Source: Lentisphaerae bacterium GWF2_49_21
GTDB taxonomy: Bacteria > Verrucomicrobiota > Lentisphaeria > Victivallales > GWF2-50-93
Reading direction: 5' to 3'
Assembly (NCBI GenBank): GCA_001804805.1
Contig: MHBH01000017.1
Span: 1 to 64,000, forward strand
Length of the DNA stretch: 64,000 nucleotides
Below are positions 1 through 64,000 of this stretch, piece after piece. The notes beneath the pieces were generated by a model that made no database searches, had not been told where the DNA came from, and was given only the letters and a program-made list of their open reading frames with translations. The translations under genes and the position numbers were made by a program. How positions within the stretch are numbered: position 1 is the first letter of the stretch; every line of letters begins with the position of its first letter.

Positions 1-1098
1 ACTGTTTACAGATATCGAACAACAAAACAAGGAAGCTGATAATTGCATCCAGTTGATTCTGTTATAGTTAAAGCCGGACACTAATGACTCCTCTTCAATC
101 TTATTACCATGTTCATCATACTTACAAGTATATTTGCTGATTAAAGCCCCGTCACTTTTACACCATGCATCTTCAATCTGATTGTCCCTATCATCATACT
201 TACAGGTATGTTTTTCGATTAAAGTCCCTCTTGCATCATACTGTGTATCTTCAATCTGATGCCCCCTGTTGTCATATTTATAAGCACATTTACCGCGTAA
301 AATCCCTCTCGCATCATACTGTGCTACCTCAGCTTTATAGCCCTTTTCATCATACATATAAATACATTTATCAATTAAAGTCCCTCTTGCATCATAGTAT
401 GAACTCTCAATTACATTTCCCTTGTCGTCATACTTAGGAATGGATTTACTGTATAAAGTCCCGCCTGAACCTTCATACTGCGCTTCCTCAACCTTAAAGC
501 CCTTTTCATCATACTTATAAATATATTTTCTGATTAAATCCCCGCCTCCATCATACTGTGCATTTTCAATCTGATTCCCATTGCTATCATACTTGTAAGC
601 AAATTTCGGTATTACAGCCCCATATGTTGCCCACGATGCTTCTTTAATCACATTTCCTCTGCTATCGTATTTGTAAATTATTTTGGTTATATTCTTATAT
701 GTATCAGTCCATGTCTCTTCAATCTGATTCCCATTGCTATCGTACTTATAGTCATACTTGCCTGCAAAAACATCCTTCGCTCTATAGACTGCTATTTCAA
801 TCAAATTGCCGTTCCCATCATACTTGTAAATAGACTTAATAAAATTATCGGTTAAAACCCCTTCTGCGTTATAATAAATTTCTTCAATCTTTTTGCCATT
901 TTCATCATATTTACAAATAGATTTCTTTGTTATTTCCTTAACATTCTCACCGTCTTTGTTCTTAACCTCATAATCAGTCTTGATCCATTCTTTGACTTTG
1001 CCCTTTATGCCATCTGTCTCCCATCCTGTCTTCTTGGGTGCGGAAAACAAATTGATAGCCAATAGGAATGAAAGGATGCAGGTTAATGGTTTTTTCAT
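1..1098 (-). CDS. Exported YD-repeat (RHS-like) protein, C-terminus cut off by window edge
   Basis: The reading frame opens at an ATG at 1098 and stays open to base 1, so at least 366 residues are present and the C-terminus lies outside the window. Residues 1-20 form a Sec signal peptide (MKKPLTCILSFLLAINLFSA), so the protein is exported. The rest is a run of about eleven imperfect 25-28-residue repeats of the form KYDxxGNxIExxxYDARGTL followed by IxKxxY. The YD-G spacing resembles RHS/YD repeats, which build beta-rich shells or surface filaments, but no toxin or RHS core motif is visible in this part. Repeats at about 190-480 are most alike, suggesting recent expansion. The function is unknown. 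The call of an exported repeat protein is secure; RHS relationship is an inference. Confidence 0.75.
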   Translation of the reverse strand, partial: MKKPLTCILSFLLAINLFSAPKKTGWETDGIKGKVKEWIKTDYEVKNKDGENVKEITKKSICKYDENGKKIEEIYYNAEGVLTDNFIKSIYKYDGNGNLIEIAVYRAKDVFAGKYDYKYDSNGNQIEETWTDTYKNITKIIYKYDSRGNVIKEASWATYGAVIPKFAYKYDSNGNQIENAQYDGGGDLIRKYIYKYDEKGFKVEEAQYEGSGGTLYSKSIPKYDDKGNVIESSYYDARGTLIDKCIYMYDEKGYKAEVAQYDARGILRGKCAYKYDNRGHQIEDTQYDARGTLIEKHTCKYDDRDNQIEDAWCKSDGALISKYTCKYDEHGNKIEEESLVSGFNYNRINWMQLSASLFCCSISVNS

Positions 1099-1173
1099 TT
1101 TATCCTCATCATGCAGAACGTCCAAGGCCTACCGAGCGGTACTCCGGTTCGGTGAGGCCGTATAGTTACATGC

Positions 1174-1701
1174 TTATTTATTTATATTAATATTTCTTGC
1201 TTTAATTAACCATGACGCTGCGCCAAATGTCTCACTTCCAGCTTTCATTTTGTTTAAAGCGGATTCTGCTTTTTTGGCAACTGTATCATCAAAGTGCCCC
1301 GGAACTGGGGTGTTGTCTTTTAGAAGCTCTTTTAACTTTCCATAGAATCTTTTGTCGCCAAGCTCACCAACTACCAATGCAGCAAAAGAACGTTTTAAAG
1401 GATCCTCTGAATTTATCATCTTGTTTAAGTATTCATAAGGGTCTTCATTTAATTCAGCTAATGTAAGAGCTGTGTAAAATTGTCTGTCTCCGTCATGATG
1501 TGAACCCAATCCATATTGAATATCAATAATTTCCTCAACATCGACTTTTCCGTCTTTAGTAACTTCAGACCATACTCTTTCAGCATCTTGACCAAAGACA
1601 AGTTGATTCTTCCATGTCTCAGGCATTTTAGATTCCTGCACGGACTGACATGAGGAAAGCATTATTAAGGCAAATGCATATGATATAATTTTTATTTTCA
1701 T
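1174..1701 (-). CDS. Small lipoprotein with HEAT-like helical repeat
   Basis: This 175-residue protein starts with a lipoprotein signal peptide (basic MKIKIIS, hydrophobic stretch, lipobox LSSC with Cys18), so it should be acylated and anchored in the envelope. The mature part is acidic and helical. A segment around residues 95-125 (EDPLKRSFAALVVGELGDKR) reads like one HEAT/armadillo-type unit, in which short helices pack as a binding surface. No catalytic motif is seen. It lies 75 bases downstream of the YD-repeat gene start on the same strand, so the two could be co-transcribed with this gene first. The ribosome binding site is weak. Function not recognised. Confidence 0.65.
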   Translation of the reverse strand: MKIKIISYAFALIMLSSCQSVQESKMPETWKNQLVFGQDAERVWSEVTKDGKVDVEEIIDIQYGLGSHHDGDRQFYTALTLAELNEDPYEYLNKMINSEDPLKRSFAALVVGELGDKRFYGKLKELLKDNTPVPGHFDDTVAKKAESALNKMKAGSETFGAASWLIKARNININK

Positions 1702-1708
1702 GTAACTG

Positions 1709-1899
1709 TTATTATACGTATGTACGTTTTTCCGGGAAACTAGTTATCAAATTCAAAAAAATCACAGAAAACCTGCGATAAATCTATCAAAACTGCGCTA
1801 TTTAATACAAAATTGGGTAACAGAAGACAGTAAATGTACGCTTTTACAGGTTATTATCCTTGTTATGCCTATGTATGTTTTATCCGGGATTCCAGTTAT
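1709..1899. repeat. Pair of imperfect 37-base direct repeats in an intergenic gap
   Basis: Two copies of a sequence with consensus TATGTAyGTTTTwTCCGGGA followed by wwCyAGTTAT lie at about 1712-1747 and 1863-1899, 150 bases apart in the same orientation. They sit upstream of the lipoprotein gene on the minus strand and upstream of the small membrane protein gene on the plus strand. They may be operators of a shared regulator or relics of a dispersed repeat. Nothing else is recognisable in this 295-base gap. Confidence 0.4.
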
Positions 1900-1996
1900 A
1901 ATATAAGCGCTAAAACAGGAAAGCCAAGATAAGATGGGCACTTGTTGCGGGAAGACGCCCTGTTGTAATCGTTCTTTCTGAATGCTTTATTAGGAA

Positions 1997-2200
1997 ATGG
2001 ATGCAACAACATTATTAGTATGGATGGTGGCCGGAGCGTTTGGCGCGGGATATTTCGTCTACGGCAAGAAACAGCAGAAGGGGATTCCACTTGTTGCAGG
2101 AATACTTCTGTGCGTAATTCCGTATTTCATAGAAAATATCTGGCTCCTGATCTCAATCTGCGTGGTCCTGATAATCTCGCCGTTCATAATCAAGATTTGA
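1997..2200 (+). CDS. Small two-helix membrane protein
   Basis: A 67-residue protein with two hydrophobic helices (about residues 5-22 and 30-64, the second long and probably broken near the PYFIEN segment) separated by a basic loop, YGKKQQKG. Small proteins of this pattern (a helix, a GYFVYGKKQ-like loop, further hydrophobic helix) are widespread in bacteria and are often labelled hypothetical or amino acid transport protein without experimental support. The start ATG is directly preceded by AGGAA. It stands alone between a repeat-rich region and the RNB nuclease gene, which is on the other strand. Function unknown. Confidence 0.65.
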   Translation: MDATTLLVWMVAGAFGAGYFVYGKKQQKGIPLVAGILLCVIPYFIENIWLLISICVVLIISPFIIKI

Positions 2201-2235
2201 TATGTGCTATGTCTTTCGCAGCTTTCATTTAAGCT

Positions 2236-2394
2236 GAGGCAATTTCAAAATTGCCTCTGTTGAGCTGATTGCTTTCGTTGGAGTACAAGCTTCAGCTTGC
2301 GTAAACTGTTGAATACTAAGACAAACTAAAGTTTGGACTCCAACGGGCATATTTCCGCGACAACCGTTTTATTGTATTTTTGAAATCAGCTCAA
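2236..2394. repeat. MITE-like inverted-repeat element, family A, with adjacent perfect hairpin
   Basis: An element with terminal inverted repeats TTGAGCTGATT (2260-2270) and AATCAGCTCAA (2384-2394) encloses a second, inner inverted repeat: GTTGGAGTACAAGCTTCAGC from 2277 against its near-complement ending at 2344 (CTAAAGTTTGGACTCCAAC). Just outside it, 2236-2257 is a perfect 10-base stem (GAGGCAATTT / AAATTGCCTC). Related copies occur at 8666-8830 and, in permuted order, at 50243-50307. No open reading frame is inside, so mobilisation would need a transposase in trans. Confidence 0.7.
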
Positions 2395-2398
2395 GCTT

Positions 2399-2534
2399 GT
2401 AGTTAAGCCATTTTTGACTGTTCTTGAAAACTTGAAGAACACGCAAGAATGCGTTAACTACAAACGAATGCAATCTCGAGAGAAAAATCCCGTATCCGCT
2501 CGTAGTCAATGCCGCAAGGCATGTTCTTGGAACT
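2399..2534. repeat. Family C inverted-repeat fragments next to the RNB gene stop
   Basis: 2399-2461 is a short palindromic element: GTAGTTAAGCCATTTTTG, then GTTCTT, matched by AAGAAC and a complementary end TTAACTAC. It is followed at about 2500-2534 by another half-copy starting GTAGTCAATGCCGCAAGGCA and running to ATGTTCTTGG. Both halves match the ends of the longer elements at 49984-50224 and 50973-51159. The second half stops about a dozen bases short of the stop codon of the exoribonuclease gene. Together with the family A copy, these repeats fill the 345-base gap from 2201 to 2545. Confidence 0.65.
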
Positions 2535-2545
2535 TGGATTTTACT

Positions 2546-4018
2546 TCAAGAGCATCTTTTGAAGTCGATGAATCCGCGTTCGACATTGGTATAAGTCAGC
2601 TGGATCCGGATCCTCTGTCCGACATCGACACCCTGAAAACCGCTGGCAAGTCTTCCTTCAACCGCCGGATGCAGGATCCGCACCCATGTTCCCTTGTCCG
2701 AGGCGCCGGTGACGATTGCATCAAAACGTTCGCCGATCCTGTTTTCAAGAAGCATCGCCACTGCGGACTTCGCAACTTGGCGTTCGACCTTCTTTGCCGC
2801 GTTTTCCTTGTCTGTACAGCGCTTTGCGAGGAAATCAAGTTCTTCATTGGAGTAGGGCAGGGAACTGCCAGAAAGTACGGATTTCAGAAGTCGGTGCGTG
2901 ATGATGTCTGGATAACGGCGGTTCGGAGCCGTGGTATGCGTGTAGTCTTTCACTGCCAGTGCGAAATGACCTTCGGCGGCAGTGCCGGGTATCTCGACGA
3001 CATATTCCCCGGGACCAAGAAGTTTTATGATGGTCAGTGACAAGTCTGGAAACCTGAGCGGATCTGCGGATTTCGCGGAAATTAGAAAATTTTCCAACGC
3101 TTTTGAGTCAGGTTCCGACGGCAGACGGCAACCTTTTTCAGAAGCGAGTTCAACAATACGTTCCCAGCGTTTCGGCGTGCGGACGACGCGCCGTATGGAT
3201 GGGAGTTTTCTTGAGGCAAGAAATCTTGCAGAGCATCCGTTTGCTGCAATCATGAAGTCTTCAATCAGCTCTTTTGCCCTGTTCCTTTTCTCCGCCTCCA
3301 TGTCATTGAACTTTCCATTTTCATATCGTGGACGTATCTCTCCTGTCTCGAGATCGAGGGCGCCAAGCTCCTGCCGGAGCGATTTCATTTTCTGTGCGGC
3401 GCTGTCCTGGAGCCTGATATTCTCCTCGAGCCCCTTTACGTCTCCGATCTTCGCAGGCATCGGACCTGTTCCCTCCAGCCATAGGGCGACGCTGTTGTAT
3501 GCGAGTTTCGCATGGTTCCGCACAAAGGCCCTGTAGATTTCCGAACTTCTGAGACTGCCATTTTCTGAGAGCGACATCTCGATGACAACTGAAACCCGGT
3601 CGGAATCGGGATTGAGTGAGGTCAGATCAGTTGAAAGCTTTTCAGGGAGCATCGGAAAGATTTCAGCGACAGAATAGATCGAAGTTGTATTATGCTGGGC
3701 GTGGAGGTCTAGAGCCGACTGCTTTTTCACCAGAGCATCGACATCTGCGATGGCGACAAAGATCTTTATGCCTCCGTCTGATATCTTTTCTGCATATGTG
3801 AGCTGATCAAGATCGCGCGAGGAGTCGTTGTCGATTGAAGACCATGGCAGAACCCGCATGTCCCGCAGTGAATTTCCGGTGTTGGTCGCCGGACCGCTAA
3901 TTCTGCCTGTCTCAGCAATTACCTGCTGGGGGAAATCCGGGAGAAGTCCGCGTTCAAGCATGACCCGGTGTGCGATTTCCTGAAGCACTGTCTTTTGCCT
4001 GTCAACTATCTCTGGCAT
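2546..4018 (-). CDS. RNB-domain exoribonuclease (RNase II/R family)
   Basis: A 490-residue protein dominated by an RNB catalytic domain. Residues about 55-75 read PWSSIDNDSSRDLDQ, matching the conserved aspartate cluster that binds the two magnesium ions in RNase II/RNase R; a second conserved block, HTTAPNRRYPDIITHRLL, sits near residue 360. The C-terminal 70 residues (FDAIVTGASDKGTWVRI onwards) look like an S1-type RNA-binding fold. The protein lacks the N-terminal cold-shock domains of full RNase R and is shorter than RNase II (about 640), so it belongs to a compact RNB subgroup. It should degrade RNA 3' to 5' in the cytoplasm. The start has AGGA seven bases upstream. It is monocistronic, with repeats on both sides. 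Confidence 0.85.
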   Translation of the reverse strand: MPEIVDRQKTVLQEIAHRVMLERGLLPDFPQQVIAETGRISGPATNTGNSLRDMRVLPWSSIDNDSSRDLDQLTYAEKISDGGIKIFVAIADVDALVKKQSALDLHAQHNTTSIYSVAEIFPMLPEKLSTDLTSLNPDSDRVSVVIEMSLSENGSLRSSEIYRAFVRNHAKLAYNSVALWLEGTGPMPAKIGDVKGLEENIRLQDSAAQKMKSLRQELGALDLETGEIRPRYENGKFNDMEAEKRNRAKELIEDFMIAANGCSARFLASRKLPSIRRVVRTPKRWERIVELASEKGCRLPSEPDSKALENFLISAKSADPLRFPDLSLTIIKLLGPGEYVVEIPGTAAEGHFALAVKDYTHTTAPNRRYPDIITHRLLKSVLSGSSLPYSNEELDFLAKRCTDKENAAKKVERQVAKSAVAMLLENRIGERFDAIVTGASDKGTWVRILHPAVEGRLASGFQGVDVGQRIRIQLTYTNVERGFIDFKRCS

Positions 4019-4112
4019 GGTTTATCCTGAATTAAATGTTTATATGTGATTACAATACTTTCAGGATATGCTAAAGACAAGATTGACAAGGATTGGATTT
4101 CTACATTGATGA

Positions 4113-4168
4113 GGTAGGGATGGCTCTCCGCAGCCGTCCGCGGCGCGTTGCGGAGAACGCGCCCTACC
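4113..4168. repeat. Palindromic intergenic repeat (GGTAGGG ... CCCTACC)
   Basis: An imperfect inverted repeat: GGTAGGG at 4113-4119 pairs with CCCTACC at 4162-4168, and CTCCGCA pairs with TGCGGAG inside. The GTAGGG/CCCTAC ends resemble the core of family C elements (AAAGTAGGGACGGGC). Together with the next repeat it occupies most of the 363-base gap 4019-4381. Confidence 0.55.
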
Positions 4169-4226
4169 TTCAGATTCAATTAGCCAATCCTATTTCAAAA
4201 TTAACTAGACGGTGCTCGAAAAGAGG

Positions 4227-4295
4227 GTAACGCAGACATTCTTGTCTGCGACTGAAAATCAAATTTGAACACACAGACAAGAATGTCTATGTTAC
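4227..4295. repeat. Inverted repeat family D (GTAACGCAGACATTCTTGTC)
   Basis: The left arm 4227-4250 (GTAACGCAGACATTCTTGTC, then TGCG) is matched by the complementary right arm 4272-4295 (CACAGACAAGAATGTC, then TATGTTAC) with about three mismatches. Each arm is itself nearly palindromic. A related short palindrome, ACACAGGCAGGATGCCTGTG followed by TTAC, occurs at 12109-12131, pointing to a dispersed REP-like family. Confidence 0.6.
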
Positions 4296-4334
4296 TTTTT
4301 AAACAAATTACATTTTTGAATCATCCAATAACAA

Positions 4335-4358
4335 AAGGCCGGGATTGCACCCGGCCTT
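4335..4358 (-). terminator. Rho-independent terminator for the repeat-protein gene
   Basis: A perfect 9-base stem (AAGGCCGGG, loop of six, CCCGGCCTT) lies 24 bases beyond the stop codon of the upstream minus-strand gene. On that strand it is followed by TTTTGTTATT, giving a short U-tract. It is a good intrinsic terminator for the 4382-5614 gene. Confidence 0.8.
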
Positions 4359-4381
4359 CTTTGATAATTCAGAGATTGTTT

Positions 4382-5614
4382 TCAACGTGCCTTGCGGGCT
4401 CCGGCCCCTGCCGCTGCTCCGCCAGTCTTCTTTGCCGGCTTCGATTTAAAGCCATTTCCCAGGATGTCCATGTCGCCATTGTATTTCGGTGTTCCGCGCT
4501 TGCCACTGACCGTGGTGTCGCGGTTGACAGTATTCCCATCGCGGGTTGCGGTGGTAGTACGATCACGTTCGGCTCCGCTCTTCCATTTCGTGTCGACATC
4601 GGTCGTGCGGGTGCTGCCTTCCTTGGTGCTTGTCCCCTCTTTTGTCCGGACAACTTCACCACTGGAGTTTGTGGTTTCTGAATGTCCTGTGAAGGTTGTG
4701 CCGTCCTTGGTCAGAGTACCGTTCGTGTCAAAGGTCTTTCCGCCGGAACCGGTGGTCGTGCCATTCTTGGTCCAGGTATTTCCATCCTTGGTGACGGTGC
4801 CTTCGCTGGTGATGGTCTTCCCGTCCTTTGTCGTGACGGTCTTGTCGTATTCCAGAGTGTTGCCCTCCTTGGTGTAGGTGGCGTCGATGTCCCGGCTGTT
4901 GCCTGTCTTGGTATTTGTGACAGTTGCATCACGTGTCACTGTGCTGCCATCTTTCGTCAAAGTTCCCTCGCGAGTCTTGACGACCTCTCCATCGGAATTT
5001 TTGACTTCTCCCTCATGCGTTACGGTATTTCCGGTTCTTGTGGTCGTACCATCATTTGTCCAGGTCTTTCCGCCTGGGCCTGTAGTTGTTCCGCTGTTCT
5101 CCCAAAGACCTGTTCCGGTTTTTGTGACAGTTCCTTCATGGGTGGCGCTTTTGCTTCCGTCGGCGTTAGAGACCGTAGTTGTTGTGTTCACAGCCTGTGC
5201 CGATGTGGTCGCAGTCGTTGTTGTATTGGCAGTGCCTGTTATTCCCGTTGAGTTCTGGATATTGCTATCTTCGATCTTTTCGGCGACATCTTCCGGAGAT
5301 AGGTTTTCAATCCTTTCCCTTGTGCCGGGACATTTCTCATCAATCCTGTCCTTGACCTTGTCAGGCAGGGCGGCATAAGTTGATTTTATCTGCTTGAGGA
5401 GTTCTTCAGCCTTTGCGGAATCCTTGTTTATGACTGCCTCCCTGAACTGCTGGCCAAGCTGGCGGATCTGCTGGACCTGCTGTTTGATCTCCTGTATCCT
5501 TTCCTGGAGAGCCTGCGCTCCCCGGTTTCCCTGCTGCTGGGCCTGTGCGAATATCGCAACCGGCATGATCAGGGTTGTAATTACAGTTGCCGTTATGATC
5601 CATTTCCTCTTCAT
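4382..5614 (-). CDS. Exported Thr/Gly-rich repeat protein with N-terminal coiled coil
   Basis: A 410-residue exported protein. A signal peptide (MKRKWIITATVITTLIMPVA, cleaved near IFAQA) leads into a Gln-rich helix of about 75 residues likely to form a coiled coil. From about residue 130 the sequence is almost entirely Thr, Gly, Ser, Asn, Asp and Lys in short repeats of about 20 residues, with cores such as EGTVTKDGNTWTKNG and TTKDGKTITSEGTVTKDG. This predicts a stacked beta-strand, surface-exposed or fibrous region. The start is chosen at the second in-frame ATG because AGGAGGTG sits five bases before it and overlaps the first ATG at 5629. It lies downstream of a smaller helical protein on the same strand and ends at a clear terminator. 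Function unknown; a structural or matrix role is an inference. Confidence 0.75.
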   Translation of the reverse strand: MKRKWIITATVITTLIMPVAIFAQAQQQGNRGAQALQERIQEIKQQVQQIRQLGQQFREAVINKDSAKAEELLKQIKSTYAALPDKVKDRIDEKCPGTRERIENLSPEDVAEKIEDSNIQNSTGITGTANTTTTATTSAQAVNTTTTVSNADGSKSATHEGTVTKTGTGLWENSGTTTGPGGKTWTNDGTTTRTGNTVTHEGEVKNSDGEVVKTREGTLTKDGSTVTRDATVTNTKTGNSRDIDATYTKEGNTLEYDKTVTTKDGKTITSEGTVTKDGNTWTKNGTTTGSGGKTFDTNGTLTKDGTTFTGHSETTNSSGEVVRTKEGTSTKEGSTRTTDVDTKWKSGAERDRTTTATRDGNTVNRDTTVSGKRGTPKYNGDMDILGNGFKSKPAKKTGGAAAGAGARKAR

Positions 5615-5659
5615 GCTGCACCTCCTCATTAAAAATCACCCGTAATATATCACAATATC

Positions 5660-6082
5660 CTATAAATTTTGAGAGGCGTCACCGGTATTGCCTGCTTTTT
5701 TGCCAGCACGCTGTTCCTTGATTTTCTCCTTGACCTTCTCGGGGATGGCGTTCTTGAGGGCTTCCCTCGCGGCTTTTACCTTCTCATGGGCTGCCTTGAA
5801 AGCCTCCTTGTCCTTGGCATTCTTCAAGTTCTTGAGGGCATCCTCAAGTCCCTGGATGGCATTGACAATGTCGGTCTTGCCGGCGCTGGTCGCCTTAGCC
5901 TTGTGCTCGTCGAGTTTTTTGATGCGTTCATCGATCTTTGCTGCGATCTGTTCCGGGGAAGGGCGCTTTCCTTCGCATTTTGCCGCATTCTTTCCAGTTT
6001 CAGTTTCACCAGTGGTTTCAGCTGATGCCGGGGTGATGTAGGCCAGCATGCAGACTCCGATCAGTGCGATTAGCTTTTTCAT
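5660..6082 (-). CDS. Small exported helical (coiled-coil) protein
   Basis: A 140-residue protein with a clear signal peptide (MKKLIALIGVCMLAYITPASA) and a charged, Lys/Glu/Ala-rich mature part predicted to be fully helical (for example LEDALKNLKNAKDKEAFKAA). It shares short motifs with the N-terminal helical segment of the next gene: SPEQIAAKIDERI here and SPEDVAEKIED there, and IPEKVKEKI here and LPDKVKDRI there. The two therefore look like distant paralogues or partners. The gap between them is 45 bases, so co-transcription is likely, and the start has AGAGGAG upstream. The pair is divergent from an ECF sigma factor, which is a possible regulator. Periplasmic location is predicted; function not recognised. 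Confidence 0.75.
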   Translation of the reverse strand: MKKLIALIGVCMLAYITPASAETTGETETGKNAAKCEGKRPSPEQIAAKIDERIKKLDEHKAKATSAGKTDIVNAIQGLEDALKNLKNAKDKEAFKAAHEKVKAAREALKNAIPEKVKEKIKEQRAGKKAGNTGDASQNL

Positions 6083-6221
6083 TTCCGTTCTCCTCTTTTT
6101 GTTATTTTATTGCTTCCCTTATCTCTCTTCCTGTCCAGTACTACACGGCTGGAGGCTTGAATCTTTCACATAAAGATAAGATTTATGAAAAAATCTTTTA
6201 TAATGCCCACTTTGATATATA

Positions 6222-6243
6222 TTTTCCCTGTTAACAGGGAAAA
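6222..6243. promoter_or_regulatory. Perfect 22-base palindrome abutting the ECF sigma start codon
   Basis: A perfect palindrome with core TTCCCTGTTAACAGGGAA, extended by two T and two A at the ends, stops exactly one base before the ATG of the sigma factor gene. It contains the only Shine-Dalgarno-like sequence (AGGGA). It could be a repressor operator or an RNA hairpin that hides the ribosome binding site. It also lies between the divergent exported-protein genes and the sigma gene. Confidence 0.6.
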
Positions 6244-6858
6244 ATGTCAATGGAAGAAAAATCGACATACAAGACTCGGGTGACGCTTCTCCAGAAGCTC
6301 AAGGACAGCCATGACGATGCCGCCTGGGCCGACTTCGCCTATTACTACAGGAACTACATCTACAATATCGCACGCAGGATGAACCTCGGGCACGACGACG
6401 CCAACGAGATCGTCCAGCTTGTCATCCTCAAGTCCTGGAACAAGCTCAAGGAATTCAATTATGATTCCGAGAAAGGCCGTTTCAGGGGCTGGCTCTGCAG
6501 GGTCGCCGGAAATGAGATCCGGAATTATTTCCGCGACCAGAAGAAACGCTACGTTTCAATCGAGGAGTTCAAGACCGAAGACGGACGCGACACCCTTGAG
6601 CAGTTCACTGATCCAGAGATCGAGAAGATCGCGGAGCAGGAGTGGGAGGAATATGTCCCGAAGCTCGCGTGGAAGAACATCAGCGAAAGCTTCGAGCAGA
6701 ACGCCAGGCAGACCTATGAACTTTTCCTGGGCGGGAAGACTCCTGAGGAGATTGCAGAAAAACTCGGTATCTCAAAGAATACCGTCTATGTCCATAAGAA
6801 CCGCATCAGGGAGAAGCTGCTTCCCGAAATCAAACGCCTGAAAGTTGAACTGGGATGA
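6244..6858 (+). CDS. ECF-type RNA polymerase sigma factor
   Basis: A 204-residue sigma-70 family protein with only regions 2 and 4. Region 2 (about residues 25-95) includes DDANEIVQLVILKSWNKL and the core-binding GRFRGWLCRVAGNEIRNYFR stretch. Region 4 (about 145-200) carries the helix-turn-helix KTPEEIAEKLGISKNTVYVH. The style, especially TRVTLLQKLKD and the YYYRNYIYNIARRM segment, is typical of sigma factors from planctomycete, verrucomicrobial and lentisphaeral genomes. No anti-sigma factor is adjacent; the two exported proteins are divergent and a transporter is downstream. Either ATG 6244 or ATG 6250 could be the start; AGGGA is three or nine bases away. A perfect palindrome at the start suggests autoregulation or translational control. 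Confidence 0.9.
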   Translation: MSMEEKSTYKTRVTLLQKLKDSHDDAAWADFAYYYRNYIYNIARRMNLGHDDANEIVQLVILKSWNKLKEFNYDSEKGRFRGWLCRVAGNEIRNYFRDQKKRYVSIEEFKTEDGRDTLEQFTDPEIEKIAEQEWEEYVPKLAWKNISESFEQNARQTYELFLGGKTPEEIAEKLGISKNTVYVHKNRIREKLLPEIKRLKVELG

Positions 6859-6919
6859 ATTTTCCGCGGCTGCGCAAAATTCATGACAATATGAGGGGAA
6901 ATTTCAGAATAGGACACGC

Positions 6920-8167
6920 ATGATTTTCAGATTCTGCCTATATGGATTCCTCAAGAACCAGCGGTATTTCGAACCGTTCATGATGCTGTTCCTCCTTGGC
7001 AATGGCAACTCCTTCGCCACGGTCGGAATCCTGGTCGGATTCCGCGAATTCTGCATCAACGCCACCAATATTCCGGCAGGAGCCATCGCTGATCTCTACG
7101 GACGGCGGCGTTGCATGATCTTTTCCTTTCTCGCCTACATGATCTCATTTATCATTTTTGGTTTCGCCGCCGACAAATTGCCATACCTTTTCGCAGCCGT
7201 GTTCTTCTTCGGCATAGGCGAAGCCTTCCGTGAAGGCACACACAAGTCGATGATCTTCACCTGGCTGCGCCTCAACAACCGCATCTCGGAGAAAACCAAG
7301 GTCTACGGAATCACCCGTTCCTGGTCGAAAATCGGATCGGCCGTCTCCATCCCCATCGCAACTGCAATCGCCTTGATAACCGACCAGCTCAATGTCCTCT
7401 TCTTCGCCGCCCTGATCCCATACACCATCGGATTCATATCGCTTTGCACATATCCAAAGGAACTCGATGGCAGTCCCGAATGCGGAGGCAGCATCAAAGG
7501 GGTTTTCATACACATGTGGCAGACGGTACGTGATTCCATCAAGCTCAAAGGACTCCGCCGTCTCATGACTGAATCGATGGGCTTTGAAGGCTTCTTCGAT
7601 GTGGTCAAGGATTATGTCCAGCCGATGCTCAAAACCATGGCCCTTGGCATACCGGTACTGCTGTCACTCAGCGACGACAGGCGTGGAATCGTTCTCATCG
7701 GCATAGCCTATATCATCTTCCATCTCGGTTCGGCCTGGTCGAGCCGGAAAGCGCATCAGCTCAGTGAGAAGTTCGGAGGAGAGGACCAGGCAAGCCGTTT
7801 TCTCTGGTGGTGCGTGGCCGGCATCTACCTGACGATGCTGCCATGTCTTGCCTGGGAATTCTACTATCCGGTGATCGGGATTTTCTTCATGCTATACATG
7901 ATGCAGAGCGCCTGGCGCCCGCTGATCATCAGCCGTTTCGACGCTTACTCACCCGACACCCATGGCACAAGCGTGCTGTCGGTGGAAAGCCAGGCCCAGA
8001 CCTTTGCCAAAATGATAATTGCCCCGCTATTGGGTTTGGCGATCGATCTGCTGTCAGGTACTGGTGGTGCAAGCAGCGGCAAGTTCTGGCCAATCGCAGC
8101 CGTAGGCATGGTTATCTCCACTTATATGGCGCTCAGCGCTCCCAAGCCTTCTGTCAAAACGAAATGA
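6920..8167 (+). CDS. Major facilitator superfamily transporter
   Basis: A 415-residue polytopic membrane protein with about eleven to twelve hydrophobic helices. The loop after helix 2 reads GAIADLYGRRRCM, the MFS signature between helices 2 and 3 (G-x-x-x-D-x-x-G-R-R). Helices at the end (SVESQAQTFAKMIIAPLLGLAIDLL) are also MFS-like. The subfamily resembles uncharacterised MFS exporters; the substrate cannot be predicted. It starts 61 bases after the sigma factor gene on the same strand with AGGA six bases before the ATG, so it may be co-transcribed with the sigma factor. Confidence 0.85.
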   Translation: MIFRFCLYGFLKNQRYFEPFMMLFLLGNGNSFATVGILVGFREFCINATNIPAGAIADLYGRRRCMIFSFLAYMISFIIFGFAADKLPYLFAAVFFFGIGEAFREGTHKSMIFTWLRLNNRISEKTKVYGITRSWSKIGSAVSIPIATAIALITDQLNVLFFAALIPYTIGFISLCTYPKELDGSPECGGSIKGVFIHMWQTVRDSIKLKGLRRLMTESMGFEGFFDVVKDYVQPMLKTMALGIPVLLSLSDDRRGIVLIGIAYIIFHLGSAWSSRKAHQLSEKFGGEDQASRFLWWCVAGIYLTMLPCLAWEFYYPVIGIFFMLYMMQSAWRPLIISRFDAYSPDTHGTSVLSVESQAQTFAKMIIAPLLGLAIDLLSGTGGASSGKFWPIAAVGMVISTYMALSAPKPSVKTK

Positions 8168-8182
8168 TGCTTGAGCAGGAAT

Positions 8183-8617
8183 TCACACCTGATAATCCGT
8201 GATGAAGATATCCTGAGAGTCCTTGTCGATGAATAGACGGAAATGCCCATTGGACTCTCCTTCAATTGTCCACACTTCATAGCTGTCCGCCGTATTTGGG
8301 ATGAACCATGAAGGCTTCTTGTCGAAAAAGTCCTTAAAGAGAAGGCTTGCTTCCTCCCCGGATACCTGTTTGAGTTTATTCCCATCAAAAAGCTGTTTCT
8401 TTAGAGCGTCATTCTTCTTGATATGGAAGTAATATGCGAACTCATAGGTGAAATGGGCCGACCTCCAATATTGCGAGTGGACAACGACCACATCCGTCGG
8501 TTTCGTGGATTTGAAAGCCCTTTCCCAGTTCCGCGAATCGTCAGACCACGTGCCTGACTTGTGGCATCCTGAGAGCATAAGTGCCACTGCAAGTATTAAT
8601 GCAAATCGCGTTTTCAT
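8183..8617 (-). CDS. Small lipoprotein of unknown function
   Basis: The chosen start (ATG at 8617) gives a 144-residue protein with a textbook lipoprotein signal: MKTRFALILAVALMLSGC, lipobox LSGC, acylated Cys18. Longer in-frame starts up to 8665 exist but would bury the signal peptide; AAGA lies six bases before the chosen ATG. The mature region holds a Trp/Tyr-rich block (VVVHSQYWRSAHFTYEFAYY) and ends in DSQDIFITDYQV. It is predicted to be membrane-anchored in the periplasm. It is convergent with the MFS gene, 15 bases apart. I do not recognise the family. Confidence 0.65.
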   Translation of the reverse strand: MKTRFALILAVALMLSGCHKSGTWSDDSRNWERAFKSTKPTDVVVVHSQYWRSAHFTYEFAYYFHIKKNDALKKQLFDGNKLKQVSGEEASLLFKDFFDKKPSWFIPNTADSYEVWTIEGESNGHFRLFIDKDSQDIFITDYQV

Positions 8618-8665
8618 GTGCATTCTTTGATTTTTGAGGTCTCTCTCTTTGAACTGATTGCTCAA

Positions 8666-8830
8666 GTTGGAGTATCACGTGACCACGTTGACACGTGACT
8701 CACGTGGCAAGCTTTCTGCGTCCGCCGTAGCTTCTTTGCGAAGGCGGAAGCTTGCGTAACCTGTTGTCGAAGATCCCGGCCCCAACGGGTGTCGGGAAAT
8801 ACCAAGACAAACTAAAGTTTGTACTCCAAC
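8666..8830. repeat. Family A inverted-repeat element carrying a nested 28-base hairpin module
   Basis: The outer ends match the family A copy at 2277-2344 (GTTGGAGTA ... GTTTGTACTCCAACGGGCAT), and flanking bases match too (CTGATTGCT before, AACCGTTAT after). The middle has been replaced by CACGTGA-type direct repeats (8674-8705) and by the dispersed module TCCGCCGTAGCTTCTTTGCG (with AAGGCGGA following, 8722-8749). It fills the gap between the lipoprotein start and the kinase stop. Confidence 0.65.
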
Positions 8831-8868
8831 GGGCATATTTTTACAATAACCGTTATTGAATTATGAAA

Positions 8869-9870
8869 TTAGCCCTCTTGTTTACATTTTTCCAGGAACT
8901 GTCCTATGTCGGTTTTCAGGTCAATGGCTTTTTTGTAAAATAGTGATCCGCTGTCGTCAAGAGCTTTGTCGATGATAGAGGTAAGCTCCTGAGGCACTGA
9001 GGGCTCCACGTTCAGGAGCGGAATTGGATTGTTTTTCAGTATGGCGTTGAAGGGATTCTTCTCAGTCTTACAGTCTCTCGGAGGCCTGGCTGTAAGGAGG
9101 AAGTAAAGGACAGCCGCTGCGCTCCAGACATCGACTTCTGGTTTCGAATACTTATAGTTGATGAGCTGCTGCCTGCTTATGAAGTCCAGAGAACCGCCGA
9201 CGGAGCCTGTCTGCGTGTATCCGGTTTTTCCTGCGAAACTGAAGTTCTTTGCAAGGCCGAAATCGGAAATCTTTATGATCAAGTCGTCGGCTTTCTGTCC
9301 ACTGCCTGCCACGGCGTAGTTTCCAGACGAAGCCGGGTCATCTGTCATCTGTCGTCTGATTTCAGGCTTGTTCTTGATCAGGATATTCTCCGGCTTGATG
9401 TCCCTGTGGATGAGGCCGATCCCCTTGCTGAAAGTTCCATCTGTCATCTTGATCTGCGGGATCTCGGCGTTGTGTGCGTAATGGAGGCCGTCGAGGACCT
9501 GCATGATGATCCTGCAGGCTTCGGCTGTGGAAGGCATTCTTTCACGGAGAAGGAAGTCGTTGAGGCTTCCGCCCTTGCAGTATTCCATCGTGAAATACCA
9601 GATGTCACGTGATTTTCCGTAGTCGATCACCTTGACGATGTTCGGGTGATTAAGCACACGGCTGTTGGCGATCTCGCGCTCAAACCGCTCCTCGGTCCTG
9701 CGGGAGCCGACAAGATCCGGAGAAAGTATCTTGAGCGCCTCAAGGGCAGCGTTTTTCTCGTTCCTAGCGAGATAGACGGTTCCGATCCCGCCTTTTCCGA
9801 TCAGGCGGACGATCGTATGCGAACCAAGCCGCGTACCGCTCATATCAAGATCTGACTTTGATACCTTCAC
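8869..9870 (-). CDS. Soluble Hanks-type Ser/Thr protein kinase
   Basis: A 333-residue protein made only of a kinase domain. All key elements are visible: glycine loop GKGGIGTVYLA (about residue 25), VAIK-type lysine in ALKIL, catalytic loop HRDIKPENILI (about 155), metal-binding DFGLA (about 205) and the C-lobe segment DVWSAAAVLYFLLTARPPR. Two insertions flank the catalytic loop, one before HRD (PQIKMTDGTFSKG) and one of about 25 residues before DFG. There is no transmembrane segment, so it should be cytosolic and able to phosphorylate Ser/Thr. It starts with GTG, with AAGGAG about ten bases upstream. It is divergent from another kinase gene across a short AT-rich spacer, suggesting joint control. 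Confidence 0.9.
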   Translation of the reverse strand: MKVSKSDLDMSGTRLGSHTIVRLIGKGGIGTVYLARNEKNAALEALKILSPDLVGSRRTEERFEREIANSRVLNHPNIVKVIDYGKSRDIWYFTMEYCKGGSLNDFLLRERMPSTAEACRIIMQVLDGLHYAHNAEIPQIKMTDGTFSKGIGLIHRDIKPENILIKNKPEIRRQMTDDPASSGNYAVAGSGQKADDLIIKISDFGLAKNFSFAGKTGYTQTGSVGGSLDFISRQQLINYKYSKPEVDVWSAAAVLYFLLTARPPRDCKTEKNPFNAILKNNPIPLLNVEPSVPQELTSIIDKALDDSGSLFYKKAIDLKTDIGQFLEKCKQEG

Positions 9871-9976
9871 AGACAGAAATCTCCTTTGTCGTAATATATT
9901 CCAAGAATGGATATATTATAAAGTTCTTATAACAAAATGTGTGTATATTGCGTATTATATATGGAGAAACATAAAT

Positions 9977-9995
9977 GTCCCGGATAGGCCGGGAC
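9977..9995 (+). promoter_or_regulatory. Stem-loop in the leader of the zinc-ribbon kinase gene
   Basis: A perfect 7-base GC-rich stem (GTCCCGG, loop ATAGG, CCGGGAC) lies 23 bases before the chosen start codon, in an otherwise AT-rich divergent intergenic region. It has no U-tract, so it is more likely a leader structure or protein site than a terminator. Confidence 0.4.
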
Positions 9996-10018
9996 GGATG
10001 ATTGGACGAGGAATGCTT

Positions 10019-11701
10019 ATGCCGGAAATTAAATTCAGCTGTATGAAATGTGGCTCAGAGATAGAGGCCGAAACCACTCTGGCGGGCAAGGTCATGCAGT
10101 GTCCCCGGTGTCACAATGCCCTGAAGGTGCCCGACGAGTGCATGGTGCCCGGGATGGTACTCGGTGGCTACACTCTGGAGAAGATGCTGGGGCAGGGCGG
10201 TATGGGCGAGGTATGGCTTGCAACTCAGACCTCCATGGGAAGGAAGGTCGCCCTGAAGATCCTCAATCCCTCCCTTTCAAAGGACAAGGAATTCATCAAA
10301 AGGTTTACCAATGAGATGAAAATGGTCGGAATGCTCGACCATCAGGGAATAGTCTCCGCCTACGAAGCCGGAAATGCCAATGGATTTTATTTTTTGGCAA
10401 CCTCCTATGTGGACGGAGAGACCATTGCAAGCATGCTGGAATCCGGAAAAGTCTTCAAGGAAAAAGAAGCGCTTGAAGTCGTCAAGAAGGTTGCAGAGGC
10501 ATTGAAGTACGCCTGGGACAAGTATCAAATACTGCACAGGGACATAAAACCCGCCAACATCATGATCGAAAAGGGCGGCGAAGTGAAGCTCATGGACATG
10601 GGCATATCGAAAAGCCTCAAGGAGGACGTCTCGATCACCATGACGGGAATAATTGTCGGCACCCCATACTATATGAGCCCGGAACAGGCGAAGGCTGAAA
10701 GGGATATCGACCAGCGCGCCGACATCTACTCCCTTGGTGCAACTCTCTATCATATGCTGACTGGACGTCTCCCATATGATGCCACAAGCGCGATGGCGAT
10801 CCTGGCCCGGGTGATTTCCGAACAGGCGACTTTGGTAAGGAAACTGAACAGCAACGTGTCGCCGGAATGTGAAATGCTTATCGGAAAGATGATGTCCAAG
10901 GACAAGAACCAGCGGCAGGCCAGCTGGCAGGAAGTTATTGATGACATTGAAGAAACTATTGAGAACGACAATCTGGCTGCGCCGATAATTCCAGAAGTCC
11001 CTGAAAATATTCCGATGAAGTCGGACTGGCTGATGAAAGCCGGCGTAATTCTGATTATCGCTTGTTTTGTCATAGTCAGTATTGCCCTGATAAAGAGGGG
11101 TGAAAACAGAAGGGCGGCATCGTCGGACATTGAAGTGAAAGATGACGCGCCTGGAGTTGACAGTGAGAAAAAGACTGACAGTGCACCTGTGGTGAAATCA
11201 AAAGGTCCACCAAGGGTTATCTCCTCCCGTGCACAGCCTTCTGTCCAGGAACAACCAGCTGATGTCGTCAAAGAGCCCAAGTCGCCTGCGGTTGAGATTC
11301 CGGATACGTCAAGAAAAGAACCCGGAAAGGGCGCTACTATACTGAGTGAATTGGCTGACCGGGGACTTGTTCTCAGCGAAAAGGAAATAGAGAAGGTCGC
11401 TCCGATTTTAAAGGACTATTACAGGGATCTTGCACAGCTGAAGGAAAACAGGTCCGCAACGTTTGTCGAAAAGAGGGACAAGATCAAGGCAATTGTATAC
11501 GATACGAAAAAGAAGGTCGAATCCAAATTGTCCAAGGAAAGGGCTGCCATACTTATGAAATATCTTGACGATGAGAGATACCAGAAGGTGCATGACATCC
11601 TCGCACCAGCTCAGATGAACCAGCGGCGTCTGCATCAGCGCACGGACACGCCTCCAGCTCATGCTACAATGCCAGCCCCAGCCAGCACTCATGGCAAATG
11701 A
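10019..11701 (+). CDS. Membrane-anchored Ser/Thr protein kinase with N-terminal zinc ribbon
   Basis: The predicted 560-residue protein has four parts. Residues 6-33 form a zinc ribbon (Cys8, Cys11, Cys28, Cys31). A kinase domain follows (about 45-305) with glycine loop GQGGMGEVWLA, ALKIL, HRDIKPANIMI and activation segment VGTPYYMSPEQA. One helix near residues 345-368 (AGVILIIACFVIVSIALI) crosses the membrane. The C-terminal region is helical and basic. The metal-binding motif is DMG instead of DFG, a tolerated but uncommon variant. ATG 10019 is chosen because GAGGA lies six bases upstream and the ribbon begins at once; an upstream start at 9941 has no such site. Zinc ribbon plus kinase plus membrane helix is common in the PVC group. 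The C-terminal tail should face the periplasm and may sense envelope state. Confidence 0.88.
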   Translation: MPEIKFSCMKCGSEIEAETTLAGKVMQCPRCHNALKVPDECMVPGMVLGGYTLEKMLGQGGMGEVWLATQTSMGRKVALKILNPSLSKDKEFIKRFTNEMKMVGMLDHQGIVSAYEAGNANGFYFLATSYVDGETIASMLESGKVFKEKEALEVVKKVAEALKYAWDKYQILHRDIKPANIMIEKGGEVKLMDMGISKSLKEDVSITMTGIIVGTPYYMSPEQAKAERDIDQRADIYSLGATLYHMLTGRLPYDATSAMAILARVISEQATLVRKLNSNVSPECEMLIGKMMSKDKNQRQASWQEVIDDIEETIENDNLAAPIIPEVPENIPMKSDWLMKAGVILIIACFVIVSIALIKRGENRRAASSDIEVKDDAPGVDSEKKTDSAPVVKSKGPPRVISSRAQPSVQEQPADVVKEPKSPAVEIPDTSRKEPGKGATILSELADRGLVLSEKEIEKVAPILKDYYRDLAQLKENRSATFVEKRDKIKAIVYDTKKKVESKLSKERAAILMKYLDDERYQKVHDILAPAQMNQRRLHQRTDTPPAHATMPAPASTHGK

Positions 11702-11724
11702 GGGCGTTTTCGCTTGTAGTAGCG

Positions 11725-12132
11725 CATGTTTGCGCGTTAAGTAGGTACGTGCTTCCCGTGTCCGCCATAGCTTCTTTGCGACGGCGGAAGCATGTACCAT
11801 CTTAAAGTCTAAGAATGGGACAGGCTAAAGCTCGTCCCTACTTTAAGAACGCTCGAACACGAGCTATCCGCCTTCGCCAAGATGCTACGGCGAGACAAGC
11901 TTCTTTGAAACTTGCCTCTGAAGTAGGTCGGGCTTTCCAGCCCGACAAGATGGCGGCCAGGAATGACCGCCCTACTTAAGCGGTAAAAGTTTCTTATTGA
12001 TAAAACTGCGGCCACCGCTGTAGGCCGCTACGAACAGATATCCTAAGTCCGACAACCTCAGTACAGGTCTCGCCTGTGATTAGAAAGGTTGCGCTAGGCA
12101 AGAGAAGACACAGGCAGGATGCCTGTGTTACA
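11725..12132. repeat. Composite of dispersed inverted repeats (families C, D and 28-base module)
   Basis: This stretch has no supported gene. It contains two copies of the 28-base hairpin module (TCCGCCATAGCTTCTTTGCG at about 11761, and its inverse CCGCCTTCGCCAAGATGCTA at about 11870), a family C core (AATGGGACAGGCTAAAGCTC then GTCCCTACTTTAAGAACGCT), and a family D palindrome ACACAGGCAGGATGCCTGTG at 12109-12128. The repeats overlap and invert one another, showing insertion into insertion. Confidence 0.6.
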
Positions 12133-12145
12133 TTGCCGACTTACT

Positions 12146-12330
12146 AATAGTCTCATAATAGAATGGAGTTTCAAAATAACGGAGGGCGGACCACGCCTAA
12201 GCGTGGTAAACTTTCCAGCGTGCCTTGCCGTAGCTTCCCAGCGAAGGCAGGTCCGCCAACTCGCGGGTTGGAAAACCCGCGCTCCTTTGAAGAGGAAATG
12301 CCTCGAAATTATTCTGAGACGACTAGTATA
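12146..12330. repeat. MITE-like inverted-repeat element, family B
   Basis: The ends are near-complementary: TAATAGTCTCATAATAG on the left and ATTCTGAGACGACTAGTA on the right. The interior matches the copy at 30460-30588 almost throughout (GAATGGAGTTTCAAAATAAC then GGAGGGCGGAC; and CTCCTTTGAAGAGGAAAT). This copy is longer because it also holds the 28-base module (CCGTAGCTTCCCAGCGAAGG). A hairpin GCGGGTTGG-AAAACCCGCG lies inside both copies. It ends about 25 bases before the TPR gene stop. Confidence 0.65.
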
Positions 12331-12355
12331 ATAATGAATTACCGGCCCTCAATGG

Positions 12356-14776
12356 TCACTTCAGTTTTTCGGCGAGTTTCTTTACTTTCTCGTCCTTGAG
12401 GAGTTCGGGGAAGCGCTTTTTAAGTTCTCCGAAGGTGGTCCTGGCTTCATCGAGCTTTTTCTGCCGGATGGAGATATCTATGCTCAGGATCATCGCCTGC
12501 TGTGAAAGAATGGGATCGTCGGAGAGGATGAACACCGACATCGCATAGCGGTTGGCCCTGACAAGGTCGTCCTTGTTATCCGAGAGTATCCGTGCAAGTC
12601 CGAGTCTTGCCCTGGCGGAGGCCGTCTTGCTCACCGACATCTCTATGCATTTTTCAAATACGAGGACGGCTTCATCCTTCTCTCCTTTGTTCAGGAGCGT
12701 CATCCCGAGATATGAAAGAAGCTCGGACTGGAGGTCCTTGTTTTGAGTGACTATTTTTTCGGCGTCACGGAAACTCTTGAGCGTCTTGTTCATGTCGCCC
12801 TTCTTCTCGGTGAGAAGCCCGATTGCAATAAGGCCTCTGAGCTTGTTGTCGGGATCAGGATTTTTCACGAGTGCTTCGTAGCATTTGGCGGCAGCGTCGC
12901 TTTTTCCTGCTTCGGAGAACTGGTTCCCCGTTAGGAGGAGGAGGTCTGGATTCAAAGAGGAAAGCCTGTCGCCGTCTGATGCGAAGTCCGCAAAAAGTAT
13001 TTCAGCCTCCGGTGTGATCTTTTCAGAGACGATGGACCAGAGGAGATATTCCCGGGCGAGGGAGACGAGTGCGGGATCATATGCGTTGTCATTGGAAATC
13101 CTGCGGAATCCTTCCGCCGCCTTGCTGAAACCGCCTTTCATGAAATCAATATATGAGAGGTAGAAAACAGCATTGCCATGGATGTCCTTGTTGGAGCTTT
13201 GCTCCTTTTCAAGCTTGATGAGGATTTCGCGGGGCTCTTCCGAATCAGGTTTTTCGTAGAGTGTAAGTACTGCGATCCTGAGCAGGGCTTCCGGCTGGAG
13301 CTTTGAGGCAGGGAAGTCGTCGGCAAGTTTACGGTAGAATTCCAGAGCCTCCTTGTCATTTTTCGATGTCTCATGGCATTTTGCAATTCCGAAAAGGCAA
13401 TCCGGCTTGAGGTCTTCCGGGCAGTCGCCCAGGATATCCTTGTATAGGGAAAGTGAACTGTCGATCTGGGAAAGGTTCGCATAAGTGGAGGCGAGTGCGA
13501 GCCTCAGTATGGCCCTTTCCCTGACGTCACGGGCTGAATTGATGGCTTCCTTGAGGAGCAGGGTCTTGTCATGAGGCGTACCGAGAACCCTGATCAGATT
13601 ATTTGAGATTTCAAGTTTTGCATCGATCGACAGCTTGGGATTCTTGAAGAAGTCGTTCGCCTCCTTTACTGCGTCCTGCAGCCTCGACTTGTTTATGAGG
13701 CACTGAACCGACATCGATGCTGATTTGGAAAAATATCCGGGGCTGGACTTAGGTGAAACTATGATTGATGAGAGGGTTTTGCGGGCTTCAGGAAAAAGCC
13801 CCTGTTCCATCTGTGTTGAGGCCTTGATGAAATAGAGTTTTTCAGACTGGGCGTCGATGTCTGCGCTCCTGCCGATCTCCATGTCAATCTCCCTTGTGAG
13901 TCTCGTGTATTCCTTTGCAAGGAAAAGAGATTCGAATTTCCTGAAGAAGGCTTCCCGTCCGAGTGCGGTATCCGGGAACTGGAGCAGTATCTGTTCATAT
14001 GTTTCAGCCGCTTCGAGATGGTGTCCCTTCCTGGATTTGACACCTGCCAGGTAATTGAGCGCGGCGCACATGATCTCTGTAGGTGTTTCCTGGCCGTCGA
14101 TGAGGGATCTTACAAGCTTCATGGCCTCGCCGCCTTCATTCTCCTTGTCGAGTATTGACGCAAGTTCGAGCCTGGCATAGGAGGGATAGATGTCTGTCTT
14201 CGAAGACGGCTTTACTGAAGCCAGTCCTGTGAATTCATTTTTCGCCTTGATGGAATTTCCGAGTTCGGCATGGAACTTCCCGAGGTTGTATGAAGCCGCA
14301 TGCTTGACTGGAGCGGCGGTGTCTCCGGAGGCTTTTATCTCCTCGAGCGACGAGAAGGCTGATTTTCTGTTGGTCTCATTGCCTGTCTTGAACAGGGCGA
14401 CTGCGTAGTTCACCTTTACGGCGGTTGCGGTCTTGAGGTCTGAGAATTTCTTGAAGAAGAGCTGGTAGTTGGATATGGCCTGTGGCAGGTCGCCGGAAGC
14501 GGAATATGCGTCGGCCATCTGTGACAGTGCGTCGGCGATCAGCGGATCGTCCGGGAACTTGTCGATTATTTTCCTGTATTCCTCTATGGCGAGCTGGTAA
14601 TGTCCCCTTCTGGAAAGTCCGTCTGCGAGCCGGAGCTGTTCATCTATGAAAAGCTTCTTTTTGTCATCAGTCACATCCTGTGCTGAAAAGAGGCTGGTGC
14701 TGATCAAAAAGGAAATAAGGAAAAAGGGAAAAAGGGAAAAGTGACAGAAGAATTGCGGGATCCGCGTGGCGGGCAT
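12356..14776 (-). CDS. Exported TPR-repeat protein of an ExbB-ExbD system
   Basis: With ATG 14776 as the start, just after the exbD stop and with GGAG about ten bases upstream, the protein has 806 residues. It begins with a long hydrophobic signal (FSLFPFFLISFLISTSLFSA). The rest is a solenoid of tetratricopeptide repeats, recognisable as pairs such as YQLAIEEYRKIIDKFPDDPL, LPQAISNYQLFFKKF and DKEALEFYRKLADDFPASKL, up to the C-terminus. TPR solenoids bind other proteins. In many PVC and delta-type genomes a large periplasmic TPR protein is encoded with exbB and exbD and is thought to couple proton-driven motion to an envelope task. That coupling is an inference here. An older start at 14854 would lie inside exbD. 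Confidence 0.85.
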   Translation of the reverse strand: MPATRIPQFFCHFSLFPFFLISFLISTSLFSAQDVTDDKKKLFIDEQLRLADGLSRRGHYQLAIEEYRKIIDKFPDDPLIADALSQMADAYSASGDLPQAISNYQLFFKKFSDLKTATAVKVNYAVALFKTGNETNRKSAFSSLEEIKASGDTAAPVKHAASYNLGKFHAELGNSIKAKNEFTGLASVKPSSKTDIYPSYARLELASILDKENEGGEAMKLVRSLIDGQETPTEIMCAALNYLAGVKSRKGHHLEAAETYEQILLQFPDTALGREAFFRKFESLFLAKEYTRLTREIDMEIGRSADIDAQSEKLYFIKASTQMEQGLFPEARKTLSSIIVSPKSSPGYFSKSASMSVQCLINKSRLQDAVKEANDFFKNPKLSIDAKLEISNNLIRVLGTPHDKTLLLKEAINSARDVRERAILRLALASTYANLSQIDSSLSLYKDILGDCPEDLKPDCLFGIAKCHETSKNDKEALEFYRKLADDFPASKLQPEALLRIAVLTLYEKPDSEEPREILIKLEKEQSSNKDIHGNAVFYLSYIDFMKGGFSKAAEGFRRISNDNAYDPALVSLAREYLLWSIVSEKITPEAEILFADFASDGDRLSSLNPDLLLLTGNQFSEAGKSDAAAKCYEALVKNPDPDNKLRGLIAIGLLTEKKGDMNKTLKSFRDAEKIVTQNKDLQSELLSYLGMTLLNKGEKDEAVLVFEKCIEMSVSKTASARARLGLARILSDNKDDLVRANRYAMSVFILSDDPILSQQAMILSIDISIRQKKLDEARTTFGELKKRFPELLKDEKVKKLAEKLK

Positions 14777-14778
14777 GT

Positions 14779-15213
14779 TCACTTTACTCCGGGATTTGGT
14801 AATTTTTCCGGAAGCGTCGCGAAAGAGACGTTTCCGATGTCCACGTTCCTGCATATGTCCAGGACTGTGATGATTTTCTCATAGGGGGTGTTCCTGTCAC
14901 CCCTGATGATCACTGGCTGGCCGGGATACATCTTGGCCTGTTCGCCGAGGAGTCCGCCCAGCCTGTCGGCTGAATATTCGATGGAGTTCAGGTAGATACG
15001 GCCCGAGGAGTCGATATTTATGACGATTTCAAGCGGGAACTTCGGGGACATGTCTCCGGACTTGGACGTGGGGATGCTTATACCGAGTTTCATCTCCCAT
15101 TCCGCGTATATCGACGAGGAGATGAAGAACAGAAGTATCAGGAAGGCGATATCGACCATCGGGGCTATCTGGAATCCGATGCCTGTCTCCCTGCAATGTC
15201 TTTTAAAATTCAT
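14779..15213 (-). CDS. exbD: ExbD/TolR-family proton channel subunit
   Basis: A 144-residue protein with the ExbD/TolR layout: a short cytoplasmic N-terminus, one helix beginning IAPMVDIAFLILLFFISSS (with the conserved proton-carrying Asp at about residue 21), and a periplasmic domain ending in GDRNTPYEKIITVLDICRN, the typical ExbD C-terminal fold. With the upstream ExbB it forms an inner-membrane channel that uses the proton gradient to drive a periplasmic partner. It follows the exbB-like gene by 18 bases and precedes the TPR gene by 2. Whether it serves TonB-like transport or a Tol-like role cannot be decided from sequence; no TonB or TolA gene is present. Confidence 0.9.
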   Translation of the reverse strand: MNFKRHCRETGIGFQIAPMVDIAFLILLFFISSSIYAEWEMKLGISIPTSKSGDMSPKFPLEIVINIDSSGRIYLNSIEYSADRLGGLLGEQAKMYPGQPVIIRGDRNTPYEKIITVLDICRNVDIGNVSFATLPEKLPNPGVK

Positions 15214-15231
15214 ACTGGCAGCTCCGAGTTT

Positions 15232-16008
15232 TTATGGAACTTTTATCAGGTCGATCATTTTTCTTGATATCCTGCTGCTTTTAGATTCGAGTTCGGTTAT
15301 GAGGACTTTCACCCTTCCCCTGAAGAATGCATACAGGAGCATTGCAGGGATTGCGATCACAAGGCCTGCGGCAGTGTTTGTGAATGCCATTGCTATGCCT
15401 TTGGCGACCATCGTCGGTCGAGGGGTCATTGCTTCGGACTGGAGGGCGCCGAATGAGACGATCATTCCCATCACGGTTCCGAGAAGTCCGACAAGCGGCG
15501 AGACGATTCCGACGTCCTGCAGATACTGGATCCTCTCCCAGAGGTTGCCGGCCTGCCTGGAACCTTCGTCCTCCATCGCGCCTTTCACCATTTCATATGT
15601 GGCGTTCGGGCTTTTTGCGACTTCAACACCAATGAGGGCGATTTTGGCCACAGGGGTGTCGTTCTTGGAGCAGATCTCCTCGACAAGCCTGATATCCTTT
15701 TTCAGGATGGCCTCCTCGATCTGTTCAACGAGCAGGGCGGGGACGACCAGATCCTTCCTCAATGAGAAGGAGTAGTAGAATACGAGGCAGAGTGCGAGGA
15801 ATGAGAGGGCATACAGTACAGGCATGAGCGGTCCGCCCTTGTTCAGCATCTCTCCGATAGTAGGGGATCTTGTATCGGCTGCGGTCTCAGCCTTGGCCGC
15901 CTTTTCAGTTTTTTCGGACGCTGGTGCCGCCTGGAGGGAATATGATCCGGAAATCGAAGGGAGGACGGCGAATACCGCAAGAATTGCAATGAAGATATGA
16001 ATTTTCAA
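15232..16008 (-). CDS. exbB: MotA/TolQ/ExbB-family proton channel protein
   Basis: A 258-residue protein with an extra exported N-terminus (MKIHIFIAILAVFAVLPSIS) and three further membrane helices: about 55-78, then the pair around 155-215 containing GIVSPLVGLLGTVMGMIVSF and NTAAGLVIAIPAMLLYAFF, the ExbB/TolQ signature region. It should form the pentameric proton channel with ExbD. The start codon is TTG at 16008 with GAGAGG six bases upstream. It is the first gene of a three-gene operon, exbB-exbD-TPR. The signal-peptide-like extension before the first channel helix is typical of the ExbB type in Bacteroidetes and PVC bacteria. Confidence 0.9.
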   Translation of the reverse strand: MKIHIFIAILAVFAVLPSISGSYSLQAAPASEKTEKAAKAETAADTRSPTIGEMLNKGGPLMPVLYALSFLALCLVFYYSFSLRKDLVVPALLVEQIEEAILKKDIRLVEEICSKNDTPVAKIALIGVEVAKSPNATYEMVKGAMEDEGSRQAGNLWERIQYLQDVGIVSPLVGLLGTVMGMIVSFGALQSEAMTPRPTMVAKGIAMAFTNTAAGLVIAIPAMLLYAFFRGRVKVLITELESKSSRISRKMIDLIKVP

Positions 16009-16150
16009 AATTAACCTCTCAATTAATTAATTGTTTTATTTGAAAATGTATTTAAATCATGGCATAATATAGCTCTGTTTAATTTAATTTCCATATTCGC
16101 CGGAGGGAGGGGCAGTCCGTTGCGGATATTATAATTATTGAAAGGGAGCG

Positions 16151-16717
16151 ATGAGGCTTTTAAAGGAATTTGTAAGGGATCCGGCCGGAATTGGGACAAT
16201 AATGCCCAGCTCAAGACAGCTTGCCAAGGTGATGACATCCGAAATCGGACTTGAACGGGCTGAGACCGTTGTTGAGGTCGGTCCCGGCAGCGGAGTGTTC
16301 ACTTCCAAGATACTGAAGCTGATCTCGCCGAAGGCGAAATACTTCCTCGTCGAATTGAATCCGAGAATACACAGGCATCTTTCAGAGAAATATCCCAAGA
16401 TAAAGATATATAATGAAAGCGCAGAAAACCTTCCTGAACTCATCAAGAAGGAAAAGATAAATTCCGTGGATGTGGTTGTTTCAGGTCTGCCGTGGGTTTC
16501 TTTTCCGCATGAGCTCCAGGTCAAGCTTCTTGAGGCGATCTACAAATGCATGACAAAGGGCGGGCGGTTCACTACATACGGATATATACATGGAAAAATC
16601 ATGCCCCGCGGACAGGCCATTAAAAAGCTCCTCAAAACTAAGTTCCATACAGTCGAGACAACGGAGATCATATGGCAGAACATCCCGCCGGCCTTCGTGT
16701 ACAGGTGCAGGAAATAA
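16151..16717 (+). CDS. SAM-dependent methyltransferase, phospholipid N-methyltransferase type
   Basis: A 188-residue class I methyltransferase. SAM-binding motif I is VVEVGPGSGVFTSKIL at about residues 39-54; the acidic ribose-binding residue follows in FLVELNPRIHRHL, and motif IV is DVVVSGLPWVSFP (about 115). The N-terminal IGTIMPSSRQLAKVM segment and the SGLPW motif are those of the phospholipid N-methyltransferase group (COG3963), related to rRNA adenine dimethylases, which methylate phosphatidylethanolamine. The true substrate is not proven. The gene is divergent from the exbB operon and convergent with the phosphofructokinase gene, sharing a terminator hairpin with it. Confidence 0.82.
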   Translation: MRLLKEFVRDPAGIGTIMPSSRQLAKVMTSEIGLERAETVVEVGPGSGVFTSKILKLISPKAKYFLVELNPRIHRHLSEKYPKIKIYNESAENLPELIKKEKINSVDVVVSGLPWVSFPHELQVKLLEAIYKCMTKGGRFTTYGYIHGKIMPRGQAIKKLLKTKFHTVETTEIIWQNIPPAFVYRCRK

Positions 16718-16743
16718 ATTCCAGCGGACGCTGAAATTTATTT
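16712..16743. terminator. Bidirectional terminator hairpin between convergent genes
   Basis: A 14-base stem with one mismatch: AAATAAATTCCAGC at 16712-16725, loop GGAC, and GCTGAAATTTATTT at 16730-16743. It contains both stop codons of the convergent methyltransferase and phosphofructokinase genes. The A/T ends provide a weak U-tract in each direction. Confidence 0.6.
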
Positions 16744-18039
16744 GAACTCCGGCTGGCCTGTGATCTGGAGGACGCTCTGCCAGAGGGTCATGCTGGGATC
16801 TATCTTCTTCCGCTCACTTACCGCAAGCGCTATTGGTACATGCGTGAAGTCCGTCCCCCAGTAGCCGACGACCATGTCGGTGCATCCCAGCATTGCGGCG
16901 TGTACGGCGGACTGTGAGAAAAGCAGGCAGTAGACGGCATCGGTGCCTCTCGCATCGACGCTCCTGATCACATAGCTCGGATCGAAATATTTCATGCTGA
17001 CATCGAATTTCTTTTCCTTGCCATATGCAATTATCCTGTCGCGGAGGTATTCGCCGATGTTGTTCTTCTTCACGTTTCCGGACGCGTCCATCTGGACTGG
17101 CGCGTTCTTGAACAGATCCTGTCCGGCTCCTTCGGCAACCATTATGACGACGTGCTGTTTTGCTGCAAGCCTCCTGTGGAGACTCTCAAGGAGTCCGTTG
17201 GGGCCGTCCAGCTTGAAGGGGACTTCCGGGATCAGGCAGTAGTTGACGACACTGTTCGCCAAAGAGGCGAGGGCCGCGATGAAACCGCTGTCCCTTCCCA
17301 TGACATGTATGAGTCCGACGCCGTTGTAAGCGCCTTTTGCCTCGTTGTGGGCGCAGGTTATGATCGGATGCGTGGCGTAGATAGCAGTCTCTACTCCGAA
17401 GGTCCTGTGCATGTATGAAATATCGTTGTCTATCGTCTTTGGAATTCCTATGACGCTCAGGTTCAACTTCCTCTTCATGGCTTCCTGTGCTATGGCATGA
17501 GCGCCCTTCAGGGTTCCATCGCCACCGATGCAGAACAGCATGTTCACGCAAAGCTTCTGGAGCGTGTCGACCATGATACCGATATCCTGGTTTCCTCTCG
17601 ACGAACCGAGGATGGTCCCTCCTGAATTGTGGATATCGTCCACTATTTCAGGATCGAGCCTGACAGGTTCGAGTCCAAATGCGGGATTGAGACCGCGGTA
17701 GCCGTATTTGATCCCGATTACTTCCGGGACATCATATATTTCCATCAGGGTGCTGACGAGTCCCTTGATGACATCGTTGAGCCCGGGGCACAATCCGCCT
17801 GCTGTGAGTATTGCGGCCTTTGATTTTGCAGGATCGTGGAAGATCCTCTCGCGTGGGCCGGCTTTTTCAAAGGAGAGGAACTTGCCGAATTCCTGGAGCT
17901 CCTTCTGGAGCGGTTCGGAATGGAAGGAATAGCACACGTTCTGGTTTTCAGGGATGAATACGTTGTCCTTGAGGGGGGAGATGAACTCGGCCTTGCCGAG
18001 CCTGGCTATTGTAAAATCGTCAGGCTTGAGAATTTTCAT
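16738..18039 (-). CDS. 6-phosphofructokinase, group III-like (probably ATP-dependent)
   Basis: A 433-residue phosphofructokinase. The phosphoryl-donor region shows TAGGLCPGLNDVIKGLV (about 76), IGGDGTLKGA (about 170) and the catalytic block GIPKTIDNDI (about 200); the sugar-phosphate site includes GRDSGFIAALASL and VAEGAG. It phosphorylates fructose 6-phosphate in glycolysis. The residue after GGD is Gly rather than Asp, which in this superfamily points to ATP rather than pyrophosphate, while PKTIDND with Lys is shared with PPi enzymes and with plant/trypanosome ATP enzymes. ATP use is thus the better guess, not certain. It is longer than classic bacterial PfkA (320) because of an N-terminal extension of about 70 residues, as in that clade. 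Confidence 0.87.
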   Translation of the reverse strand: MKILKPDDFTIARLGKAEFISPLKDNVFIPENQNVCYSFHSEPLQKELQEFGKFLSFEKAGPRERIFHDPAKSKAAILTAGGLCPGLNDVIKGLVSTLMEIYDVPEVIGIKYGYRGLNPAFGLEPVRLDPEIVDDIHNSGGTILGSSRGNQDIGIMVDTLQKLCVNMLFCIGGDGTLKGAHAIAQEAMKRKLNLSVIGIPKTIDNDISYMHRTFGVETAIYATHPIITCAHNEAKGAYNGVGLIHVMGRDSGFIAALASLANSVVNYCLIPEVPFKLDGPNGLLESLHRRLAAKQHVVIMVAEGAGQDLFKNAPVQMDASGNVKKNNIGEYLRDRIIAYGKEKKFDVSMKYFDPSYVIRSVDARGTDAVYCLLFSQSAVHAAMLGCTDMVVGYWGTDFTHVPIALAVSERKKIDPSMTLWQSVLQITGQPEFK

Positions 18040-18090
18040 GGGGTGTGTTTCCAGATATTGAATGTTGCGGGAATTTTTCCAGCGAAATTA

Positions 18091-20643
18091 TCATCCTCCG
18101 TCGCCGCCCCTTGACTGTTTTGCCGTGATTTTCGCCTGGGGGGCCGCGGTCAGGTAGAACATGATTCCGAAGGTCTGCTTGTTCTCTTTCTTCTTATTGT
18201 CATTCTTGTCCTGCTTGAATCCGTATTCGAGCGCAAGCTCCCAGCAGTGGAAGGTCCTGATGAGCCTGAGCATACTGTCGCGGACCATCTTGTCGTCCAA
18301 ATCGTATGATATCTCTATTTCACCCCTGGTCTTGTCGCAGATCGGGAACTGGAGCTTGAATTCGATGTCCTGGAACTTGGAATATTTCCTTATGAACGAG
18401 GTTCCGGACATGATATCAGTCAGGGAGCTTCCCATGGAGTAGATGCTTCTTTCGGTGAAATTGCGCTGATAGTTGTAGTTGAAGGTGACCTTCCACTCCT
18501 CTGTGATGTCATAGGTGAATCCGATGAGGAACTTGTTGAGGGAGAACTTGCCCGTATTGATGAGGATATCGGAGTTGATATGGAAATCCGCGAAGGGATC
18601 CAGGGTGATCTTCGTGCCGAAGTCGCCGAGATAGGTGAACTTGTCGCCGTCGAGGTCGTCCTCCCTGTTGAAATGGAAGTCAAAATAGTTCTCCACCGAC
18701 GCCCAGGTGTATATCTCCTCCTTGTTGTAGTCTCCGCGCCTTGTCTGCAGCCTGTTGACGAGGCCGAGCCTTATGAAATTCTGCTCGTCTATCCTGTCGG
18801 TGTCGTCGAAGTAGTAGATCTTGTCGCGGTTCAAGGTGGGCTGCGGGATGAAATTATAGTTGATATACGGGACCATGACATGCCTTATCCCGTCAATATC
18901 CCAGAATGCGCTTTTCACTTCGTTCCAGGACCTGTAGATCTTTGTGTTCATCTCAAGGCCGGTCTCGGCCACGAAGCGGAGTTTCCCACCGCCCTTGTCG
19001 TCATAGTTCACCACGTCTCCACCGACCTGTGCGCCCTGGTCGTTGTCCACATTGAGGATCGTGTTGAGGTCGCTGGGTGTCACCTTTGTCTTCGAAGTGT
19101 TGGAATAGTATGTAAGCCTGAAACCGGCGCGCGGGAGTACGTTCAGCCAGTCGAACTTCAGAGGATAGTAGAACATGTGCAGCGTATCGAACCTGACGGA
19201 CTTGTAGTCCTTGGGATCAACGCCGTTGCCCAAGGTCCTTGCATCATCATAGTCGCGCCATTTCATCCTGAAGTAGCCCAGGCTGGTTTCACCCTGATAG
19301 TAGATGTTGGTGTTGAAAAGTTCCTGCCTCGGAACGTCTATCCTGCCTTCAGGGAGGCGTTCGACTTCGGAGAAGAAACTGTTTATCCTCTGCCTGTAGT
19401 TCACCGACGCGGTGAAACGGTTGAACTGGTAGTCCAGGCTTGCGAAAGTCGGAGGCTGGGGATCCTCGTCATACCTGTCACGGAAGAAATCATAGAGGAA
19501 ATTAATATCGCTCAGCTTTTCGATCTGCCCCCTGAAATCCATTCTCGGCGTTATATGGGTCAGGTTGTTGAGCTTGAGATCGTAGCGGCCCTTGTCGATG
19601 TCGAAACGCTGGTCTGACGCAGCTTCCTTTTCCGGCTGCCTGTCATATAGCCCGTATGCGAATCCGTATGTCCTTGATTTTTCAGATGTGATATCCATCT
19701 CTATGCCGCCGCCCGGTCCGCGGCTGCCGTAGTAGTCAAGCAGCAGGCTTGTTTCGATGAAAGGATTCTCCCATACGGCCCAGGTCTTTTTCGTCTGTAT
19801 GAAATAACCCCAGTCGGTGTCATGTCCGCCTCTTACGTGCCAGCCCCACCCGGGTTGATCTGCAGGCTTGTGCACCACGGGGAGCGGAATTACCGGAACT
19901 CCTCCAATGTTGAACCAGCACCAGTAGGCCCAGACCTCATATTTCCCTTGCTCCCTGTTTCCCTTGTCCATGAAGTCGGCGGCGCCCTGCCGCGGAATGA
20001 GCCTGACCTTGCTTGCGCTGACGGAGTAGTGCTCATGGTTTTCGGCCAGGTATTCACAGGATGACATTTCGACATTGTAGATGGTTATGGAACCGTCGGC
20101 CTCCCTTTCGGCGCTTTCCCCCCTGTAGTAGTAGTTGTCAAAGGTTCCCTCGAACTTGCCCAGATCGAACAGGCCGCTGGTGAGGTTTCCGACAGCCTTT
20201 TCACCTTCCCAGTCGATCTTCTCGGTGATTGTCTTTACGAGTATGAGCTGTTTCCCGGAAGGCTTGCTCACATAGCCTTCTATTATGGTCTTCACCTTCA
20301 GATTGGCCTGGAGTTTCTTGAGCTCTTCATTGTTGACTTCGGATCGGTCCGTGACCCTCCTGATAAGTTTTACATTGCCGACAGCTTCCACATCCTTCGT
20401 GGACATGTTGACGATGACCTTGTCGCAGGTGATGTAGATGTCCTTGTAGCGGAGTTTGACGTCGCCGTTTCCGATTACGTTGTTCCCCTGGAACTCGAGC
20501 TTGGCGGCGGTTGCTCTGACATCCTCCTTGAAAAGGGACGACAAGGCATCCTGCGCAGCAGCTTCAGGCATGGAGGTGAAAATCAGCGCGAACGCGAAAA
20601 GCGCCGCGAAACACACCAGTGTTAATTTTCGCTTTCTTCCCAA
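18091..20643 (-). CDS. lptD: LPS-assembly protein LptD (OstA-like)
   Basis: An 850-residue outer-membrane protein. Residues 1-31 are a signal peptide ending MPEAAAQ. An LptA/OstA-type jellyroll follows (about 38-185: VIGNGDVKLRYKDIYITCDK, VEAVGNVKLIRR), and from about 240 onward there are alternating beta-strands of a large barrel, for example RFTASVNYRQRINSFF and FSLNKFLIGFTYDITEEWKV. LptD receives lipopolysaccharide from the periplasmic bridge and inserts it in the outer leaflet, so the organism likely makes LPS. The start codon is TTG, with GGAAAG six bases upstream. It is 51 bases upstream of pfk on the same strand, so they may be co-transcribed. The classic disulfide cysteines of E. coli LptD are not evident. 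Confidence 0.85.
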   Translation of the reverse strand: MGRKRKLTLVCFAALFAFALIFTSMPEAAAQDALSSLFKEDVRATAAKLEFQGNNVIGNGDVKLRYKDIYITCDKVIVNMSTKDVEAVGNVKLIRRVTDRSEVNNEELKKLQANLKVKTIIEGYVSKPSGKQLILVKTITEKIDWEGEKAVGNLTSGLFDLGKFEGTFDNYYYRGESAEREADGSITIYNVEMSSCEYLAENHEHYSVSASKVRLIPRQGAADFMDKGNREQGKYEVWAYWCWFNIGGVPVIPLPVVHKPADQPGWGWHVRGGHDTDWGYFIQTKKTWAVWENPFIETSLLLDYYGSRGPGGGIEMDITSEKSRTYGFAYGLYDRQPEKEAASDQRFDIDKGRYDLKLNNLTHITPRMDFRGQIEKLSDINFLYDFFRDRYDEDPQPPTFASLDYQFNRFTASVNYRQRINSFFSEVERLPEGRIDVPRQELFNTNIYYQGETSLGYFRMKWRDYDDARTLGNGVDPKDYKSVRFDTLHMFYYPLKFDWLNVLPRAGFRLTYYSNTSKTKVTPSDLNTILNVDNDQGAQVGGDVVNYDDKGGGKLRFVAETGLEMNTKIYRSWNEVKSAFWDIDGIRHVMVPYINYNFIPQPTLNRDKIYYFDDTDRIDEQNFIRLGLVNRLQTRRGDYNKEEIYTWASVENYFDFHFNREDDLDGDKFTYLGDFGTKITLDPFADFHINSDILINTGKFSLNKFLIGFTYDITEEWKVTFNYNYQRNFTERSIYSMGSSLTDIMSGTSFIRKYSKFQDIEFKLQFPICDKTRGEIEISYDLDDKMVRDSMLRLIRTFHCWELALEYGFKQDKNDNKKKENKQTFGIMFYLTAAPQAKITAKQSRGGDGG

Positions 20644-20821
20644 TTTTACTTTCCCGGATTAAATTGAAAGGCGTTAATATAGCAGGGGTTTCATTCAAGT
20701 CCAGTATCGGGGGCTTCATTTGTGGGGTGTTATTTTTCGAATTCAGCTATGTGTCAAAATATATAAGTATCTGACCCGAATGGCCAAAAACGAATGGCGC
20801 CAATGGCGATATAATCTGTTG

Positions 20822-22072
20822 TTATCCGGCCTTGAATTGTTTCAGGTATCTGAGTCTTTCCGTGACAGGCGGATGCGAGTAGTGGAATTTTGCATAGAGC
20901 GGGTGGGGGTGGAGGTTGGAAAGGTTTTCAAGGGAAAGTTTTACGAGTGCTGATGCGAGCCCCTTGTTCTCGCCTGTCAGGCCGCATGCGAATTTGTCGG
21001 CCTGCCATTCGAACCTCCTTGATATCATGTTGAATATAGGGGCGAAGGGCCAGGTGAATATCGAGGCGGCGAATCCGAGCAGGACGAGCTTGGTGAAGAA
21101 GCTGGCATCCTGGATCAGAAAGGCACTGCTGAGGATATTGCTTCCGAGGAGCTTGAACGCGACATAGGTCATTATCAGTGCGCCGGTCTCGACGATGAAC
21201 AGGATCTTCAGGATATGCCTGCATTTCCAGTGGCCGGCCTCGTGCGCGAGGACCGCGAGAATTTCGTTTTTCTCCATCTGTTTCAGGAGGGTATCGAAGA
21301 GGACGATCCGTTTGACATGCCCGATACCGGTGAAATAGGCGTTGCTGTGTCCGGTGCGTTTTGAAGCGTCCATCTTCTGGACCTTGCTGACTTTTATTCC
21401 GGCTTTGGACATCATTGCCGATATGTCCGAGGAAAGAGATTCGTCGTCGAGAGGGGAATATTTGTTGAAGAGCGGTTCGATGACGTATGGCGAGATATAC
21501 ATGAGGAATATGCTGAAGAGGAGGAAAAGCAGCCATACGAGCAGCCACCAGTAGGCAGGGCTTGCGAGTATCAGTGAGAGGGCTGCTGAGATGAGAAGGG
21601 CGAACAGGATCGTTGATATCAGGAGTGATTTTGCGAGATCCGCAATCCACAGCTTCATGGTCATCTTGTTGAAGCCGTATTTGTTTTCTATCTTGAAAGT
21701 CCGGTAAAGGGCGAAAGGGATGCCAATCAGAGTGTTCAGATAGACCAGTGGCAGGAAGAAGATGATTCCGGTGACGATGAAATGCAGGTTGAAGGAAGTT
21801 ATGAACGAGCCGTACCAGGCGAGGAGTCCGGAAAATATGAATATCAGGATCAGCAATTCGTCAAAGACAGTTTCGATGAGCCCGAAACGCATCTTGTCGA
21901 CAGTGTAGGCGGAGGTCTTCCTGAGCAGAGCCTCGTCCAATTTCCCCGTGAACTCTTCAGGAATGACGTGTCCGTACCTTTTGAGGTGGCGGTAGTTGAA
22001 AAGGTCGAGTGTGAAATCAAAAGCCCGCATTGACGCATAGGCCAGCAGGATCAATAATAAAATACTGTTCAT
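20822..22072 (-). CDS. M48 family zinc metalloprotease, Ste24-like
   Basis: A 416-residue integral membrane protease. The zinc site is VLAHEAGHWKC (HExxH) at about residue 275; the third ligand lies in the downstream segment FEWQADKFACGL (E of EWQAD). The order of helices and the C-terminal LHPHPLYAKFHYSHPPVTERL motif match the CAAX prenyl protease 1 / Ste24 family, which cleaves peptide substrates in the membrane. In bacteria the role is membrane protein quality control by analogy with HtpX; substrate unknown. ATG 22072 is chosen as the start because the first helix (MNSILLLILLAYASMRAFDF) begins there; an earlier in-frame start at 22144 adds a non-homologous tail. Confidence 0.87.
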   Translation of the reverse strand: MNSILLLILLAYASMRAFDFTLDLFNYRHLKRYGHVIPEEFTGKLDEALLRKTSAYTVDKMRFGLIETVFDELLILIFIFSGLLAWYGSFITSFNLHFIVTGIIFFLPLVYLNTLIGIPFALYRTFKIENKYGFNKMTMKLWIADLAKSLLISTILFALLISAALSLILASPAYWWLLVWLLFLLFSIFLMYISPYVIEPLFNKYSPLDDESLSSDISAMMSKAGIKVSKVQKMDASKRTGHSNAYFTGIGHVKRIVLFDTLLKQMEKNEILAVLAHEAGHWKCRHILKILFIVETGALIMTYVAFKLLGSNILSSAFLIQDASFFTKLVLLGFAASIFTWPFAPIFNMISRRFEWQADKFACGLTGENKGLASALVKLSLENLSNLHPHPLYAKFHYSHPPVTERLRYLKQFKAG

Positions 22073-22335
22073 GTTTCCGTGGTTTTCCCAGTCTGTAATA
22101 CTTATGCATGCAATATAGCACTGGAGTTGTGAAAACGGTGACAAGCCATAAATAATAAATATATTTGAAGATTTTTATATGAATCCCCTTGCTTGTATAG
22201 TATAATTAAATTGAGGGAATCTTAAGGAATTGTTGCTGATTTAAGCGGTTATACATTGAAAAATAAGCATGTTAAATTAATATAAACGGAATTTTTTATG
22301 CCGGAATAAAATATTTCTCTAGGGGGTTTCTGAAA

Positions 22336-24180
22336 ATGTATCCGATGCGGACAAAGTTGATGGTGCTGTTCATAATCCTGCTTTCAATTACCATAATTGG
22401 CCTGGAATACTTCAAGCATCTCCTGCTGCCAGACCTGACCCTGATGCAGTCGCACCTGATTACTCTCTGCCTGCTGATCGTGATTCTTTCGGTCATCACT
22501 TCAACTGTCCATTCATTTGTCAGGAAACTCAATTCCCAGATTATTAAAAAGCAGGGTGAGAAGAGCAAGCTTGAGACCGCGCTCTGCAACAGCGAGGAAA
22601 GGTACAGGGCGGTCTTTGAGAATTCCGCCGATCCTGTAATCCTGCTTGACGCCGACACCCTTGAGAACGTCGATTTCAACGCCAAGTCATGTGACCTTCT
22701 TGCTTATGCCCATCATGAGTTCGAGGGCATGAAAATAGTGGATTATGAAGCTGAACCAATGGCCGATGCCAGGAAGAGATTTGAGAGGATATTGAAGAGC
22801 GGGAACATGGAGGCTTTTGAGTCGAGATTCAGGAAGAAGACCGGTGAATTCCTGGATGTTGCGCTGACAATCAAGCTGCTCACAATTGAAAACAGGAAAT
22901 ATTTCCTCCTGACATGGCAGGACATACGAGAGAGAAAAAAGCTGCAGGCCAGATCGATCGAACAGTTCGACTTCCTGAACACCCTCATTGAAACGATACC
23001 GGCTCCGGTGTTCTACAAGGACCGCCAGGGGAAATATACAGGCTGCAACAAGTCTTTCGAAGAATTCCTGGGCGTGTCGAAAAATGAAATCATCGGTAAG
23101 TCGGTACATGACATTGCTCCTATGGACATAGCGGAGGAATATTTCAGAAGGGACGAGGAGCTGTTCAGGAATCCCGGCCAGCCGCAGGTGTATGAATGGA
23201 AGGTCAAGACCAGGAAGCTCGGACTCCGCCAGGTAGTCTTCAGCAAGGCTACATTCAATGATTACAAGGGGAATGTTTCGGGGCTTATCGGCGTCATCCT
23301 TGACATAACTGATCTGAAGAGCGCCGAAACCGAACTGAAAAAGAGCAGGGACGCGCTTGCCGAACACAACCGGATACTTGTCGAATGGACCTCGCCGGAC
23401 ATCCTCTATCGTCCGGACTTGGAGTATATAATCAGGAAGATCACTGAGACTGTTTCAAGGATCATGGGTGTTGAAAGGGTCGGCATCTGGCTCTACAACA
23501 CTGATTCAACCAGGCTCTATTGCATGGATCTATTTGACCTGGCGGGGCATTCCCATGACAGCGAACTTGTCGTGGCCGATCATCCGTCTTATTTCGCAGC
23601 TCTCAGGAAGGAACGTGTGATAGTCTGCAGGAATGCGCTTTCAGATCCGAGGTACAAGGAGCTGCAGGAGGCATATGTGAAACCTTTCCATGTCGGTGCG
23701 CTTCTCGATGTCCCTGTAATTGTCTCCGGCGAGATCATCGGAGTGATATGCATCGAACACAGGGATGAGCCGAGGGACTGGACCATGGAGGAACAGAATT
23801 TCGCCATATCGCTTGCCAACCTCTTCTCCCTTGCGCTTGAGATATCAAGGCACAAGCAGCTTGAGCGGTCGCTTCAGGCCAGCAGGGACAATTTCATAAA
23901 TATCGTAGAGAAGCTTCCTTGTTCAGTGCTCATAGTTGACATGAGGAACAAGGTCAAATTCGTCAACAGCGGATCTGAAAAGTTCTTCGGCGGGAAAATA
24001 ATGGACATGCTCGGTTCCGAGTTTCCGTATCCGGTGATTGCCGGGAAGACTACTGAAGCTGAATTAGCCAGGGCCGACGGAAAGCCTGCAAGAGTCAGTA
24101 TTATCGCCGTGCAGACCAGATGGGACAATGAGCCTGCCTGTCTTGTGACAATACAGGAGAAATCACATAATGGAGAATGA
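22336..24180 (+). CDS. Membrane-bound PAS-PAS-GAF-PAS sensor protein without output domain
   Basis: A 614-residue protein. Two membrane helices (about 6-24 and 40-60) are followed by PAS domains at about 85-200 (EERYRAVFENSADPVILLDA) and 212-330 (TIPAPVFYKDRQGKYTGCNK), each ending in a PAC-type motif (LLTWQDIRERK, GVILDITDLK). A GAF domain comes next at about 355-505 (LYRPDLEYIIRKITETVSRI), then a short third PAS (INIVEKLPCSVLIVDMRNKV). There is no histidine kinase, GGDEF or methyl-accepting output, so it must signal through a partner. The hemerythrin gene begins one base after its stop, suggesting an oxygen- or redox-linked role. AGGGGG lies before the start. Confidence 0.82.
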   Translation: MYPMRTKLMVLFIILLSITIIGLEYFKHLLLPDLTLMQSHLITLCLLIVILSVITSTVHSFVRKLNSQIIKKQGEKSKLETALCNSEERYRAVFENSADPVILLDADTLENVDFNAKSCDLLAYAHHEFEGMKIVDYEAEPMADARKRFERILKSGNMEAFESRFRKKTGEFLDVALTIKLLTIENRKYFLLTWQDIRERKKLQARSIEQFDFLNTLIETIPAPVFYKDRQGKYTGCNKSFEEFLGVSKNEIIGKSVHDIAPMDIAEEYFRRDEELFRNPGQPQVYEWKVKTRKLGLRQVVFSKATFNDYKGNVSGLIGVILDITDLKSAETELKKSRDALAEHNRILVEWTSPDILYRPDLEYIIRKITETVSRIMGVERVGIWLYNTDSTRLYCMDLFDLAGHSHDSELVVADHPSYFAALRKERVIVCRNALSDPRYKELQEAYVKPFHVGALLDVPVIVSGEIIGVICIEHRDEPRDWTMEEQNFAISLANLFSLALEISRHKQLERSLQASRDNFINIVEKLPCSVLIVDMRNKVKFVNSGSEKFFGGKIMDMLGSEFPYPVIAGKTTEAELARADGKPARVSIIAVQTRWDNEPACLVTIQEKSHNGE

Positions 24181-24181
24181 A

Positions 24182-24688
24182 ATGAAGAAGCCGGCAGTAG
24201 GCCATAGGAAGATAAAATGGCATAATGACCTGGACACAGGCATTGAGCTTATTGACAAGCAGCACAAGGAGTTCATCAGGCTTGTGAACTGCCTTCTTGA
24301 CGATTCAATCAAGGACGGTGACGGGCATATTCTCAAGGATGCATTCCTCTTCCTTAAATACTATGTCTGCGAGCACTTCGGCGCCGAAGAGGCCTTCATG
24401 GTTGAATATAAATATCTCCATTATGCACAGCATAAGACCAGGCATCTCTATTTCCGTAGTGAACTTGACAGGCTCTCCGGACTGCACCTCTCAGGAAGCA
24501 TTTCCGACCGTGAAGTAGCCTTAAAGTTGAATTACCTGACCACAAACTGGTTCCTGAACCATATAAAGACAGAAGACAGGACCTTCTGCAACTTCCTTCT
24601 AGAAAAAGCAGGCAATGACAAGAAGGGCCTTTTGGGGAAACTGAGAATCCTGGTCAAGGGATTTTTCAAGACCGTCAAAAGGAAGTAA
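24182..24688 (+). CDS. Bacteriohemerythrin
   Basis: A 168-residue protein with the hemerythrin four-helix bundle. Iron ligands are visible in order: His in IKWHNDLDTGIELIDKQHKE (the WH and QH histidines), HFGAEEAFM (His and Glu), HYAQHKTRH (two His) and WFLNHIKTEDRTF (His and Asp). Such proteins bind O2 reversibly at a di-iron centre and act in oxygen supply or sensing. ATG 24182 is preferred because GGAG lies seven bases upstream; ATG 24170 would overlap the PAS gene. It has a basic C-terminal tail of about 35 residues (LGKLRILVKGFFKTVKRK) not usual for the family, possibly for membrane or partner contact. It is coupled to the upstream PAS-GAF gene. Confidence 0.9.
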   Translation: MKKPAVGHRKIKWHNDLDTGIELIDKQHKEFIRLVNCLLDDSIKDGDGHILKDAFLFLKYYVCEHFGAEEAFMVEYKYLHYAQHKTRHLYFRSELDRLSGLHLSGSISDREVALKLNYLTTNWFLNHIKTEDRTFCNFLLEKAGNDKKGLLGKLRILVKGFFKTVKRK

Positions 24689-24715
24689 GTTCTGCCGGAA
24701 GCTGCAATTCCCACG

Positions 24716-27340
24716 CTATCCATCCAGCAGATTGTTTATCTTCGTCCTGAGGACTTCCATGGAGAACGGTTTTGAGATGAACTGGGCGTCCGGAGCCTGG
24801 ATGTCATGCTGGGACAGGATGTCATAAGTGTGCCCGGACATATAGAGGACCTTCAGATCGGGCCTGATTTCCGACAGACGCTTGTAAAGCTCCTTGCCGT
24901 CCATCTCGGGCATGATGACATCTGTCAGGAGTATGTCAATCCTGGACTGTGCATCTTTCACCAGCTCGATCGCGGCCTGTCCGCTTTCCGCTTCAATTAC
25001 GTCATATCCGTTCCTTTTGAGCTCTGAAGATACTATCCTGAGGACTGAAGGTTCATCTTCGACAATAAGGACAACCTCGCCGTTGCCGCGTCTTGTCTCG
25101 TCGGTCAAGACTGTTTTTTCCTTGATTTGCTCAGGTCTGTCTTCGCTTGCGGGAAGATAGATCTTGAAGGATGTCCCCTTGCCCTCTTCGGTCCATACCC
25201 TTATACCACCCTTGTGCTGGAATACTATTCCATGCACCATGCTGAGCCCGAGTCCGGTTCCCTTGCCTCTTTCCTTCGTGGTGTAGAAAGCCTCGAAGAG
25301 ATGGCTCATCGCAGCCTTGCTGATACCTGTACCTGTGTCTGTGACCTTCAGGACGACATACTTCCCGGGCTTCAGCGGTGGATGTGCATCCGGAACTTCC
25401 TTGAAGAGCGTTTCATCGTAAGTCTCAAAACTCAGGACGCCTCCCTTGAGCATGGCGTCCTTGGCGTTCACAGCCAGATTCATGATAACCTGTTCAATCT
25501 GTGTATAGTCACCCTTCATCATCGAAATGTCCGGGGAAAGCCGGTATTCGATCTTGATGTCTTCGCGTATGAGCCGGTTGAGGATGCTCTTGAAGGACTT
25601 GATGATGTCGTTTATGTCGAGAGTGGTGACCTCCAGCATCTGCCTGCTGCTCAGGGCGAGGAATTTCTGCGAAAGGGACTTCGCGCGTTCGGCGGAGTTC
25701 TTTATCTCCATGAAGCCATTGTACAGGGGATCGTTCTTCGACGTTTCAGCAATGAGCATGTCGGTATATCCCAGTATCGGCACCAGGAAATTGTTCAGGT
25801 CATGTGCGAATCCCCCTGCGAGACGCCCTATTGACTCAAGCTGCTGCGACTGTCTCAGTTCCTCCTCCAGCTTGTCCTGTCTCTTCTGTTTCTCGATCTG
25901 CTCTGTTATATCTTGTACTGTGGCGATTATATATTGGGGATCCCCGAGAAGATCCCGATAGACCTGCGACAACATGAGGACATTTATCATCCTGGCGTCT
26001 TTTCGCACGAACCGTTTTTCAAGTCTGATAGTTTGGAGATTCTTTTCCAGATGCTCCTCGAAATGCTTTTGTGCGGACTCGTAATCCTGCGGGAAGGTGA
26101 CGTCCTTCAGCTCCTTTCCCTGTAAAAGCTCTTCAGCGGAATATCCGAGCATGTCGCAGAATGCCTTGTTGACCGTCCTGAACCTTTCGTCAAGGTGGCA
26201 GGTGACAATGCCGATAGGCGCCTGTTCAATTATCAGTTGATATCTCTTCTCGTTGTTCACCATGGATATCTCAGTGTATTGCTGGGTAGTCTTGGCCTGT
26301 TCGAGGGCGGAAAGCATCTTGTTGATCTCCTTGCCGAGCATGCTTATCTCATCGCCGCCTTTCTCATCCACCCTCAATGTCAGATCGGAGACCTGCCGTA
26401 TCCTGCCGAATATCTCCGTGAAGTTCCTGATCTTGCCCAGAACCGCCCTTTCAAGGATGAATACAATCAGGAGATATATCACTCCCCCGGTGACAAGGAT
26501 TCCGCCGGCAAAAGTCAAAAACGCAGTCCTGCCTTCCTTGTATATCTCGCGGACCATGGTCATGTTGGCTATGAGACATGTCTTGCCATGGATATCTGCA
26601 AAAGGTATGAATACTGAAAGCATGTCATTCTTGGACATCTTGATCACCGGCGTGGTGTGGTGTTTCAGTGATACAAGAGCTTCAGCGGTTTCCAAGGACA
26701 TTTCCCGGTCCGCCCTTTCAAGTTTGAAATCCCGCCGGATCTGCTTGCCGGCATTTTCCACGAATGCATTGTCCATATAGACCCCGAATATGAGCACGCC
26801 TCTGGAAGGGCCTTCTAGCTTGCTTGTAAGTATTGAACGCGCCGCCAGGAGCAGAGGCACGTCATTGGTCATGAGAATCCCATTGAACTGAATTCCTTTT
26901 TCATCCTTCTGCTCGAACAATCCCTTGTTGGCGGCGATGCTTTCAAGGATTCCTTCCGAAAGTGGCTCCTTGGTTTTTTTAACGGAGTCGAAGGCGGTGC
27001 CGTATATGATTTTTCCGGCGGTATCCATGAATATCAGGACGTTTATATTCAGATTGGCTATCATTTGATCCTGGAGGTTCGTGTCAACAAATGATGGATT
27101 TCCATTGCCAACAAATGAATATGAATCATCCCAGAGGGCCCAGTCATTTGCGAGAGTCTCTATCCTGGAAAGCTCCTTTCTGACGATTTCCGTGAGACGT
27201 CCGGCATTTTTGAACGCCTGGTTCTCCTCAATGCTGTTGAAGCTCGAAAGGATAACGTAGAATGAAAGCGTACAAAATGCGGTGATAAGGACGCATAGGG
27301 CGATCCCTATGTATAAAAGAGTTTTGAATCGAAGTTTCAA
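24716..27340 (-). CDS. CHASE4-HAMP-PAS hybrid histidine kinase with receiver domain
   Basis: An 874-residue hybrid sensor. TM1 is at about 8-30. An extracytoplasmic CHASE4-like domain follows (about 50-265), including ETLANDWALWDDSYSFV-type sequence. Then come TM2 (about 270-292), HAMP, a PAS domain (about 365-480), a HisKA box with the phospho-accepting His in GRLAGGFAHDLNNFL, a HATPase domain with VMNLAVNAKDAM and GKGTGLGLSMVHGIV, and a C-terminal receiver (about 755-870) with the phospho-acceptor Asp in LLTDVIMPEMDG. The start codon is TTG with GGGGAAG upstream. The partner response regulator or phosphotransfer protein is not in this window. It is convergent with the PAS-GAF/hemerythrin pair, 27 bases apart, a plausible joint oxygen/redox signalling locus. 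Confidence 0.9.
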   Translation of the reverse strand: MKLRFKTLLYIGIALCVLITAFCTLSFYVILSSFNSIEENQAFKNAGRLTEIVRKELSRIETLANDWALWDDSYSFVGNGNPSFVDTNLQDQMIANLNINVLIFMDTAGKIIYGTAFDSVKKTKEPLSEGILESIAANKGLFEQKDEKGIQFNGILMTNDVPLLLAARSILTSKLEGPSRGVLIFGVYMDNAFVENAGKQIRRDFKLERADREMSLETAEALVSLKHHTTPVIKMSKNDMLSVFIPFADIHGKTCLIANMTMVREIYKEGRTAFLTFAGGILVTGGVIYLLIVFILERAVLGKIRNFTEIFGRIRQVSDLTLRVDEKGGDEISMLGKEINKMLSALEQAKTTQQYTEISMVNNEKRYQLIIEQAPIGIVTCHLDERFRTVNKAFCDMLGYSAEELLQGKELKDVTFPQDYESAQKHFEEHLEKNLQTIRLEKRFVRKDARMINVLMLSQVYRDLLGDPQYIIATVQDITEQIEKQKRQDKLEEELRQSQQLESIGRLAGGFAHDLNNFLVPILGYTDMLIAETSKNDPLYNGFMEIKNSAERAKSLSQKFLALSSRQMLEVTTLDINDIIKSFKSILNRLIREDIKIEYRLSPDISMMKGDYTQIEQVIMNLAVNAKDAMLKGGVLSFETYDETLFKEVPDAHPPLKPGKYVVLKVTDTGTGISKAAMSHLFEAFYTTKERGKGTGLGLSMVHGIVFQHKGGIRVWTEEGKGTSFKIYLPASEDRPEQIKEKTVLTDETRRGNGEVVLIVEDEPSVLRIVSSELKRNGYDVIEAESGQAAIELVKDAQSRIDILLTDVIMPEMDGKELYKRLSEIRPDLKVLYMSGHTYDILSQHDIQAPDAQFISKPFSMEVLRTKINNLLDG

Positions 27341-27393
27341 ATTATCTTCCCCTTCGGGATTAATTTAAGTGCAAGTGCCTGAAATTCAAGCTT

Positions 27394-30351
27394 TTAAATC
27401 CCTGCAAGCATGCCTTTGTATGATTTTATAAGTTCGGGGAGGGTCGTCGACATGAGTTTCCTGCCGGAAATATTCATTTGCAGTTTTCCGCCCTTTGAAA
27501 CCTTTCCCGGAATTCCGTATGGGATGTCGCCAAGCATCTTCTCAACTTTGACCCTGTTCTCCGGGGAGACTGTCATTATGAAGCGGCTGTTGCTTTCGGA
27601 GAAAAGGATTTCCTCAGCGGACAAGTTTCCTTCGACAGGTATCATTCCCAGATCTATCTCAAGACCGAGCCTGCCTGCAATTGCGATCTTCGCAAATCCC
27701 GCCGCAAGCCCCCCGAGCGCCGGGGTGTGCAATGAATTCGCAAGCTCTTTTCCGGTGATCCTGGCGACAGTCTCATAAATTCCAATCGCCTTCTTTGCAT
27801 CCACCTCCGGTACATTGTTCCCTGTGGCGCCAAGCATAAAGTAATATTCACTTCCGCCAAGCTCGGATCTTGTCGGGCCAATGACAAAAACTAGGTCTCC
27901 GGGATTCTTGAGATCAAGGGTGACGGCCTTTGATATGTCGTCCATTTTAGCTATGGCGCTGAAAAGAACTGTTGGAGGTATGGATATCTTCCTGCCACCG
28001 CGCGTACTGTCGTTCTTCATGCTGTCCTTGCCGGATATGCATGGCACCTTGAACGCCTTCGTGTAATCATATAGCGCCTGGTTGGCCCTGACAAGCTGCG
28101 CAAGCTTGTACTCGCCGTCCGGCGTCTTTTCGCTCTGAACCGGATCCGGCCAGCAGAAATTGTCCAGTCCTGCTATGTGTCCGAGTCTTCCACCGACTGC
28201 AATTATCCTGCGGATTGTCAGGTCGATCACGGAAGCCATCATGTGATACGTGTCTATGTCGCTGTAGCGGGGAAGTATCCCGGACGAAAGGATTATCCCC
28301 TCCTTGCCCAGCTGTTCATGCATTGTCACGGTCGCATCGCTTGCCACGTCGCGGAATTTACCGGAAAAAGGCTTTATCACGCTGAGCCCCTTGACTTCAT
28401 GGTCATATTGGCGCGCCTTGTATTCGTCCGAACAAATGTTCAGGCGGCCGACCATGTCTATGAAATCTTTTTTCAGGTTCCGTTTCGATTTTGCAGGCTC
28501 CTTCCATTTCGGAGGAGTCCATTTCGCCTTGAGCTTCATCCTCGGAAGGCCTTCGTGCATGAAATCAATGTCAAGATATGCTATCGTCCTGTCGCCGTAC
28601 AGCACATGGAATTTCCCGTTGTCTGTGAATTCACCGAGAACGGTCACTTCGACATCCCTCGATTCCGCAAGCTTCAGGAATTCAGCAATATTCCCAGGAG
28701 GAACTGCAAAGCTCATCCTCTCCTGTGCTTCGGAAAGAATTATCTCCCAGGGCTGTAGACCCGCATATTTGAGGGGCGCCTTGCTGATATCTATCCTGCA
28801 GCCTCCGCAGAGGCTTGACATTTCACCGAGGCTCGAGGAAAGTCCGCCGGCCCCGTTGTCAGTTATGAACCTGTACAATCCCTTCTGCCTGGCCTCATAT
28901 ATGAAATCGCCCATCTTCTTCTGAGTTATCGGATCGCCGATCTGTACCGCCTGCGTCGGACTGTCCTGATGGAGCTCCTCGCTCGAGAATGTCGCGCCGT
29001 GGATCCCGTCCTTCCCGATCCTGCCTCCGGCCATCACCGCAAGGTCTCCGGGGATTATTTTCTTGGAATGCCCGGGAAGACCACAGATTTTCTTTGGAAG
29101 AGTTCCGACTGTTCCGCAATAGACAAGAGGCTTGCCGAGGTATCTGTCTTCAAAATATTCCCAGCCGAGTCCGTATGGGATTCCGCTCTGGTTGCCACCG
29201 TCGATGACTCCCTTGTGGATCCCGTCCCTGAGACGCCTCGGATGATGAAGCCCGCTGGGAATGTCCTTTTCCTTCGTGAACGGAGATCCGAGGCAGTAGC
29301 CCCATACATTTATCAGAAGGTTTGCGCCCAGTCCGGTCCCCATAGGATCCCTGTTCACGCCGACTATGCCTGTCATCGCCCCTCCGTAGGGATCGAGCGC
29401 CGACGGACTGTTGTGGGTTTCAACCTTGTATACCAGATCGATCTTGTCGTTGAAGGCGATCACTCCTGCGTTGTCATGGAATACGGAGACGAGCCAGTCG
29501 ACCTCCTTCGATATTTCCTCGGTGCTCTTCTTGATGAACGACTTGAAGCAGGAGACGATCTTCCTTGTCCTGCCATTTTCATCGGTGTATTCGATCTCGG
29601 CGTCAAAGATCTTGTGCTTGCAGTGTTCGGACCAGGTCTGTGCCAGGATCTCAAGCTCTGCATCGGTCGGACAGCTTTTCAGCCCCGCCTTTCCACGCCC
29701 TTTGGCCTTCCGGAAATAATTCTGGATGACCTTCATTTCGTCGAGTGACAGTGCTAGAATTCCGCTCCTGCTTATCTCCATGAGCTGTCTGTCGCCGACT
29801 TCGAGATCGATCTCCTTGATTATTCCGCCCTCGGATTCCTTCACGAATGGAAGGTTCATTGGAATAGGGGAGGCGGCAAGTTCCTTTCTGCTGTATACAG
29901 CTATGGTCTCAATCAGCACATTCGCGAGAAGCTTGTTTGCAATGGTCTCCGCATCTGACCTGCCGAGGGATCTGCCGTATATGAGATATTCGACCGAGCT
30001 GAAGACAAATTCATCGTCGCGGAGCTTTCTTCCTATGATGTCGCCGATCGCCTCATGTGCTGAACGCCCGACGTTGTCTGTCACCCCCGGCCTGAAGCCG
30101 ACGACTATCAGCCAGTCGCATCCGGTTTCCCTGGTTTCCCCGATGATGCCATTCTGGAGCACGGGATTGGAAAGTTCCGCCGCAGACTTTTCAGCCTGGG
30201 AAGGAGTGATGTCCGCAGCAATGGTGTAGACATCCCGTGTCCTGACCTTTTCAACCGGGAGCTTGAGGAAGTTGTGGATCTGCTTTTTTACCGATTCTCC
30301 GCGGGAGTCCCGCCATTTGCCATATGTTGAAACTTCTATCCTGTAGTTCAT
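27394..30351 (-). CDS. purL: Phosphoribosylformylglycinamidine synthase with PurS-like N-terminus
   Basis: A 985-residue enzyme for the fourth step of purine synthesis, which makes FGAM from FGAR, ATP and glutamine-derived ammonia. The N-terminal 170 residues read as PurS-like ferredoxin folds (MNYRIEVSTYGKWRDSRGES; DWLIVVGFRPGVTDNVGRSA). The FGAR-AT signature PTDAELEILAQTWSEHCKHK is near residue 235, and the AIRS-type ATP domain shows KVETHNSPSALDPYGGAMTG. The protein stops at about 985, where the large 1,300-residue form would continue into a glutaminase domain. A separate PurQ must therefore supply ammonia, and none is in this window. Its start has no strong ribosome binding site. Confidence 0.92.
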   Translation of the reverse strand: MNYRIEVSTYGKWRDSRGESVKKQIHNFLKLPVEKVRTRDVYTIAADITPSQAEKSAAELSNPVLQNGIIGETRETGCDWLIVVGFRPGVTDNVGRSAHEAIGDIIGRKLRDDEFVFSSVEYLIYGRSLGRSDAETIANKLLANVLIETIAVYSRKELAASPIPMNLPFVKESEGGIIKEIDLEVGDRQLMEISRSGILALSLDEMKVIQNYFRKAKGRGKAGLKSCPTDAELEILAQTWSEHCKHKIFDAEIEYTDENGRTRKIVSCFKSFIKKSTEEISKEVDWLVSVFHDNAGVIAFNDKIDLVYKVETHNSPSALDPYGGAMTGIVGVNRDPMGTGLGANLLINVWGYCLGSPFTKEKDIPSGLHHPRRLRDGIHKGVIDGGNQSGIPYGLGWEYFEDRYLGKPLVYCGTVGTLPKKICGLPGHSKKIIPGDLAVMAGGRIGKDGIHGATFSSEELHQDSPTQAVQIGDPITQKKMGDFIYEARQKGLYRFITDNGAGGLSSSLGEMSSLCGGCRIDISKAPLKYAGLQPWEIILSEAQERMSFAVPPGNIAEFLKLAESRDVEVTVLGEFTDNGKFHVLYGDRTIAYLDIDFMHEGLPRMKLKAKWTPPKWKEPAKSKRNLKKDFIDMVGRLNICSDEYKARQYDHEVKGLSVIKPFSGKFRDVASDATVTMHEQLGKEGIILSSGILPRYSDIDTYHMMASVIDLTIRRIIAVGGRLGHIAGLDNFCWPDPVQSEKTPDGEYKLAQLVRANQALYDYTKAFKVPCISGKDSMKNDSTRGGRKISIPPTVLFSAIAKMDDISKAVTLDLKNPGDLVFVIGPTRSELGGSEYYFMLGATGNNVPEVDAKKAIGIYETVARITGKELANSLHTPALGGLAAGFAKIAIAGRLGLEIDLGMIPVEGNLSAEEILFSESNSRFIMTVSPENRVKVEKMLGDIPYGIPGKVSKGGKLQMNISGRKLMSTTLPELIKSYKGMLAGI

Positions 30352-30459
30352 ATTCGCGCTTATATTATATTATGGGTTGAGTAAATGATGAATTTATGTT
30401 ATAATTTGCAAAATTCTATTATAGTTTTTCAGAAAGTCTCCATCTATTCTAAATTAATA

Positions 30460-30588
30460 TTAGTCTCGAAATGGAATGGAGTTCAAAAATAACGGAGGGC
30501 GGACTTTCCAGTCCGCCAGTTCGCGGGTTGGATAACCCGCTCTCCTTTGAAGAGGAAACATCTCGAAATTATTATGAGATGACCAGTA
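30460..30588. repeat. MITE-like inverted-repeat element, family B (short copy)
   Basis: Ends TTAGTCTCGAAATGGAATGG and TTATTATGAGATGACCAGTA are near-complementary. The interior contains GGAGGGCGGAC and the hairpin GCGGGTTGGATAACCCGC, and ends CTCCTTTGAAGAGGAAACA. It matches 12146-12330 but lacks that copy's inserted 28-base module. It lies between the purL start and the DUF302 gene, in a 291-base gap with nothing else recognisable. Confidence 0.65.
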
Positions 30589-30642
30589 AGTAAATGGAGG
30601 GACGTGCTTGCCACGTCCGTGTAAAACAACAAGGAGTCTATC

Positions 30643-31125
30643 ATGAAACTTCCCGACAAGAAATACATCGGCGCCTTCTGCGTCGGCATCCTCTGGGGGC
30701 TGATTATTGCGTTCGTGTTCTGTGTTGTCTTCTTCAGATCCTACCTGGTAAGGGAATATGAGAGCACAATGAATTTCGATGATACAGTAAATACAGTTAC
30801 GGCAAAGGCGCAGGGGATCAAGGGCTGGATTGTAAAGTCCGGATCATGCAGCCTTCCCAAGCCCGCCGACGGAACCAGGATGTGGACCATCACCCTCTGC
30901 AATGCGGCCTACGCCTCCGCCATGCTCAACGACGAGAACAGCAGGAAGATCTCTTCCGTCATACCCTGTACATTCGCGATTTATGAAAAGAAGGATGGAA
31001 AGACCTATATCAGCAGGATGAACGTGAAACTGCTCGGATATCTCCTGGGAGGACAGCCCGGCAAGGTGTTTCCGCAGGATGTGGCCCCAGATCAGACAAT
31101 GATGCTTGACAAGGTGGTGAAGTAA
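30643..31125 (+). CDS. Membrane-anchored DUF302 protein
   Basis: A 160-residue protein with one N-terminal membrane helix (about 10-32: AFCVGILWGLIIAFVFCVVF) and a DUF302-like domain. The domain includes GSCSLPKPADGTRMWTITLC, a segment IPCTFAIYEKKDGKTYISRM and the typical ending around MNVKLLGYLLGG. DUF302 is a small alpha/beta fold found alone or with metal and thiol chemistry genes; its biochemical role is not established. AAGGAG precedes the start by eight bases. It is convergent with mntP across a perfect hairpin. Confidence 0.75.
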   Translation: MKLPDKKYIGAFCVGILWGLIIAFVFCVVFFRSYLVREYESTMNFDDTVNTVTAKAQGIKGWIVKSGSCSLPKPADGTRMWTITLCNAAYASAMLNDENSRKISSVIPCTFAIYEKKDGKTYISRMNVKLLGYLLGGQPGKVFPQDVAPDQTMMLDKVVK

Positions 31126-31153
31126 TATTTTTTCAGCGTGGCTGAAAAAATAT
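31125..31153. terminator. Perfect bidirectional terminator between DUF302 gene and mntP
   Basis: A perfect 13-base stem (ATATTTTTTCAGC, loop GTG, GCTGAAAAAATAT). The A-rich and T-rich ends give U-tracts in both directions. It overlaps the stop codon of the convergent mntP gene and abuts the stop codon of the DUF302 gene. Confidence 0.8.
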
Positions 31154-31708
31154 GTGCTCCACCAGGATCTTTATTCCAATTCCGATCAGTATGACTCCGC
31201 CGAATGCTTCGATCTTCTCCTCGAAGAAATGACCTGCAAAATCTCCGATAAGGACGCCTATGAAACAGATGACAAAGGTTATCACCCCGATGATTGCCAC
31301 CGCCATGTAGATGCTGCCGGAAAGAAGCGACAATGAAATGCCGACCGCGAATGCGTCGATGCTTGTGGCTACCGACAGGAAAAGAAGGGTCTTGAGGTTG
31401 GTCGGATCGAACTTCTCCTCTTCTTCCTTGAGGATGAAGGCCTCATATATCATCTTCCCGCCTATTGCTGCGAGTATCGCAAATATGACCCAGTGGTCGA
31501 AGCTGGATATCAATTCCTTGACGAATGTCCCTGCGAACGCCCCGATGAGCGGCATCAGAAGCTGGAAAAGTCCGAAGAAGAATGCAATCTTCACGGCATT
31601 CCTCAGTTTCAGATGCGACTTCTTGAGGATGATCCCGCTTGCGATCGATACCGCGAGTGCGTCCATCGAAAGTGCAACGGCTATCAGGATTGTTTCAGGT
31701 ATATTCAT
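31133..31708 (-). CDS. mntP: Putative manganese efflux pump MntP
   Basis: A 191-residue membrane protein with six helices. Both halves carry the family's Asp-bearing motif: SMDALAVSIASG in helix 1 and TSIDAFAVGISL in helix 4, the internal duplication of MntP/YebN. It exports Mn2+ across the inner membrane and prevents manganese toxicity. Length fits the family (about 185-190). A 25-codon hydrophobic reading frame ends inside its start codon (ATGA overlap), so translation may be coupled. I see no yybP-ykoY manganese riboswitch in the short upstream region. Confidence 0.9.
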   Translation of the reverse strand: MNIPETILIAVALSMDALAVSIASGIILKKSHLKLRNAVKIAFFFGLFQLLMPLIGAFAGTFVKELISSFDHWVIFAILAAIGGKMIYEAFILKEEEEKFDPTNLKTLLFLSVATSIDAFAVGISLSLLSGSIYMAVAIIGVITFVICFIGVLIGDFAGHFFEEKIEAFGGVILIGIGIKILVEHIFFQPR

Positions 31709-31782
31709 TTTTTTGTTTCACCGCTTATGATCTCAAAGAGGCATAGTCCGGAGACAGCCAGGATTATTAAAAAAATGCCCAT
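31705..31782 (-). CDS. Possible 25-residue hydrophobic peptide overlapping mntP
   Basis: A short frame starting at ATG 31782 codes for MGIFLIILAVSGLCLFEIIS followed by GETKK. It ends in TGA overlapping the mntP ATG (sequence ATGA). The peptide is one membrane helix with a short basic tail. GGAAAT lies about seven bases before the start, a weak ribosome binding site. The overlap and hydrophobic profile fit a coupled leader or small membrane partner. At this length chance cannot be excluded, so the call is tentative. Confidence 0.35.
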   Translation of the reverse strand: MGIFLIILAVSGLCLFEIISGETKK

Positions 31783-31830
31783 GATATTATTTCCGATTTC
31801 CAATTTTACCGTAACATGTCGAGTAAACGT

Positions 31831-31985
31831 TGGAGTCCAAGCTTTAGCTTGTCTTCATTCGAGCTGCTGGAGAATAAGCTACTTCCGCAAAAATCGAGAA
31901 CACGTCTTGCGACGTTGACTACAAGCATATACAATTATTGCATTCGTTCGTAGTTAAGCTCGCAAGAGCTGTTTCTTTCTTCCAA
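31831..31985. repeat. Family A half-copy followed by back-to-back family C ends
   Basis: Begins with a family A left arm, GTTGGAGTCCAAGCTTTAGC at 31831-31850. From 31896 it carries a family C right end (AGAACACGTCTTGCGACGTT, then GACTAC) and then, after about 25 bases, a family C left end (TTCGTAGTTAAGCTCGCAAG). The C ends are thus in tail-to-head order, as at a junction between two elements. It lies between mntP and the fumarase gene. Confidence 0.6.
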
Positions 31986-31997
31986 TCATATTTCCAA

Positions 31998-32843
31998 TTA
32001 CAGCGACGCCTTGCGTCGCCTACACGCCCAGCACATCTGCGAGACTGTCACGAAATATGATGCAGGAACGCGGTTCAGCACGGATATGAAGACATCGAGC
32101 GCAGTTGTCTTTCCGCCAAGCCCCATCGCGCCTATGCCAAGTGAATTTATTTCCGACAACAGTCTTCGTTCAAGTTTTGCAATTGATGGATCTTTGCTGC
32201 GTTCTCCGATCTTGCGCAGGAACTGCTTCTTTGCTTCGGCGTATCCCGACGCCCTGTCGCCCCCGACGCACACGGAAGTTATACTTGGTGGACATCCTTT
32301 TCCCTGAGCCTTGTATACAGCGTCAAGCACGCAGCGCCTTATGCCGTCAATGTCCCTGCCAGCCCCAAGCTTGTCGTCTGGCAGCGAATATTGCACTCCG
32401 ACGTTCTCGCTGCCTCCGCCTTTGAGAAGCAGCTTGACTTCAAGTTTTTTTGATGCCTTTTCATCCCAGTATATCATCGGACTTCCCGGTCCGATGTTCG
32501 TGCCGTCATTCATGCCGGTGATCGGGCATACGGAGTTCTTTCTTAATAGGCCGTCATTGGTCGCCTTTATTATTGCGGATTCCGCAGATTTCCTGAAAGC
32601 TGCCTTGTCGAAGTTCCGTGGACAACTGACAAAGAAAGTCAACGCTCCAGTGTCCTGGCACAGAGGCTGGTTCCTGTCTTCTGCGATTCTGATATTCTTC
32701 AGGATAAGTTCGAGCTGCTGACGGGCAGGGGAGACATCCGCCTCCTTCTTATAAGCCTTCTTCAAGGCAGATTGGATATCCTCCGGTATCTCACACGATG
32801 CCCGGCATATCAAATCATAAATTTTATCAATTAGGTTCTTCAT
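31998..32843 (-). CDS. Class I (Fe-S) fumarate hydratase alpha subunit / fumarase N-terminal domain
   Basis: A 281-residue protein (start MKNLIDKIYDLICRA at 32843; the longer frame to 32900 has no homologous extension). It matches the alpha subunit of heterodimeric class I fumarases and L-tartrate dehydratases. The three cluster cysteines are visible: PLCQDTGALTFFV, SVCPITGMNDGTN and TSVCVGGDRASGYAEAKK, along with GAMGLGGKTTALDVFI near the end. The active enzyme interconverts fumarate and malate and needs a beta subunit. No beta gene lies on either side here, so it must be elsewhere. The last few codons lie in a 7-base-stem hairpin (GCGACGC/GCGTCGC) next to dispersed repeats, so the C-terminal RKASL may be repeat-derived. 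Confidence 0.85.
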   Translation of the reverse strand: MKNLIDKIYDLICRASCEIPEDIQSALKKAYKKEADVSPARQQLELILKNIRIAEDRNQPLCQDTGALTFFVSCPRNFDKAAFRKSAESAIIKATNDGLLRKNSVCPITGMNDGTNIGPGSPMIYWDEKASKKLEVKLLLKGGGSENVGVQYSLPDDKLGAGRDIDGIRRCVLDAVYKAQGKGCPPSITSVCVGGDRASGYAEAKKQFLRKIGERSKDPSIAKLERRLLSEINSLGIGAMGLGGKTTALDVFISVLNRVPASYFVTVSQMCWACRRRKASL

Positions 32844-32907
32844 GGAATTAAACTTAGACAGAGTTTGCTGGTTTTGCAAATAAATGTCATTATTATGCAA
32901 CTGACAG

Positions 32908-33435
32908 TTATTTCTTTTCTTTATCTGGCTTTGACGTGCTGTCAGTTGAACGGTCTTTGATTTTAGTGGATATGTACTGTGCTATCTTTTTCGCAAAAGC
33001 TTCAAACATTTCGTCCTTATTCAGCGATTTCGGATAAGAAGAAGTCATCCCCGAAAATTTCCCGGTTTTGCAGTCGAGCAGTTTTCCGTTAAATCGGATC
33101 TCGTCATTTAGATAATATATTCTTCCGGAAATCATGTAATCAACACCCAAGACCTTCCCAGCCCTTATTACTGAATCAGCCCTTACGAGCCCACTTTCCG
33201 AAAGGTCCTGTTCATGCTTTATTTTTTCGACTTTTTCACGCTCTATGAGATTTATCGCTGATTCCTTTGAAAGCTGAGCGAAAAGCAGCAACGATATCTT
33301 TTCGGAGTCTGAGCTCTTGGCTCCGGTGTCATCGACAAAATCGAATATGGCCATAAATACAGGAGCGTCATTTCCAGCATGCGATGCAAATGAAAGCAGT
33401 AATAATAACAGTGATATAAAGATTTTGATTTTCAT
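32908..33435 (-). CDS. Small exported CsgG/FlgO-like protein
   Basis: A 175-residue protein with a signal peptide (MKIKIFISLLLLLLSFASHA) and one CsgG/FlgO-like unit. Diagnostic features are an FMAIFDFVDDTG strand, the SEKISLLLFAQLSK helix, INLIEREKVEKIKHEQ, and VLGVDYMISGRIYYLNDE, the conserved strand that in this fold follows the signature helix. It ends with a charged tail rich in Lys, Ser and Asp. It is the last gene of a six-gene operon, its start overlapping the HEAT gene stop by four bases with GAGGGG just before. No lipobox Cys is present, unlike true CsgG, so a pore-forming role is unlikely. A periplasmic adaptor or sensor role is more likely, but this is inference. Confidence 0.72.
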   Translation of the reverse strand: MKIKIFISLLLLLLSFASHAGNDAPVFMAIFDFVDDTGAKSSDSEKISLLLFAQLSKESAINLIEREKVEKIKHEQDLSESGLVRADSVIRAGKVLGVDYMISGRIYYLNDEIRFNGKLLDCKTGKFSGMTSSYPKSLNKDEMFEAFAKKIAQYISTKIKDRSTDSTSKPDKEKK

Positions 33436-35948
33436 TCCAGCCCCTCCATTGCCCTCTTTTGGAACAATTTGAGTTTATCAGTGAATGTTTCTTTTCTGAC
33501 AAGCTCCAACGCAACAATCTTATTCAATATCGGATCAGCCTTCTTGATTCCTCCGAGTAAAACAAGTGCGTTGCCAGCCGATTCCCTCACCTGGAGATTT
33601 TCATCGTCGAGGCGCTTTATTATCAATGGAAGGCTTTTTCTCGATTCGGGACCTATCTGTCCCATTGCATCAAGAGCCGCTATGCGCAAGGTCCAGTCGG
33701 GACTTGTTTCAACTGCTTTTGCGAGTGCTGGCAGAGCATCATTCCCAAACGTCCCCATACCCCCTATGATCATACATGCTTTGCTAGCGATAAACGGATC
33801 CTTGCTGCTTATACAGGAAATCAGCAACGGCAATATGGATGTTCCCTGTCGTTCAAGCCCTCCAAGTGCGGATTTGACCACGTCATCGTTCGGATCTTGC
33901 ATTGCTTTTAGTAAGGCTTCGACGATCTTGTCACGACCGCGAGGCGATTTATAGGCAATCAGGCTTTTAATCGCATCGACCCTTGCCTTTGGAACCTTGT
34001 TATTCAGAAGTTCTAACGTATTCTTTTCTAGATACTTGGAGGTGAAGTCATCCGGCCATGATGTATCGTCAATCTTGATACTCATCAGGTAATATGCAGT
34101 TTCCCGTTCCTTTGGGTTTTCGGATTTTAACATCTTTTCCAGAACAGGGATGTTCTGCCGATGTATTTTCAAATTCCCGCGAAGGCCATGTGAGAAGTTT
34201 TCAGAAGCCCACTTAAGAATTTTCATCCTATCCTCATCAGTAAGATTATTTTCATATGTCAGAAGGATCAATATATTATGCTTGAAGAATCCTGGACTGG
34301 ACTTGTCCTTGCAAATTTTCAACATTGCATCGGCATACTTGATATATTTGGCAGCATCTCCCGAAACCTTCGCTGCCTCCACAATGACGCTGGAGGAGCA
34401 TAAATGGGTCTTATCCATGAAGAGTTTGACTGCAAAATCGCATTCCTTCGTCTGTCTCATATACCAACACAAATATTCTTCGAGAGATATGGGCACTTCA
34501 TCTTCAATAGGATTTTTATACCTGAGGACAATATCCTTGACCTGTGGTATGAATGAGGCTGAAAAATCCAGATCCTTCTCCGCAGTCTTCAGTATCATCA
34601 ATTTAACAGCTGATGGGTAAGCGCTGCCATCAGCATCGACAAATTCCTTCCTGAGAAAAGCCTTGGCCTTGTCGCTGAATAAGTTCTGCCGGGAAAGCAA
34701 CTCATACAACTTCTCATAGCTCTTATACTGTTTAATATTATCAATCATGTGGTCCGTGACCTGATTAACACCTACGATGCTAATGGCATATGTAATCCTG
34801 TCAGGATTGTCCAGCAGTTTTACAAATTCAGGTTTAACATCATCTCCGCCATCTTTGCATATCATGACGACAATATCAAAAATCCTATCGTCATCCGTCA
34901 TCAGTAATTGAGAAAGCGGTACAGCTGACTGTTTGATATACTTTAAAAGGAAGGGACGCGCCCACCATATGGTTCCATTATGATATCCTTTTTTGAAATC
35001 GTCGATGATGACAGGCACTGCTTTTTCCCCTATACTGTCTGCACATCTGCTGGCTATCTGCCTGTAGTCTGCATTTTCGGATTGCCGCCATTGATCCAGA
35101 ATGATGGTCAACGACTGGGGCTCAGGTATCAGGGAAAGACATTTCAAGGCCTGAGGATGCACCGTCTGCTCCGCGCACAGTTCCTTGACGGCTTTTACGG
35201 TCTCCGCATCGCCGGAACTGATCTTCAGCACTGCCTCCATGGCGCCAAATTTAATCGCAATGTCGTCATCATCATAGAATCTCTTTAGTTTCGCTATCAC
35301 CCCGGAAGCGTCCTTGCCAAATTCCCCGAGGGAAAAAATAGCCCTTTCTCTTGTTGCTCCCTTTTCCAGCGCATCTGATAACGGTGGGATGACGCTCTTG
35401 TCCTTCAGCCTTGCCCTGGTGAAAATGAGATCTTCCGGAGTCCGAGCCAGCTTCTTCAAATATTCCCCGCCCCGATCCCCCATAATGTAAAACAGTTCGA
35501 TTATGAACTCTCCTTCCTCTGAGGCGTTGTACAGCCTTGGTTCACCCTCGTTGTTACAATCACGTGCAAACCTGAAAAGGATATTGGAAAACGGAAGCGC
35601 CTGCGAGGGGTATTTTTTCAGGTATCGCCTATAGTGTTCGATATGGTGTTCATATTCGGAAAAGAAATATTTTTTCCGGAATGACTTCTCAAGCTCCCAG
35701 CTGATGTAAGGGGCGTATCTGTTCCTGAAAGAGTCGACGAACTTCGAAGTGAACTTGCCGTCCCGTTCGTTCCACGAGGAGAATTCTCCAAAAGTGCCAA
35801 TGCTGGGCATCAGGCAACTTGTAGCTAGTCCGTCTGGCGACTCATCTCCATTCTCATCAAAATACAACTCTCCTTGCAGGCTGAATGACATGAGTGCAAG
35901 CAATATCAGCAGAAAAAAAACAATAGGAAAACTATTTGTTTTCGGCAT
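33432..35948 (-). CDS. Large exported HEAT-repeat protein
   Basis: An 838-residue protein with a signal peptide (IVFFLLILLALMSFSLQG). Its body is an alpha-solenoid: HEAT/PBS-lyase-type repeats are clear at about 180-270 (KDKSVIPPLSDALEKGATRE, RAIFSLGEFGKDA) and 660-810 (KMQDPNDDVVKSALGGLERQ-like units, ALPALAKAVETSPDWTLRIA, SLPLIIKRLDDENLQVRESA). HEAT solenoids are scaffolds for protein binding. The gene overlaps its upstream neighbour by 17 bases and its downstream neighbour by 4, placing it firmly in the CsgG-like operon. No enzymatic motif is seen. It probably provides the scaffold of the envelope complex encoded here. Confidence 0.8.
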   Translation of the reverse strand: MPKTNSFPIVFFLLILLALMSFSLQGELYFDENGDESPDGLATSCLMPSIGTFGEFSSWNERDGKFTSKFVDSFRNRYAPYISWELEKSFRKKYFFSEYEHHIEHYRRYLKKYPSQALPFSNILFRFARDCNNEGEPRLYNASEEGEFIIELFYIMGDRGGEYLKKLARTPEDLIFTRARLKDKSVIPPLSDALEKGATRERAIFSLGEFGKDASGVIAKLKRFYDDDDIAIKFGAMEAVLKISSGDAETVKAVKELCAEQTVHPQALKCLSLIPEPQSLTIILDQWRQSENADYRQIASRCADSIGEKAVPVIIDDFKKGYHNGTIWWARPFLLKYIKQSAVPLSQLLMTDDDRIFDIVVMICKDGGDDVKPEFVKLLDNPDRITYAISIVGVNQVTDHMIDNIKQYKSYEKLYELLSRQNLFSDKAKAFLRKEFVDADGSAYPSAVKLMILKTAEKDLDFSASFIPQVKDIVLRYKNPIEDEVPISLEEYLCWYMRQTKECDFAVKLFMDKTHLCSSSVIVEAAKVSGDAAKYIKYADAMLKICKDKSSPGFFKHNILILLTYENNLTDEDRMKILKWASENFSHGLRGNLKIHRQNIPVLEKMLKSENPKERETAYYLMSIKIDDTSWPDDFTSKYLEKNTLELLNNKVPKARVDAIKSLIAYKSPRGRDKIVEALLKAMQDPNDDVVKSALGGLERQGTSILPLLISCISSKDPFIASKACMIIGGMGTFGNDALPALAKAVETSPDWTLRIAALDAMGQIGPESRKSLPLIIKRLDDENLQVRESAGNALVLLGGIKKADPILNKIVALELVRKETFTDKLKLFQKRAMEGLE

Positions 35949-38900
35949 AATATTTTGTCTCCATATCCGCGATTACCTCCTTGAATGGCCTGCCATAGAG
36001 AAGTACGGCCGATTTGGCTGTCTCATGGATTTCGGGATCAATCGGTACTCCAATCAATGCTTGGATGTTTCCCGCGAGCCCGAAGCCCTCGAAAAGTCTT
36101 GCTCTTTCTTTCGCCTCGAAAAGATAAGCGTATTGGACTATGAATTTCTTCATGAACTCCTTGTTGACATTCCTGAGACTATAGCGTGGCACCCTGCGGT
36201 CGCGGCGATCATTAGCAAGAATTGCAGCCAAGGCTTTCTCCCTGCCCGCCTCCGCCAGCATCTGGAACACTATTGCACGGATGTCATTTGGATTATAGCT
36301 GTATTCATAAAAAACCTTTCTGAGCCATTTCGGATCCGACATGAACGCCAAGGCTTTCTCGTCGCCGGCATAGGCCCTGTAAATCACTAATTCCAAGCTG
36401 TCATACGGAGCGTTGCCAGTTCTCCCCGCCTCCATGACAGAAGCAGTTTTCACGACATCCCAGGCCTTTGCCTCATTGACGACTTTCGTGCCGATTGCTA
36501 TATTGTTTTTAGCGAGGACATCGGCCGCGAAAAGGTACTCCAGTTTGAAGCTGTATTTGTTTCTGACGCATGAAGCGTATTCCTTTTCTAGACGGAAACC
36601 AAGGTATTCCATTGCAGTTCCTTTCCAATCCATCTGGGACTCGGAATCGTAGAATGGTATCCTGGCATTCGGATACTTTGCGATTCCCTGGATGAGCTTG
36701 AAGAAATCCTTTTCACTTCTCTGGACAGTCGTATTCTTCTCGAATTTGGCGGTGAAGATCGGGTTTTCAGGTGTGAACCATTCATCTGCCCAATATTTTC
36801 TAGTCGAAAATCTGGCGCCCCCTTTGTCGCTGATGGTCGGATTGACAGCAACAGGAGTCATTACCCTCTTTTTCCTGACGGCTGAGTCCGTGGCAACGAG
36901 AATGCTGCTGCTGCCAGCCAGCGACTTGGCCCGGTTAAGGGTATCAGGATTGACATTGACTCCGCGCTTGGAAAGTTCATTCAGCAGTTCCACCTCCAGG
37001 GCATACATTCCGGCGGAATGATAATTCATTGCGAGTTGTTCGCCTATCCTGTTGTCACGGTTGCTGCTCCATGCCTGTTCAAGTATATTTATCGCCATCA
37101 TGTAGTCTCCCGCCTTGGCGATCTCCGATGCCATGGACAGCGCAGACTTGCCGTCGGCAGCCGTCTCCGCAGAAGGAAGTTTTTGATCCATATCATGCAT
37201 GCCGTAAAATATTCCCAGCTCCTCAATATTGTCAAGGAAGATCTGTTTGCCCGCCTGGAGAAGCGGATCCCTTTCAGCCTTGCAGACCTTCAGCGAAGAG
37301 CACCACTTGCCTATTGCTGACGCGACATCGTCGATGTTCCCAGACAGGCAGAGACTATCCACAACCCTGGTTGACATCAGATCGGTTGCCATGAAAAGAT
37401 ATGATGTCTTGTCCTTTTCCTTCCACATCCTTCCGGAAATCAGAAGATCTGCAAATGCGTCAGGGGGAAGACTTACTCCGGAATTCTCAAGCAGGAGCCT
37501 TTCCCGGATACTGATGCCCCAGTCCTCGCGAGAAAGAAGGCTCTGGCCGAGAAGCTTGTCAGAAGCGCCGAAGACTATGGATTCGGAAATCGACTTGTAC
37601 TGCAATATCTGGTCGGGTTGCTCCACCGGCAGGAAAGGGGTGTAGATAATGTTCTTTGGGATAATAAGCTTTTCTCCGGCTGGTGCAGAAACATTGCAGC
37701 TTTTTGCAGCAAGCTCTCTTATCTTGGAAACAAGAGATGCCGTCAGCTGGTCATATTTGCCAGCCTCAACGTCATTCAACCCAATGCGACCGATTCGCCA
37801 GGACTGCGAGTCAACCGCGTTAGTCCATCCATCCGTCAGCCTGGTGAGCCAAAGTTCAACTCCGTTTCCAGTCTCATCTGAATAGTCCCTGAGTCTTACG
37901 GCGAAATCAGGATTTCTAAGCCAGAACCTATCGCGTTTTTCCTTTGGTAGCTTTTCAATCATCATCTTAAGTATCTTGTCGGAATTGACTCTGTCCATGA
38001 CTTCTATGTCCTTTTCCTTCAGCAAACTCTCGACAACTTTGGTATAAAGTGCAACTTCGAGGAGACCTGTACCCTTGAAGCACATCTCCTCCTTCAGAAG
38101 CCCCACCGTCAAAGGCCCTTCCATCGGTATCCTGGGAGGACGCTGGTTCCCCTTCGACCGCGACACAGCTGTAGTAGCCGATTGACCCTTGTTTGCTTTG
38201 CAAAATACACTGTATCCCCTGTTCCCATTGCTTGAAAAAGGGCGGTTGATGGAATATATGTCCAGATAGAAGTCCTTGACCTTCAAACCTTCGACATAGC
38301 CTTGCGTTCTCATGATGCAGTTAGTGAATGCAAGATGATATGTGTATTCATTGCCATAGACCAGTTTCTGGTCGTTGTCTACGAACGATGTCTCTTTCAG
38401 CTCGCATGTCTTGATTAGCTGTTCGTTCCTGTATATGCCTATTTTAGGAAGAGACAAGAAGTTCTTCGGCTCGAACCTTTTCGCACAATCATCCCATGAA
38501 AGGGCAATTCCATTCTCGTCGGAACTGATTTTCGGCATAGGCGGATTAGGGGGGAAGATGAATTCAATTGTATCTTTTTTGATGATCGCCGGCGGGTTGA
38601 CGGATACATCGGCTATCGCATATGTCAGAGTTACCATCGGACTGCCGATGAAAAACATGTGCGTCCTGCTGTTTTCAGTATCCACAGGCACATCTTTACC
38701 GTCGAGAAGCACCTTCTGGAAGAAAAACTTGGTATTGCTTTTCAGGTTCGATTCGATATATCTGTCCGAGTCATTGAAATAAGGCAAGACATACTTTGCG
38801 GGATTCTCGTTGGGAGAAGCGTCAAAGAGCTTGAAATCAAGAGTCCTCTCCTCTTGTTCTGGATAAGCAGGCTCCTTCGAGCGCCAGCATTCATTCCTAT

Positions 38901-40173
38901 TAACTTTAATCCGCAGATTCATCGAGAATTTCCTTGGCTCTTCGGGAAATTCACCGGACACCGCCTCCTTCAAGTCATGTGGGGAACAAATTACTGTCTT
39001 GCCATCTTTCAGCTTTATGACCTCAGCAATGTATCCATTTTCAATCTTCTCGCCATCAGGATATGGAGACCAGGACCATCCCTTGTCGGAAATAACGGGC
39101 TTTGAATACAGGAAGGCCTTCACGGGAGGAAAGGCTTTCAGCAGTTTTCCATTCTGCTCGCACACTTCAATTTTGTAATAGGTGCAATTGCTGTTTTCAG
39201 CCGTCTTCCCCATATCACTTAGATATATCTTTGTCGTGCCTTGAACTTTGTTTGGTGAATAGTTGAATTTCTCATCTCCCCTGAAGAGTTTTTCCGCTAT
39301 AAGCTTGAAACTGCCATTCCTTTGCATTCCACGATACAGCTTCACATTTATCGGCTTCACCTTCCCATCAGAAAAAATCAGTTCTCCGGATATCATTCCA
39401 TACAGGTTGTCCTTGACCCAATAACTTTCCAATGCAATCAGCCAGGAGCTGAATGGCCCATTTTCATGATTGGAAGGAGCAGGCATAGAGACGCCAGTCC
39501 CATTGCTATCGCCTGCATTTCCCGAATCAGCAACCGGTTGTGAATAAGTCACCGTCATCTGAGGCATTGCTTGTCTGGGGGGTGAATCGCTTTTACGGAG
39601 AAAATGGATCACGTAGCCAACGCATGAACCTATTACAAGCAGAAGCAGAAGGACTTTGCCGGCTGTTAAAATCATCCTGGAATTAATTGCGAGGCCGATT
39701 CCGCTCTTCCTGGATTTTTCGTCCGGTATGCTTGGAACACCCTCCATGCGCCTGCCGGTCATGAAATTGTATCCGCATTCCACGCAGATAACTGAATCGG
39801 ACTTTGATTCCTCAAGGCAGTCGGGACAAACCTTTTTTCCGGGAGCCCCCTTTGATGAATTTACTGGTGGAGGCGTCGGGCTTCCGTAATTTTCATTGCT
39901 GGAAGAGGACTGGGGAGATGCGCCCTTTTTTAGAGGAACTGGAGGATTCGTGAATTTCCGGGTTTCCGGAAGGTTGGAAGACTCCTGCTTCTTGGCATGA
40001 TAAGTCCCTTCAACGGTGCTCGTGCCGATGTCCCTATGTACCTGCGTCTCGTTTTCAACGACATGTGGAATTACGATTTGATTTCCGCATTTCTTGCAGA
40101 CAAGGACTTCCCCGGGCTTTTTCTGGAAAGTGATGACTTCCATCCCGCAGCTGCAGACAACCTTGATAGCCAT
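35932..40173 (-). CDS. Giant single-pass protein: two zinc ribbons, membrane helix, FN3-like and CsgG-like domains
   Basis: With the start at ATG 40173, just after a strong CAGGAGGGGGAT, the protein has 1,413 residues. Two zinc ribbons occupy the N-terminus: Cys7, Cys9, Cys26, Cys29 and, about residue 115, KVCPDCLEESKSDSVICVEC. One helix follows near 170-190 (AGKVLLLLLVIGSCVGYVI). The remainder should be periplasmic. An FN3-like fold is near 555-640 (ISSDENGIALSWDDCAKRF). CsgG-like segments appear at about 700-800 (LEVALYTKVVESLLKEKDIE, VMDRVNSDKILKMMIEKL) and about 870-960 (ISIRERLLLENSG, LLISGRMWKEKD), followed by TPR/HEAT-like helices. Cytoplasmic ribbons and a periplasmic tail suggest it links the two compartments. 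The family is not one I can name. Confidence 0.75.
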   Translation of the reverse strand: MAIKVVCSCGMEVITFQKKPGEVLVCKKCGNQIVIPHVVENETQVHRDIGTSTVEGTYHAKKQESSNLPETRKFTNPPVPLKKGASPQSSSSNENYGSPTPPPVNSSKGAPGKKVCPDCLEESKSDSVICVECGYNFMTGRRMEGVPSIPDEKSRKSGIGLAINSRMILTAGKVLLLLLVIGSCVGYVIHFLRKSDSPPRQAMPQMTVTYSQPVADSGNAGDSNGTGVSMPAPSNHENGPFSSWLIALESYWVKDNLYGMISGELIFSDGKVKPINVKLYRGMQRNGSFKLIAEKLFRGDEKFNYSPNKVQGTTKIYLSDMGKTAENSNCTYYKIEVCEQNGKLLKAFPPVKAFLYSKPVISDKGWSWSPYPDGEKIENGYIAEVIKLKDGKTVICSPHDLKEAVSGEFPEEPRKFSMNLRIKVNRNECWRSKEPAYPEQEERTLDFKLFDASPNENPAKYVLPYFNDSDRYIESNLKSNTKFFFQKVLLDGKDVPVDTENSRTHMFFIGSPMVTLTYAIADVSVNPPAIIKKDTIEFIFPPNPPMPKISSDENGIALSWDDCAKRFEPKNFLSLPKIGIYRNEQLIKTCELKETSFVDNDQKLVYGNEYTYHLAFTNCIMRTQGYVEGLKVKDFYLDIYSINRPFSSNGNRGYSVFCKANKGQSATTAVSRSKGNQRPPRIPMEGPLTVGLLKEEMCFKGTGLLEVALYTKVVESLLKEKDIEVMDRVNSDKILKMMIEKLPKEKRDRFWLRNPDFAVRLRDYSDETGNGVELWLTRLTDGWTNAVDSQSWRIGRIGLNDVEAGKYDQLTASLVSKIRELAAKSCNVSAPAGEKLIIPKNIIYTPFLPVEQPDQILQYKSISESIVFGASDKLLGQSLLSREDWGISIRERLLLENSGVSLPPDAFADLLISGRMWKEKDKTSYLFMATDLMSTRVVDSLCLSGNIDDVASAIGKWCSSLKVCKAERDPLLQAGKQIFLDNIEELGIFYGMHDMDQKLPSAETAADGKSALSMASEIAKAGDYMMAINILEQAWSSNRDNRIGEQLAMNYHSAGMYALEVELLNELSKRGVNVNPDTLNRAKSLAGSSSILVATDSAVRKKRVMTPVAVNPTISDKGGARFSTRKYWADEWFTPENPIFTAKFEKNTTVQRSEKDFFKLIQGIAKYPNARIPFYDSESQMDWKGTAMEYLGFRLEKEYASCVRNKYSFKLEYLFAADVLAKNNIAIGTKVVNEAKAWDVVKTASVMEAGRTGNAPYDSLELVIYRAYAGDEKALAFMSDPKWLRKVFYEYSYNPNDIRAIVFQMLAEAGREKALAAILANDRRDRRVPRYSLRNVNKEFMKKFIVQYAYLFEAKERARLFEGFGLAGNIQALIGVPIDPEIHETAKSAVLLYGRPFKEVIADMETKYYAENK

Positions 40174-40287
40174 ATCCCCCTCCTGGTCAATTAATATTGG
40201 AAAACACAGGCCCACGCCTGCTATTCCAGCACTCCATATTACTATACATTCTATAATGTAATTGCATAATTCAAATTCCCTTGCCCG

Positions 40288-43200
40288 TCACTTGTCCATC
40301 TTTGGCTTTGGAGACAATTTCCACAGCTGGGTGTCTTTGACGAAATAAAAGAGTTCGGGATTCCCCATGGTCAGGAAACTCCCGGAGGGCCCCTCGAAAT
40401 GCTTGTTGCAGCTATTGTAAATGCCTGAAGTTGAGCCGTTATTGCTCAAGAGAAGATCCCCGATGGGGAAAACAGGCCATTTATAGATAGATAAACTGAA
40501 TTTTGGATTGCTCCCCTTGTTAGGACTCGTCAGGACAACCTTCGAGAGGGATGGCGTCGACAGCTTGATTGTCTCCTGATAACCGCTGAAGTCCTCGTAG
40601 ATCATTATACCGTCCGGAATAAAATAGAAATCAGATATTCCCATGCTGCATGCATGGAACTTCTCGAGATTGCCATCTTTGTTGATTTTCCATAATCCGC
40701 CAATTCCAGTTTTAAATTCGGAATCGACCGAGAACCATATGGTGTTCTCATCTTTTACCGTGATGATTTTTGTTATCAGGAATGGCTTGCCGTCCAGTTC
40801 ATTCTTAGGAGTGGCATTTTTCGTTGAAGCAATTAAGTCAAATTTATTGTTCTTGATGTCATATGAATAAAAAGCCCCTGTCCTGTATCCGGATTTGAAG
40901 CCCATGTACAGCTTGCCTCCCATTTCTGCCATCGAGATTATGTTCTTCGAGGGAAGCCCATCCTCCTCAGTCAAAAGCCTTGAACCATTGGGGCTGATTA
41001 TAATCAAACCTTTGGAGCCAGCTAGTGTTGAGACGAATACGGAGCCTGGATCGGTAATCACGATCGATGTTATGCTGTTGTATAGCCCGGAAGCCTTAAG
41101 CCTGCCGACTTCAGTGGTTTCGAGTGTCTTCAAGTCGGTCTTTGTGGCAATGACATAATCTATCTTGTCATCTTTTTTCCCGCTCCAAATGCAATAGATG
41201 CAATTATTCGCCACTGTCATCCCTTCAATACGATAAGCATTTGCAGGTTTGCTTATGTCGGCAACCTTCTCGGTCAGGAAGGAATCCCATGGTGTCGGAG
41301 ACGCAGCCTCTTTTTTGATAGTCTCTGCCTTCAGTTTCATCTGGTTGTTGTAATGCTCGACAGCTTTTATTGTCGGCTCCAGCCGGATCGAATAATTATA
41401 TAAATCCGTATCTTTTTTATCCTTGATCTTCTCTCTCTCCAGATACAGGACGGAAAGGAGTCTTGCGCTCAAATCAATGGGAGCCTCAAGTTCATCCTTC
41501 TTTAGAGTATACCACATCCTGTCCAGCCAGCTCGTTAAAAGGACTTTGAATACCGTGAGATGGTAGGCGTCTTTCTCGGTGATGCACTTCTCGATACGCG
41601 CGGCAAGAAGAGTATTCAGGTCAGCAACTGACATGTTCATCGAAGGGGAGAAATAGCTGTCAAGCATGTCATATGTTGAATAGCCAGTGGTTTTAGCTGA
41701 CACCTCATCCATGACTATGCTGATCGACTTGATCTTGCATTCACCATCCGGCAGTGCCTTCATGTGCCCGAGCATGAGCCAGGCCTTCGCCCTGATGAGA
41801 GGATCCTTCCTCTCAGTCAGCCATTTTGCCAGCTCGATAAGTTTTTCAGTTCTCTGCTTCCAGGCGAATTTGTTGTTCGTCTCATTTTCATAGAACATGA
41901 ATGAGGCAAGGCAGTTTGCAAAGGAGTCACGTGTGCCAGGAGATATTTCCCTTGAGGCCGCAATCATCTCAAATTCAGTGACCATGTCCTTGACGATCCC
42001 TTCGTTGTCGATAAAACCCTTTAGGCAATCTATGGTTGAGATTATTGAGCCGCAGGCGGATACGTTGTCAGCCTTATAGTATTTTGAATTGCTTTTCCCG
42101 GTCCTAAGCATATCCCCGAAATAATTTCTCCTCATAGCGACTTCTTCCAGCCTTAACCTCTTCAGCTCGCAGGCAAGCTCATAGTCCCTCCGTCCCTTTG
42201 CCGGATCGTCCTGGATGGACATGAAGTATTCATCGCCTCCCTTGCCAGTTCCATAGAATGATATATTTTCAATGCCTGGCAACCGATCACCGTTTTTTAT
42301 TGCACTGTCGAGTCTTGCGATCTCCAGTTCCTTCTTTCTTATTGCAGCCTTGAGCTTTGTCGTGAAGGGGAGGGGCCTGTCATCAAATACTCTCCCCCAG
42401 GCGAGAATTGCTGCATTGAGATATTCATCCTTTGAATCCAGCAGAAGGGCGGACTCGCAGAGTTCGGCCGATTTCAGGAAATTCTTGTCAGTGGCAAACA
42501 CCTTTGATTCTGCAAAGAGTTTCTCCGCCTCCAGTTTCTTGTCCTGACCGCCGGAGGATTTGACTTCCTCGTTGAATCCATCAAGTATGAGCTTATTGAT
42601 CTTCTCTTTGCTTTCCTTGATTTTCGCCAGTTCCAGCTCAAGGCTTTTCTTTATGCCTCCGGAGGCAAGCACCTTGGAGAAATCAACAGTCAGGTTCAGT
42701 TTTCCCTCGTTAGTCCTTCTTATTCCGCCCCTAAGCATTATTGCAGATGCTTTAAGTTTCAGTTCATCGCCGGTCAGGACGGACTCCTTCGAAAGGAATT
42801 CGGCGTGTTTCCTGTCAAGAAGGATCATATTGTCAATATCATTGAGCCCGTTCTGGATAATATCCTCGATCTCAGCCGCATAAGGTTTCAGGAAATCCCC
42901 TGGCTCCTCGTTGAATATCCCTGAAATGCAAAGATAAGCGCGGCTTGCATCCGGCTGTGAGAATCTCTTCAGTGTTTTAGCAAGCGCCTTGTCCAGACCG
43001 GAAAAGTTCTTCTCCTCGAAATCCTTTTCAAGGATCAGGCATTTCTGGAGCAGGACAGCCGTTTTCAACTCAATGAAGGTCAACTGATATTTATTGTCAG
43101 GCTGCTTCTCTATTATTATGAACATGTCTGCGCGTATTAGGCGGCCAAGCTGCAGGATGGACTCGGGATTGCCGGAATTCTCAGCTGAGATATTGTGCTC

Positions 43201-43437
43201 CTTGAGAATCTTCCTGATGTTTTCACGTTCAATCAGTTCCAGGCCGGTTACGCTGCCCATTTTCATGAACAGCATGTCCTCATAGGCGATTGAATCGGTA
43301 TTATTTGGCATTCCGCTGATCAGCGCAGCCTTGAGCTTCCTTGCCCCGTCGGCCTGCAGCGCCTTTTCCTGCGCCTGAAGATGGCAGGAGAAGATGCAGA
43401 ATATCAGGAACAGATATATTTTCTTGACGAAATTCAT
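40288..43437 (-). CDS. Exported protein with two CsgG/FlgO-like units, helical middle and propeller-like tail
   Basis: A 1,049-residue exported protein starting at ATG 43437 (signal NFVKKIYLFLIFCIFSCHLQ), which overlaps the stop of the preceding gene by four bases. The first CsgG-like unit (about 25-150) has LELIERENIRKILKEHNISA and LGRLIRADMFIIIEKQ. The second (about 165-280) has MILLDRKHAEFLSKES and ASAIMLRGGIRRTNEGK. A charged helical region follows (about 310-730), then a C-terminal run of beta blades from about 760 (GMTVANNCIYCIWSGKKDDK, GGKLYMGFKSGYRTGAFYSY, ENTIWFSVDSEFKTGIGGLW) like a beta-propeller. It is a paralogue of the next upstream gene. The function is unknown; binding roles are likely. 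Confidence 0.75.
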   Translation of the reverse strand: MNFVKKIYLFLIFCIFSCHLQAQEKALQADGARKLKAALISGMPNNTDSIAYEDMLFMKMGSVTGLELIERENIRKILKEHNISAENSGNPESILQLGRLIRADMFIIIEKQPDNKYQLTFIELKTAVLLQKCLILEKDFEEKNFSGLDKALAKTLKRFSQPDASRAYLCISGIFNEEPGDFLKPYAAEIEDIIQNGLNDIDNMILLDRKHAEFLSKESVLTGDELKLKASAIMLRGGIRRTNEGKLNLTVDFSKVLASGGIKKSLELELAKIKESKEKINKLILDGFNEEVKSSGGQDKKLEAEKLFAESKVFATDKNFLKSAELCESALLLDSKDEYLNAAILAWGRVFDDRPLPFTTKLKAAIRKKELEIARLDSAIKNGDRLPGIENISFYGTGKGGDEYFMSIQDDPAKGRRDYELACELKRLRLEEVAMRRNYFGDMLRTGKSNSKYYKADNVSACGSIISTIDCLKGFIDNEGIVKDMVTEFEMIAASREISPGTRDSFANCLASFMFYENETNNKFAWKQRTEKLIELAKWLTERKDPLIRAKAWLMLGHMKALPDGECKIKSISIVMDEVSAKTTGYSTYDMLDSYFSPSMNMSVADLNTLLAARIEKCITEKDAYHLTVFKVLLTSWLDRMWYTLKKDELEAPIDLSARLLSVLYLEREKIKDKKDTDLYNYSIRLEPTIKAVEHYNNQMKLKAETIKKEAASPTPWDSFLTEKVADISKPANAYRIEGMTVANNCIYCIWSGKKDDKIDYVIATKTDLKTLETTEVGRLKASGLYNSITSIVITDPGSVFVSTLAGSKGLIIISPNGSRLLTEEDGLPSKNIISMAEMGGKLYMGFKSGYRTGAFYSYDIKNNKFDLIASTKNATPKNELDGKPFLITKIITVKDENTIWFSVDSEFKTGIGGLWKINKDGNLEKFHACSMGISDFYFIPDGIMIYEDFSGYQETIKLSTPSLSKVVLTSPNKGSNPKFSLSIYKWPVFPIGDLLLSNNGSTSGIYNSCNKHFEGPSGSFLTMGNPELFYFVKDTQLWKLSPKPKMDK

Positions 43438-46400
43438 TTTTGGCCACCGGCTTTGATTTGGAGTTCGGCTTTTTTCTTCAAATCCTCGAATTTGCATGAA
43501 ATTATTGAAGGGGATGAGGGCATTAGGATTCTGTCTTCCAAAGTGATTAGGCTTAAAAGGCTCGCGGGATCAAGAACACTGATGTCTTTTAACTTGGCTG
43601 AAATGCGTGAATAGTCAACTGGAACAAGGTGTGCCTTGGAATTTTCAATATCATACAAGAAAAGAGAATTTCCGTCCCATGGCTGGGCAATGATATAGTT
43701 CTGCAGCATGACTGGCGAATTGAGATTATAGTTTTTGCCAGTTTTGATTTTAAGGATATCAGGGAGCTTGACGGATATTTCATCTATATTCCTGCATCCA
43801 GTAAAGAACTTTTCATTTGAACTGCTTTTGAAGATTAAAAAAGCCATGTTTGGACCAGAAATGAAAATTCCATGAAGAATCTGCCTTAAAATGTCAGCTT
43901 CAAGAGAATTGACATCTTTCAACTGGCCATTGCTATACATAAAATGTCGCGGAACATTGCCATCCTTTACACATAATAGAATATTGTTATTTCCAAGATT
44001 AATAATGCTTTCATAGATGAGGGATTTATTGTCAAGAGGCGTTTCCGGTGGATTGCGTCTGGAAGACGTAACAAGGCTTGCTTTGCCTTTTGTAATATCT
44101 ATAGATATTATTCCTTGTTCCTTAATGCCTGTGTTAGGGGCCGCAAATAAATAAAATCCATAAATGAAATTCCCGTCAATGCATGTTTTTGTGATGAGCT
44201 TGTCCTTTGTTTCGATGCTTTTCCAATCCTTGGTTTTCCTGTTATAAACATGTACCCGCTGTTCATCAGGGACAACAATATATTCGTCGGAGACAGACAT
44301 GTCATTTAATGAAAGTCCTTTGTTTTCGGGTGAGTCCTCAATTATTTCGTTTGTCTTCAAAGCCTTTGAGATTGAATATATGCTTCCCTTGTTGCCCTGG
44401 AAGACTCGGACAAAAAGCGAGTTGCCATTTTTGACAGGCGCGGTGAGCGTATAGTAGTAATTCTCATTGATTCCACGTTTCTCATTGTATGGGAGCCAGA
44501 ATTCATCGAATATCAAGATGTTCTCATGGGAGCTTTCCGTTTCAAGCTCTGGCAGTCTTGCAGCTATTATGGTTTTAAGCTTATTAAAACAGTCAGTCTG
44601 TTTGACTTTCCTGTATTCTGCAAGCTGCAGATGAAGGCTTTTAAGCTGGCTGTCGCTCAGCTGTTTATGAATATTATCAAGATGGATAATGGTAAAGATG
44701 GCAGGTTCAGGATTCACGCGTGGATTACGAATCAAATATTGTAGATATCCTTCAATTATTTTAAAGGTGACATCTTTTGAAATATAGTGCTCAAATGCGA
44801 TCTGATTGAACCATAATTCCTTTTTATATATCTTGTCAATGTTTGCGTCGGCAAGGTTGTTTAACAGGCGAATTGTCTCCTTGTCTTCTTTCCTGAAGAA
44901 TCCTTTGAAATTCCTTAGTTTGAACCATAAGCCGTCCGCCTGAAGCTGAGGGACTTCCGATTTGCAGAGGCTATTTACGAAACTTTTAAATTCAGTGTCC
45001 AATGCGTCATCGGAGAGTTTTCCTGACCAGTCGATGAAATAAGGAGAATGTTCGTCCCTGTGAAGTGATATCATCTCCCTGAGGAGGTCACAGAAGCCCG
45101 TTCCAGCTTTCTCCCTTGATTTCAGGAGGAGTTTTATATATTCGGATTCCGTGTCTTTGATATTGTCCTGCCAGAATGGGATATATGAACCGGCGATAAT
45201 ATATAATGATGTTCCAGTATTGGTTTTATAATTGAACAGAATTTCAGAAACTTCACGTAAAAGTTTTCTCAAATATGCTGTTTTCATGCTGTCTTTGGTT
45301 ATGCATTTCTGCTCGTAATAGCATCTGAGCAGCCTCGATGAGGCAAGTATGGTATATATTCCAAGTTCTTTTGCGGTATCAATATGGGCAGTGTTAATTA
45401 CTTCGGGAATTTCTTCGTTCTTCTTCATCTTGTCGGAAAAATAACGTTTGTAAAGATCCATGGCGGTAATTGCTGAATCTATGTGGCTGTCATCCTTGCT
45501 CACATCAATCAAATTCGGGGTATAATGCAAGGACAGATCAATCCCTTCCGGTATTGGATAAGAGGCATATGAATAAGAAGCAATCCTAAGGCTTTGGATT
45601 CCAGGTTCCGCACACCCAAGCGACCATGCTGATTCACATGCCCCGGCCGCCTCTTTGTATAGGCCGCATTGAAATGCCCATTTCGCCTCTTCAAAATATT
45701 TACGTGCTTCATCCTCGGTTTTCCAATCAGCCGGGCTCGAAGTCATTTCAATTTTCTTCAAAAAGGCTTCCGTCAGCCTGTCACAAAGTTTTGGCAGGGC
45801 ATCCTGCTTGCCGGAATCAATTATGTTGAATGTCTTGCCGTCAGGCAGGTTGATCAGCATTTTTACATTCACTTTGCCGTCGTCCGTGACCTGCATGCTC
45901 CCTTCTAAGAGATACCTGCCTGTCTTGAATCCGGCATCCTGATTATTCAGGTAATTCTCGAAAACAAGCTTGGAAATGTCTTCTCTTTCTGTGACAAGGA
46001 TGTTTTTTTCAACCATCAGCCTGTATTTGAACAGGGCATTCAGCTGGTTCTCCAGTTCAATAAGCTCAGGTGATGCAGACGGGAGGCGGAAACGGAGAAA
46101 TGATACAGGAATCTTTTTGGAATCATGTATCCCTGTTTTCCTTATGTTCTCTTTGAACTGCCATTTGACGGCCTTCGGCCATTTCATTGTTTCAGAATCA
46201 GCTCCTGCTTTCCAAAAATTAAGATCTATGATTATGCCCGAGTCAACAGATACCAGCCTGGAGACGATGTAATCAGCATTATTCAATTTCCTTTTGTCGA
46301 TAATTATCAGCGTGTCAGCCCCGATTTTCCTGCCCAGTCCGCTAATATTGGCGGATGCTTTTGAGATTTCGTATTCTCTGATTATATAGTTCCAGGAAGA

Positions 46401-46571
46401 ACGCTCAAGAACTGAGATATCCTTATCCTGGGAAAGTTCGGCTGTCAGAAGATCCATTTCCTTCTGCAGATCCCCCTCATTCCCGATTACTGCGATCTTC
46501 GTCTGCGCCTGGAGATGGCCACAGACAACACAGACAAGAATTGCAATGACTGTTTTTAAAACGGAATTCAT
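43434..46571 (-). CDS. Exported CsgG/FlgO-like paralogue with propeller-like tail
   Basis: A 1,045-residue exported protein (signal MNSVLKTVIAILVCVVCGHL) with the same plan as the 40288-43437 product. CsgG-like unit one (about 25-140) contains ISVLERSSWNYIIREYEISK and LGRKIGADTLIIIDKR; unit two (about 155-280) contains ILVTEREDISKLVFENYLNN and GRYLLEGSMQVTDDGK. A helical middle leads to a beta-rich C-terminus from about 700 (SLFVRVFQGNKGSIYSISKA, DEYIVVPDEQRVHVYNRKTK). The gene is AT-richer to the eye than its neighbours outside the operon, but I could not compute this. It sits 26 bases after the small CsgG gene and overlaps the next gene by four bases. It has no clear ribosome binding site. 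Confidence 0.75.
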   Translation of the reverse strand: MNSVLKTVIAILVCVVCGHLQAQTKIAVIGNEGDLQKEMDLLTAELSQDKDISVLERSSWNYIIREYEISKASANISGLGRKIGADTLIIIDKRKLNNADYIVSRLVSVDSGIIIDLNFWKAGADSETMKWPKAVKWQFKENIRKTGIHDSKKIPVSFLRFRLPSASPELIELENQLNALFKYRLMVEKNILVTEREDISKLVFENYLNNQDAGFKTGRYLLEGSMQVTDDGKVNVKMLINLPDGKTFNIIDSGKQDALPKLCDRLTEAFLKKIEMTSSPADWKTEDEARKYFEEAKWAFQCGLYKEAAGACESAWSLGCAEPGIQSLRIASYSYASYPIPEGIDLSLHYTPNLIDVSKDDSHIDSAITAMDLYKRYFSDKMKKNEEIPEVINTAHIDTAKELGIYTILASSRLLRCYYEQKCITKDSMKTAYLRKLLREVSEILFNYKTNTGTSLYIIAGSYIPFWQDNIKDTESEYIKLLLKSREKAGTGFCDLLREMISLHRDEHSPYFIDWSGKLSDDALDTEFKSFVNSLCKSEVPQLQADGLWFKLRNFKGFFRKEDKETIRLLNNLADANIDKIYKKELWFNQIAFEHYISKDVTFKIIEGYLQYLIRNPRVNPEPAIFTIIHLDNIHKQLSDSQLKSLHLQLAEYRKVKQTDCFNKLKTIIAARLPELETESSHENILIFDEFWLPYNEKRGINENYYYTLTAPVKNGNSLFVRVFQGNKGSIYSISKALKTNEIIEDSPENKGLSLNDMSVSDEYIVVPDEQRVHVYNRKTKDWKSIETKDKLITKTCIDGNFIYGFYLFAAPNTGIKEQGIISIDITKGKASLVTSSRRNPPETPLDNKSLIYESIINLGNNNILLCVKDGNVPRHFMYSNGQLKDVNSLEADILRQILHGIFISGPNMAFLIFKSSSNEKFFTGCRNIDEISVKLPDILKIKTGKNYNLNSPVMLQNYIIAQPWDGNSLFLYDIENSKAHLVPVDYSRISAKLKDISVLDPASLLSLITLEDRILMPSSPSIISCKFEDLKKKAELQIKAGGQK

Positions 46572-46597
46572 GTTATAATTTTTTGCTCCGCAAAAAA

Positions 46598-47533
46598 TTA
46601 TTTCTTAATTAGTTTCGGGAGGATGCGTTCTGCGATCTTCGCAGATGCCTCCTGCAGGGACTTCTTGCCGGCGACTTGTTCGGCCAAGTCGACTTCGGCG
46701 GTGGTCTGTTTGTCGACGGCGACCACATTGCCAGCCTTGTCAACAACCTTGACTTCGAGACGGGATTTTATGCTGACAAGATTTCCGCGGCGGCCTGCGA
46801 ACTCGCTGAAGCCTTCACCCTTGATCGTAAGTTCCGCATCATTCTCGATAGTGGTCACTTCAAACCCGAGTTCCTTGCAGATCGCCTGCATCTCGGTCTC
46901 TGCGGCGGGATCAATTGTAACGGAGCCCACATGCCGTTCCTCTATCTTCACATAGACTTTCGGCTTCTTCCCATCGCCAACAGCCTTTTTAAGGTCGGCT
47001 ATGAGATCCTTGCGCTCCCTGATCTCGGGCATGAGCTTCTTGGCGTCCTTTGAAATAGTCTCATTGACTTCTCCTGCAAGCTTCGTGGCAAGAGCGTCAA
47101 GCGCATCCGTTCCATCGACGCTTTTACCAAGCACGCGGCTGGTCTCAGTGCTGATTACCTTGGCCACAAGGAAAGTCTTGTCCTTTACCTTGAATACGGA
47201 ACCTGTCAGGAGGATCTTCGCTCCGGTGAGCTGTCCGATCTGTATTGCCTGGCCGGGATTCACCGCCCCGGAGATGTTGAGTTCGGCTTCCTTGAGGATC
47301 TTGTCGAGGTCCGTCCTTTCAACCATCCATATGTTCGGGTTTGCCGACATCTTCGCGAAGAGGATGTTCGCCGCCTGTTCCCCAAGTCCGGCCACTCCGG
47401 TTCCGGATTCCGTGAACGGCAGTACTGCAACAGTATAGACTTCGGTATTGACAGCCTCCTGTTTCTTTGCATCTTCCTGGGCGACCGCTGAAAGTCCGAC
47501 AATCAGCGCCATCATCAGCATGAGTTTCTTCAT
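46598..47533 (-). CDS. Exported CsgG-family protein heading the operon
   Basis: A 311-residue protein with signal peptide MKKLMLMMALIVGLSAVAQ and one clear CsgG-family domain: YTVAVLPFTESGTGVAGLGE, ANILFAKMSANPNIWMVERT, DLDKILKEAELNISGAVNPG and IGQLTGAKILLTGSVFKVKD, matching the core of the CsgG/HfaB/curli-assembly family. A second small domain (about 195-290) carries KPKVYVKIEERHVGSVTIDP and GFEVTTIENDAELTIKGEG, resembling a secretin/POTRA-like beta-alpha fold. It lacks the lipobox Cys of true CsgG. GGAGGAATAAA precedes the ATG, the strongest ribosome site in the operon, fitting a first gene. It is the most recognisable member of the cluster. Confidence 0.85.
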   Translation of the reverse strand: MKKLMLMMALIVGLSAVAQEDAKKQEAVNTEVYTVAVLPFTESGTGVAGLGEQAANILFAKMSANPNIWMVERTDLDKILKEAELNISGAVNPGQAIQIGQLTGAKILLTGSVFKVKDKTFLVAKVISTETSRVLGKSVDGTDALDALATKLAGEVNETISKDAKKLMPEIRERKDLIADLKKAVGDGKKPKVYVKIEERHVGSVTIDPAAETEMQAICKELGFEVTTIENDAELTIKGEGFSEFAGRRGNLVSIKSRLEVKVVDKAGNVVAVDKQTTAEVDLAEQVAGKKSLQEASAKIAERILPKLIKK

Positions 47534-47557
47534 TTTATTCCTCCATATGTTTATATT

Positions 47558-47672
47558 CAGGCATCAGGCACAAGGCATTAGGCAACAGCTTTGTGTCAAA
47601 GAACAAGGCAACAGTTTCAAGAGAAGGCGACAGGCATTAGTAAATAGATAAAAGTAATCAAGCATTAGGCAC
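47558..47672. repeat. Degenerate GGCATTAGGCAACAG array, left flank
   Basis: Low-complexity DNA built from AGGCATCAGGCACAAGGCAT, TAGGCAACAG and AAGGCAACAG-like units on the plus strand. It runs to just inside the stop codon end of the four-helix-bundle gene. The opposite flank at 48095-48262 carries the complementary strand of the same units, so the gene is framed by inverted arrays. Confidence 0.65.
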
Positions 47673-48045
47673 CTATATGGTTGTTGTGTTGAGAAATTTT
47701 ATCGGTCAAGCTTATAAGCATTTTTGAAACTTCCTCGCATATGCCATTCAGTTCATGACAATCAGCATCTTTCAGGAATGACAATCTTCTGGATATTTCA
47801 AGTTGTGTCTGTAATTCATATAAGGAACCAAGTGATATCTGTAGGAAACGAATATAATCTCCTGTGGATCTCCTGCCGTAGCCTTCTGCAATATTTGAAG
47901 GAATTGAAACAGCTGCCTTTCGTATTTGATAGGCGAGTCCGTATTCTTCATTCTTTGGGAGTGCACTTATCTTCCCATAGGTTTTGACGACTAATTCCAT
48001 TGCTCTCTGCCATACGATTAAATCCCTGAAACTTTCGATCTTCAT
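47665..48045 (-). CDS. Four-helix-bundle protein of the 23S rRNA IVS type
   Basis: A 126-residue protein of the TIGR02436 four-helix-bundle family. Diagnostic segments are FRDLIVWQRAMELVVKTYG, YGLAYQIRKAAVSIPSNIAE, GYGRRSTGDYIRFLQISLGS and LYELQTQLEISRRLSF. Relatives are encoded in intervening sequences of 23S rRNA genes and scattered singly in many genomes; the Avd accessory protein of diversity-generating retroelements has the same fold. No 23S rRNA or reverse transcriptase gene is nearby. AAGGA precedes the ATG. It is framed by inverted low-complexity arrays, which suggests a mobile cassette. Its cellular role is not established; nucleic-acid binding is plausible. Confidence 0.9.
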   Translation of the reverse strand: MKIESFRDLIVWQRAMELVVKTYGKISALPKNEEYGLAYQIRKAAVSIPSNIAEGYGRRSTGDYIRFLQISLGSLYELQTQLEISRRLSFLKDADCHELNGICEEVSKMLISLTDKISQHNNHIGA

Positions 48046-48094
48046 AAAATCCTTGCCTTTTTGTTTTATTTTCTAATTCCTGTTTTCACTTGCC

Positions 48095-48262
48095 ATCCCT
48101 ACACTCTAATACCTCTTGCCTAATGCCTGTTACCTCTTCTCTGTTCCCTTCTCTCTGTTGCTTCCTGCCTGATATTTCTATTTCCTGTTGCCTATCGCCT
48201 CCCATTCATTCCTTATTTTCTGTTGCCTGTTGCCTATTGCCTGTTGCCTCTTGCTTAATCCC
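48095..48262. repeat. Degenerate TTGCCTGTTGCCTATTGCCT array, right flank
   Basis: About 165 bases of CCTATTGCCTGTTGCC-type units, with TAATGCCTGTTACCTCTTCT sections. It runs into the last 20 codons of the neighbouring 48206-49153 gene, whose C-terminus (GIKQEATGNRQQATENKE) is simply the translation of the array. It is inverted relative to the array at 47558-47672. Confidence 0.7.
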
Positions 48263-49153
48263 AGCAATCAATTTTTCGAGCAAGTACACCGGCGTCGGCG
48301 ATTTCTCAATCTTGCCAAAGATGTCCCAGGTGAATATGACAAGTTCACCTTTGCCTATCTTCGCCGACATGAACGTGAAGGCATTCTTGTTGCCGGACAC
48401 TTCGATCCCAGCTCCGGTATCGACAGGCACCAAATTAAGCGATTTCTCGTTCGGCGGCGAATCTCCCCATTTTTCGGAATCAAACTTTTTATCGAAATCC
48501 ATGATTTTCTCGTTCCTCGATAAAATCATATTCCTGAATGATTCTGTCTTAAGAGGAAGAATGCCTGCCTTGGGATTTATTATCAATATATTTGTTCCTG
48601 CGGAACAAATATTGACCAGTTCCTTTTCAAGGCCGGAGAAATTACCAAAGTCCATGCCCGTGATTATCAGGAGCTTATCCTTGAATTCTGCGAAGTTCGC
48701 AACATCCGAAGTCACCACTCCGAGGGATTCGAAGAGTTTCTTGGCTGAATCATCACCGGAAGGAGCCCACAGTCCGATCTTCATCTTTTCGAGGAATTTC
48801 TTCTTGAAGGCGAAGGGATTTGTGGAGAAGAAAATGATGCTTTTCAGGAGTTTTTTGTCGCCGGAGACGCAGGTGAGTTCGGCGGTGGTGCTGACGCCCT
48901 CCTTGATCTCCGGGAAGGTGAATTTAAGTTCTATGGCGCCGGTTTCTGGGACAGCGAGTTCCGCGGCGGCGATTGTCAGGCCGGAATATTTCAGGTTCCA
49001 GGAAAAGTTCTTTCCATTCAGTCCATCCGCCTTGATATTGATGACGGTCTCCCTTCCGGCGTAGAAGGTCTGCGGAGAATCATATTTGAGCTCCGCCGCA
49101 GAGAGGGAAATTGAAGCCGTCAGCCCACAGATTACACAGATAAAACTTTTCAT
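48206..49153 (-). CDS. Exported protein with two Ig/Rossmann-like parts, unknown function
   Basis: A 315-residue exported protein (signal MKSFICVICGLTASISLSAA). Residues 22-110 are beta-rich and resemble an Ig-like domain (YDSPQTFYAGRETVINIKAD, SWNLKYSGLTIAAAELAVPE). Residues 125-290 look like an alpha/beta fold of the glutamine-amidotransferase-like/ThuA sort (LFESLGVVTSDVANFAEFKD, KLLIITGMDFGNFSGLEKEL, GTNILIINPKAGILPL), without visible catalytic residues. The C-terminal 18 residues come from an invading repeat array. It lies 60 bases downstream of the anti-sigma-like gene on the same strand and is probably part of that operon. I do not recognise a named family. Confidence 0.65.
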   Translation of the reverse strand: MKSFICVICGLTASISLSAAELKYDSPQTFYAGRETVINIKADGLNGKNFSWNLKYSGLTIAAAELAVPETGAIELKFTFPEIKEGVSTTAELTCVSGDKKLLKSIIFFSTNPFAFKKKFLEKMKIGLWAPSGDDSAKKLFESLGVVTSDVANFAEFKDKLLIITGMDFGNFSGLEKELVNICSAGTNILIINPKAGILPLKTESFRNMILSRNEKIMDFDKKFDSEKWGDSPPNEKSLNLVPVDTGAGIEVSGNKNAFTFMSAKIGKGELVIFTWDIFGKIEKSPTPVYLLEKLIAGIKQEATGNRQQATENKE

Positions 49154-49213
49154 ATATCTATCCTTATATGTTAATTAGACGCACCAACCGCAAGAATCTT
49201 TGCGGATATCATG

Positions 49214-49948
49214 TCATATTCTGTTCACGGTCTGATAGACGATGTATTCTGAATTTGAGTTCTTGATGTTCTTGAGAATGACGGGTGTCTTTTCGGGCTG
49301 GCCGCCGGAATAGTTGAGGTTGATAATTTCACCGTTGACCTTGAGGTTCATCTGGCCTTCCAGGGCGATTACGTTGTCGCCTGCCTGATGTGTCCACAGA
49401 TACCCGTTGTTCTTGTCATCCTTGAACACCACCTGCTGTTCCGGGTTTGTTATGATGTCGGCGATGTAAACCTTGTCCCAGCCTTTGTCAGTTTTCCTGA
49501 AGACAGTCTGTCTTACTAGAATCTTTGAGCTTGAAGATGAAGTGTCCGTTATGTCTGATGGTTTTATCTCCATCCGTCCGCCGGACTTGATGATCCACTG
49601 GACCTTATCGTTGAAAAGACGGCATACCTCGCCGGAGATCTTCTTCATGTCGGACATTTCGTCATTTGATATGACTGCGAGCTGATCCGGAGTTGACGGG
49701 CCAGGCTTGCTTGTCCTGGAGTTCAGGATGAATACCCCGATGGCAATTATGAAAACCGTAGCGGCTGCGGCAAGATTATAGATATATTTTTTCTTTACGA
49801 AAAAATATATATTCGAATCCGGGGAGATTCTATGCCCTGCCTTTATCTGGGACAGTATGCTGCGTTTGAGCTCTGATGGTTCCTTGAAGTCAGACTTGAG
49901 ATTTCTGTCCCAGTCCTTGAGGATATTGTTCAGATTATTATTTCTCAT
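49214..49948 (-). CDS. Probable membrane anti-sigma factor
   Basis: A 244-residue protein. The N-terminal 50 residues are charged and helical (LNNILKDWDRNLKSDFKEPS), then comes one helix at about 55-75 (YNLAAAATVFIIAIGVFIL) and a periplasmic beta-rich domain (VQWIIKSGGRMEIKPSDITD, VIALEGQMNLKVNGEIINLN) somewhat like the outer parts of FecR/LolA-type folds. It lies directly downstream of an ECF sigma factor gene on the same strand, the usual place for an anti-sigma factor. No HxxxCxxC zinc motif is present, so the assignment rests on topology and position. GAGGTG precedes the ATG. Confidence 0.65.
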   Translation of the reverse strand: MRNNNLNNILKDWDRNLKSDFKEPSELKRSILSQIKAGHRISPDSNIYFFVKKKYIYNLAAAATVFIIAIGVFILNSRTSKPGPSTPDQLAVISNDEMSDMKKISGEVCRLFNDKVQWIIKSGGRMEIKPSDITDTSSSSSKILVRQTVFRKTDKGWDKVYIADIITNPEQQVVFKDDKNNGYLWTHQAGDNVIALEGQMNLKVNGEIINLNYSGGQPEKTPVILKNIKNSNSEYIVYQTVNRI

Positions 49949-49983
49949 CTTGCACCTCGGCTACATGGGGTTGAATTTCGTTC

Positions 49984-50224
49984 GTAGTTAATCCCGCAAG
50001 GGATGTTCTTAAAGTAGGGATGGGCTTTCCTGTCCTGACCTGTGCTGAGCCAAGTCGAAGTAGCCTGTCGAAGGGAGCCTGTCCCATTCTTTAATTAAGA
50101 TGGAATTAAGATGGTACATGCTCCCTTCGACAAGCTCAGGACAGGGAAAGCACGTACCTACTTTAAGAACATGTCTTGCGACACTTGTCGCGCCGTAGCC
50201 TCTTGGCGAAGGCGGATTGACTAC
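49984..50224. repeat. MITE-like element, family C (long copy)
   Basis: Terminal inverted repeats: GTAGTTAATCCCGCAAGGGA, then TGTTCTTAAAGTAGGG on the left; and CCTACTTTAAGAACATGTCT, then TGCGACACTTG... TTGACTAC on the right. Inside are the motif CCTGTCGAAGGGAGCCTGTC and its inverse CTCCCTTCGACAAGCTCAGG, plus a 28-base module (GCCGTAGCCTCTTGGCGAAG). It splits an ECF sigma gene from its anti-sigma gene. No reading frame inside. Confidence 0.7.
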
Positions 50225-50242
50225 AAACATATATATAAGATA

Positions 50243-50307
50243 AGACAAACTAAAGTTTGTACTCCTACGAATAAGTCCCATTAGTTGGAGTACAAGCTTC
50301 AGCTTGA
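50243..50307. repeat. Family A element in permuted order
   Basis: Here the right arm (GACAAACTAAAGTTTGTACT, then CCTAC) comes before the left arm (GTTGGAGTACAAGCTTCAGC, then TTG), separated by about 18 bases. This is the junction expected between two tandem copies or after circular excision and reinsertion. It ends 16 bases before the sigma gene stop. Confidence 0.6.
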
Positions 50308-50322
50308 GTATTATCATGATCT

Positions 50323-50868
50323 TCATATCAGGTCTCCGAGTTCCTTTTCAAGTATTTTCCTGGCCTTATGGATGCGCCAGTACAGGGTTGCCTTTGGGCA
50401 TCCTAGAATATAAGCGGCCTCGTCAGGTTCCTTTTCGTCAATTGCAACCAGCGTTATTGCAGCCCTGAGGTGTTCCGGCAGTCCGGATACGGCTGTCATG
50501 ACCCGGCTTTGCGTCTCCTTGATGATCATCGGCTTGTCCGGGGTATTTGAGGTGCTGGCATCCCTCATCTCCGGGCAGTCCTCGCCATCGGTCACTGTCG
50601 TCTTTTTCCCGTCCCGGATCATTGTGAAACTCCTGTTGCATGCAATCCTGCAGAGCCATGTCGAAAACTTTGACTTCCCTTTGAAGGAATCGGCCTTGTT
50701 ATAGGCTGTTATGAACGCCTCCTGGACGATGTCGTCTGTGTCATGCTCGTTCAAGACGATCCTGTATACGAAATTCCTGAGCATGCCGACGTGCTCGTCT
50801 ATCACCGGAGAAAAGGCCTCGGGCGTTCTTTCCTTCAAAAATGTTTCAACAGTTGTTGATTCCTGCAT
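50323..50868 (-). CDS. ECF-type RNA polymerase sigma factor
   Basis: A 181-residue ECF sigma factor. Region 2 (about 20-95) shows HVGMLRNFVYRIVLNEHDTD, DIVQEAFITAYNKADSFKGK and FSTWLCRIACNRSFTMIRD; region 4 (about 125-178) shows LPEHLRAAITLVAIDEKEPD and the helix-turn-helix EAAYILGCPKATLYWRIHKA. It belongs to the RpoE-like group rather than the planctomycete-style group of the sigma factor at 6244. The downstream single-pass membrane gene is its likely anti-sigma factor, though 374 bases of mobile repeats now lie between them. AGAAGG precedes the ATG. Confidence 0.92.
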   Translation of the reverse strand: MQESTTVETFLKERTPEAFSPVIDEHVGMLRNFVYRIVLNEHDTDDIVQEAFITAYNKADSFKGKSKFSTWLCRIACNRSFTMIRDGKKTTVTDGEDCPEMRDASTSNTPDKPMIIKETQSRVMTAVSGLPEHLRAAITLVAIDEKEPDEAAYILGCPKATLYWRIHKARKILEKELGDLI

Positions 50869-50972
50869 GGCCTTCTCTCAATAGCTTTAGTAATTAGACG
50901 CGGCATTCACGGAAATCTTTGCGGAATAACGAAAATAATATCTTTTTCTTTTTCTGCCTCTGTAACTCGTTG

Positions 50973-51159
50973 GTAGTCAAGCCGGCAAGGGCTGTTCTTA
51001 AAGTAGGGACGGGCTTTCCTGTCCTGAGCCTGTCGAAGGAAGCCTGTCCCATTCTGGAATTAAGATAAGATGATACATGCTTCCGCCGTCGCAGGGAAGC
51101 TATGGCGGACACAGAAAGCACGTACCTACTTTAAGAACATGTCTTGCGACATTGACTAC
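50973..51159. repeat. MITE-like element, family C (second copy), next to the ligA stop
   Basis: Ends match the copy at 49984-50224: GTAGTCAAGCCGGCAAGGGC, then TGTTCTTAAAGTAGGGACGG on the left; and GTACCTACTTTAAGAACATG, then TCTTGCGACATTGACTAC on the right. It contains CCTGAGCCTGTCGAAGGAAG and an inverted 28-base module (TTCCGCCGTCGCAGGGAAGC, then TATGGCGGA). The right end stops three bases from the ligA stop codon. It fills most of the 294-base gap 50869-51162. Confidence 0.7.
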
Positions 51160-51162
51160 AAA

Positions 51163-53052
51163 CTAATTTAAATCGAATAGTCCTGGAGAATCATCTGAAT
51201 TCTTGCCGGAGCTCTTTTTGGATGGTGTGGAAGGCGCATTGACCGATTTCAGCCAGTCGTCGAGGGACATGATCTTCACCCCGTTGTTTTTCGCCTTGTC
51301 GAGTTTGCTGCTGGCTGATGAAAGGTCGGCGGCCACGAGAAGGGAGAGATCCTTTGTCACGGTGTCGACAGGTTCATAGCCATAGTGAGAAGCGAGATTC
51401 TCGTAGAACGACCTCTGTTCTGGCATTTTTCCGGTAAAGCAGATCGTGAGTGCGGATTTCTTCACGCCACCCTTGGTGTTTATGAGCTCAACGGAATTCA
51501 GCAACTCGTCCAGATAATCCGACTGGCTGCGAAGTTCGCAGAATATGGCGCCCGAACGTTCCGGACCGATGCCGTCGATGTTTGAAAGCTGTTCTGCAGT
51601 AAGCTTCCTGAGTTCGGCAAGAGTATAGTTCTCCAGGATCTTCTTTGCGGTATTCTTCCCGATGCCGGGTATGTTCAGGGATGCAAGCAGTGAAAAGTCC
51701 TCGACTCTTCTGGCAGACTGGATCTCTCTGAAGAGGTTGCCTGCTGACTTCTCCTTGAATCCTTCAAGCTTCAAAATATCCTCGATCTTCAGTTCGAAAA
51801 CATCCCTCAGCGTCTTAACCCCGAGAGTATTCATCATTTTACGGATGTTTGGCTCGCCGAGACGCTCAATGCCGATGTTCCTGACTGCTGCAAGTATGCG
51901 CTGGACTTTCGTCTCAACGCATTCAGGATTCGTGCAGCGCAGTTCGGGGCCGTCTGTGACCAGTTTGCTCTTACAGCATGGGCATTCGCCGATGATCGCT
52001 GAACGACGTTTGTCGCCTTCTTCACGTGAAATAATATAAGGGATGACATCACCCGCACGTTCGACGGTGACAAGATCGCCGATCTGGATGTCCTTGTCGA
52101 TGAGATTTTTGACATTATGAAGCGTGGCCTGTTTTATTGTTATTCCGCCTATCTCGACAGGTTCGAGCTGGGCGACGGGAGTCAGACAGTTCTTGCCGAA
52201 GCTCCAGATTACATCAAGGAGCTTGGTCTTTCTTCTGACGCCGCTGAACTTGAAGGCGATCTGTCCGCGCGGATGATGTGCGGTGCTCCCGAGCGAATCC
52301 GCAAAGGCTTCGTCGGCGAACTTGATCACCAGCCCGTCCATAGGGTAGGGGAGCCCCTCGAGCTCCTGTAGGATTTCCGGCCATTTCTGTGCGAATTCCG
52401 CAAAAGTCACTGAGTAGGATATGAGATTGTAATCGACAAGTGTCAATTTTGCTTTCTGGGAAAGCATGTCGGCAATTTCCTTAAGCCCCATGATGCCCGC
52501 AACTGCGTTCCTTGAATTCTTGTATGTCTTGCCGTCCTTCTTCTTTATCCGCGAATAAAGAGTCTTGAAGTCATCGTCCCTTATTACGATTTCACCGCGT
52601 ACCGGCCTGTCGAGTTTGCCTTTATGTCCTTTGGTCTCGAGTTCGATGAGGGGAATCTTGTCGGTGATGTTTTCACCGTCGACACCGTCGCCGCGCGTGG
52701 AAAGGACCTTGTTTGCGAAGTTCGCAGAAATGCCGTCGTATTTCGGCTGTATGAGGAGAAGCTCCTTGTCCGAACGGACAAACTTCTTCGCCCAGGCGAT
52801 GACTTCTTCAAGGGAATACGCCTTGTCGAGTGAAAGCATTGGTTTGGCGTGACGGATCTTGCCGGCACTGGCTACCGCTGGTGCAAGAACCTTTTGGAGC
52901 AGGGGGTGTGAGGGATTCAAGGATTCAAGCTTCCTGAGAAGCGCGTCATAATCCTCGTCGCTGATCTCGGGTTCCCCGAGTTCCCAGTAACGTCTGTTAT
53001 GGTACTCTATTGCGGCTGCTAGTTCAGTTTCGGTGTTTGGAAACTTGTCCAT
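51163..53052 (-). CDS. ligA: NAD-dependent DNA ligase LigA
   Basis: With the start at ATG 53052 (DKFPNTETELAAAIEYHNRR) the enzyme has 629 residues, slightly short for the family (about 670). Domains in order: Ia with YHNRRYWELGEPEISDEDYD; adenylation domain with the nucleotide-accepting Lys in IQPKYDGISANF; OB fold; zinc finger CPCCKSKLVTDGPELRCTNP; helix-hairpin-helix repeats (LNIPGIGKNTAKKILENYTL, IDGIGPERSGAIF); and C-terminal BRCT (ALTICFTGKMPEQRSFYENL). It seals nicks using NAD+ during replication and repair. Motif I is KYDG rather than the commoner KIDG/KLDG. Frames extending to 53199 cross a repeat and are rejected. The ribosome site is weak. Confidence 0.92.
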   Translation of the reverse strand: MDKFPNTETELAAAIEYHNRRYWELGEPEISDEDYDALLRKLESLNPSHPLLQKVLAPAVASAGKIRHAKPMLSLDKAYSLEEVIAWAKKFVRSDKELLLIQPKYDGISANFANKVLSTRGDGVDGENITDKIPLIELETKGHKGKLDRPVRGEIVIRDDDFKTLYSRIKKKDGKTYKNSRNAVAGIMGLKEIADMLSQKAKLTLVDYNLISYSVTFAEFAQKWPEILQELEGLPYPMDGLVIKFADEAFADSLGSTAHHPRGQIAFKFSGVRRKTKLLDVIWSFGKNCLTPVAQLEPVEIGGITIKQATLHNVKNLIDKDIQIGDLVTVERAGDVIPYIISREEGDKRRSAIIGECPCCKSKLVTDGPELRCTNPECVETKVQRILAAVRNIGIERLGEPNIRKMMNTLGVKTLRDVFELKIEDILKLEGFKEKSAGNLFREIQSARRVEDFSLLASLNIPGIGKNTAKKILENYTLAELRKLTAEQLSNIDGIGPERSGAIFCELRSQSDYLDELLNSVELINTKGGVKKSALTICFTGKMPEQRSFYENLASHYGYEPVDTVTKDLSLLVAADLSSASSKLDKAKNNGVKIMSLDDWLKSVNAPSTPSKKSSGKNSDDSPGLFDLN

Positions 53053-53140
53053 TTTTGATTTTCGATTGATGATTTTTGATTTAAGAGAAATGACACAAGG
53101 GACGAAAGGGACATAAAGGACTGGGATTGAAAAATAATTT

Positions 53141-53209
53141 ACCCATCCATCCAGCCTGCCACGCCATAGCATCTTAGCGAAGGCGGGCCATCCAACCATC
53201 CATCCAATC
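53141..53209. repeat. Nested 28-base module inside CCATCCATCCA microsatellite
   Basis: The module (CCACGCCATAGCATCTTAGC, then GAAGGCGGGCC) is embedded in ACCCATCCATCCAGCC on one side and ATCCAACCATCCATCCAATC on the other. It lies between ligA and the thymidylate-synthase-like gene; the rest of this 161-base gap is plain AT-rich DNA. Confidence 0.5.
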
Positions 53210-53213
53210 TTCG

Positions 53214-54053
53214 TCAGCTCATGTTCTTTACTTTTTCAAGGATGGCCGGCTTAGCTTCCTCCATGATGTCCTTGACATCGGAATAGCAGTATGTCCTTTC
53301 CTCGAAGGTGCGATTTTCGAGCCCCTCCAGGAACCTTTTCTTGAATTCATTGAAGTAGGAGCCGTAGATATGGTAGCTGTCGGCCATGTGCACGTATCTT
53401 CCTAGCTTGACTTTTTTCCCGGTGAGCTCCGATATCCTGTCGGCGATCTTCTTCTGGAGCTGGACAAGGGCGAACATGTTCATGAATGCGGCCTTGTATG
53501 CGTCGTTCGAACGGAACCTTACATTTGTGCTGAGATAGGAGGTCTTCCCTTCCTGTGTGAGCCTGCACCAGATGCTCTGGAGGCATGCCGGATCGTAGCA
53601 TGAATTGTCCTCCCAAACCTTCCAGGTGATCGCCTGGGCGCGGCGGGAGTAGGGGGTGTCGGCGAGCTTCCTGGCGACCATCTCAATCTGGTCGTATATA
53701 TCGTTGCTGCCCGGGACCTTGTATGCGAAAAGGCGTTCGTTGTAGGTGTATTCCCAGCGTGTGTCCTTCGGATCGTTCGGATCCCTGACAAGATGGTTCT
53801 TTATGCCGTCGACCACTTCCATTGAATATTCCTGGAGGTCTTCGAGTCCACCGGGGAAGTCCTTGTGGATCATCGGTTCCGCGAGGGGATTCTGGATGGT
53901 TATCATCATGGTGGCGTCCTTGCTAGGCGGATCGTCTGGCTTGTCGTACATGGTCTTGATGTCGCATCCTTTTTTATTCAGGATGATAAGCGAGTTCTCC
54001 CAGGCTTCTGCGATTCCTTTTCCCTTGGCGGTGAGTACTGGTATGCCTTTCAT
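53214..54053 (-). CDS. Thymidylate synthase-like protein (archaeal-type ThyA fold)
   Basis: A 279-residue protein. The C-terminal half follows thymidylate synthase order: RRAQAITWKVW, the likely nucleophile Cys in CYDPACLQSIWCRL, substrate-binding VRFRSNDAYKAAFMNMFALV (the RSND/RSxD region that contacts dUMP), and MADSYHIYGSYFNEF (the HIY motif). The N-terminus is longer and different from E. coli ThyA, closer to the archaeal type. The likely reaction is dUMP to dTMP with methylene-folate, though a hydroxymethylase activity of the same fold is possible. AGAGGGGG before ATG 54053 decides the start; the frame to 54101 is not used. It is 28 bases downstream of panC on the same strand. Confidence 0.75.
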   Translation of the reverse strand: MKGIPVLTAKGKGIAEAWENSLIILNKKGCDIKTMYDKPDDPPSKDATMMITIQNPLAEPMIHKDFPGGLEDLQEYSMEVVDGIKNHLVRDPNDPKDTRWEYTYNERLFAYKVPGSNDIYDQIEMVARKLADTPYSRRAQAITWKVWEDNSCYDPACLQSIWCRLTQEGKTSYLSTNVRFRSNDAYKAAFMNMFALVQLQKKIADRISELTGKKVKLGRYVHMADSYHIYGSYFNEFKKRFLEGLENRTFEERTYCYSDVKDIMEEAKPAILEKVKNMS

Positions 54054-54081
54054 GATAAATCCCCCTCTAATAAGGTTATTA

Positions 54082-54927
54082 TTAATTTCTGTTGATTTCA
54101 ATATTGTCTATCAGCCTTGTCCTGCCGAAAAAGGCTGCGATGGCGATCAGGATATTTCCAGACAGTTTTCCAGCAGGCTCAAGGTTGCCTGCGTCGACAA
54201 TTTCGACATAGTCTATCTTGCCACCGGCAGAAGATATTCCACTGATTATGGATTTTCTAATCAGCCCGACATTTTTCCCGCCTTTGAGGATTGCGGACTT
54301 CGCAGACTTCAGGGAACGCCTTATTGAAAGCGCGTTCTTCCTTTCCTCCTGGGAAAGGTAGGTGTTTCTGGAGCTCAATGCCAGGCCGTCATTTTCACGG
54401 ACGGTCTCATGAAGGACTATTTTTACCGGGAAATTGAGGTCGCGCACCATGCGTCTTATCACCTGCGCCTGCTGGTAATCCTTCTTCCCGAAGACTGCGA
54501 TGTCCGGAAGCGCCGCATTGAAAAGCTTGGCGACGATTGTCGTGACTCCTCTGAAATGTCCCGGCCTTGATTTTCCACAGAGGCCGCGGGAAAGCATGGT
54601 TTCCTCGATCCATGTTGAAGAATCCTTATCATACATTTCATCTGCCGAAGGAAGGAATACGGCATCGGCTCCGCGTTTTCTGCAGAGAGCAAGATCCTTT
54701 TCAACGGGACGGGGATATCGGCTTAAATCCTCCTTGGGGCCGAATTGTGTCGGATTGACGAAGATACTTACGACGACTATTTCGGCACAGGCTGCTGCCT
54801 TGTCAACTAGTTTGAGGTGGCCTTCATGGAGACAGCCCATTGTCGGGACAAGGGCTATGGTCTTGCCTTGCTTTTTCATTGCAGCAGAATATTTCTGCAT
54901 CTCTGATATTTTAAGGATGACTTTCAT
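54082..54927 (-). CDS. panC: Pantothenate synthetase
   Basis: A 281-residue enzyme joining pantoate and beta-alanine with ATP to make pantothenate, the coenzyme A precursor. It has the nucleotidylyltransferase motif TMGCLHEGHLKLV (about 30; HxGH as HEGH), SIFVNPTQFGPKEDLSRYPR (about 60), GHFRGVTTIVAKLFN and the KMSKS-like region near LALSSRNTYLS. Length is normal for PanC. The chosen start, ATG 54927, overlaps the stop of the upstream DUF89 gene by four bases, so translation is likely coupled; the frame to 54999 would lie inside that gene. No panB or panD is present here. Confidence 0.95.
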   Translation of the reverse strand: MKVILKISEMQKYSAAMKKQGKTIALVPTMGCLHEGHLKLVDKAAACAEIVVVSIFVNPTQFGPKEDLSRYPRPVEKDLALCRKRGADAVFLPSADEMYDKDSSTWIEETMLSRGLCGKSRPGHFRGVTTIVAKLFNAALPDIAVFGKKDYQQAQVIRRMVRDLNFPVKIVLHETVRENDGLALSSRNTYLSQEERKNALSIRRSLKSAKSAILKGGKNVGLIRKSIISGISSAGGKIDYVEIVDAGNLEPAGKLSGNILIAIAAFFGRTRLIDNIEINRN

Positions 54928-55784
54928 TTTCTGATGTTCTTTCCTATTACATGGAGGCTGCCAAGCTCCGCATTCAGAAGTTTTGCGATGACCGGGCATT
55001 TTGCCTTGAAAAGGAAGAATATCGGTCTGTCGGTTTCAAGCATGGTTTCGAAGTTGCCCTGTCCTTTTGAAATAATCAGATCTGCTTTTTGAAAGTGCTG
55101 CCGGAATGCCTTGCTGCAGTTTTCCAGGATGACGCCGGGCACGGCATCGCCGGTGTCTATGATTTTGACGATCTTGTCGAGTCCGGACATTGCGGCCTCG
55201 CGTCTTGTAACATCGTTCATGATCGGTCTTCCGCGGACGGCGAGCGTGATCTTCTCCTTTATAGGCTCGATGAGGAGCCTGTCAAACACTATTTCCCCGC
55301 AGTTGTCGCCGATGTAGAGGATTTTTTTTGCGCTGGAAATCCTTCTCCTGAGGAGTTCGATGGAATTCAAGTCGATCTGCTGCTTGAGGGAATCAGCTAT
55401 TATCTGGTGGACGCTGTCGAGATGGAATTCGTGGTCGATTCCGAAGTCGATGATGTTCCCGGCGATAACGAGCCGGATTGCTGTTTCAAACGGTCTTTCT
55501 GACTTCGCCACCTCGTGGCGGAGGAACGGAAGCATTTCGAGCGCGAACGCGGTCGATTCATCCTTGATCCTGACGTATGAATCCTCGACTCCGGTTATCT
55601 GCCGGATGAGGGAATGTATCTTCTTCGCCATTGACGGAGGGGCGTCATTGAAGTCCAGGTCTGCGGCCAAGGACAGTGTTTTCATCAATATTTCGCGGTG
55701 ATGTTCCGGATTGGCGCTTGTCATTTTAGCGACATTGAGCGAATGGGAGATGAAGCAGGGGATGCAGTCGGTCGTGGTTTTCAT
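54924..55784 (-). CDS. DUF89 family metal-dependent phosphatase
   Basis: A 286-residue protein of the DUF89/ARMT1-like family. Signs are the N-terminal cysteine pair TDCIPCFISHSLNVAK, the metal-site stretch YIGDNCGEIVFDRLLI (Asp and Asn ligands, about 165), RGRPIMNDVTRREAAMSGLD and the final Asp/Lys segment ADLIISKGQGNFETM. Family members act as damage-control phosphatases on sugar phosphates and, in the eukaryotic PANK4 fusion, on phosphopantetheine derivatives. Here the gene overlaps panC by four bases, so a role in pantothenate/CoA metabolite repair is a good inference. The start has AGAGGT upstream. Confidence 0.85.
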   Translation of the reverse strand: MKTTTDCIPCFISHSLNVAKMTSANPEHHREILMKTLSLAADLDFNDAPPSMAKKIHSLIRQITGVEDSYVRIKDESTAFALEMLPFLRHEVAKSERPFETAIRLVIAGNIIDFGIDHEFHLDSVHQIIADSLKQQIDLNSIELLRRRISSAKKILYIGDNCGEIVFDRLLIEPIKEKITLAVRGRPIMNDVTRREAAMSGLDKIVKIIDTGDAVPGVILENCSKAFRQHFQKADLIISKGQGNFETMLETDRPIFFLFKAKCPVIAKLLNAELGSLHVIGKNIRK

Positions 55785-55811
55785 TAAGGGGACCTCTGGG
55801 AATGAACCGTA

Positions 55812-57206
55812 TCATTTTTTAAGTATTAACTTCTTATGGGCAGTGAATTTCAGCTGGGTCTTCTGCTGGGGCTGGGGTTTGGAGAACTGGGGCCTTTGCG
55901 GGGTGGATGCTTTTGACTCAAGCACGGAGTTTATCGCCTTGATGAACGCATCCCATGAGGCGAAACGTTCCTCCGGATCCTTGGCCGTCATTGTCCGGAT
56001 GATGTTTACAACCTCCTTGGAAAGGTTGGGAGGGAAAATGATCTTTTCGGTTATGTGCTTGTTGATGAGGGTCTGCTCGTCCTGGGCTGTGAAGGGAATC
56101 CGTCCAGTCAGCATTTCATACAGGATGATCCCGAGCGAATAGAGGTCGCTGCGCCAGTCGGCCTTGTGATCGAGCGCCTGTTCCGGAGACATGTATATGG
56201 GGCTGGAGTAGATGTATGTTCGCTTGTGCTGGAAGTATTTGGCGACCCATGGACTGAGTCCTATTCCGGAAATGACAGGCTCCTCGCTGTCCGCGAAAAG
56301 GATATTTTCCGGCTTGAGGTTCAGATGTATCAGGAGATGCTCGGTCATTGCGTAGCTGAGGCCCGATGCTATTTTCTTTATCATGGTGAGGGATTCACGT
56401 TCATTGAAGGGTGCGTATCTGGACAGTTTTTCCTCGAGGCTCCCCTCGGACATGAAAGCAAGGACCAGATAGCAGAAATCATCGAAGGTGCCGCAGTCGA
56501 AATGATGGATGATGTTGGAATGGTTGAGCCGGCCGACCTTCTGGACGAGTTCCCTGAAGGAAAGCTTCGATTCAAAATCCGCTTTCAATGAGAATATCTT
56601 GAGTGTTACGGTTCTTTTGACGGATTCCTGGAAGGCGAGGTAGACCGTGGCCTTGTCGCTTGTGGAGATGGTCCTGACGATCTTATAGTTGTTTATCTCC
56701 ATGCCAGGGGTCAGGGATGAGGATGAATCCAGTTTTGCGAGTGTTATGACCGGGCCGTCGGATTTCTGGGGCATTTCAAGACGTTTGAATTTCACGGTGT
56801 CATGCGTCTGGCTGATCGTGTTTTCAAGGACCTCCTGTCCCTGCTTGATCTTGCCAAACTTGATTATCGAAGTGCTGGTCGTCTGGTATCTTTCAGGATT
56901 CTCGATGCAGAAAATGAATTCCGCGCCGCCCACCTTGATCCTGTCGCCGTCGGAAAGGAAAGCCTCCTCGCCTGAGAGTGTTTCCTCGTTTATGCTGGTC
57001 CCGTTGCTGGAGTTGAGATCCCTGAGGATGAATTTGTTCTCGTCGGGGTGCAGGTAGATCATGCAGTGTTTTCTGCTGACAAGCGGATCGTCAAGTATTG
57101 TCACGTCGTTGTCGTTCGTCCTGCCAAGATGGAACTCCCCATTTTCAGAAACAGGTATTGTTTCTTTCCCCGCCTGGTCCTGGAAAACTAAGTATGCCAT
57201 GTCCAT
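55812..57206 (-). CDS. FHA domain fused to a protein kinase-like domain, probable pseudokinase
   Basis: A 464-residue protein. An FHA phosphothreonine-binding domain occupies about 5-95, with GEFHLGRTNDNDVTILDDPL, VSRKHCMIYL and LNSSNGTSIN all intact. A kinase fold covers about 180-430, but key residues are lost: the glycine loop reads ISTSDKATVYLA; the catalytic loop is HLNLKPENI (Asn for the catalytic Asp); and the DFG motif is replaced by ISGIGLSPW. The VAIK lysine (TLKIF) and APE region (SSPIYMSPEQA) remain. It should bind phosphothreonine and act as a scaffold or allosteric partner rather than a kinase. It follows an exported protein gene by four bases (start MDMAYLVFQDQ), and no strong ribosome site is seen, so it depends on coupling. 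Confidence 0.85.
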   Translation of the reverse strand: MDMAYLVFQDQAGKETIPVSENGEFHLGRTNDNDVTILDDPLVSRKHCMIYLHPDENKFILRDLNSSNGTSINEETLSGEEAFLSDGDRIKVGGAEFIFCIENPERYQTTSTSIIKFGKIKQGQEVLENTISQTHDTVKFKRLEMPQKSDGPVITLAKLDSSSSLTPGMEINNYKIVRTISTSDKATVYLAFQESVKRTVTLKIFSLKADFESKLSFRELVQKVGRLNHSNIIHHFDCGTFDDFCYLVLAFMSEGSLEEKLSRYAPFNERESLTMIKKIASGLSYAMTEHLLIHLNLKPENILFADSEEPVISGIGLSPWVAKYFQHKRTYIYSSPIYMSPEQALDHKADWRSDLYSLGIILYEMLTGRIPFTAQDEQTLINKHITEKIIFPPNLSKEVVNIIRTMTAKDPEERFASWDAFIKAINSVLESKASTPQRPQFSKPQPQQKTQLKFTAHKKLILKK

Positions 57207-57210
57207 GAAA

Positions 57211-58788
57211 TTATTTAAATTTATTGTATTCTTCAAGAATCTTCTTCTTCTTGTCTTCTTCCTCGAGTTTCTTCTTCCTGTCCAATTCCTCCTGAATTCT
57301 GGTTTTTAGATTCAGTTCCTCCTTGATCAGCGAGAAGTCAACATAGGCTGTTTTTTCAGGATTGAGCTTTATATACAGCACGCCCTTGGTCTTTTCCGTC
57401 TTTTCTCCGTTCTTGATGGCGTCCCCGGTCCAAGAATAAGTCTGTTCTACCGGAATATCAAGTTCCGCCTGGGTCCATCCGCACTTGTCGCATATTCCAG
57501 TGTCCTTGTTGTAGGAATGTTCACCTTCGCAGGGATCCTTCCTGTTGGCCTTGGCTGGATCTGCGGCATCAGCCTTTTCCTCATCGGTCATTCCGTATTT
57601 CTCCCTGATTTTCCTGCCTACGCTTATCAGGGCCTCCCTTGGAATTCCTGCGGTCCTGAAACTATATACAACCTTGTAGAAACGGTTGTTGAAGAAATGG
57701 AATTCAAGCTTTTGGACAGGCCCCTTGTCATAGGAGACGGATTCAACATCGGCTGTAGAGCCTGACTTGGCGAATTGAGGATACAGAAGGGCGAAATCTT
57801 CCTTGGTCATGTCCCAGTAGGCTATTTCATAGCCCTGATCGGCATCAATACCGGCATACTTGGTGCTGATTTCAATCTGTTTCTCTTCCGCTTTCTTCTT
57901 GAGAAGCTCCTTCTTCTTGGCGAGAGGAGTATTATCCGGGATTGTAGTCGGCGTCGTTGTCGGTGTTGTCGTAGGAGTCGTGGCAGGAGTCGTGGTCGGC
58001 GTTGTTGTCGGGCCTTTTGTCTTGGGGACATTGACCGCTACTTCGATGTTCTGCTGGATATCCTTGCAGAGCTGGAGAGTGACCTCCTTCGGCGTACGCC
58101 AGTCATTGCTGTAGAAGATGAATCCGTTGTCCTCGTTCTCCTTGATTATGGCGTCACGTATTTCGTTGTAGACGGAAACAGAATAAGCATTCTTCCTGGT
58201 GTAGTAGTCCCGTATCTTGTTCTGGACGAATGAATCCTTCTTCTGGTTCCTGTAGACTTCGTCGAACTTGACCCTGTCGTCAGGGATTATGTCGAAAATG
58301 GCAATCGTGTTACCGCCGACATTTATGCTGTGGCCTGTGCTGCCATAGCTGAAGAAATATCCTTCAACCTCAAAGGTCTTGCCACCTTCCCCCCTGGTAT
58401 AACGGACGGTGACGTAGTCGAGTATCTTGGCCATCTGGAAGCTTTTTTCCGCCTCGGCATCGGCCTTCTTCTTCAAATCCTCATAGCTGTCGGGGAACTT
58501 GACAGTCACTTTCTCCCTGACCATTTTTCCGATTTCCTGGGTGGTCTTGGAGTTTTTCTTCGCTTCGGGTTCGAGACGGTACTTGTTGTTGACCTCCTTG
58601 AGAATGGTCTTCTGGACGTCGGAATCGTTGAGATTCTCCCCGGCTTCCTTGTAATTGGAAATGATCTTTGAAACTATCTGTATCCGCATCGATGAGATGG
58701 GCGGTGTCTGGGCAGAATAGAGGCCTATTGATAAAATGAAAAGAAAGGCGATGCTGAATCCGAGCCGTTGACATCTGTTCAAAGTCAT
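57211..58788 (-). CDS. Exported protein with Thr/Pro linker, partner of the FHA-pseudokinase
   Basis: A 525-residue exported protein (signal GFSIAFLFILSIGLYSAQ). The N-terminal part (about 30-265) is helical then mixed alpha/beta. A linker near 265-300 is made of repeated TTTP units (TTTPTTTPATTPTTTP). The C-terminal part holds a four-Cys-like cluster (CEGEHSYNKDTGICDKCGW) that resembles a zinc-binding knuckle, and ends in a Lys/Glu-rich coiled coil. No family is recognised. The linker suggests two independent domains in the periplasm or on the surface. AGAAGG precedes the ATG. It is the first gene of a two-gene unit with the FHA-pseudokinase, four bases downstream. Confidence 0.7.
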   Translation of the reverse strand: MTLNRCQRLGFSIAFLFILSIGLYSAQTPPISSMRIQIVSKIISNYKEAGENLNDSDVQKTILKEVNNKYRLEPEAKKNSKTTQEIGKMVREKVTVKFPDSYEDLKKKADAEAEKSFQMAKILDYVTVRYTRGEGGKTFEVEGYFFSYGSTGHSINVGGNTIAIFDIIPDDRVKFDEVYRNQKKDSFVQNKIRDYYTRKNAYSVSVYNEIRDAIIKENEDNGFIFYSNDWRTPKEVTLQLCKDIQQNIEVAVNVPKTKGPTTTPTTTPATTPTTTPTTTPTTIPDNTPLAKKKELLKKKAEEKQIEISTKYAGIDADQGYEIAYWDMTKEDFALLYPQFAKSGSTADVESVSYDKGPVQKLEFHFFNNRFYKVVYSFRTAGIPREALISVGRKIREKYGMTDEEKADAADPAKANRKDPCEGEHSYNKDTGICDKCGWTQAELDIPVEQTYSWTGDAIKNGEKTEKTKGVLYIKLNPEKTAYVDFSLIKEELNLKTRIQEELDRKKKLEEEDKKKKILEEYNKFK

Positions 58789-58948
58789 TTTTCCTTCTCC
58801 TGAAAGACAGAATTGACAATATTAGCAAAACATGATAATAATTTGAAAGCAAAAATTATACCAGTTTCCGTTGATTTTCAATAGAAGTCTTGCATAAGTA
58901 TAATGTTTTTTTTAAAAATATCGAAATAAACAGGAATAACATCTTCTT

Positions 58949-59911
58949 ATGGACGATAAATTGATTGAAAAAACCACGTCCTACGTGTGCGAAACCACCC
59001 CGGAGAAGGCCGAACAGCTCAGGGCTTATCTTGAGGAGTCGGGCTGGAAACTCGACCCTTTCCCGCCATACGCCAGGTGGAAGGGCGCGAAAGACAAGAT
59101 TTCCATAGTCGCATATAACAGCGGAAAGCTTACTGTCCAGGGCAGGGGGACGGGGGAATTTGTCACTTTCTTCCTCGAACCTGAAATACTCAAGGAAGCC
59201 AGGCTTGGATATGAGAAGATCATAGATGGAACCGCCGATGCGCTTGAAAAGACCGAGGAGTTTACGCCTCATGCCGGAGTTGATGAGAGCGGGAAAGGCG
59301 ATTTCTTCGGCCCGCTGGTAATTGCAGCTGTATATGTTGATGAGGCTACAAGGCCCAAGCTCCTTAAAATGGGGGTCAGGGATTCCAAGAAGATAAAAGG
59401 CGACAGGAAGATACTCCAGCTCGCTTTCCAGATACGGAAGACTGTTGCCGGTAAGTTTGCGACTGTAGCCATCGGCCCGGATGCATATAACAGGCTTTAT
59501 CAGAAAATCGGGAATCTCAACCGGCTTCTCGCATGGGGCCATGCAAGGGCCATAGAAAATCTCCTCGACAAGGAGCCCACGTGCAAGTGGGCGCTGTCCG
59601 ACAAGTTCGGCAATGAACACCTGATCAGGGACGCACTGCTGGAGAAGGGGCGTAAGATAGACCTGCGCCAGAGGACGAAGGCTGAAAGCGATATTGCCGT
59701 CGCCGCCGCATCGATACTCGCCAGGGATGAATTTGTCAGGAAGATAGCCGCGATGGGCAGGGAGCTTGGAATAGCCATTCCAAAGGGGGCGGGAGCCAAT
59801 GTCGACGAGGCAGCGAAGAAATTCCTTGAAAAGTATGGGAAGGAGAAGCTTGCATCGGTCGCCAAGATGCATTTCAAGACGGCTTCAAAGGCGCTTGGAA
59901 TTCCCGTCTGA
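58949..59911 (+). CDS. rnhC: Ribonuclease HIII
   Basis: A 320-residue RNase HIII. The N-terminal 90 residues form the TBP-like substrate-binding domain typical of type III (SGWKLDPFPPYARWKGAKDK). The catalytic domain begins AGVDESGKGDFFGPLVIAAV (about 108), where the DESGKGD motif with Asp and Glu is the type III signature; RDSKKIKGDRKI, LAWGHARAIENLL and the ALSDKFG/ESDIAVAAASILARD segments follow. It cuts RNA in RNA-DNA hybrids, replacing RNase HI or HII. RNase HIII is common in Firmicutes and Chlamydiae, and here supports a PVC-type lineage. It is divergent from the exported protein gene; no strong ribosome site is seen. Confidence 0.95.
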   Translation: MDDKLIEKTTSYVCETTPEKAEQLRAYLEESGWKLDPFPPYARWKGAKDKISIVAYNSGKLTVQGRGTGEFVTFFLEPEILKEARLGYEKIIDGTADALEKTEEFTPHAGVDESGKGDFFGPLVIAAVYVDEATRPKLLKMGVRDSKKIKGDRKILQLAFQIRKTVAGKFATVAIGPDAYNRLYQKIGNLNRLLAWGHARAIENLLDKEPTCKWALSDKFGNEHLIRDALLEKGRKIDLRQRTKAESDIAVAAASILARDEFVRKIAAMGRELGIAIPKGAGANVDEAAKKFLEKYGKEKLASVAKMHFKTASKALGIPV

Positions 59912-60067
59912 GAGGAAATTCCGGACAGCGTTGCGGGAAAATTTATTCCTTAAACATTTTGCATTCCTGTTTGAATGTTTTACCTTTAATTGCTAGTTTA
60001 TGTCCCTTTTTTATTTTCTTGGACAAGAAACCCAAAATCAATAATTATTATAATAAGGAGAAGAGAA

Positions 60068-61285
60068 ATGAGCAAGATTCATGCAGAACATGTGTTCACT
60101 TCGGAATCCGTTTCCGAAGGACATCCCGACAAGGTTTGCGATCAGATTTCAGATGCGGTGCTTGACGCCTGCCTTGAGCAGGATCCTGAAAGCCGCGTGG
60201 CCTGTGAAACTCTTGTCACCACCGACTTGGTTGTCATATCTGGCGAAATCACCACAAACGCGAAAGTCCATTGGGAGAAGGTCGCGCGCAAGGCCGTAAA
60301 GGAAATAGGATATACGGACAGTTCAGTCGGATTTTCCGATGATCAATGCAAGGTCTTCATATGCATCCACAGCCAGTCGCCTGATATTTCACAGGGCGTT
60401 ACCGCTGGACAAGGGCTCCACAGGGAGCAGGGTGCTGGCGACCAGGGGATGATGTTCGGGTATGCTTCAAATGAGACAAAGGAACTCATGCCTGCCCCGA
60501 TCCTGTATGCGCACAAAATCGTCGAAGAATTGGCGCGTCTCCGCAAGACCGATCCTAAGAAGTACCGTTTCCTCCGTCCCGACGCCAAGAGCCAGGTGTC
60601 TATCAAGTATAAGGGTGGCAAGCCTGTCAGGGTTGAGACGATCGTCGTATCCCACCAGCACACTCCTGATATGAGCAGGTCTTGGCTCGAGGGTGTTGTC
60701 AGGCAGGTTTCCAAAAAAGTCATTCCCGCCCAGTTTATGAAGGGCAATATCAAGTACCATGTCAATCCGACCGGCAAGTTCGTGGTCGGCGGACCCAATG
60801 GAGACACAGGGCTCACAGGGCGTAAGATCATAGTTGACACGTACGGCGGAGTCGGTTCTCATGGCGGCGGAGCCTTCTCAGGGAAGGATCCGAGCAAGGT
60901 CGATCGTTCGGCCGCGTACATGTGCCGTTACATCGCCAAGAACATAGTTGCTGCGAAACTCGCGGAAAAATGCGAGGTCCAGGTCGCATACGCCATCGGT
61001 GTCGCTGAACCGCTGAGCATCAATGTCGATACATATGGCACTGGAGCCATTGAAGACGATGCCAAGCTTGAAAAGATCATCCGCGAGATTTTTGATCTCA
61101 AGCCTGCGACCATTATCAAGACTCTCGGACTCAAGACTCCGTCGAAGAACGGCTGGTCATATTGCAAGGCTGCCGCCTATGGGCATTTCGGCAGGAATAT
61201 TTTCCCGTGGGAGAAGACCGACAGGGTCGATGCTCTCAAGAAGGCCGCCGCCAAGTACATGAAGTGCTGCTGCGGCACCTGCTGA
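60068..61285 (+). CDS. metK: S-adenosylmethionine synthetase
   Basis: A 405-residue enzyme making SAM from methionine and ATP. It has [20 protein letters not shown] at the N-terminus (ATP-binding), the loop motif [12 protein letters not shown] (about 110), and the metal/phosphate motif [20 protein letters not shown] (about 265). The C-terminus ends in a Cys-rich tail ([10 protein letters not shown]), slightly unusual. AAGGAG before ATG 60068 decides the start; upstream extension to 59990 is rejected. The 156-base leader shows no SAM riboswitch motif. A terminator hairpin follows at 61303, then a sugar kinase gene. Confidence 0.96.
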
Positions 61286-61302
61286 TGCGGATTTGAAACA
61301 CC

Positions 61303-61345
61303 AAAAGACTGCAAATGTCCGAAAGGCTGTTTGCAGTCTTTTTTA
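61303..61345 (+). terminator. Rho-independent terminator after metK
   Basis: A 13-base perfect stem (AAAAGACTGCAAA at 61303-61315 with TTTGCAGTCTTTT at 61330-61342) is followed by TTATT. It lies 17 bases past the metK stop and should insulate the downstream kinase gene, although that gene follows within 14 bases. Confidence 0.85.
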
Positions 61346-61358
61346 TTAGGAGATCAGA

Positions 61359-62345
61359 ATGGCTAAGAAAAATATCAAGGTCCTCGGTGTCGGATCCCCG
61401 ATCCTGGACATCCTTGTCAATGTCGACGATGCTTTCCTGACATCAATCAAGGCGCCTAAAGGCGGCATGGAACTGACGGATTCCCCGTCAATCGAAAAGA
61501 TCCTCGGTGGGCTGGAGGGCAGGACTTCCGTCGCCCCCGGAGGTTCTTCCGCGAATACTATTTTCGGACTTGCCCAGCTCGGAATTCCTACTGCGTTCCT
61601 TGGAAAGACCGGCGATGACAGCCAGGCCTCGCTCTATAAGAAGACCTATGAAAAGATGGGCGGCGACCTTTCAATGTTCAAGATTGACGGTAATGTTCCC
61701 ACGGGACGCTGCCTGAGCATGATTACTCCGGATTCGGAGAGGACGATGCGTACATGTCTCGGTGCTGCCGCGGCATTGGCGCCAGGGGATATTTCAGAAG
61801 CGGATTTCAAAGGCATCACCCATGTGCATGCGGAAGGATATCTCCTTTTCAATGAAAAACTCACAAGATCCATTCTTGAGCATGCAGTAAAAAACAACTG
61901 CACTGTCAGCCTGGACCTTTCATCTTTCGGAGTTGTCAACGCATGCAGGAACATTCTTGCTGAACTTCTGGAGAAATATGTCGACATCGTGTTTGCCAAC
62001 GAGGACGAAGCCAAGGCATTCTGCGGAAGCGATGATCCGGATAAGGCGCTCGAAGTGCTTTCCGGACTCTGCCCTACGGTTGCCGTGAAGCTCGGTAAAA
62101 AGGGTGCGCTTCTGAAAAGTTCAGGGAAGACCGCGCGTGTCCAGGCCGAACTCGTCAAGGCAGTCGACACCACTGGTGCCGGAGATCTATGGCAGGCCGG
62201 TTTCCTATATGGATTTCTCAATGGCAGCTCGCTAGAGGACTGTGGAAGATTCGGTTCGATACTCGGCGCCGAAGTTGTCCAGGTCGTCGGTGCGTCAATC
62301 CCGGAAAAACGCTGGCTGGAGATCAGGAAGCGGATATCAGGCTGA
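61359..62345 (+). CDS. PfkB-family carbohydrate kinase, adenosine kinase-like
   Basis: A 328-residue ribokinase-fold enzyme. Motifs: GVGSPILDILVNVDDAFL (substrate side), APGGSSANTIFGLAQLGIPT (first PfkB signature), GKTGDDSQASLYKKTYEKMG, VFANEDEAKAFCG and the catalytic anion-hole motif DTTGAGDLWQAGFLYGF with Asp as base. The family includes adenosine kinase and ribokinase. Placement directly after metK makes adenosine, a product of SAM use, the best guess for substrate; this is inference. AGGAGATCAGA precedes the ATG. It is separated from metK by a strong terminator and so needs its own promoter or readthrough. Confidence 0.82.
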   Translation: MAKKNIKVLGVGSPILDILVNVDDAFLTSIKAPKGGMELTDSPSIEKILGGLEGRTSVAPGGSSANTIFGLAQLGIPTAFLGKTGDDSQASLYKKTYEKMGGDLSMFKIDGNVPTGRCLSMITPDSERTMRTCLGAAAALAPGDISEADFKGITHVHAEGYLLFNEKLTRSILEHAVKNNCTVSLDLSSFGVVNACRNILAELLEKYVDIVFANEDEAKAFCGSDDPDKALEVLSGLCPTVAVKLGKKGALLKSSGKTARVQAELVKAVDTTGAGDLWQAGFLYGFLNGSSLEDCGRFGSILGAEVVQVVGASIPEKRWLEIRKRISG

Positions 62346-62379
62346 GCATTAATTTCCAGACCTCCCTCTTGAAAATATA

Positions 62380-62411
62380 TTATTCCTGGTTATTTTAAAA
62401 GTAAGGAATAA
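62380..62411. promoter_or_regulatory. Inverted repeat upstream of the toxin-antitoxin operon, possible operator
   Basis: TTATTCCT (62380-62387) and AGGAATAA (62404-62411) are exact complements separated by 16 AT-rich bases, 21 bases before the antitoxin ATG. AbrB-type antitoxins repress their own promoter by binding such dyads. Confidence 0.45.
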
Positions 62412-62431
62412 CTATAATGTAAGGAGATATC

Positions 62432-62692
62432 ATGATTATCTCAACTCTGACGAGCAAGGGGCAGACTACCATACCAAAGCCGGTAAGAGATGCCTTTCAT
62501 CTTAACGCCAATGACAAGATAGCCTACGAGCAGCACGATGATAAGTTCATTATTTATCCTCTGACCGGAGACATTAAATCCTTGCGCGGAAGCCTGAAGG
62601 TTTCCGAAAAGCCTATGGATTTCAAGGCAATAAGGAAAAAGGTGATGGACGCCCGGGCAACTGTGTCAGGCAGCAAGAGGAGCAGAGCTTGA
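62432..62692 (+). CDS. AbrB/MazE-type antitoxin (VapB-like)
   Basis: An 86-residue protein. The N-terminal 48 residues form an AbrB/SpoVT swapped-hairpin DNA-binding domain (ISTLTSKGQTTIPKPVRDAF then NDKIAYEQHDDKFIIY). The basic C-terminal half would wrap around and neutralise the toxin. It overlaps the PIN toxin gene by four bases (TTGA). AAGGAG sits just before the ATG. The dyad at 62380 is a likely site for its autorepression. It is of the VapB type by pairing with a PIN protein. Confidence 0.92.
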   Translation: MIISTLTSKGQTTIPKPVRDAFHLNANDKIAYEQHDDKFIIYPLTGDIKSLRGSLKVSEKPMDFKAIRKKVMDARATVSGSKRSRA

Positions 62693-63108
62693 AACAAACA
62701 CTCATTCTTGACACGAATGTAATAATCAGGTATCTGGTTAACGATGTTCCAAACAAAGCCGATGACTGCGAGAAGCTTTTCAACGACGCCAGGGCTGGCA
62801 AGGTGAGGCTCTTTGTTTCAGATATCTGCGTTGCAGAACTTGTTTGGACGCTGAAATCATATTTTCATCTCGACAACGAAGATATCTATGGAAAAACAGT
62901 GGCGATAATAAACACTCCCGGATTTTATTTCTCAGATGAAGCACTGCTGCTGGATGCCATAACGAGGCTAAAGGAGAAGAATGTGGACTTCGCAGATGCC
63001 TATAACGCCTCTCTTGCGGCAAGGAATGGCATGAAGATATCCTCCTACGACAGGGATTACAGGAAATTCAGCGATGTCACAGCTGTCGAGCCACCGGATT
63101 TCGAGTGA
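62689..63108 (+). CDS. PIN-domain ribonuclease toxin (VapC-like)
   Basis: A 139-residue PIN-domain protein. Acidic metal-binding residues are visible in order: ILDTNVIIRYL (Asp7), CVAELVWTL (Glu), DFADAYNASLA (Asp) and SSYDRDYRKF (Asp). VapC toxins cleave RNA, often tRNA or rRNA. It starts with TTG overlapping the antitoxin stop; GAGGAG lies six bases upstream within the antitoxin gene, so translation is coupled. All catalytic residues are present, so it should be active. Confidence 0.92.
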   Translation: MKQTLILDTNVIIRYLVNDVPNKADDCEKLFNDARAGKVRLFVSDICVAELVWTLKSYFHLDNEDIYGKTVAIINTPGFYFSDEALLLDAITRLKEKNVDFADAYNASLAARNGMKISSYDRDYRKFSDVTAVEPPDFE

Positions 63109-63128
63109 CCGGGAATAATCACGGATCG

Positions 63129-63245
63129 TCATTTTATCTTCTTCGGCTTGCAGAGATGTTTTTTCTTCCTTGAGACTGCGTCGCACTTCTTGCACCTGTA
63201 GTTTCCTTTTACAGGCTTGTCCTCTGATTTTCCATGAAGGCACAT
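63129..63245 (-). CDS. 38-residue zinc-ribbon protein
   Basis: A short frame (ATG 63245 to TGA 63129) with AAGGGGG about ten bases before the start. It encodes MCLHGKSEDKPVKG, then NYRCKKCDAVSRKKKHLC and KPKKIK. The Cys2-x-His4 and Cys18-x2-Cys21 ... His30-x-Cys32 pattern fits one small zinc ribbon, with a strongly basic tail (nine Lys in the last fourteen residues). The pattern MCxHGK ... RCKKCDAVSKKKKHLC recurs, as I remember it, as an uncharacterised small protein in several Gram-negative groups. A nucleic-acid or ribosome role is plausible. It is convergent with vapC. Confidence 0.75.
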   Translation of the reverse strand: MCLHGKSEDKPVKGNYRCKKCDAVSRKKKHLCKPKKIK

Positions 63246-63347
63246 TTTTGTTTTCCCCCTTTATATTTTCCTGAATCAATATAACTTACACGTCGGTTGA
63301 TTACATCCATTTAATTCATTAATAAATCTGAACTTTACGGAGCGAAT

Positions 63348-64000
63348 ATGAAAAGTGCATACAGGCATTTTACAAAGCCTTCCAAGTCGGTGGAGCAGCG
63401 TGTTGAAAAAATACTTAAGACGCTGACGCTCGAGGAAAAAATCGATCTCATCGGAGGAGTTGACAAGGGGACGCGTGAAATTAAAGGCAAATTCCCGGAG
63501 ATCAAATTCGCGGACGGACCGGTCGGTGTCCACTGGTGGCGCGATAATTCAACGGCATATCCTGCGCTGATAGCACTTGCGTCATCCTGGGACAAGGAGC
63601 TTTCATACAAGGTTGGCTGGGCGCTCGGACGCGACTGCCGCGCCGTAGGCGTCAATGTCCTGCTTGCGCCGGGAGTCAACATCTACCGTTCCGCGATCTG
63701 CGGACGCAACTTCGAATATCTCGGTGAAGATCCGGTGCTCGCCTCAAAGATGGTCGTACCCTACATCAAAGGGCTCCAGGACATGGGTGTGTCCGCGACG
63801 GTCAAGCATTTTGCCGTGAACAACCAGGAATACAGCCGTCACCATGTGAGTTCCGATGCAGACGAGCGTACACTCCGCGAAATATATCTGCCTGCATTCA
63901 AGGCTGCCGTCGAGGAGGCCGGCACAGGGGCGCTCATGACTGCGTATAATCTTGTCAACGGCCAGCACTGTTCTGAGAACGACTGGCTCATAAACCAGCT
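63348..64000 (+). CDS. Glycoside hydrolase family 3 beta-glucosidase, N-terminal part (cut by window edge)
   Basis: At least 217 residues of a GH3 protein; the C-terminus lies outside the window. Visible GH3 blocks: LTLEEKIDLIGGVDKGT, FADGPVGVHWWRDN, LLAPGVNIYRSAICGRNFEY, LGEDPVLASKM and the substrate-binding KHFAVNNQEYSRH, then ALMTAYNLVNGQHCSEN. The catalytic Asp would lie downstream of this segment. There is no signal peptide, so it should be cytoplasmic, acting on imported beta-glucosides. GGAG lies seven bases before ATG 63348. Confidence 0.92.
   Translation, partial: MKSAYRHFTKPSKSVEQRVEKILKTLTLEEKIDLIGGVDKGTREIKGKFPEIKFADGPVGVHWWRDNSTAYPALIALASSWDKELSYKVGWALGRDCRAVGVNVLLAPGVNIYRSAICGRNFEYLGEDPVLASKMVVPYIKGLQDMGVSATVKHFAVNNQEYSRHHVSSDADERTLREIYLPAFKAAVEEAGTGALMTAYNLVNGQHCSENDWLINQ

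Follow-up and report, generated by a model that had tools for sequence, protein, structure and literature searches.

The alpha/beta fold of CsgG is found in several proteins of the bacterial envelope. CsgG itself forms the curli channel (PF03783, type VIII) and carries two inserted transmembrane beta-hairpins, while PelC, a lipoprotein of Pel exopolysaccharide export, works with the PelB barrel. PelC forms a ring of 12 subunits holding the TPR part of PelB (PMC12141448). The same fold occurs in LpoB, GNA1162 and LptE, which are single-domain lipoproteins with known or proposed outer-membrane partners. In TolB, encoded in the tol-pal operon, a CsgG-like alpha/beta domain is directly followed by a beta-propeller in one periplasmic protein. 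Large proteins with a beta-propeller and an alpha-solenoid are known as the membrane-coat-like proteins of PVC bacteria, in which an N-terminal propeller precedes a C-terminal solenoid and of which the studied member is located in the paryphoplasm (PMC2799638). Regulation by an ECF sigma factor, a single-pass membrane anti-sigma protein and an autoregulated promoter is established for RpoE/RseA-type systems. Both the control logic (ECF sigma and anti-sigma) and the fold (CsgG/PelC/LpoB) are already known, and for the effector set described here no description was found in the openly accessible literature.

The locus is located on the minus strand of a window of 64,000 nucleotides, the whole stretch of DNA that was analysed, and comprises the following features in the direction of transcription:

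50893-50920, minus strand: ECF-type promoter 5' of the sigma gene, perfect match to AAAGATT-N14-GTCTAAT
50323-50868, minus strand: ECF sigma factor, 181 aa
49214-49948, minus strand: anti-sigma-like protein, 244 aa
49174-49201, minus strand: second promoter copy, 5' of X, perfect match
48206-49153, minus strand: X, 315 aa, secreted
47665-48045, minus strand: gene of an S23/IVP four-helix protein between X and A (Pfam 23S_rRNA_IVP, 8.8e-38)
46598-47533, minus strand: A, 311 aa, secreted
43434-46571, minus strand: B, 1045 aa, secreted giant with a CsgG-like tandem at the N-terminus
40288-43437, minus strand: C, 1049 aa, secreted giant
35932-40173, minus strand: D, 1413 aa, Zn-ribbon/TM protein
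33432-35948, minus strand: E, 838 aa, secreted, HEAT
32908-33435, minus strand: F, 175 aa, secreted, single CsgG/LpoB-fold domain

The initial annotation had described A to F as a six-gene operon. All six minus-strand reading frames are real and follow each other with the spacings it gave (26, -4, 114, -17 and -4), using the starts 47533 (A), 46571 (B), 43437 (C, ATG, MNFVKK...), 40173 (D, ATG, MAIKVV...), 35948 (E) and 33435 (F). The extent of the operon was incomplete, as its head lies at about 50868, upstream of A, and the ECF sigma/anti-sigma pair, X and the conserved promoter had been overlooked. The S23/IVP gene is bordered by degenerate short repeats, and in most relatives no such gene separates X from A; it is probably an insertion and not part of the system. 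A fumarase gene (31998-32840) close downstream of F was considered as an additional member and rejected, as no fumarase gene follows F in the related loci L046 and L188; in L189, where the sequence stops right after F, the comparison is limited.

A and F are clear CsgG/LpoB-fold proteins. Both match Pfam PF03783 above the gathering score (A 1.3e-11, F 4.6e-9), and the match in A covers only positions 5-99 of 210. A consists of a CsgG/LpoB/PelC-like domain (approximately 28-170) and a second alpha/beta domain (approximately 188-311) with a conserved DPAAETE motif. The AlphaFold (AF2) models behind our fold statements are those of A and C, and the model of A (pLDDT 88.5) confirms the CsgG fold, with LpoB, PelC, GNA1162, the CsgG pre-pore and LptE as Foldseek matches. 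A search of the PDB sequences with the profile of A returned only CsgG matches, all of them sub-threshold. F is 34-36% identical to its counterparts adjoining E in three genomes.

Despite the common fold, which also includes the first domain of the giants, the locus differs from the curli system. A strict lipobox is present in none of A to F, as the initial annotation had noted for the CsgG-like proteins, and a loose lipobox pattern occurs in 7 of 67 relatives of A. The two inserted hairpins of CsgG are not seen in the model of A, where the strands 107-116, 119-128 and 134-141 are linked by short loops. No csgA/B/E/F genes were recognised among the neighbours, in the window or in relatives, and the multi-domain giants are a further difference. 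No flagellar genes were recognised in the operon, as had also been stated before; F of L188 reaches the Pfam FlgO cut-off marginally (22.9 vs 22.6 bits). A curli or holdfast identity was rejected on the basis of lipobox, hairpins and context, and a flagellar one appears unlikely on the same grounds.

LpoB is the best structural match of A by target TM-score (0.70 by target, C-terminal domain of LpoB), compared to 0.66 for GNA1162 by Foldseek, and F passes the Pfam LpoB cut-off (7.8e-6; 26.3 bits vs 22.3). On this basis A and F could be LpoB-like proteins which bind peptidoglycan synthases and activate them in response to wall damage signalled by the sigma factor. However, both miss the NCBIfam LpoB equivalog cut-off of 110.55 bits by a wide margin (F 28.1, A 17.6), neither is a lipoprotein, no PBP gene was recognised nearby and LpoB systems contain nothing comparable to the giants. 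Such a control of wall synthesis appears very unlikely.

Of the five CsgG-like proteins proposed initially, A and F stand without reservation. B and C remain below the Pfam gathering score (PF03783, 0.0049 and 0.28), and both are backed by hhalign profile-profile comparisons, C also by its model: the domain of A matches the first giant domain with 99.0% and the second with 96.1%. The AF2 model of C (pLDDT 68.8) confirms the CsgG fold and the tandem arrangement, and predicts two CsgG-like domains (28-150 and 155-300), an alpha-solenoid (approximately 300-705) and a beta-propeller (approximately 720-1043), for which Foldseek retrieved beta-propellers including TolB. TolB differs from the giants in having one alpha/beta domain directly followed by the propeller, where the giants have two and then roughly 400 aa of solenoid in front of it, and tol/pal genes are absent from the operon. 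Compared to the PVC membrane-coat-like proteins the order of solenoid and propeller in C is reversed, and the giants start with CsgG-like domains. B, a member of alignment A3, has relatives that come after A in other genomes (L055 1e-80, L062 2e-62). None of B, C, D and X could be named by NCBIfam.

In D the N-terminus carries Zn-ribbon-like CxC/CxxC pairs and is followed by a transmembrane helix (161-194, by hydropathy) and a periplasmic part with two CsgG-like domains, of which 838-970 is supported and 676-834 is weak. Pfam PF03783 gave no match to D, and in hhalign F matches 838-970 with 92.2% (E 5.8e-7) and the first domain with at most 15%; the CsgG-like content claimed for D is supported for the second domain. 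The same architecture was found in L086 and L188. E, the sixth protein, had been correctly recognised as a HEAT protein (Pfam HEAT_2, 1.9e-28); the repeats are C-terminal, and the N-terminal segment DxxGxxSxxG is conserved in the alignment with L086, L046 and L188. The D-E-F triple is also present in L046, L189 and L188, three other Lentisphaeria genomes from two other families, and in L188 (G089) the anti-sigma gene, X, A, D, E and F are collinear in one operon. D is rare (4 of 388 sampled genomes of the phylum, plus G027). D-E-F is a rarer Lentisphaeria module beside a widespread core of A and giants.

The gene order around A was compared to 196 background genes. X occurs at position -1 or -2 of A in 52 of 67 loci (background 0/196) and a CsgG-type giant at +1 to +3 in 38 of 65 (1/196). 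A sigma gene is near A in 26 of 60 loci (2/196), and anti-sigma genes, identified as iterated-profile relatives adjoining the sigma gene, in 26 of 61 (0/196). Lentisphaerae, Kiritimatiellae, Verrucomicrobia and Planctomycetes all have loci in which sigma, anti-sigma, X, A and giant(s) follow each other in this order. Many loci, those of Colwellia and Gilvimarinus included, have X and A, with or without a giant, and no adjoining sigma/anti-sigma pair; X-A-giant is found in both genera. The initial expectation that the families occur together elsewhere held, because A-B and D-E-F each recur and G089 combines the anti-sigma gene, X and A with D-E-F; the full six-gene set was not found in another genome. 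The initial reading is partly supported, and what stands is a conserved envelope system of CsgG-fold proteins that is not curli and probably not flagellar.

Serial duplication of CsgG-fold genes under a common promoter could also have produced a loose cluster of paralogues that do not form one machine. B and C are indeed related giants in tandem, other CsgG giants are scattered in the host genome and A also occurs without D-E-F. Against this, order and membership are kept across phyla, and the order D-E-F is kept in the three other genomes mentioned above, which makes a loose cluster unlikely.

At the head of the operon, sequence comparison places an ECF sigma factor, a membrane anti-sigma protein and an autoregulated promoter. 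The sigma factor, which is of the stress type, matches Pfam Sigma70_r2 (5.6e-16) and r4_2 (1.7e-7) and NCBIfam sigma70-ECF above its cut-off (1.2e-21), and its position is kept in relatives. The anti-sigma-like protein has a weak NCBIfam anti-sigma match and, by hydropathy, a short cytosolic part, one transmembrane helix (54-79) and a periplasmic part. The motif AAAGATT-N14-GTCTAAT was derived from 24 sigma upstream regions, 13 of which share the dyad (shuffle maximum 4); at least 11 of the 14 motif positions are matched in 17 of 27 sigma upstream regions and in 6 of 196 controls. It is conserved 5' of the sigma gene across several phyla. The arrangement resembles RpoE/RseA-type systems and differs from them in its own -35/-10 elements and in an undescribed effector operon. 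In the window the motif was found neither before A nor before D. Most relatives show no evident copy before X, and the same is true of D in L189.

A pattern search of the host genome (5.9 Mb) yielded four perfect motif copies where 0.05 are expected. They precede the sigma gene, X, another CsgG-type giant and a pair of secretin-domain genes, the latter about 200 bp from the motif. G003 again has the giant among the targets, and G001 a target of secretin type. Since the secretin-type genes begin 206-344 bp downstream of the motif, this link is weaker than for the other targets. Both the second giant and the secretin-like proteins are probably under the control of this sigma factor.

Together with the secretin-domain proteins of this regulon the locus could encode an export apparatus, in which PelC/CsgG-like rings of A and F around a solenoid/propeller conduit move a polymer or protein across the outer membrane. 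PelC and CsgG are among the folds nearest to A, PelC rings hold the TPR part of PelB, and in G004 T2SS-F/E genes follow the giants at a distance of a few genes. However, A lacks a lipid anchor and membrane hairpins, no beta-barrel, substrate or synthase gene was recognised in the operon, pel-type genes were recognised neither there nor in relatives, and the T2SS neighbourhood was noted in one genome only. We consider export rather unlikely.

We favour, with reasonable though not high confidence, a periplasmic complex for scaffolding or transport which the sigma factor switches on and which is linked to maintenance of the envelope. There is good support for the locus as a single regulated unit and for the way it is controlled; the sequence itself shows the gene set and order, the promoter with its recurrence and, as predicted models, the folds of A and C. 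What we infer is the biochemical function, a physical single complex, its inducing signal and its cargo or target. The ECF sigma factor would be held by the single-pass anti-sigma protein facing the periplasm and, once active, would transcribe its own gene and X-A-B-C-D-E-F from the dedicated promoter. A, the giants, D and F would contribute the periplasmic, ring-forming or partner-binding fold common to PelC, CsgG, LpoB, GNA1162 and LptE, the giants and E the solenoid and propeller scaffolds, and D would tether the assembly to the inner membrane, its zinc-ribbon-like motifs lying in the cytosol. Most likely the role would be that of an inducible periplasmic scaffold for transport or maintenance at a disturbed outer envelope. 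More tentatively, this may be an unrecognised PVC-wide envelope machine. Several proteins with CsgG/LpoB-fold tandems, solenoids and propellers would be joined in one periplasmic assembly, governed by a dedicated sigma factor and a cross-phylum promoter, with D as inner-membrane anchor in some lineages and possibly secretin-like partners of the same regulon. Planctomycetes, Verrucomicrobia, Kiritimatiellae and Lentisphaerae, in which the system is found, have unusual and poorly understood cell envelopes. Through its promoter motif the regulon is open to direct tests in planctomycetes that grow in culture, as is the core of X, A and giant in Colwellia.

X, judged by eye, consists of an Ig-like plus Rossmann/GATase1-like module. 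This module is also present inside a GH2 glycoside hydrolase protein of the host genome, which is matched by the profile of X.

Re-examination of the window reproduced exactly the six open reading frames (A to F) and the intergenic spacings of the initial annotation. The minus-strand operon extends beyond these six genes, as genes for a sigma factor, an anti-sigma-like protein and the secreted protein X also lie upstream:

50323-50868, upstream of A, ECF sigma factor
49214-49948, upstream of A, single-pass anti-sigma-like protein
48206-49153, upstream of A, X, secreted 315-aa protein
46598-47533, minus strand, A, CsgG/LpoB-fold protein
43434-46571, minus strand, B, giant of about 1050 aa
40288-43437, minus strand, C, giant of about 1050 aa
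35932-40173, minus strand, D, zinc-ribbon/transmembrane protein
33432-35948, minus strand, E, HEAT protein
32908-33435, minus strand, F, CsgG/LpoB-fold protein

Five of the six products had been called CsgG-like and the sixth a HEAT solenoid. Pfam assigned HEAT to E, as proposed, and CsgG to A (1.3e-11) and F (4.6e-9, LpoB cut-off also passed); the CsgG scores of B (0.0049) and C (0.28) were sub-threshold and D gave no CsgG match. The weak cases were settled by profile-profile comparison, with the giants represented by a family profile (C, B and 27 relatives). Giant domains 1 and 2 matched the CsgG domain of A (99.0% and 96.1%, respectively) and D 838-970 matched F (92.2%), while non-CsgG control segments gave values near zero with one exception (C-terminal domain of A against giant domain 1, 22%). 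Only for D 676-834 did the CsgG likeness stay weak (<=15%).

A profile of A retrieved 140 relatives from GTDB contigs, 80 of which were kept; most belong to Lentisphaerae, Kiritimatiellae, Planctomycetota and Verrucomicrobia, and a small number to Colwellia, Gilvimarinus and one Desulfobacteraceae MAG. In the window's phylum 56 of 388 sampled genomes carry A (E<=1e-40). The genomes compared were mostly MAGs, with genes called by a simple longest-ORF script. X lies at -1/-2 of A in 52/67 loci (background 0/196), an anti-sigma gene near A in 26/61 (0/196), a sigma gene in 26/60 (2/196) and a CsgG-type giant at +1 to +3 in 38/65 (1/196), where the background is genes more than six places from A and the counts are biased towards A by selecting loci via A. 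An X-anchored search agrees: the best-scoring stand-alone X ORFs adjoin A, and four lower-scoring stand-alone X-like ORFs were found without a demonstrated A neighbour.

D is a rare gene, present in 4/388 genomes (the window's, G078, G089 and G015) and additionally in G027. The order D, E, F is constant wherever the contig permits (L046 in G027, L189 in G078, L188 in G089), the E and F families are alignable over their length, and the N-terminal cysteine pairs are kept in D of L086/L189 and L188. In L189 D-E-F is divergent from X-A; L188 is collinear (anti-sigma, X, A, D, E, F), which matches the window's order apart from the missing B and C. No second complete six-gene set was found.

A dyad AAGA...TCTA precedes 13/24 sigma genes, an unbiased count (maximum 4 across 20 shuffles). 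The promoter element reads AAAGATT-N14-GTCTAAT and is near-identical, with unchanged spacing, in Planctomycetes and Kiritimatiellae loci. At least 11/14 positions matched in 17/27 sigma upstreams against 6/196 control upstreams, a partly circular comparison, as some of those upstreams had served to derive the motif. As an independent test the host genome was scanned, giving 4 perfect copies in 5.9 Mb against 0.05 predicted from base composition. The window contains two of these, one ahead of sigma and one ahead of X, and only the sigma copy was used in deriving the motif. On contig 78 the third is immediately followed by the gene for a CsgG giant of 1089 aa, whose homologue in G003 also follows the motif. 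A tandem pair of secretin-domain genes begins 206 bp downstream of the fourth copy (Pfam Secretin 1.9e-17 and 3.3e-13); in G001 a related secretin-type gene follows a copy at 344 bp. A and D in the window have no promoter copy of their own, as expected if the operon is read from X.

CsgG has two transmembrane hairpins per subunit, and PelC, CsgG, LpoB and LptE are lipoproteins. AlphaFold2 modelled A confidently (pLDDT 88.5), resembling LpoB (TM 0.70 by target), GNA1162 (TM 0.66), PelC and pre-pore CsgG, and also LptE and TolB. Pore features are absent from A, which has no lipobox and, in the model, no inserted hairpins. In the moderate C model (pLDDT 68.8) a pair of CsgG-like alpha/beta domains is followed by an extended alpha-solenoid and, at the C-terminus, by a beta-propeller that matches many propellers including TolB. 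The Ig/Rossmann-like module of X also occurs in a GH2 glycoside hydrolase of the host genome. Sources for comparison were PMC12141448 (PelC) and PMC2799638 (PVC membrane-coat-like proteins).

From the folds, secretion signals, inner-membrane span of D and sigma/anti-sigma control, our best reading is that the sigma/anti-sigma pair would switch a periplasmic scaffold or transport complex serving the outer envelope; its functional side comes from fold and context, and the complex, its signal and its cargo are putative. In the open-licence literature we found no paper on CsgG with ECF sigma factors in Planctomycetes, CsgG in Rhodopirellula or the CsgG family in Lentisphaerae, and descriptions elsewhere are possible.

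Between X and A an S23/23S_rRNA_IVP four-helix protein gene is inserted (47665-48045), surrounded by degenerate short repeats (ggcaacaggcaata-like; flanks 47566-48256); locus L065 has a 124-aa ORF at the corresponding position. The C-terminal part of the giants is variable, as one ends in an FGE-sulfatase domain (L122:10852-14964) and others show FG-GAP, PQQ or FlgO matches. In G004 T2SS-F, T2SS-F and T2SS-E lie a few genes 3' of the giants (L062:13701-17440). The host encodes on contig 33 a 1581-aa protein that combines a TM anchor and a CsgG-like domain with TPR and HEAT repeats, resembling a fusion of C and E types (L202:1865-6607), and further CsgG-type genes outside the regulon on contigs 5 (L044), 49 (L203) and 86 (L045), some adjoining lipoprotein-like genes. 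An ORF at 14779-15213 of the window resembles ExbD/TolR-type proteins. The tandem genes behind the perfect promoter copy on contig 78 (L256:7170-9851 and 10187-12808) both carry Secretin and Secretin_N matches in apparently duplicated modules.
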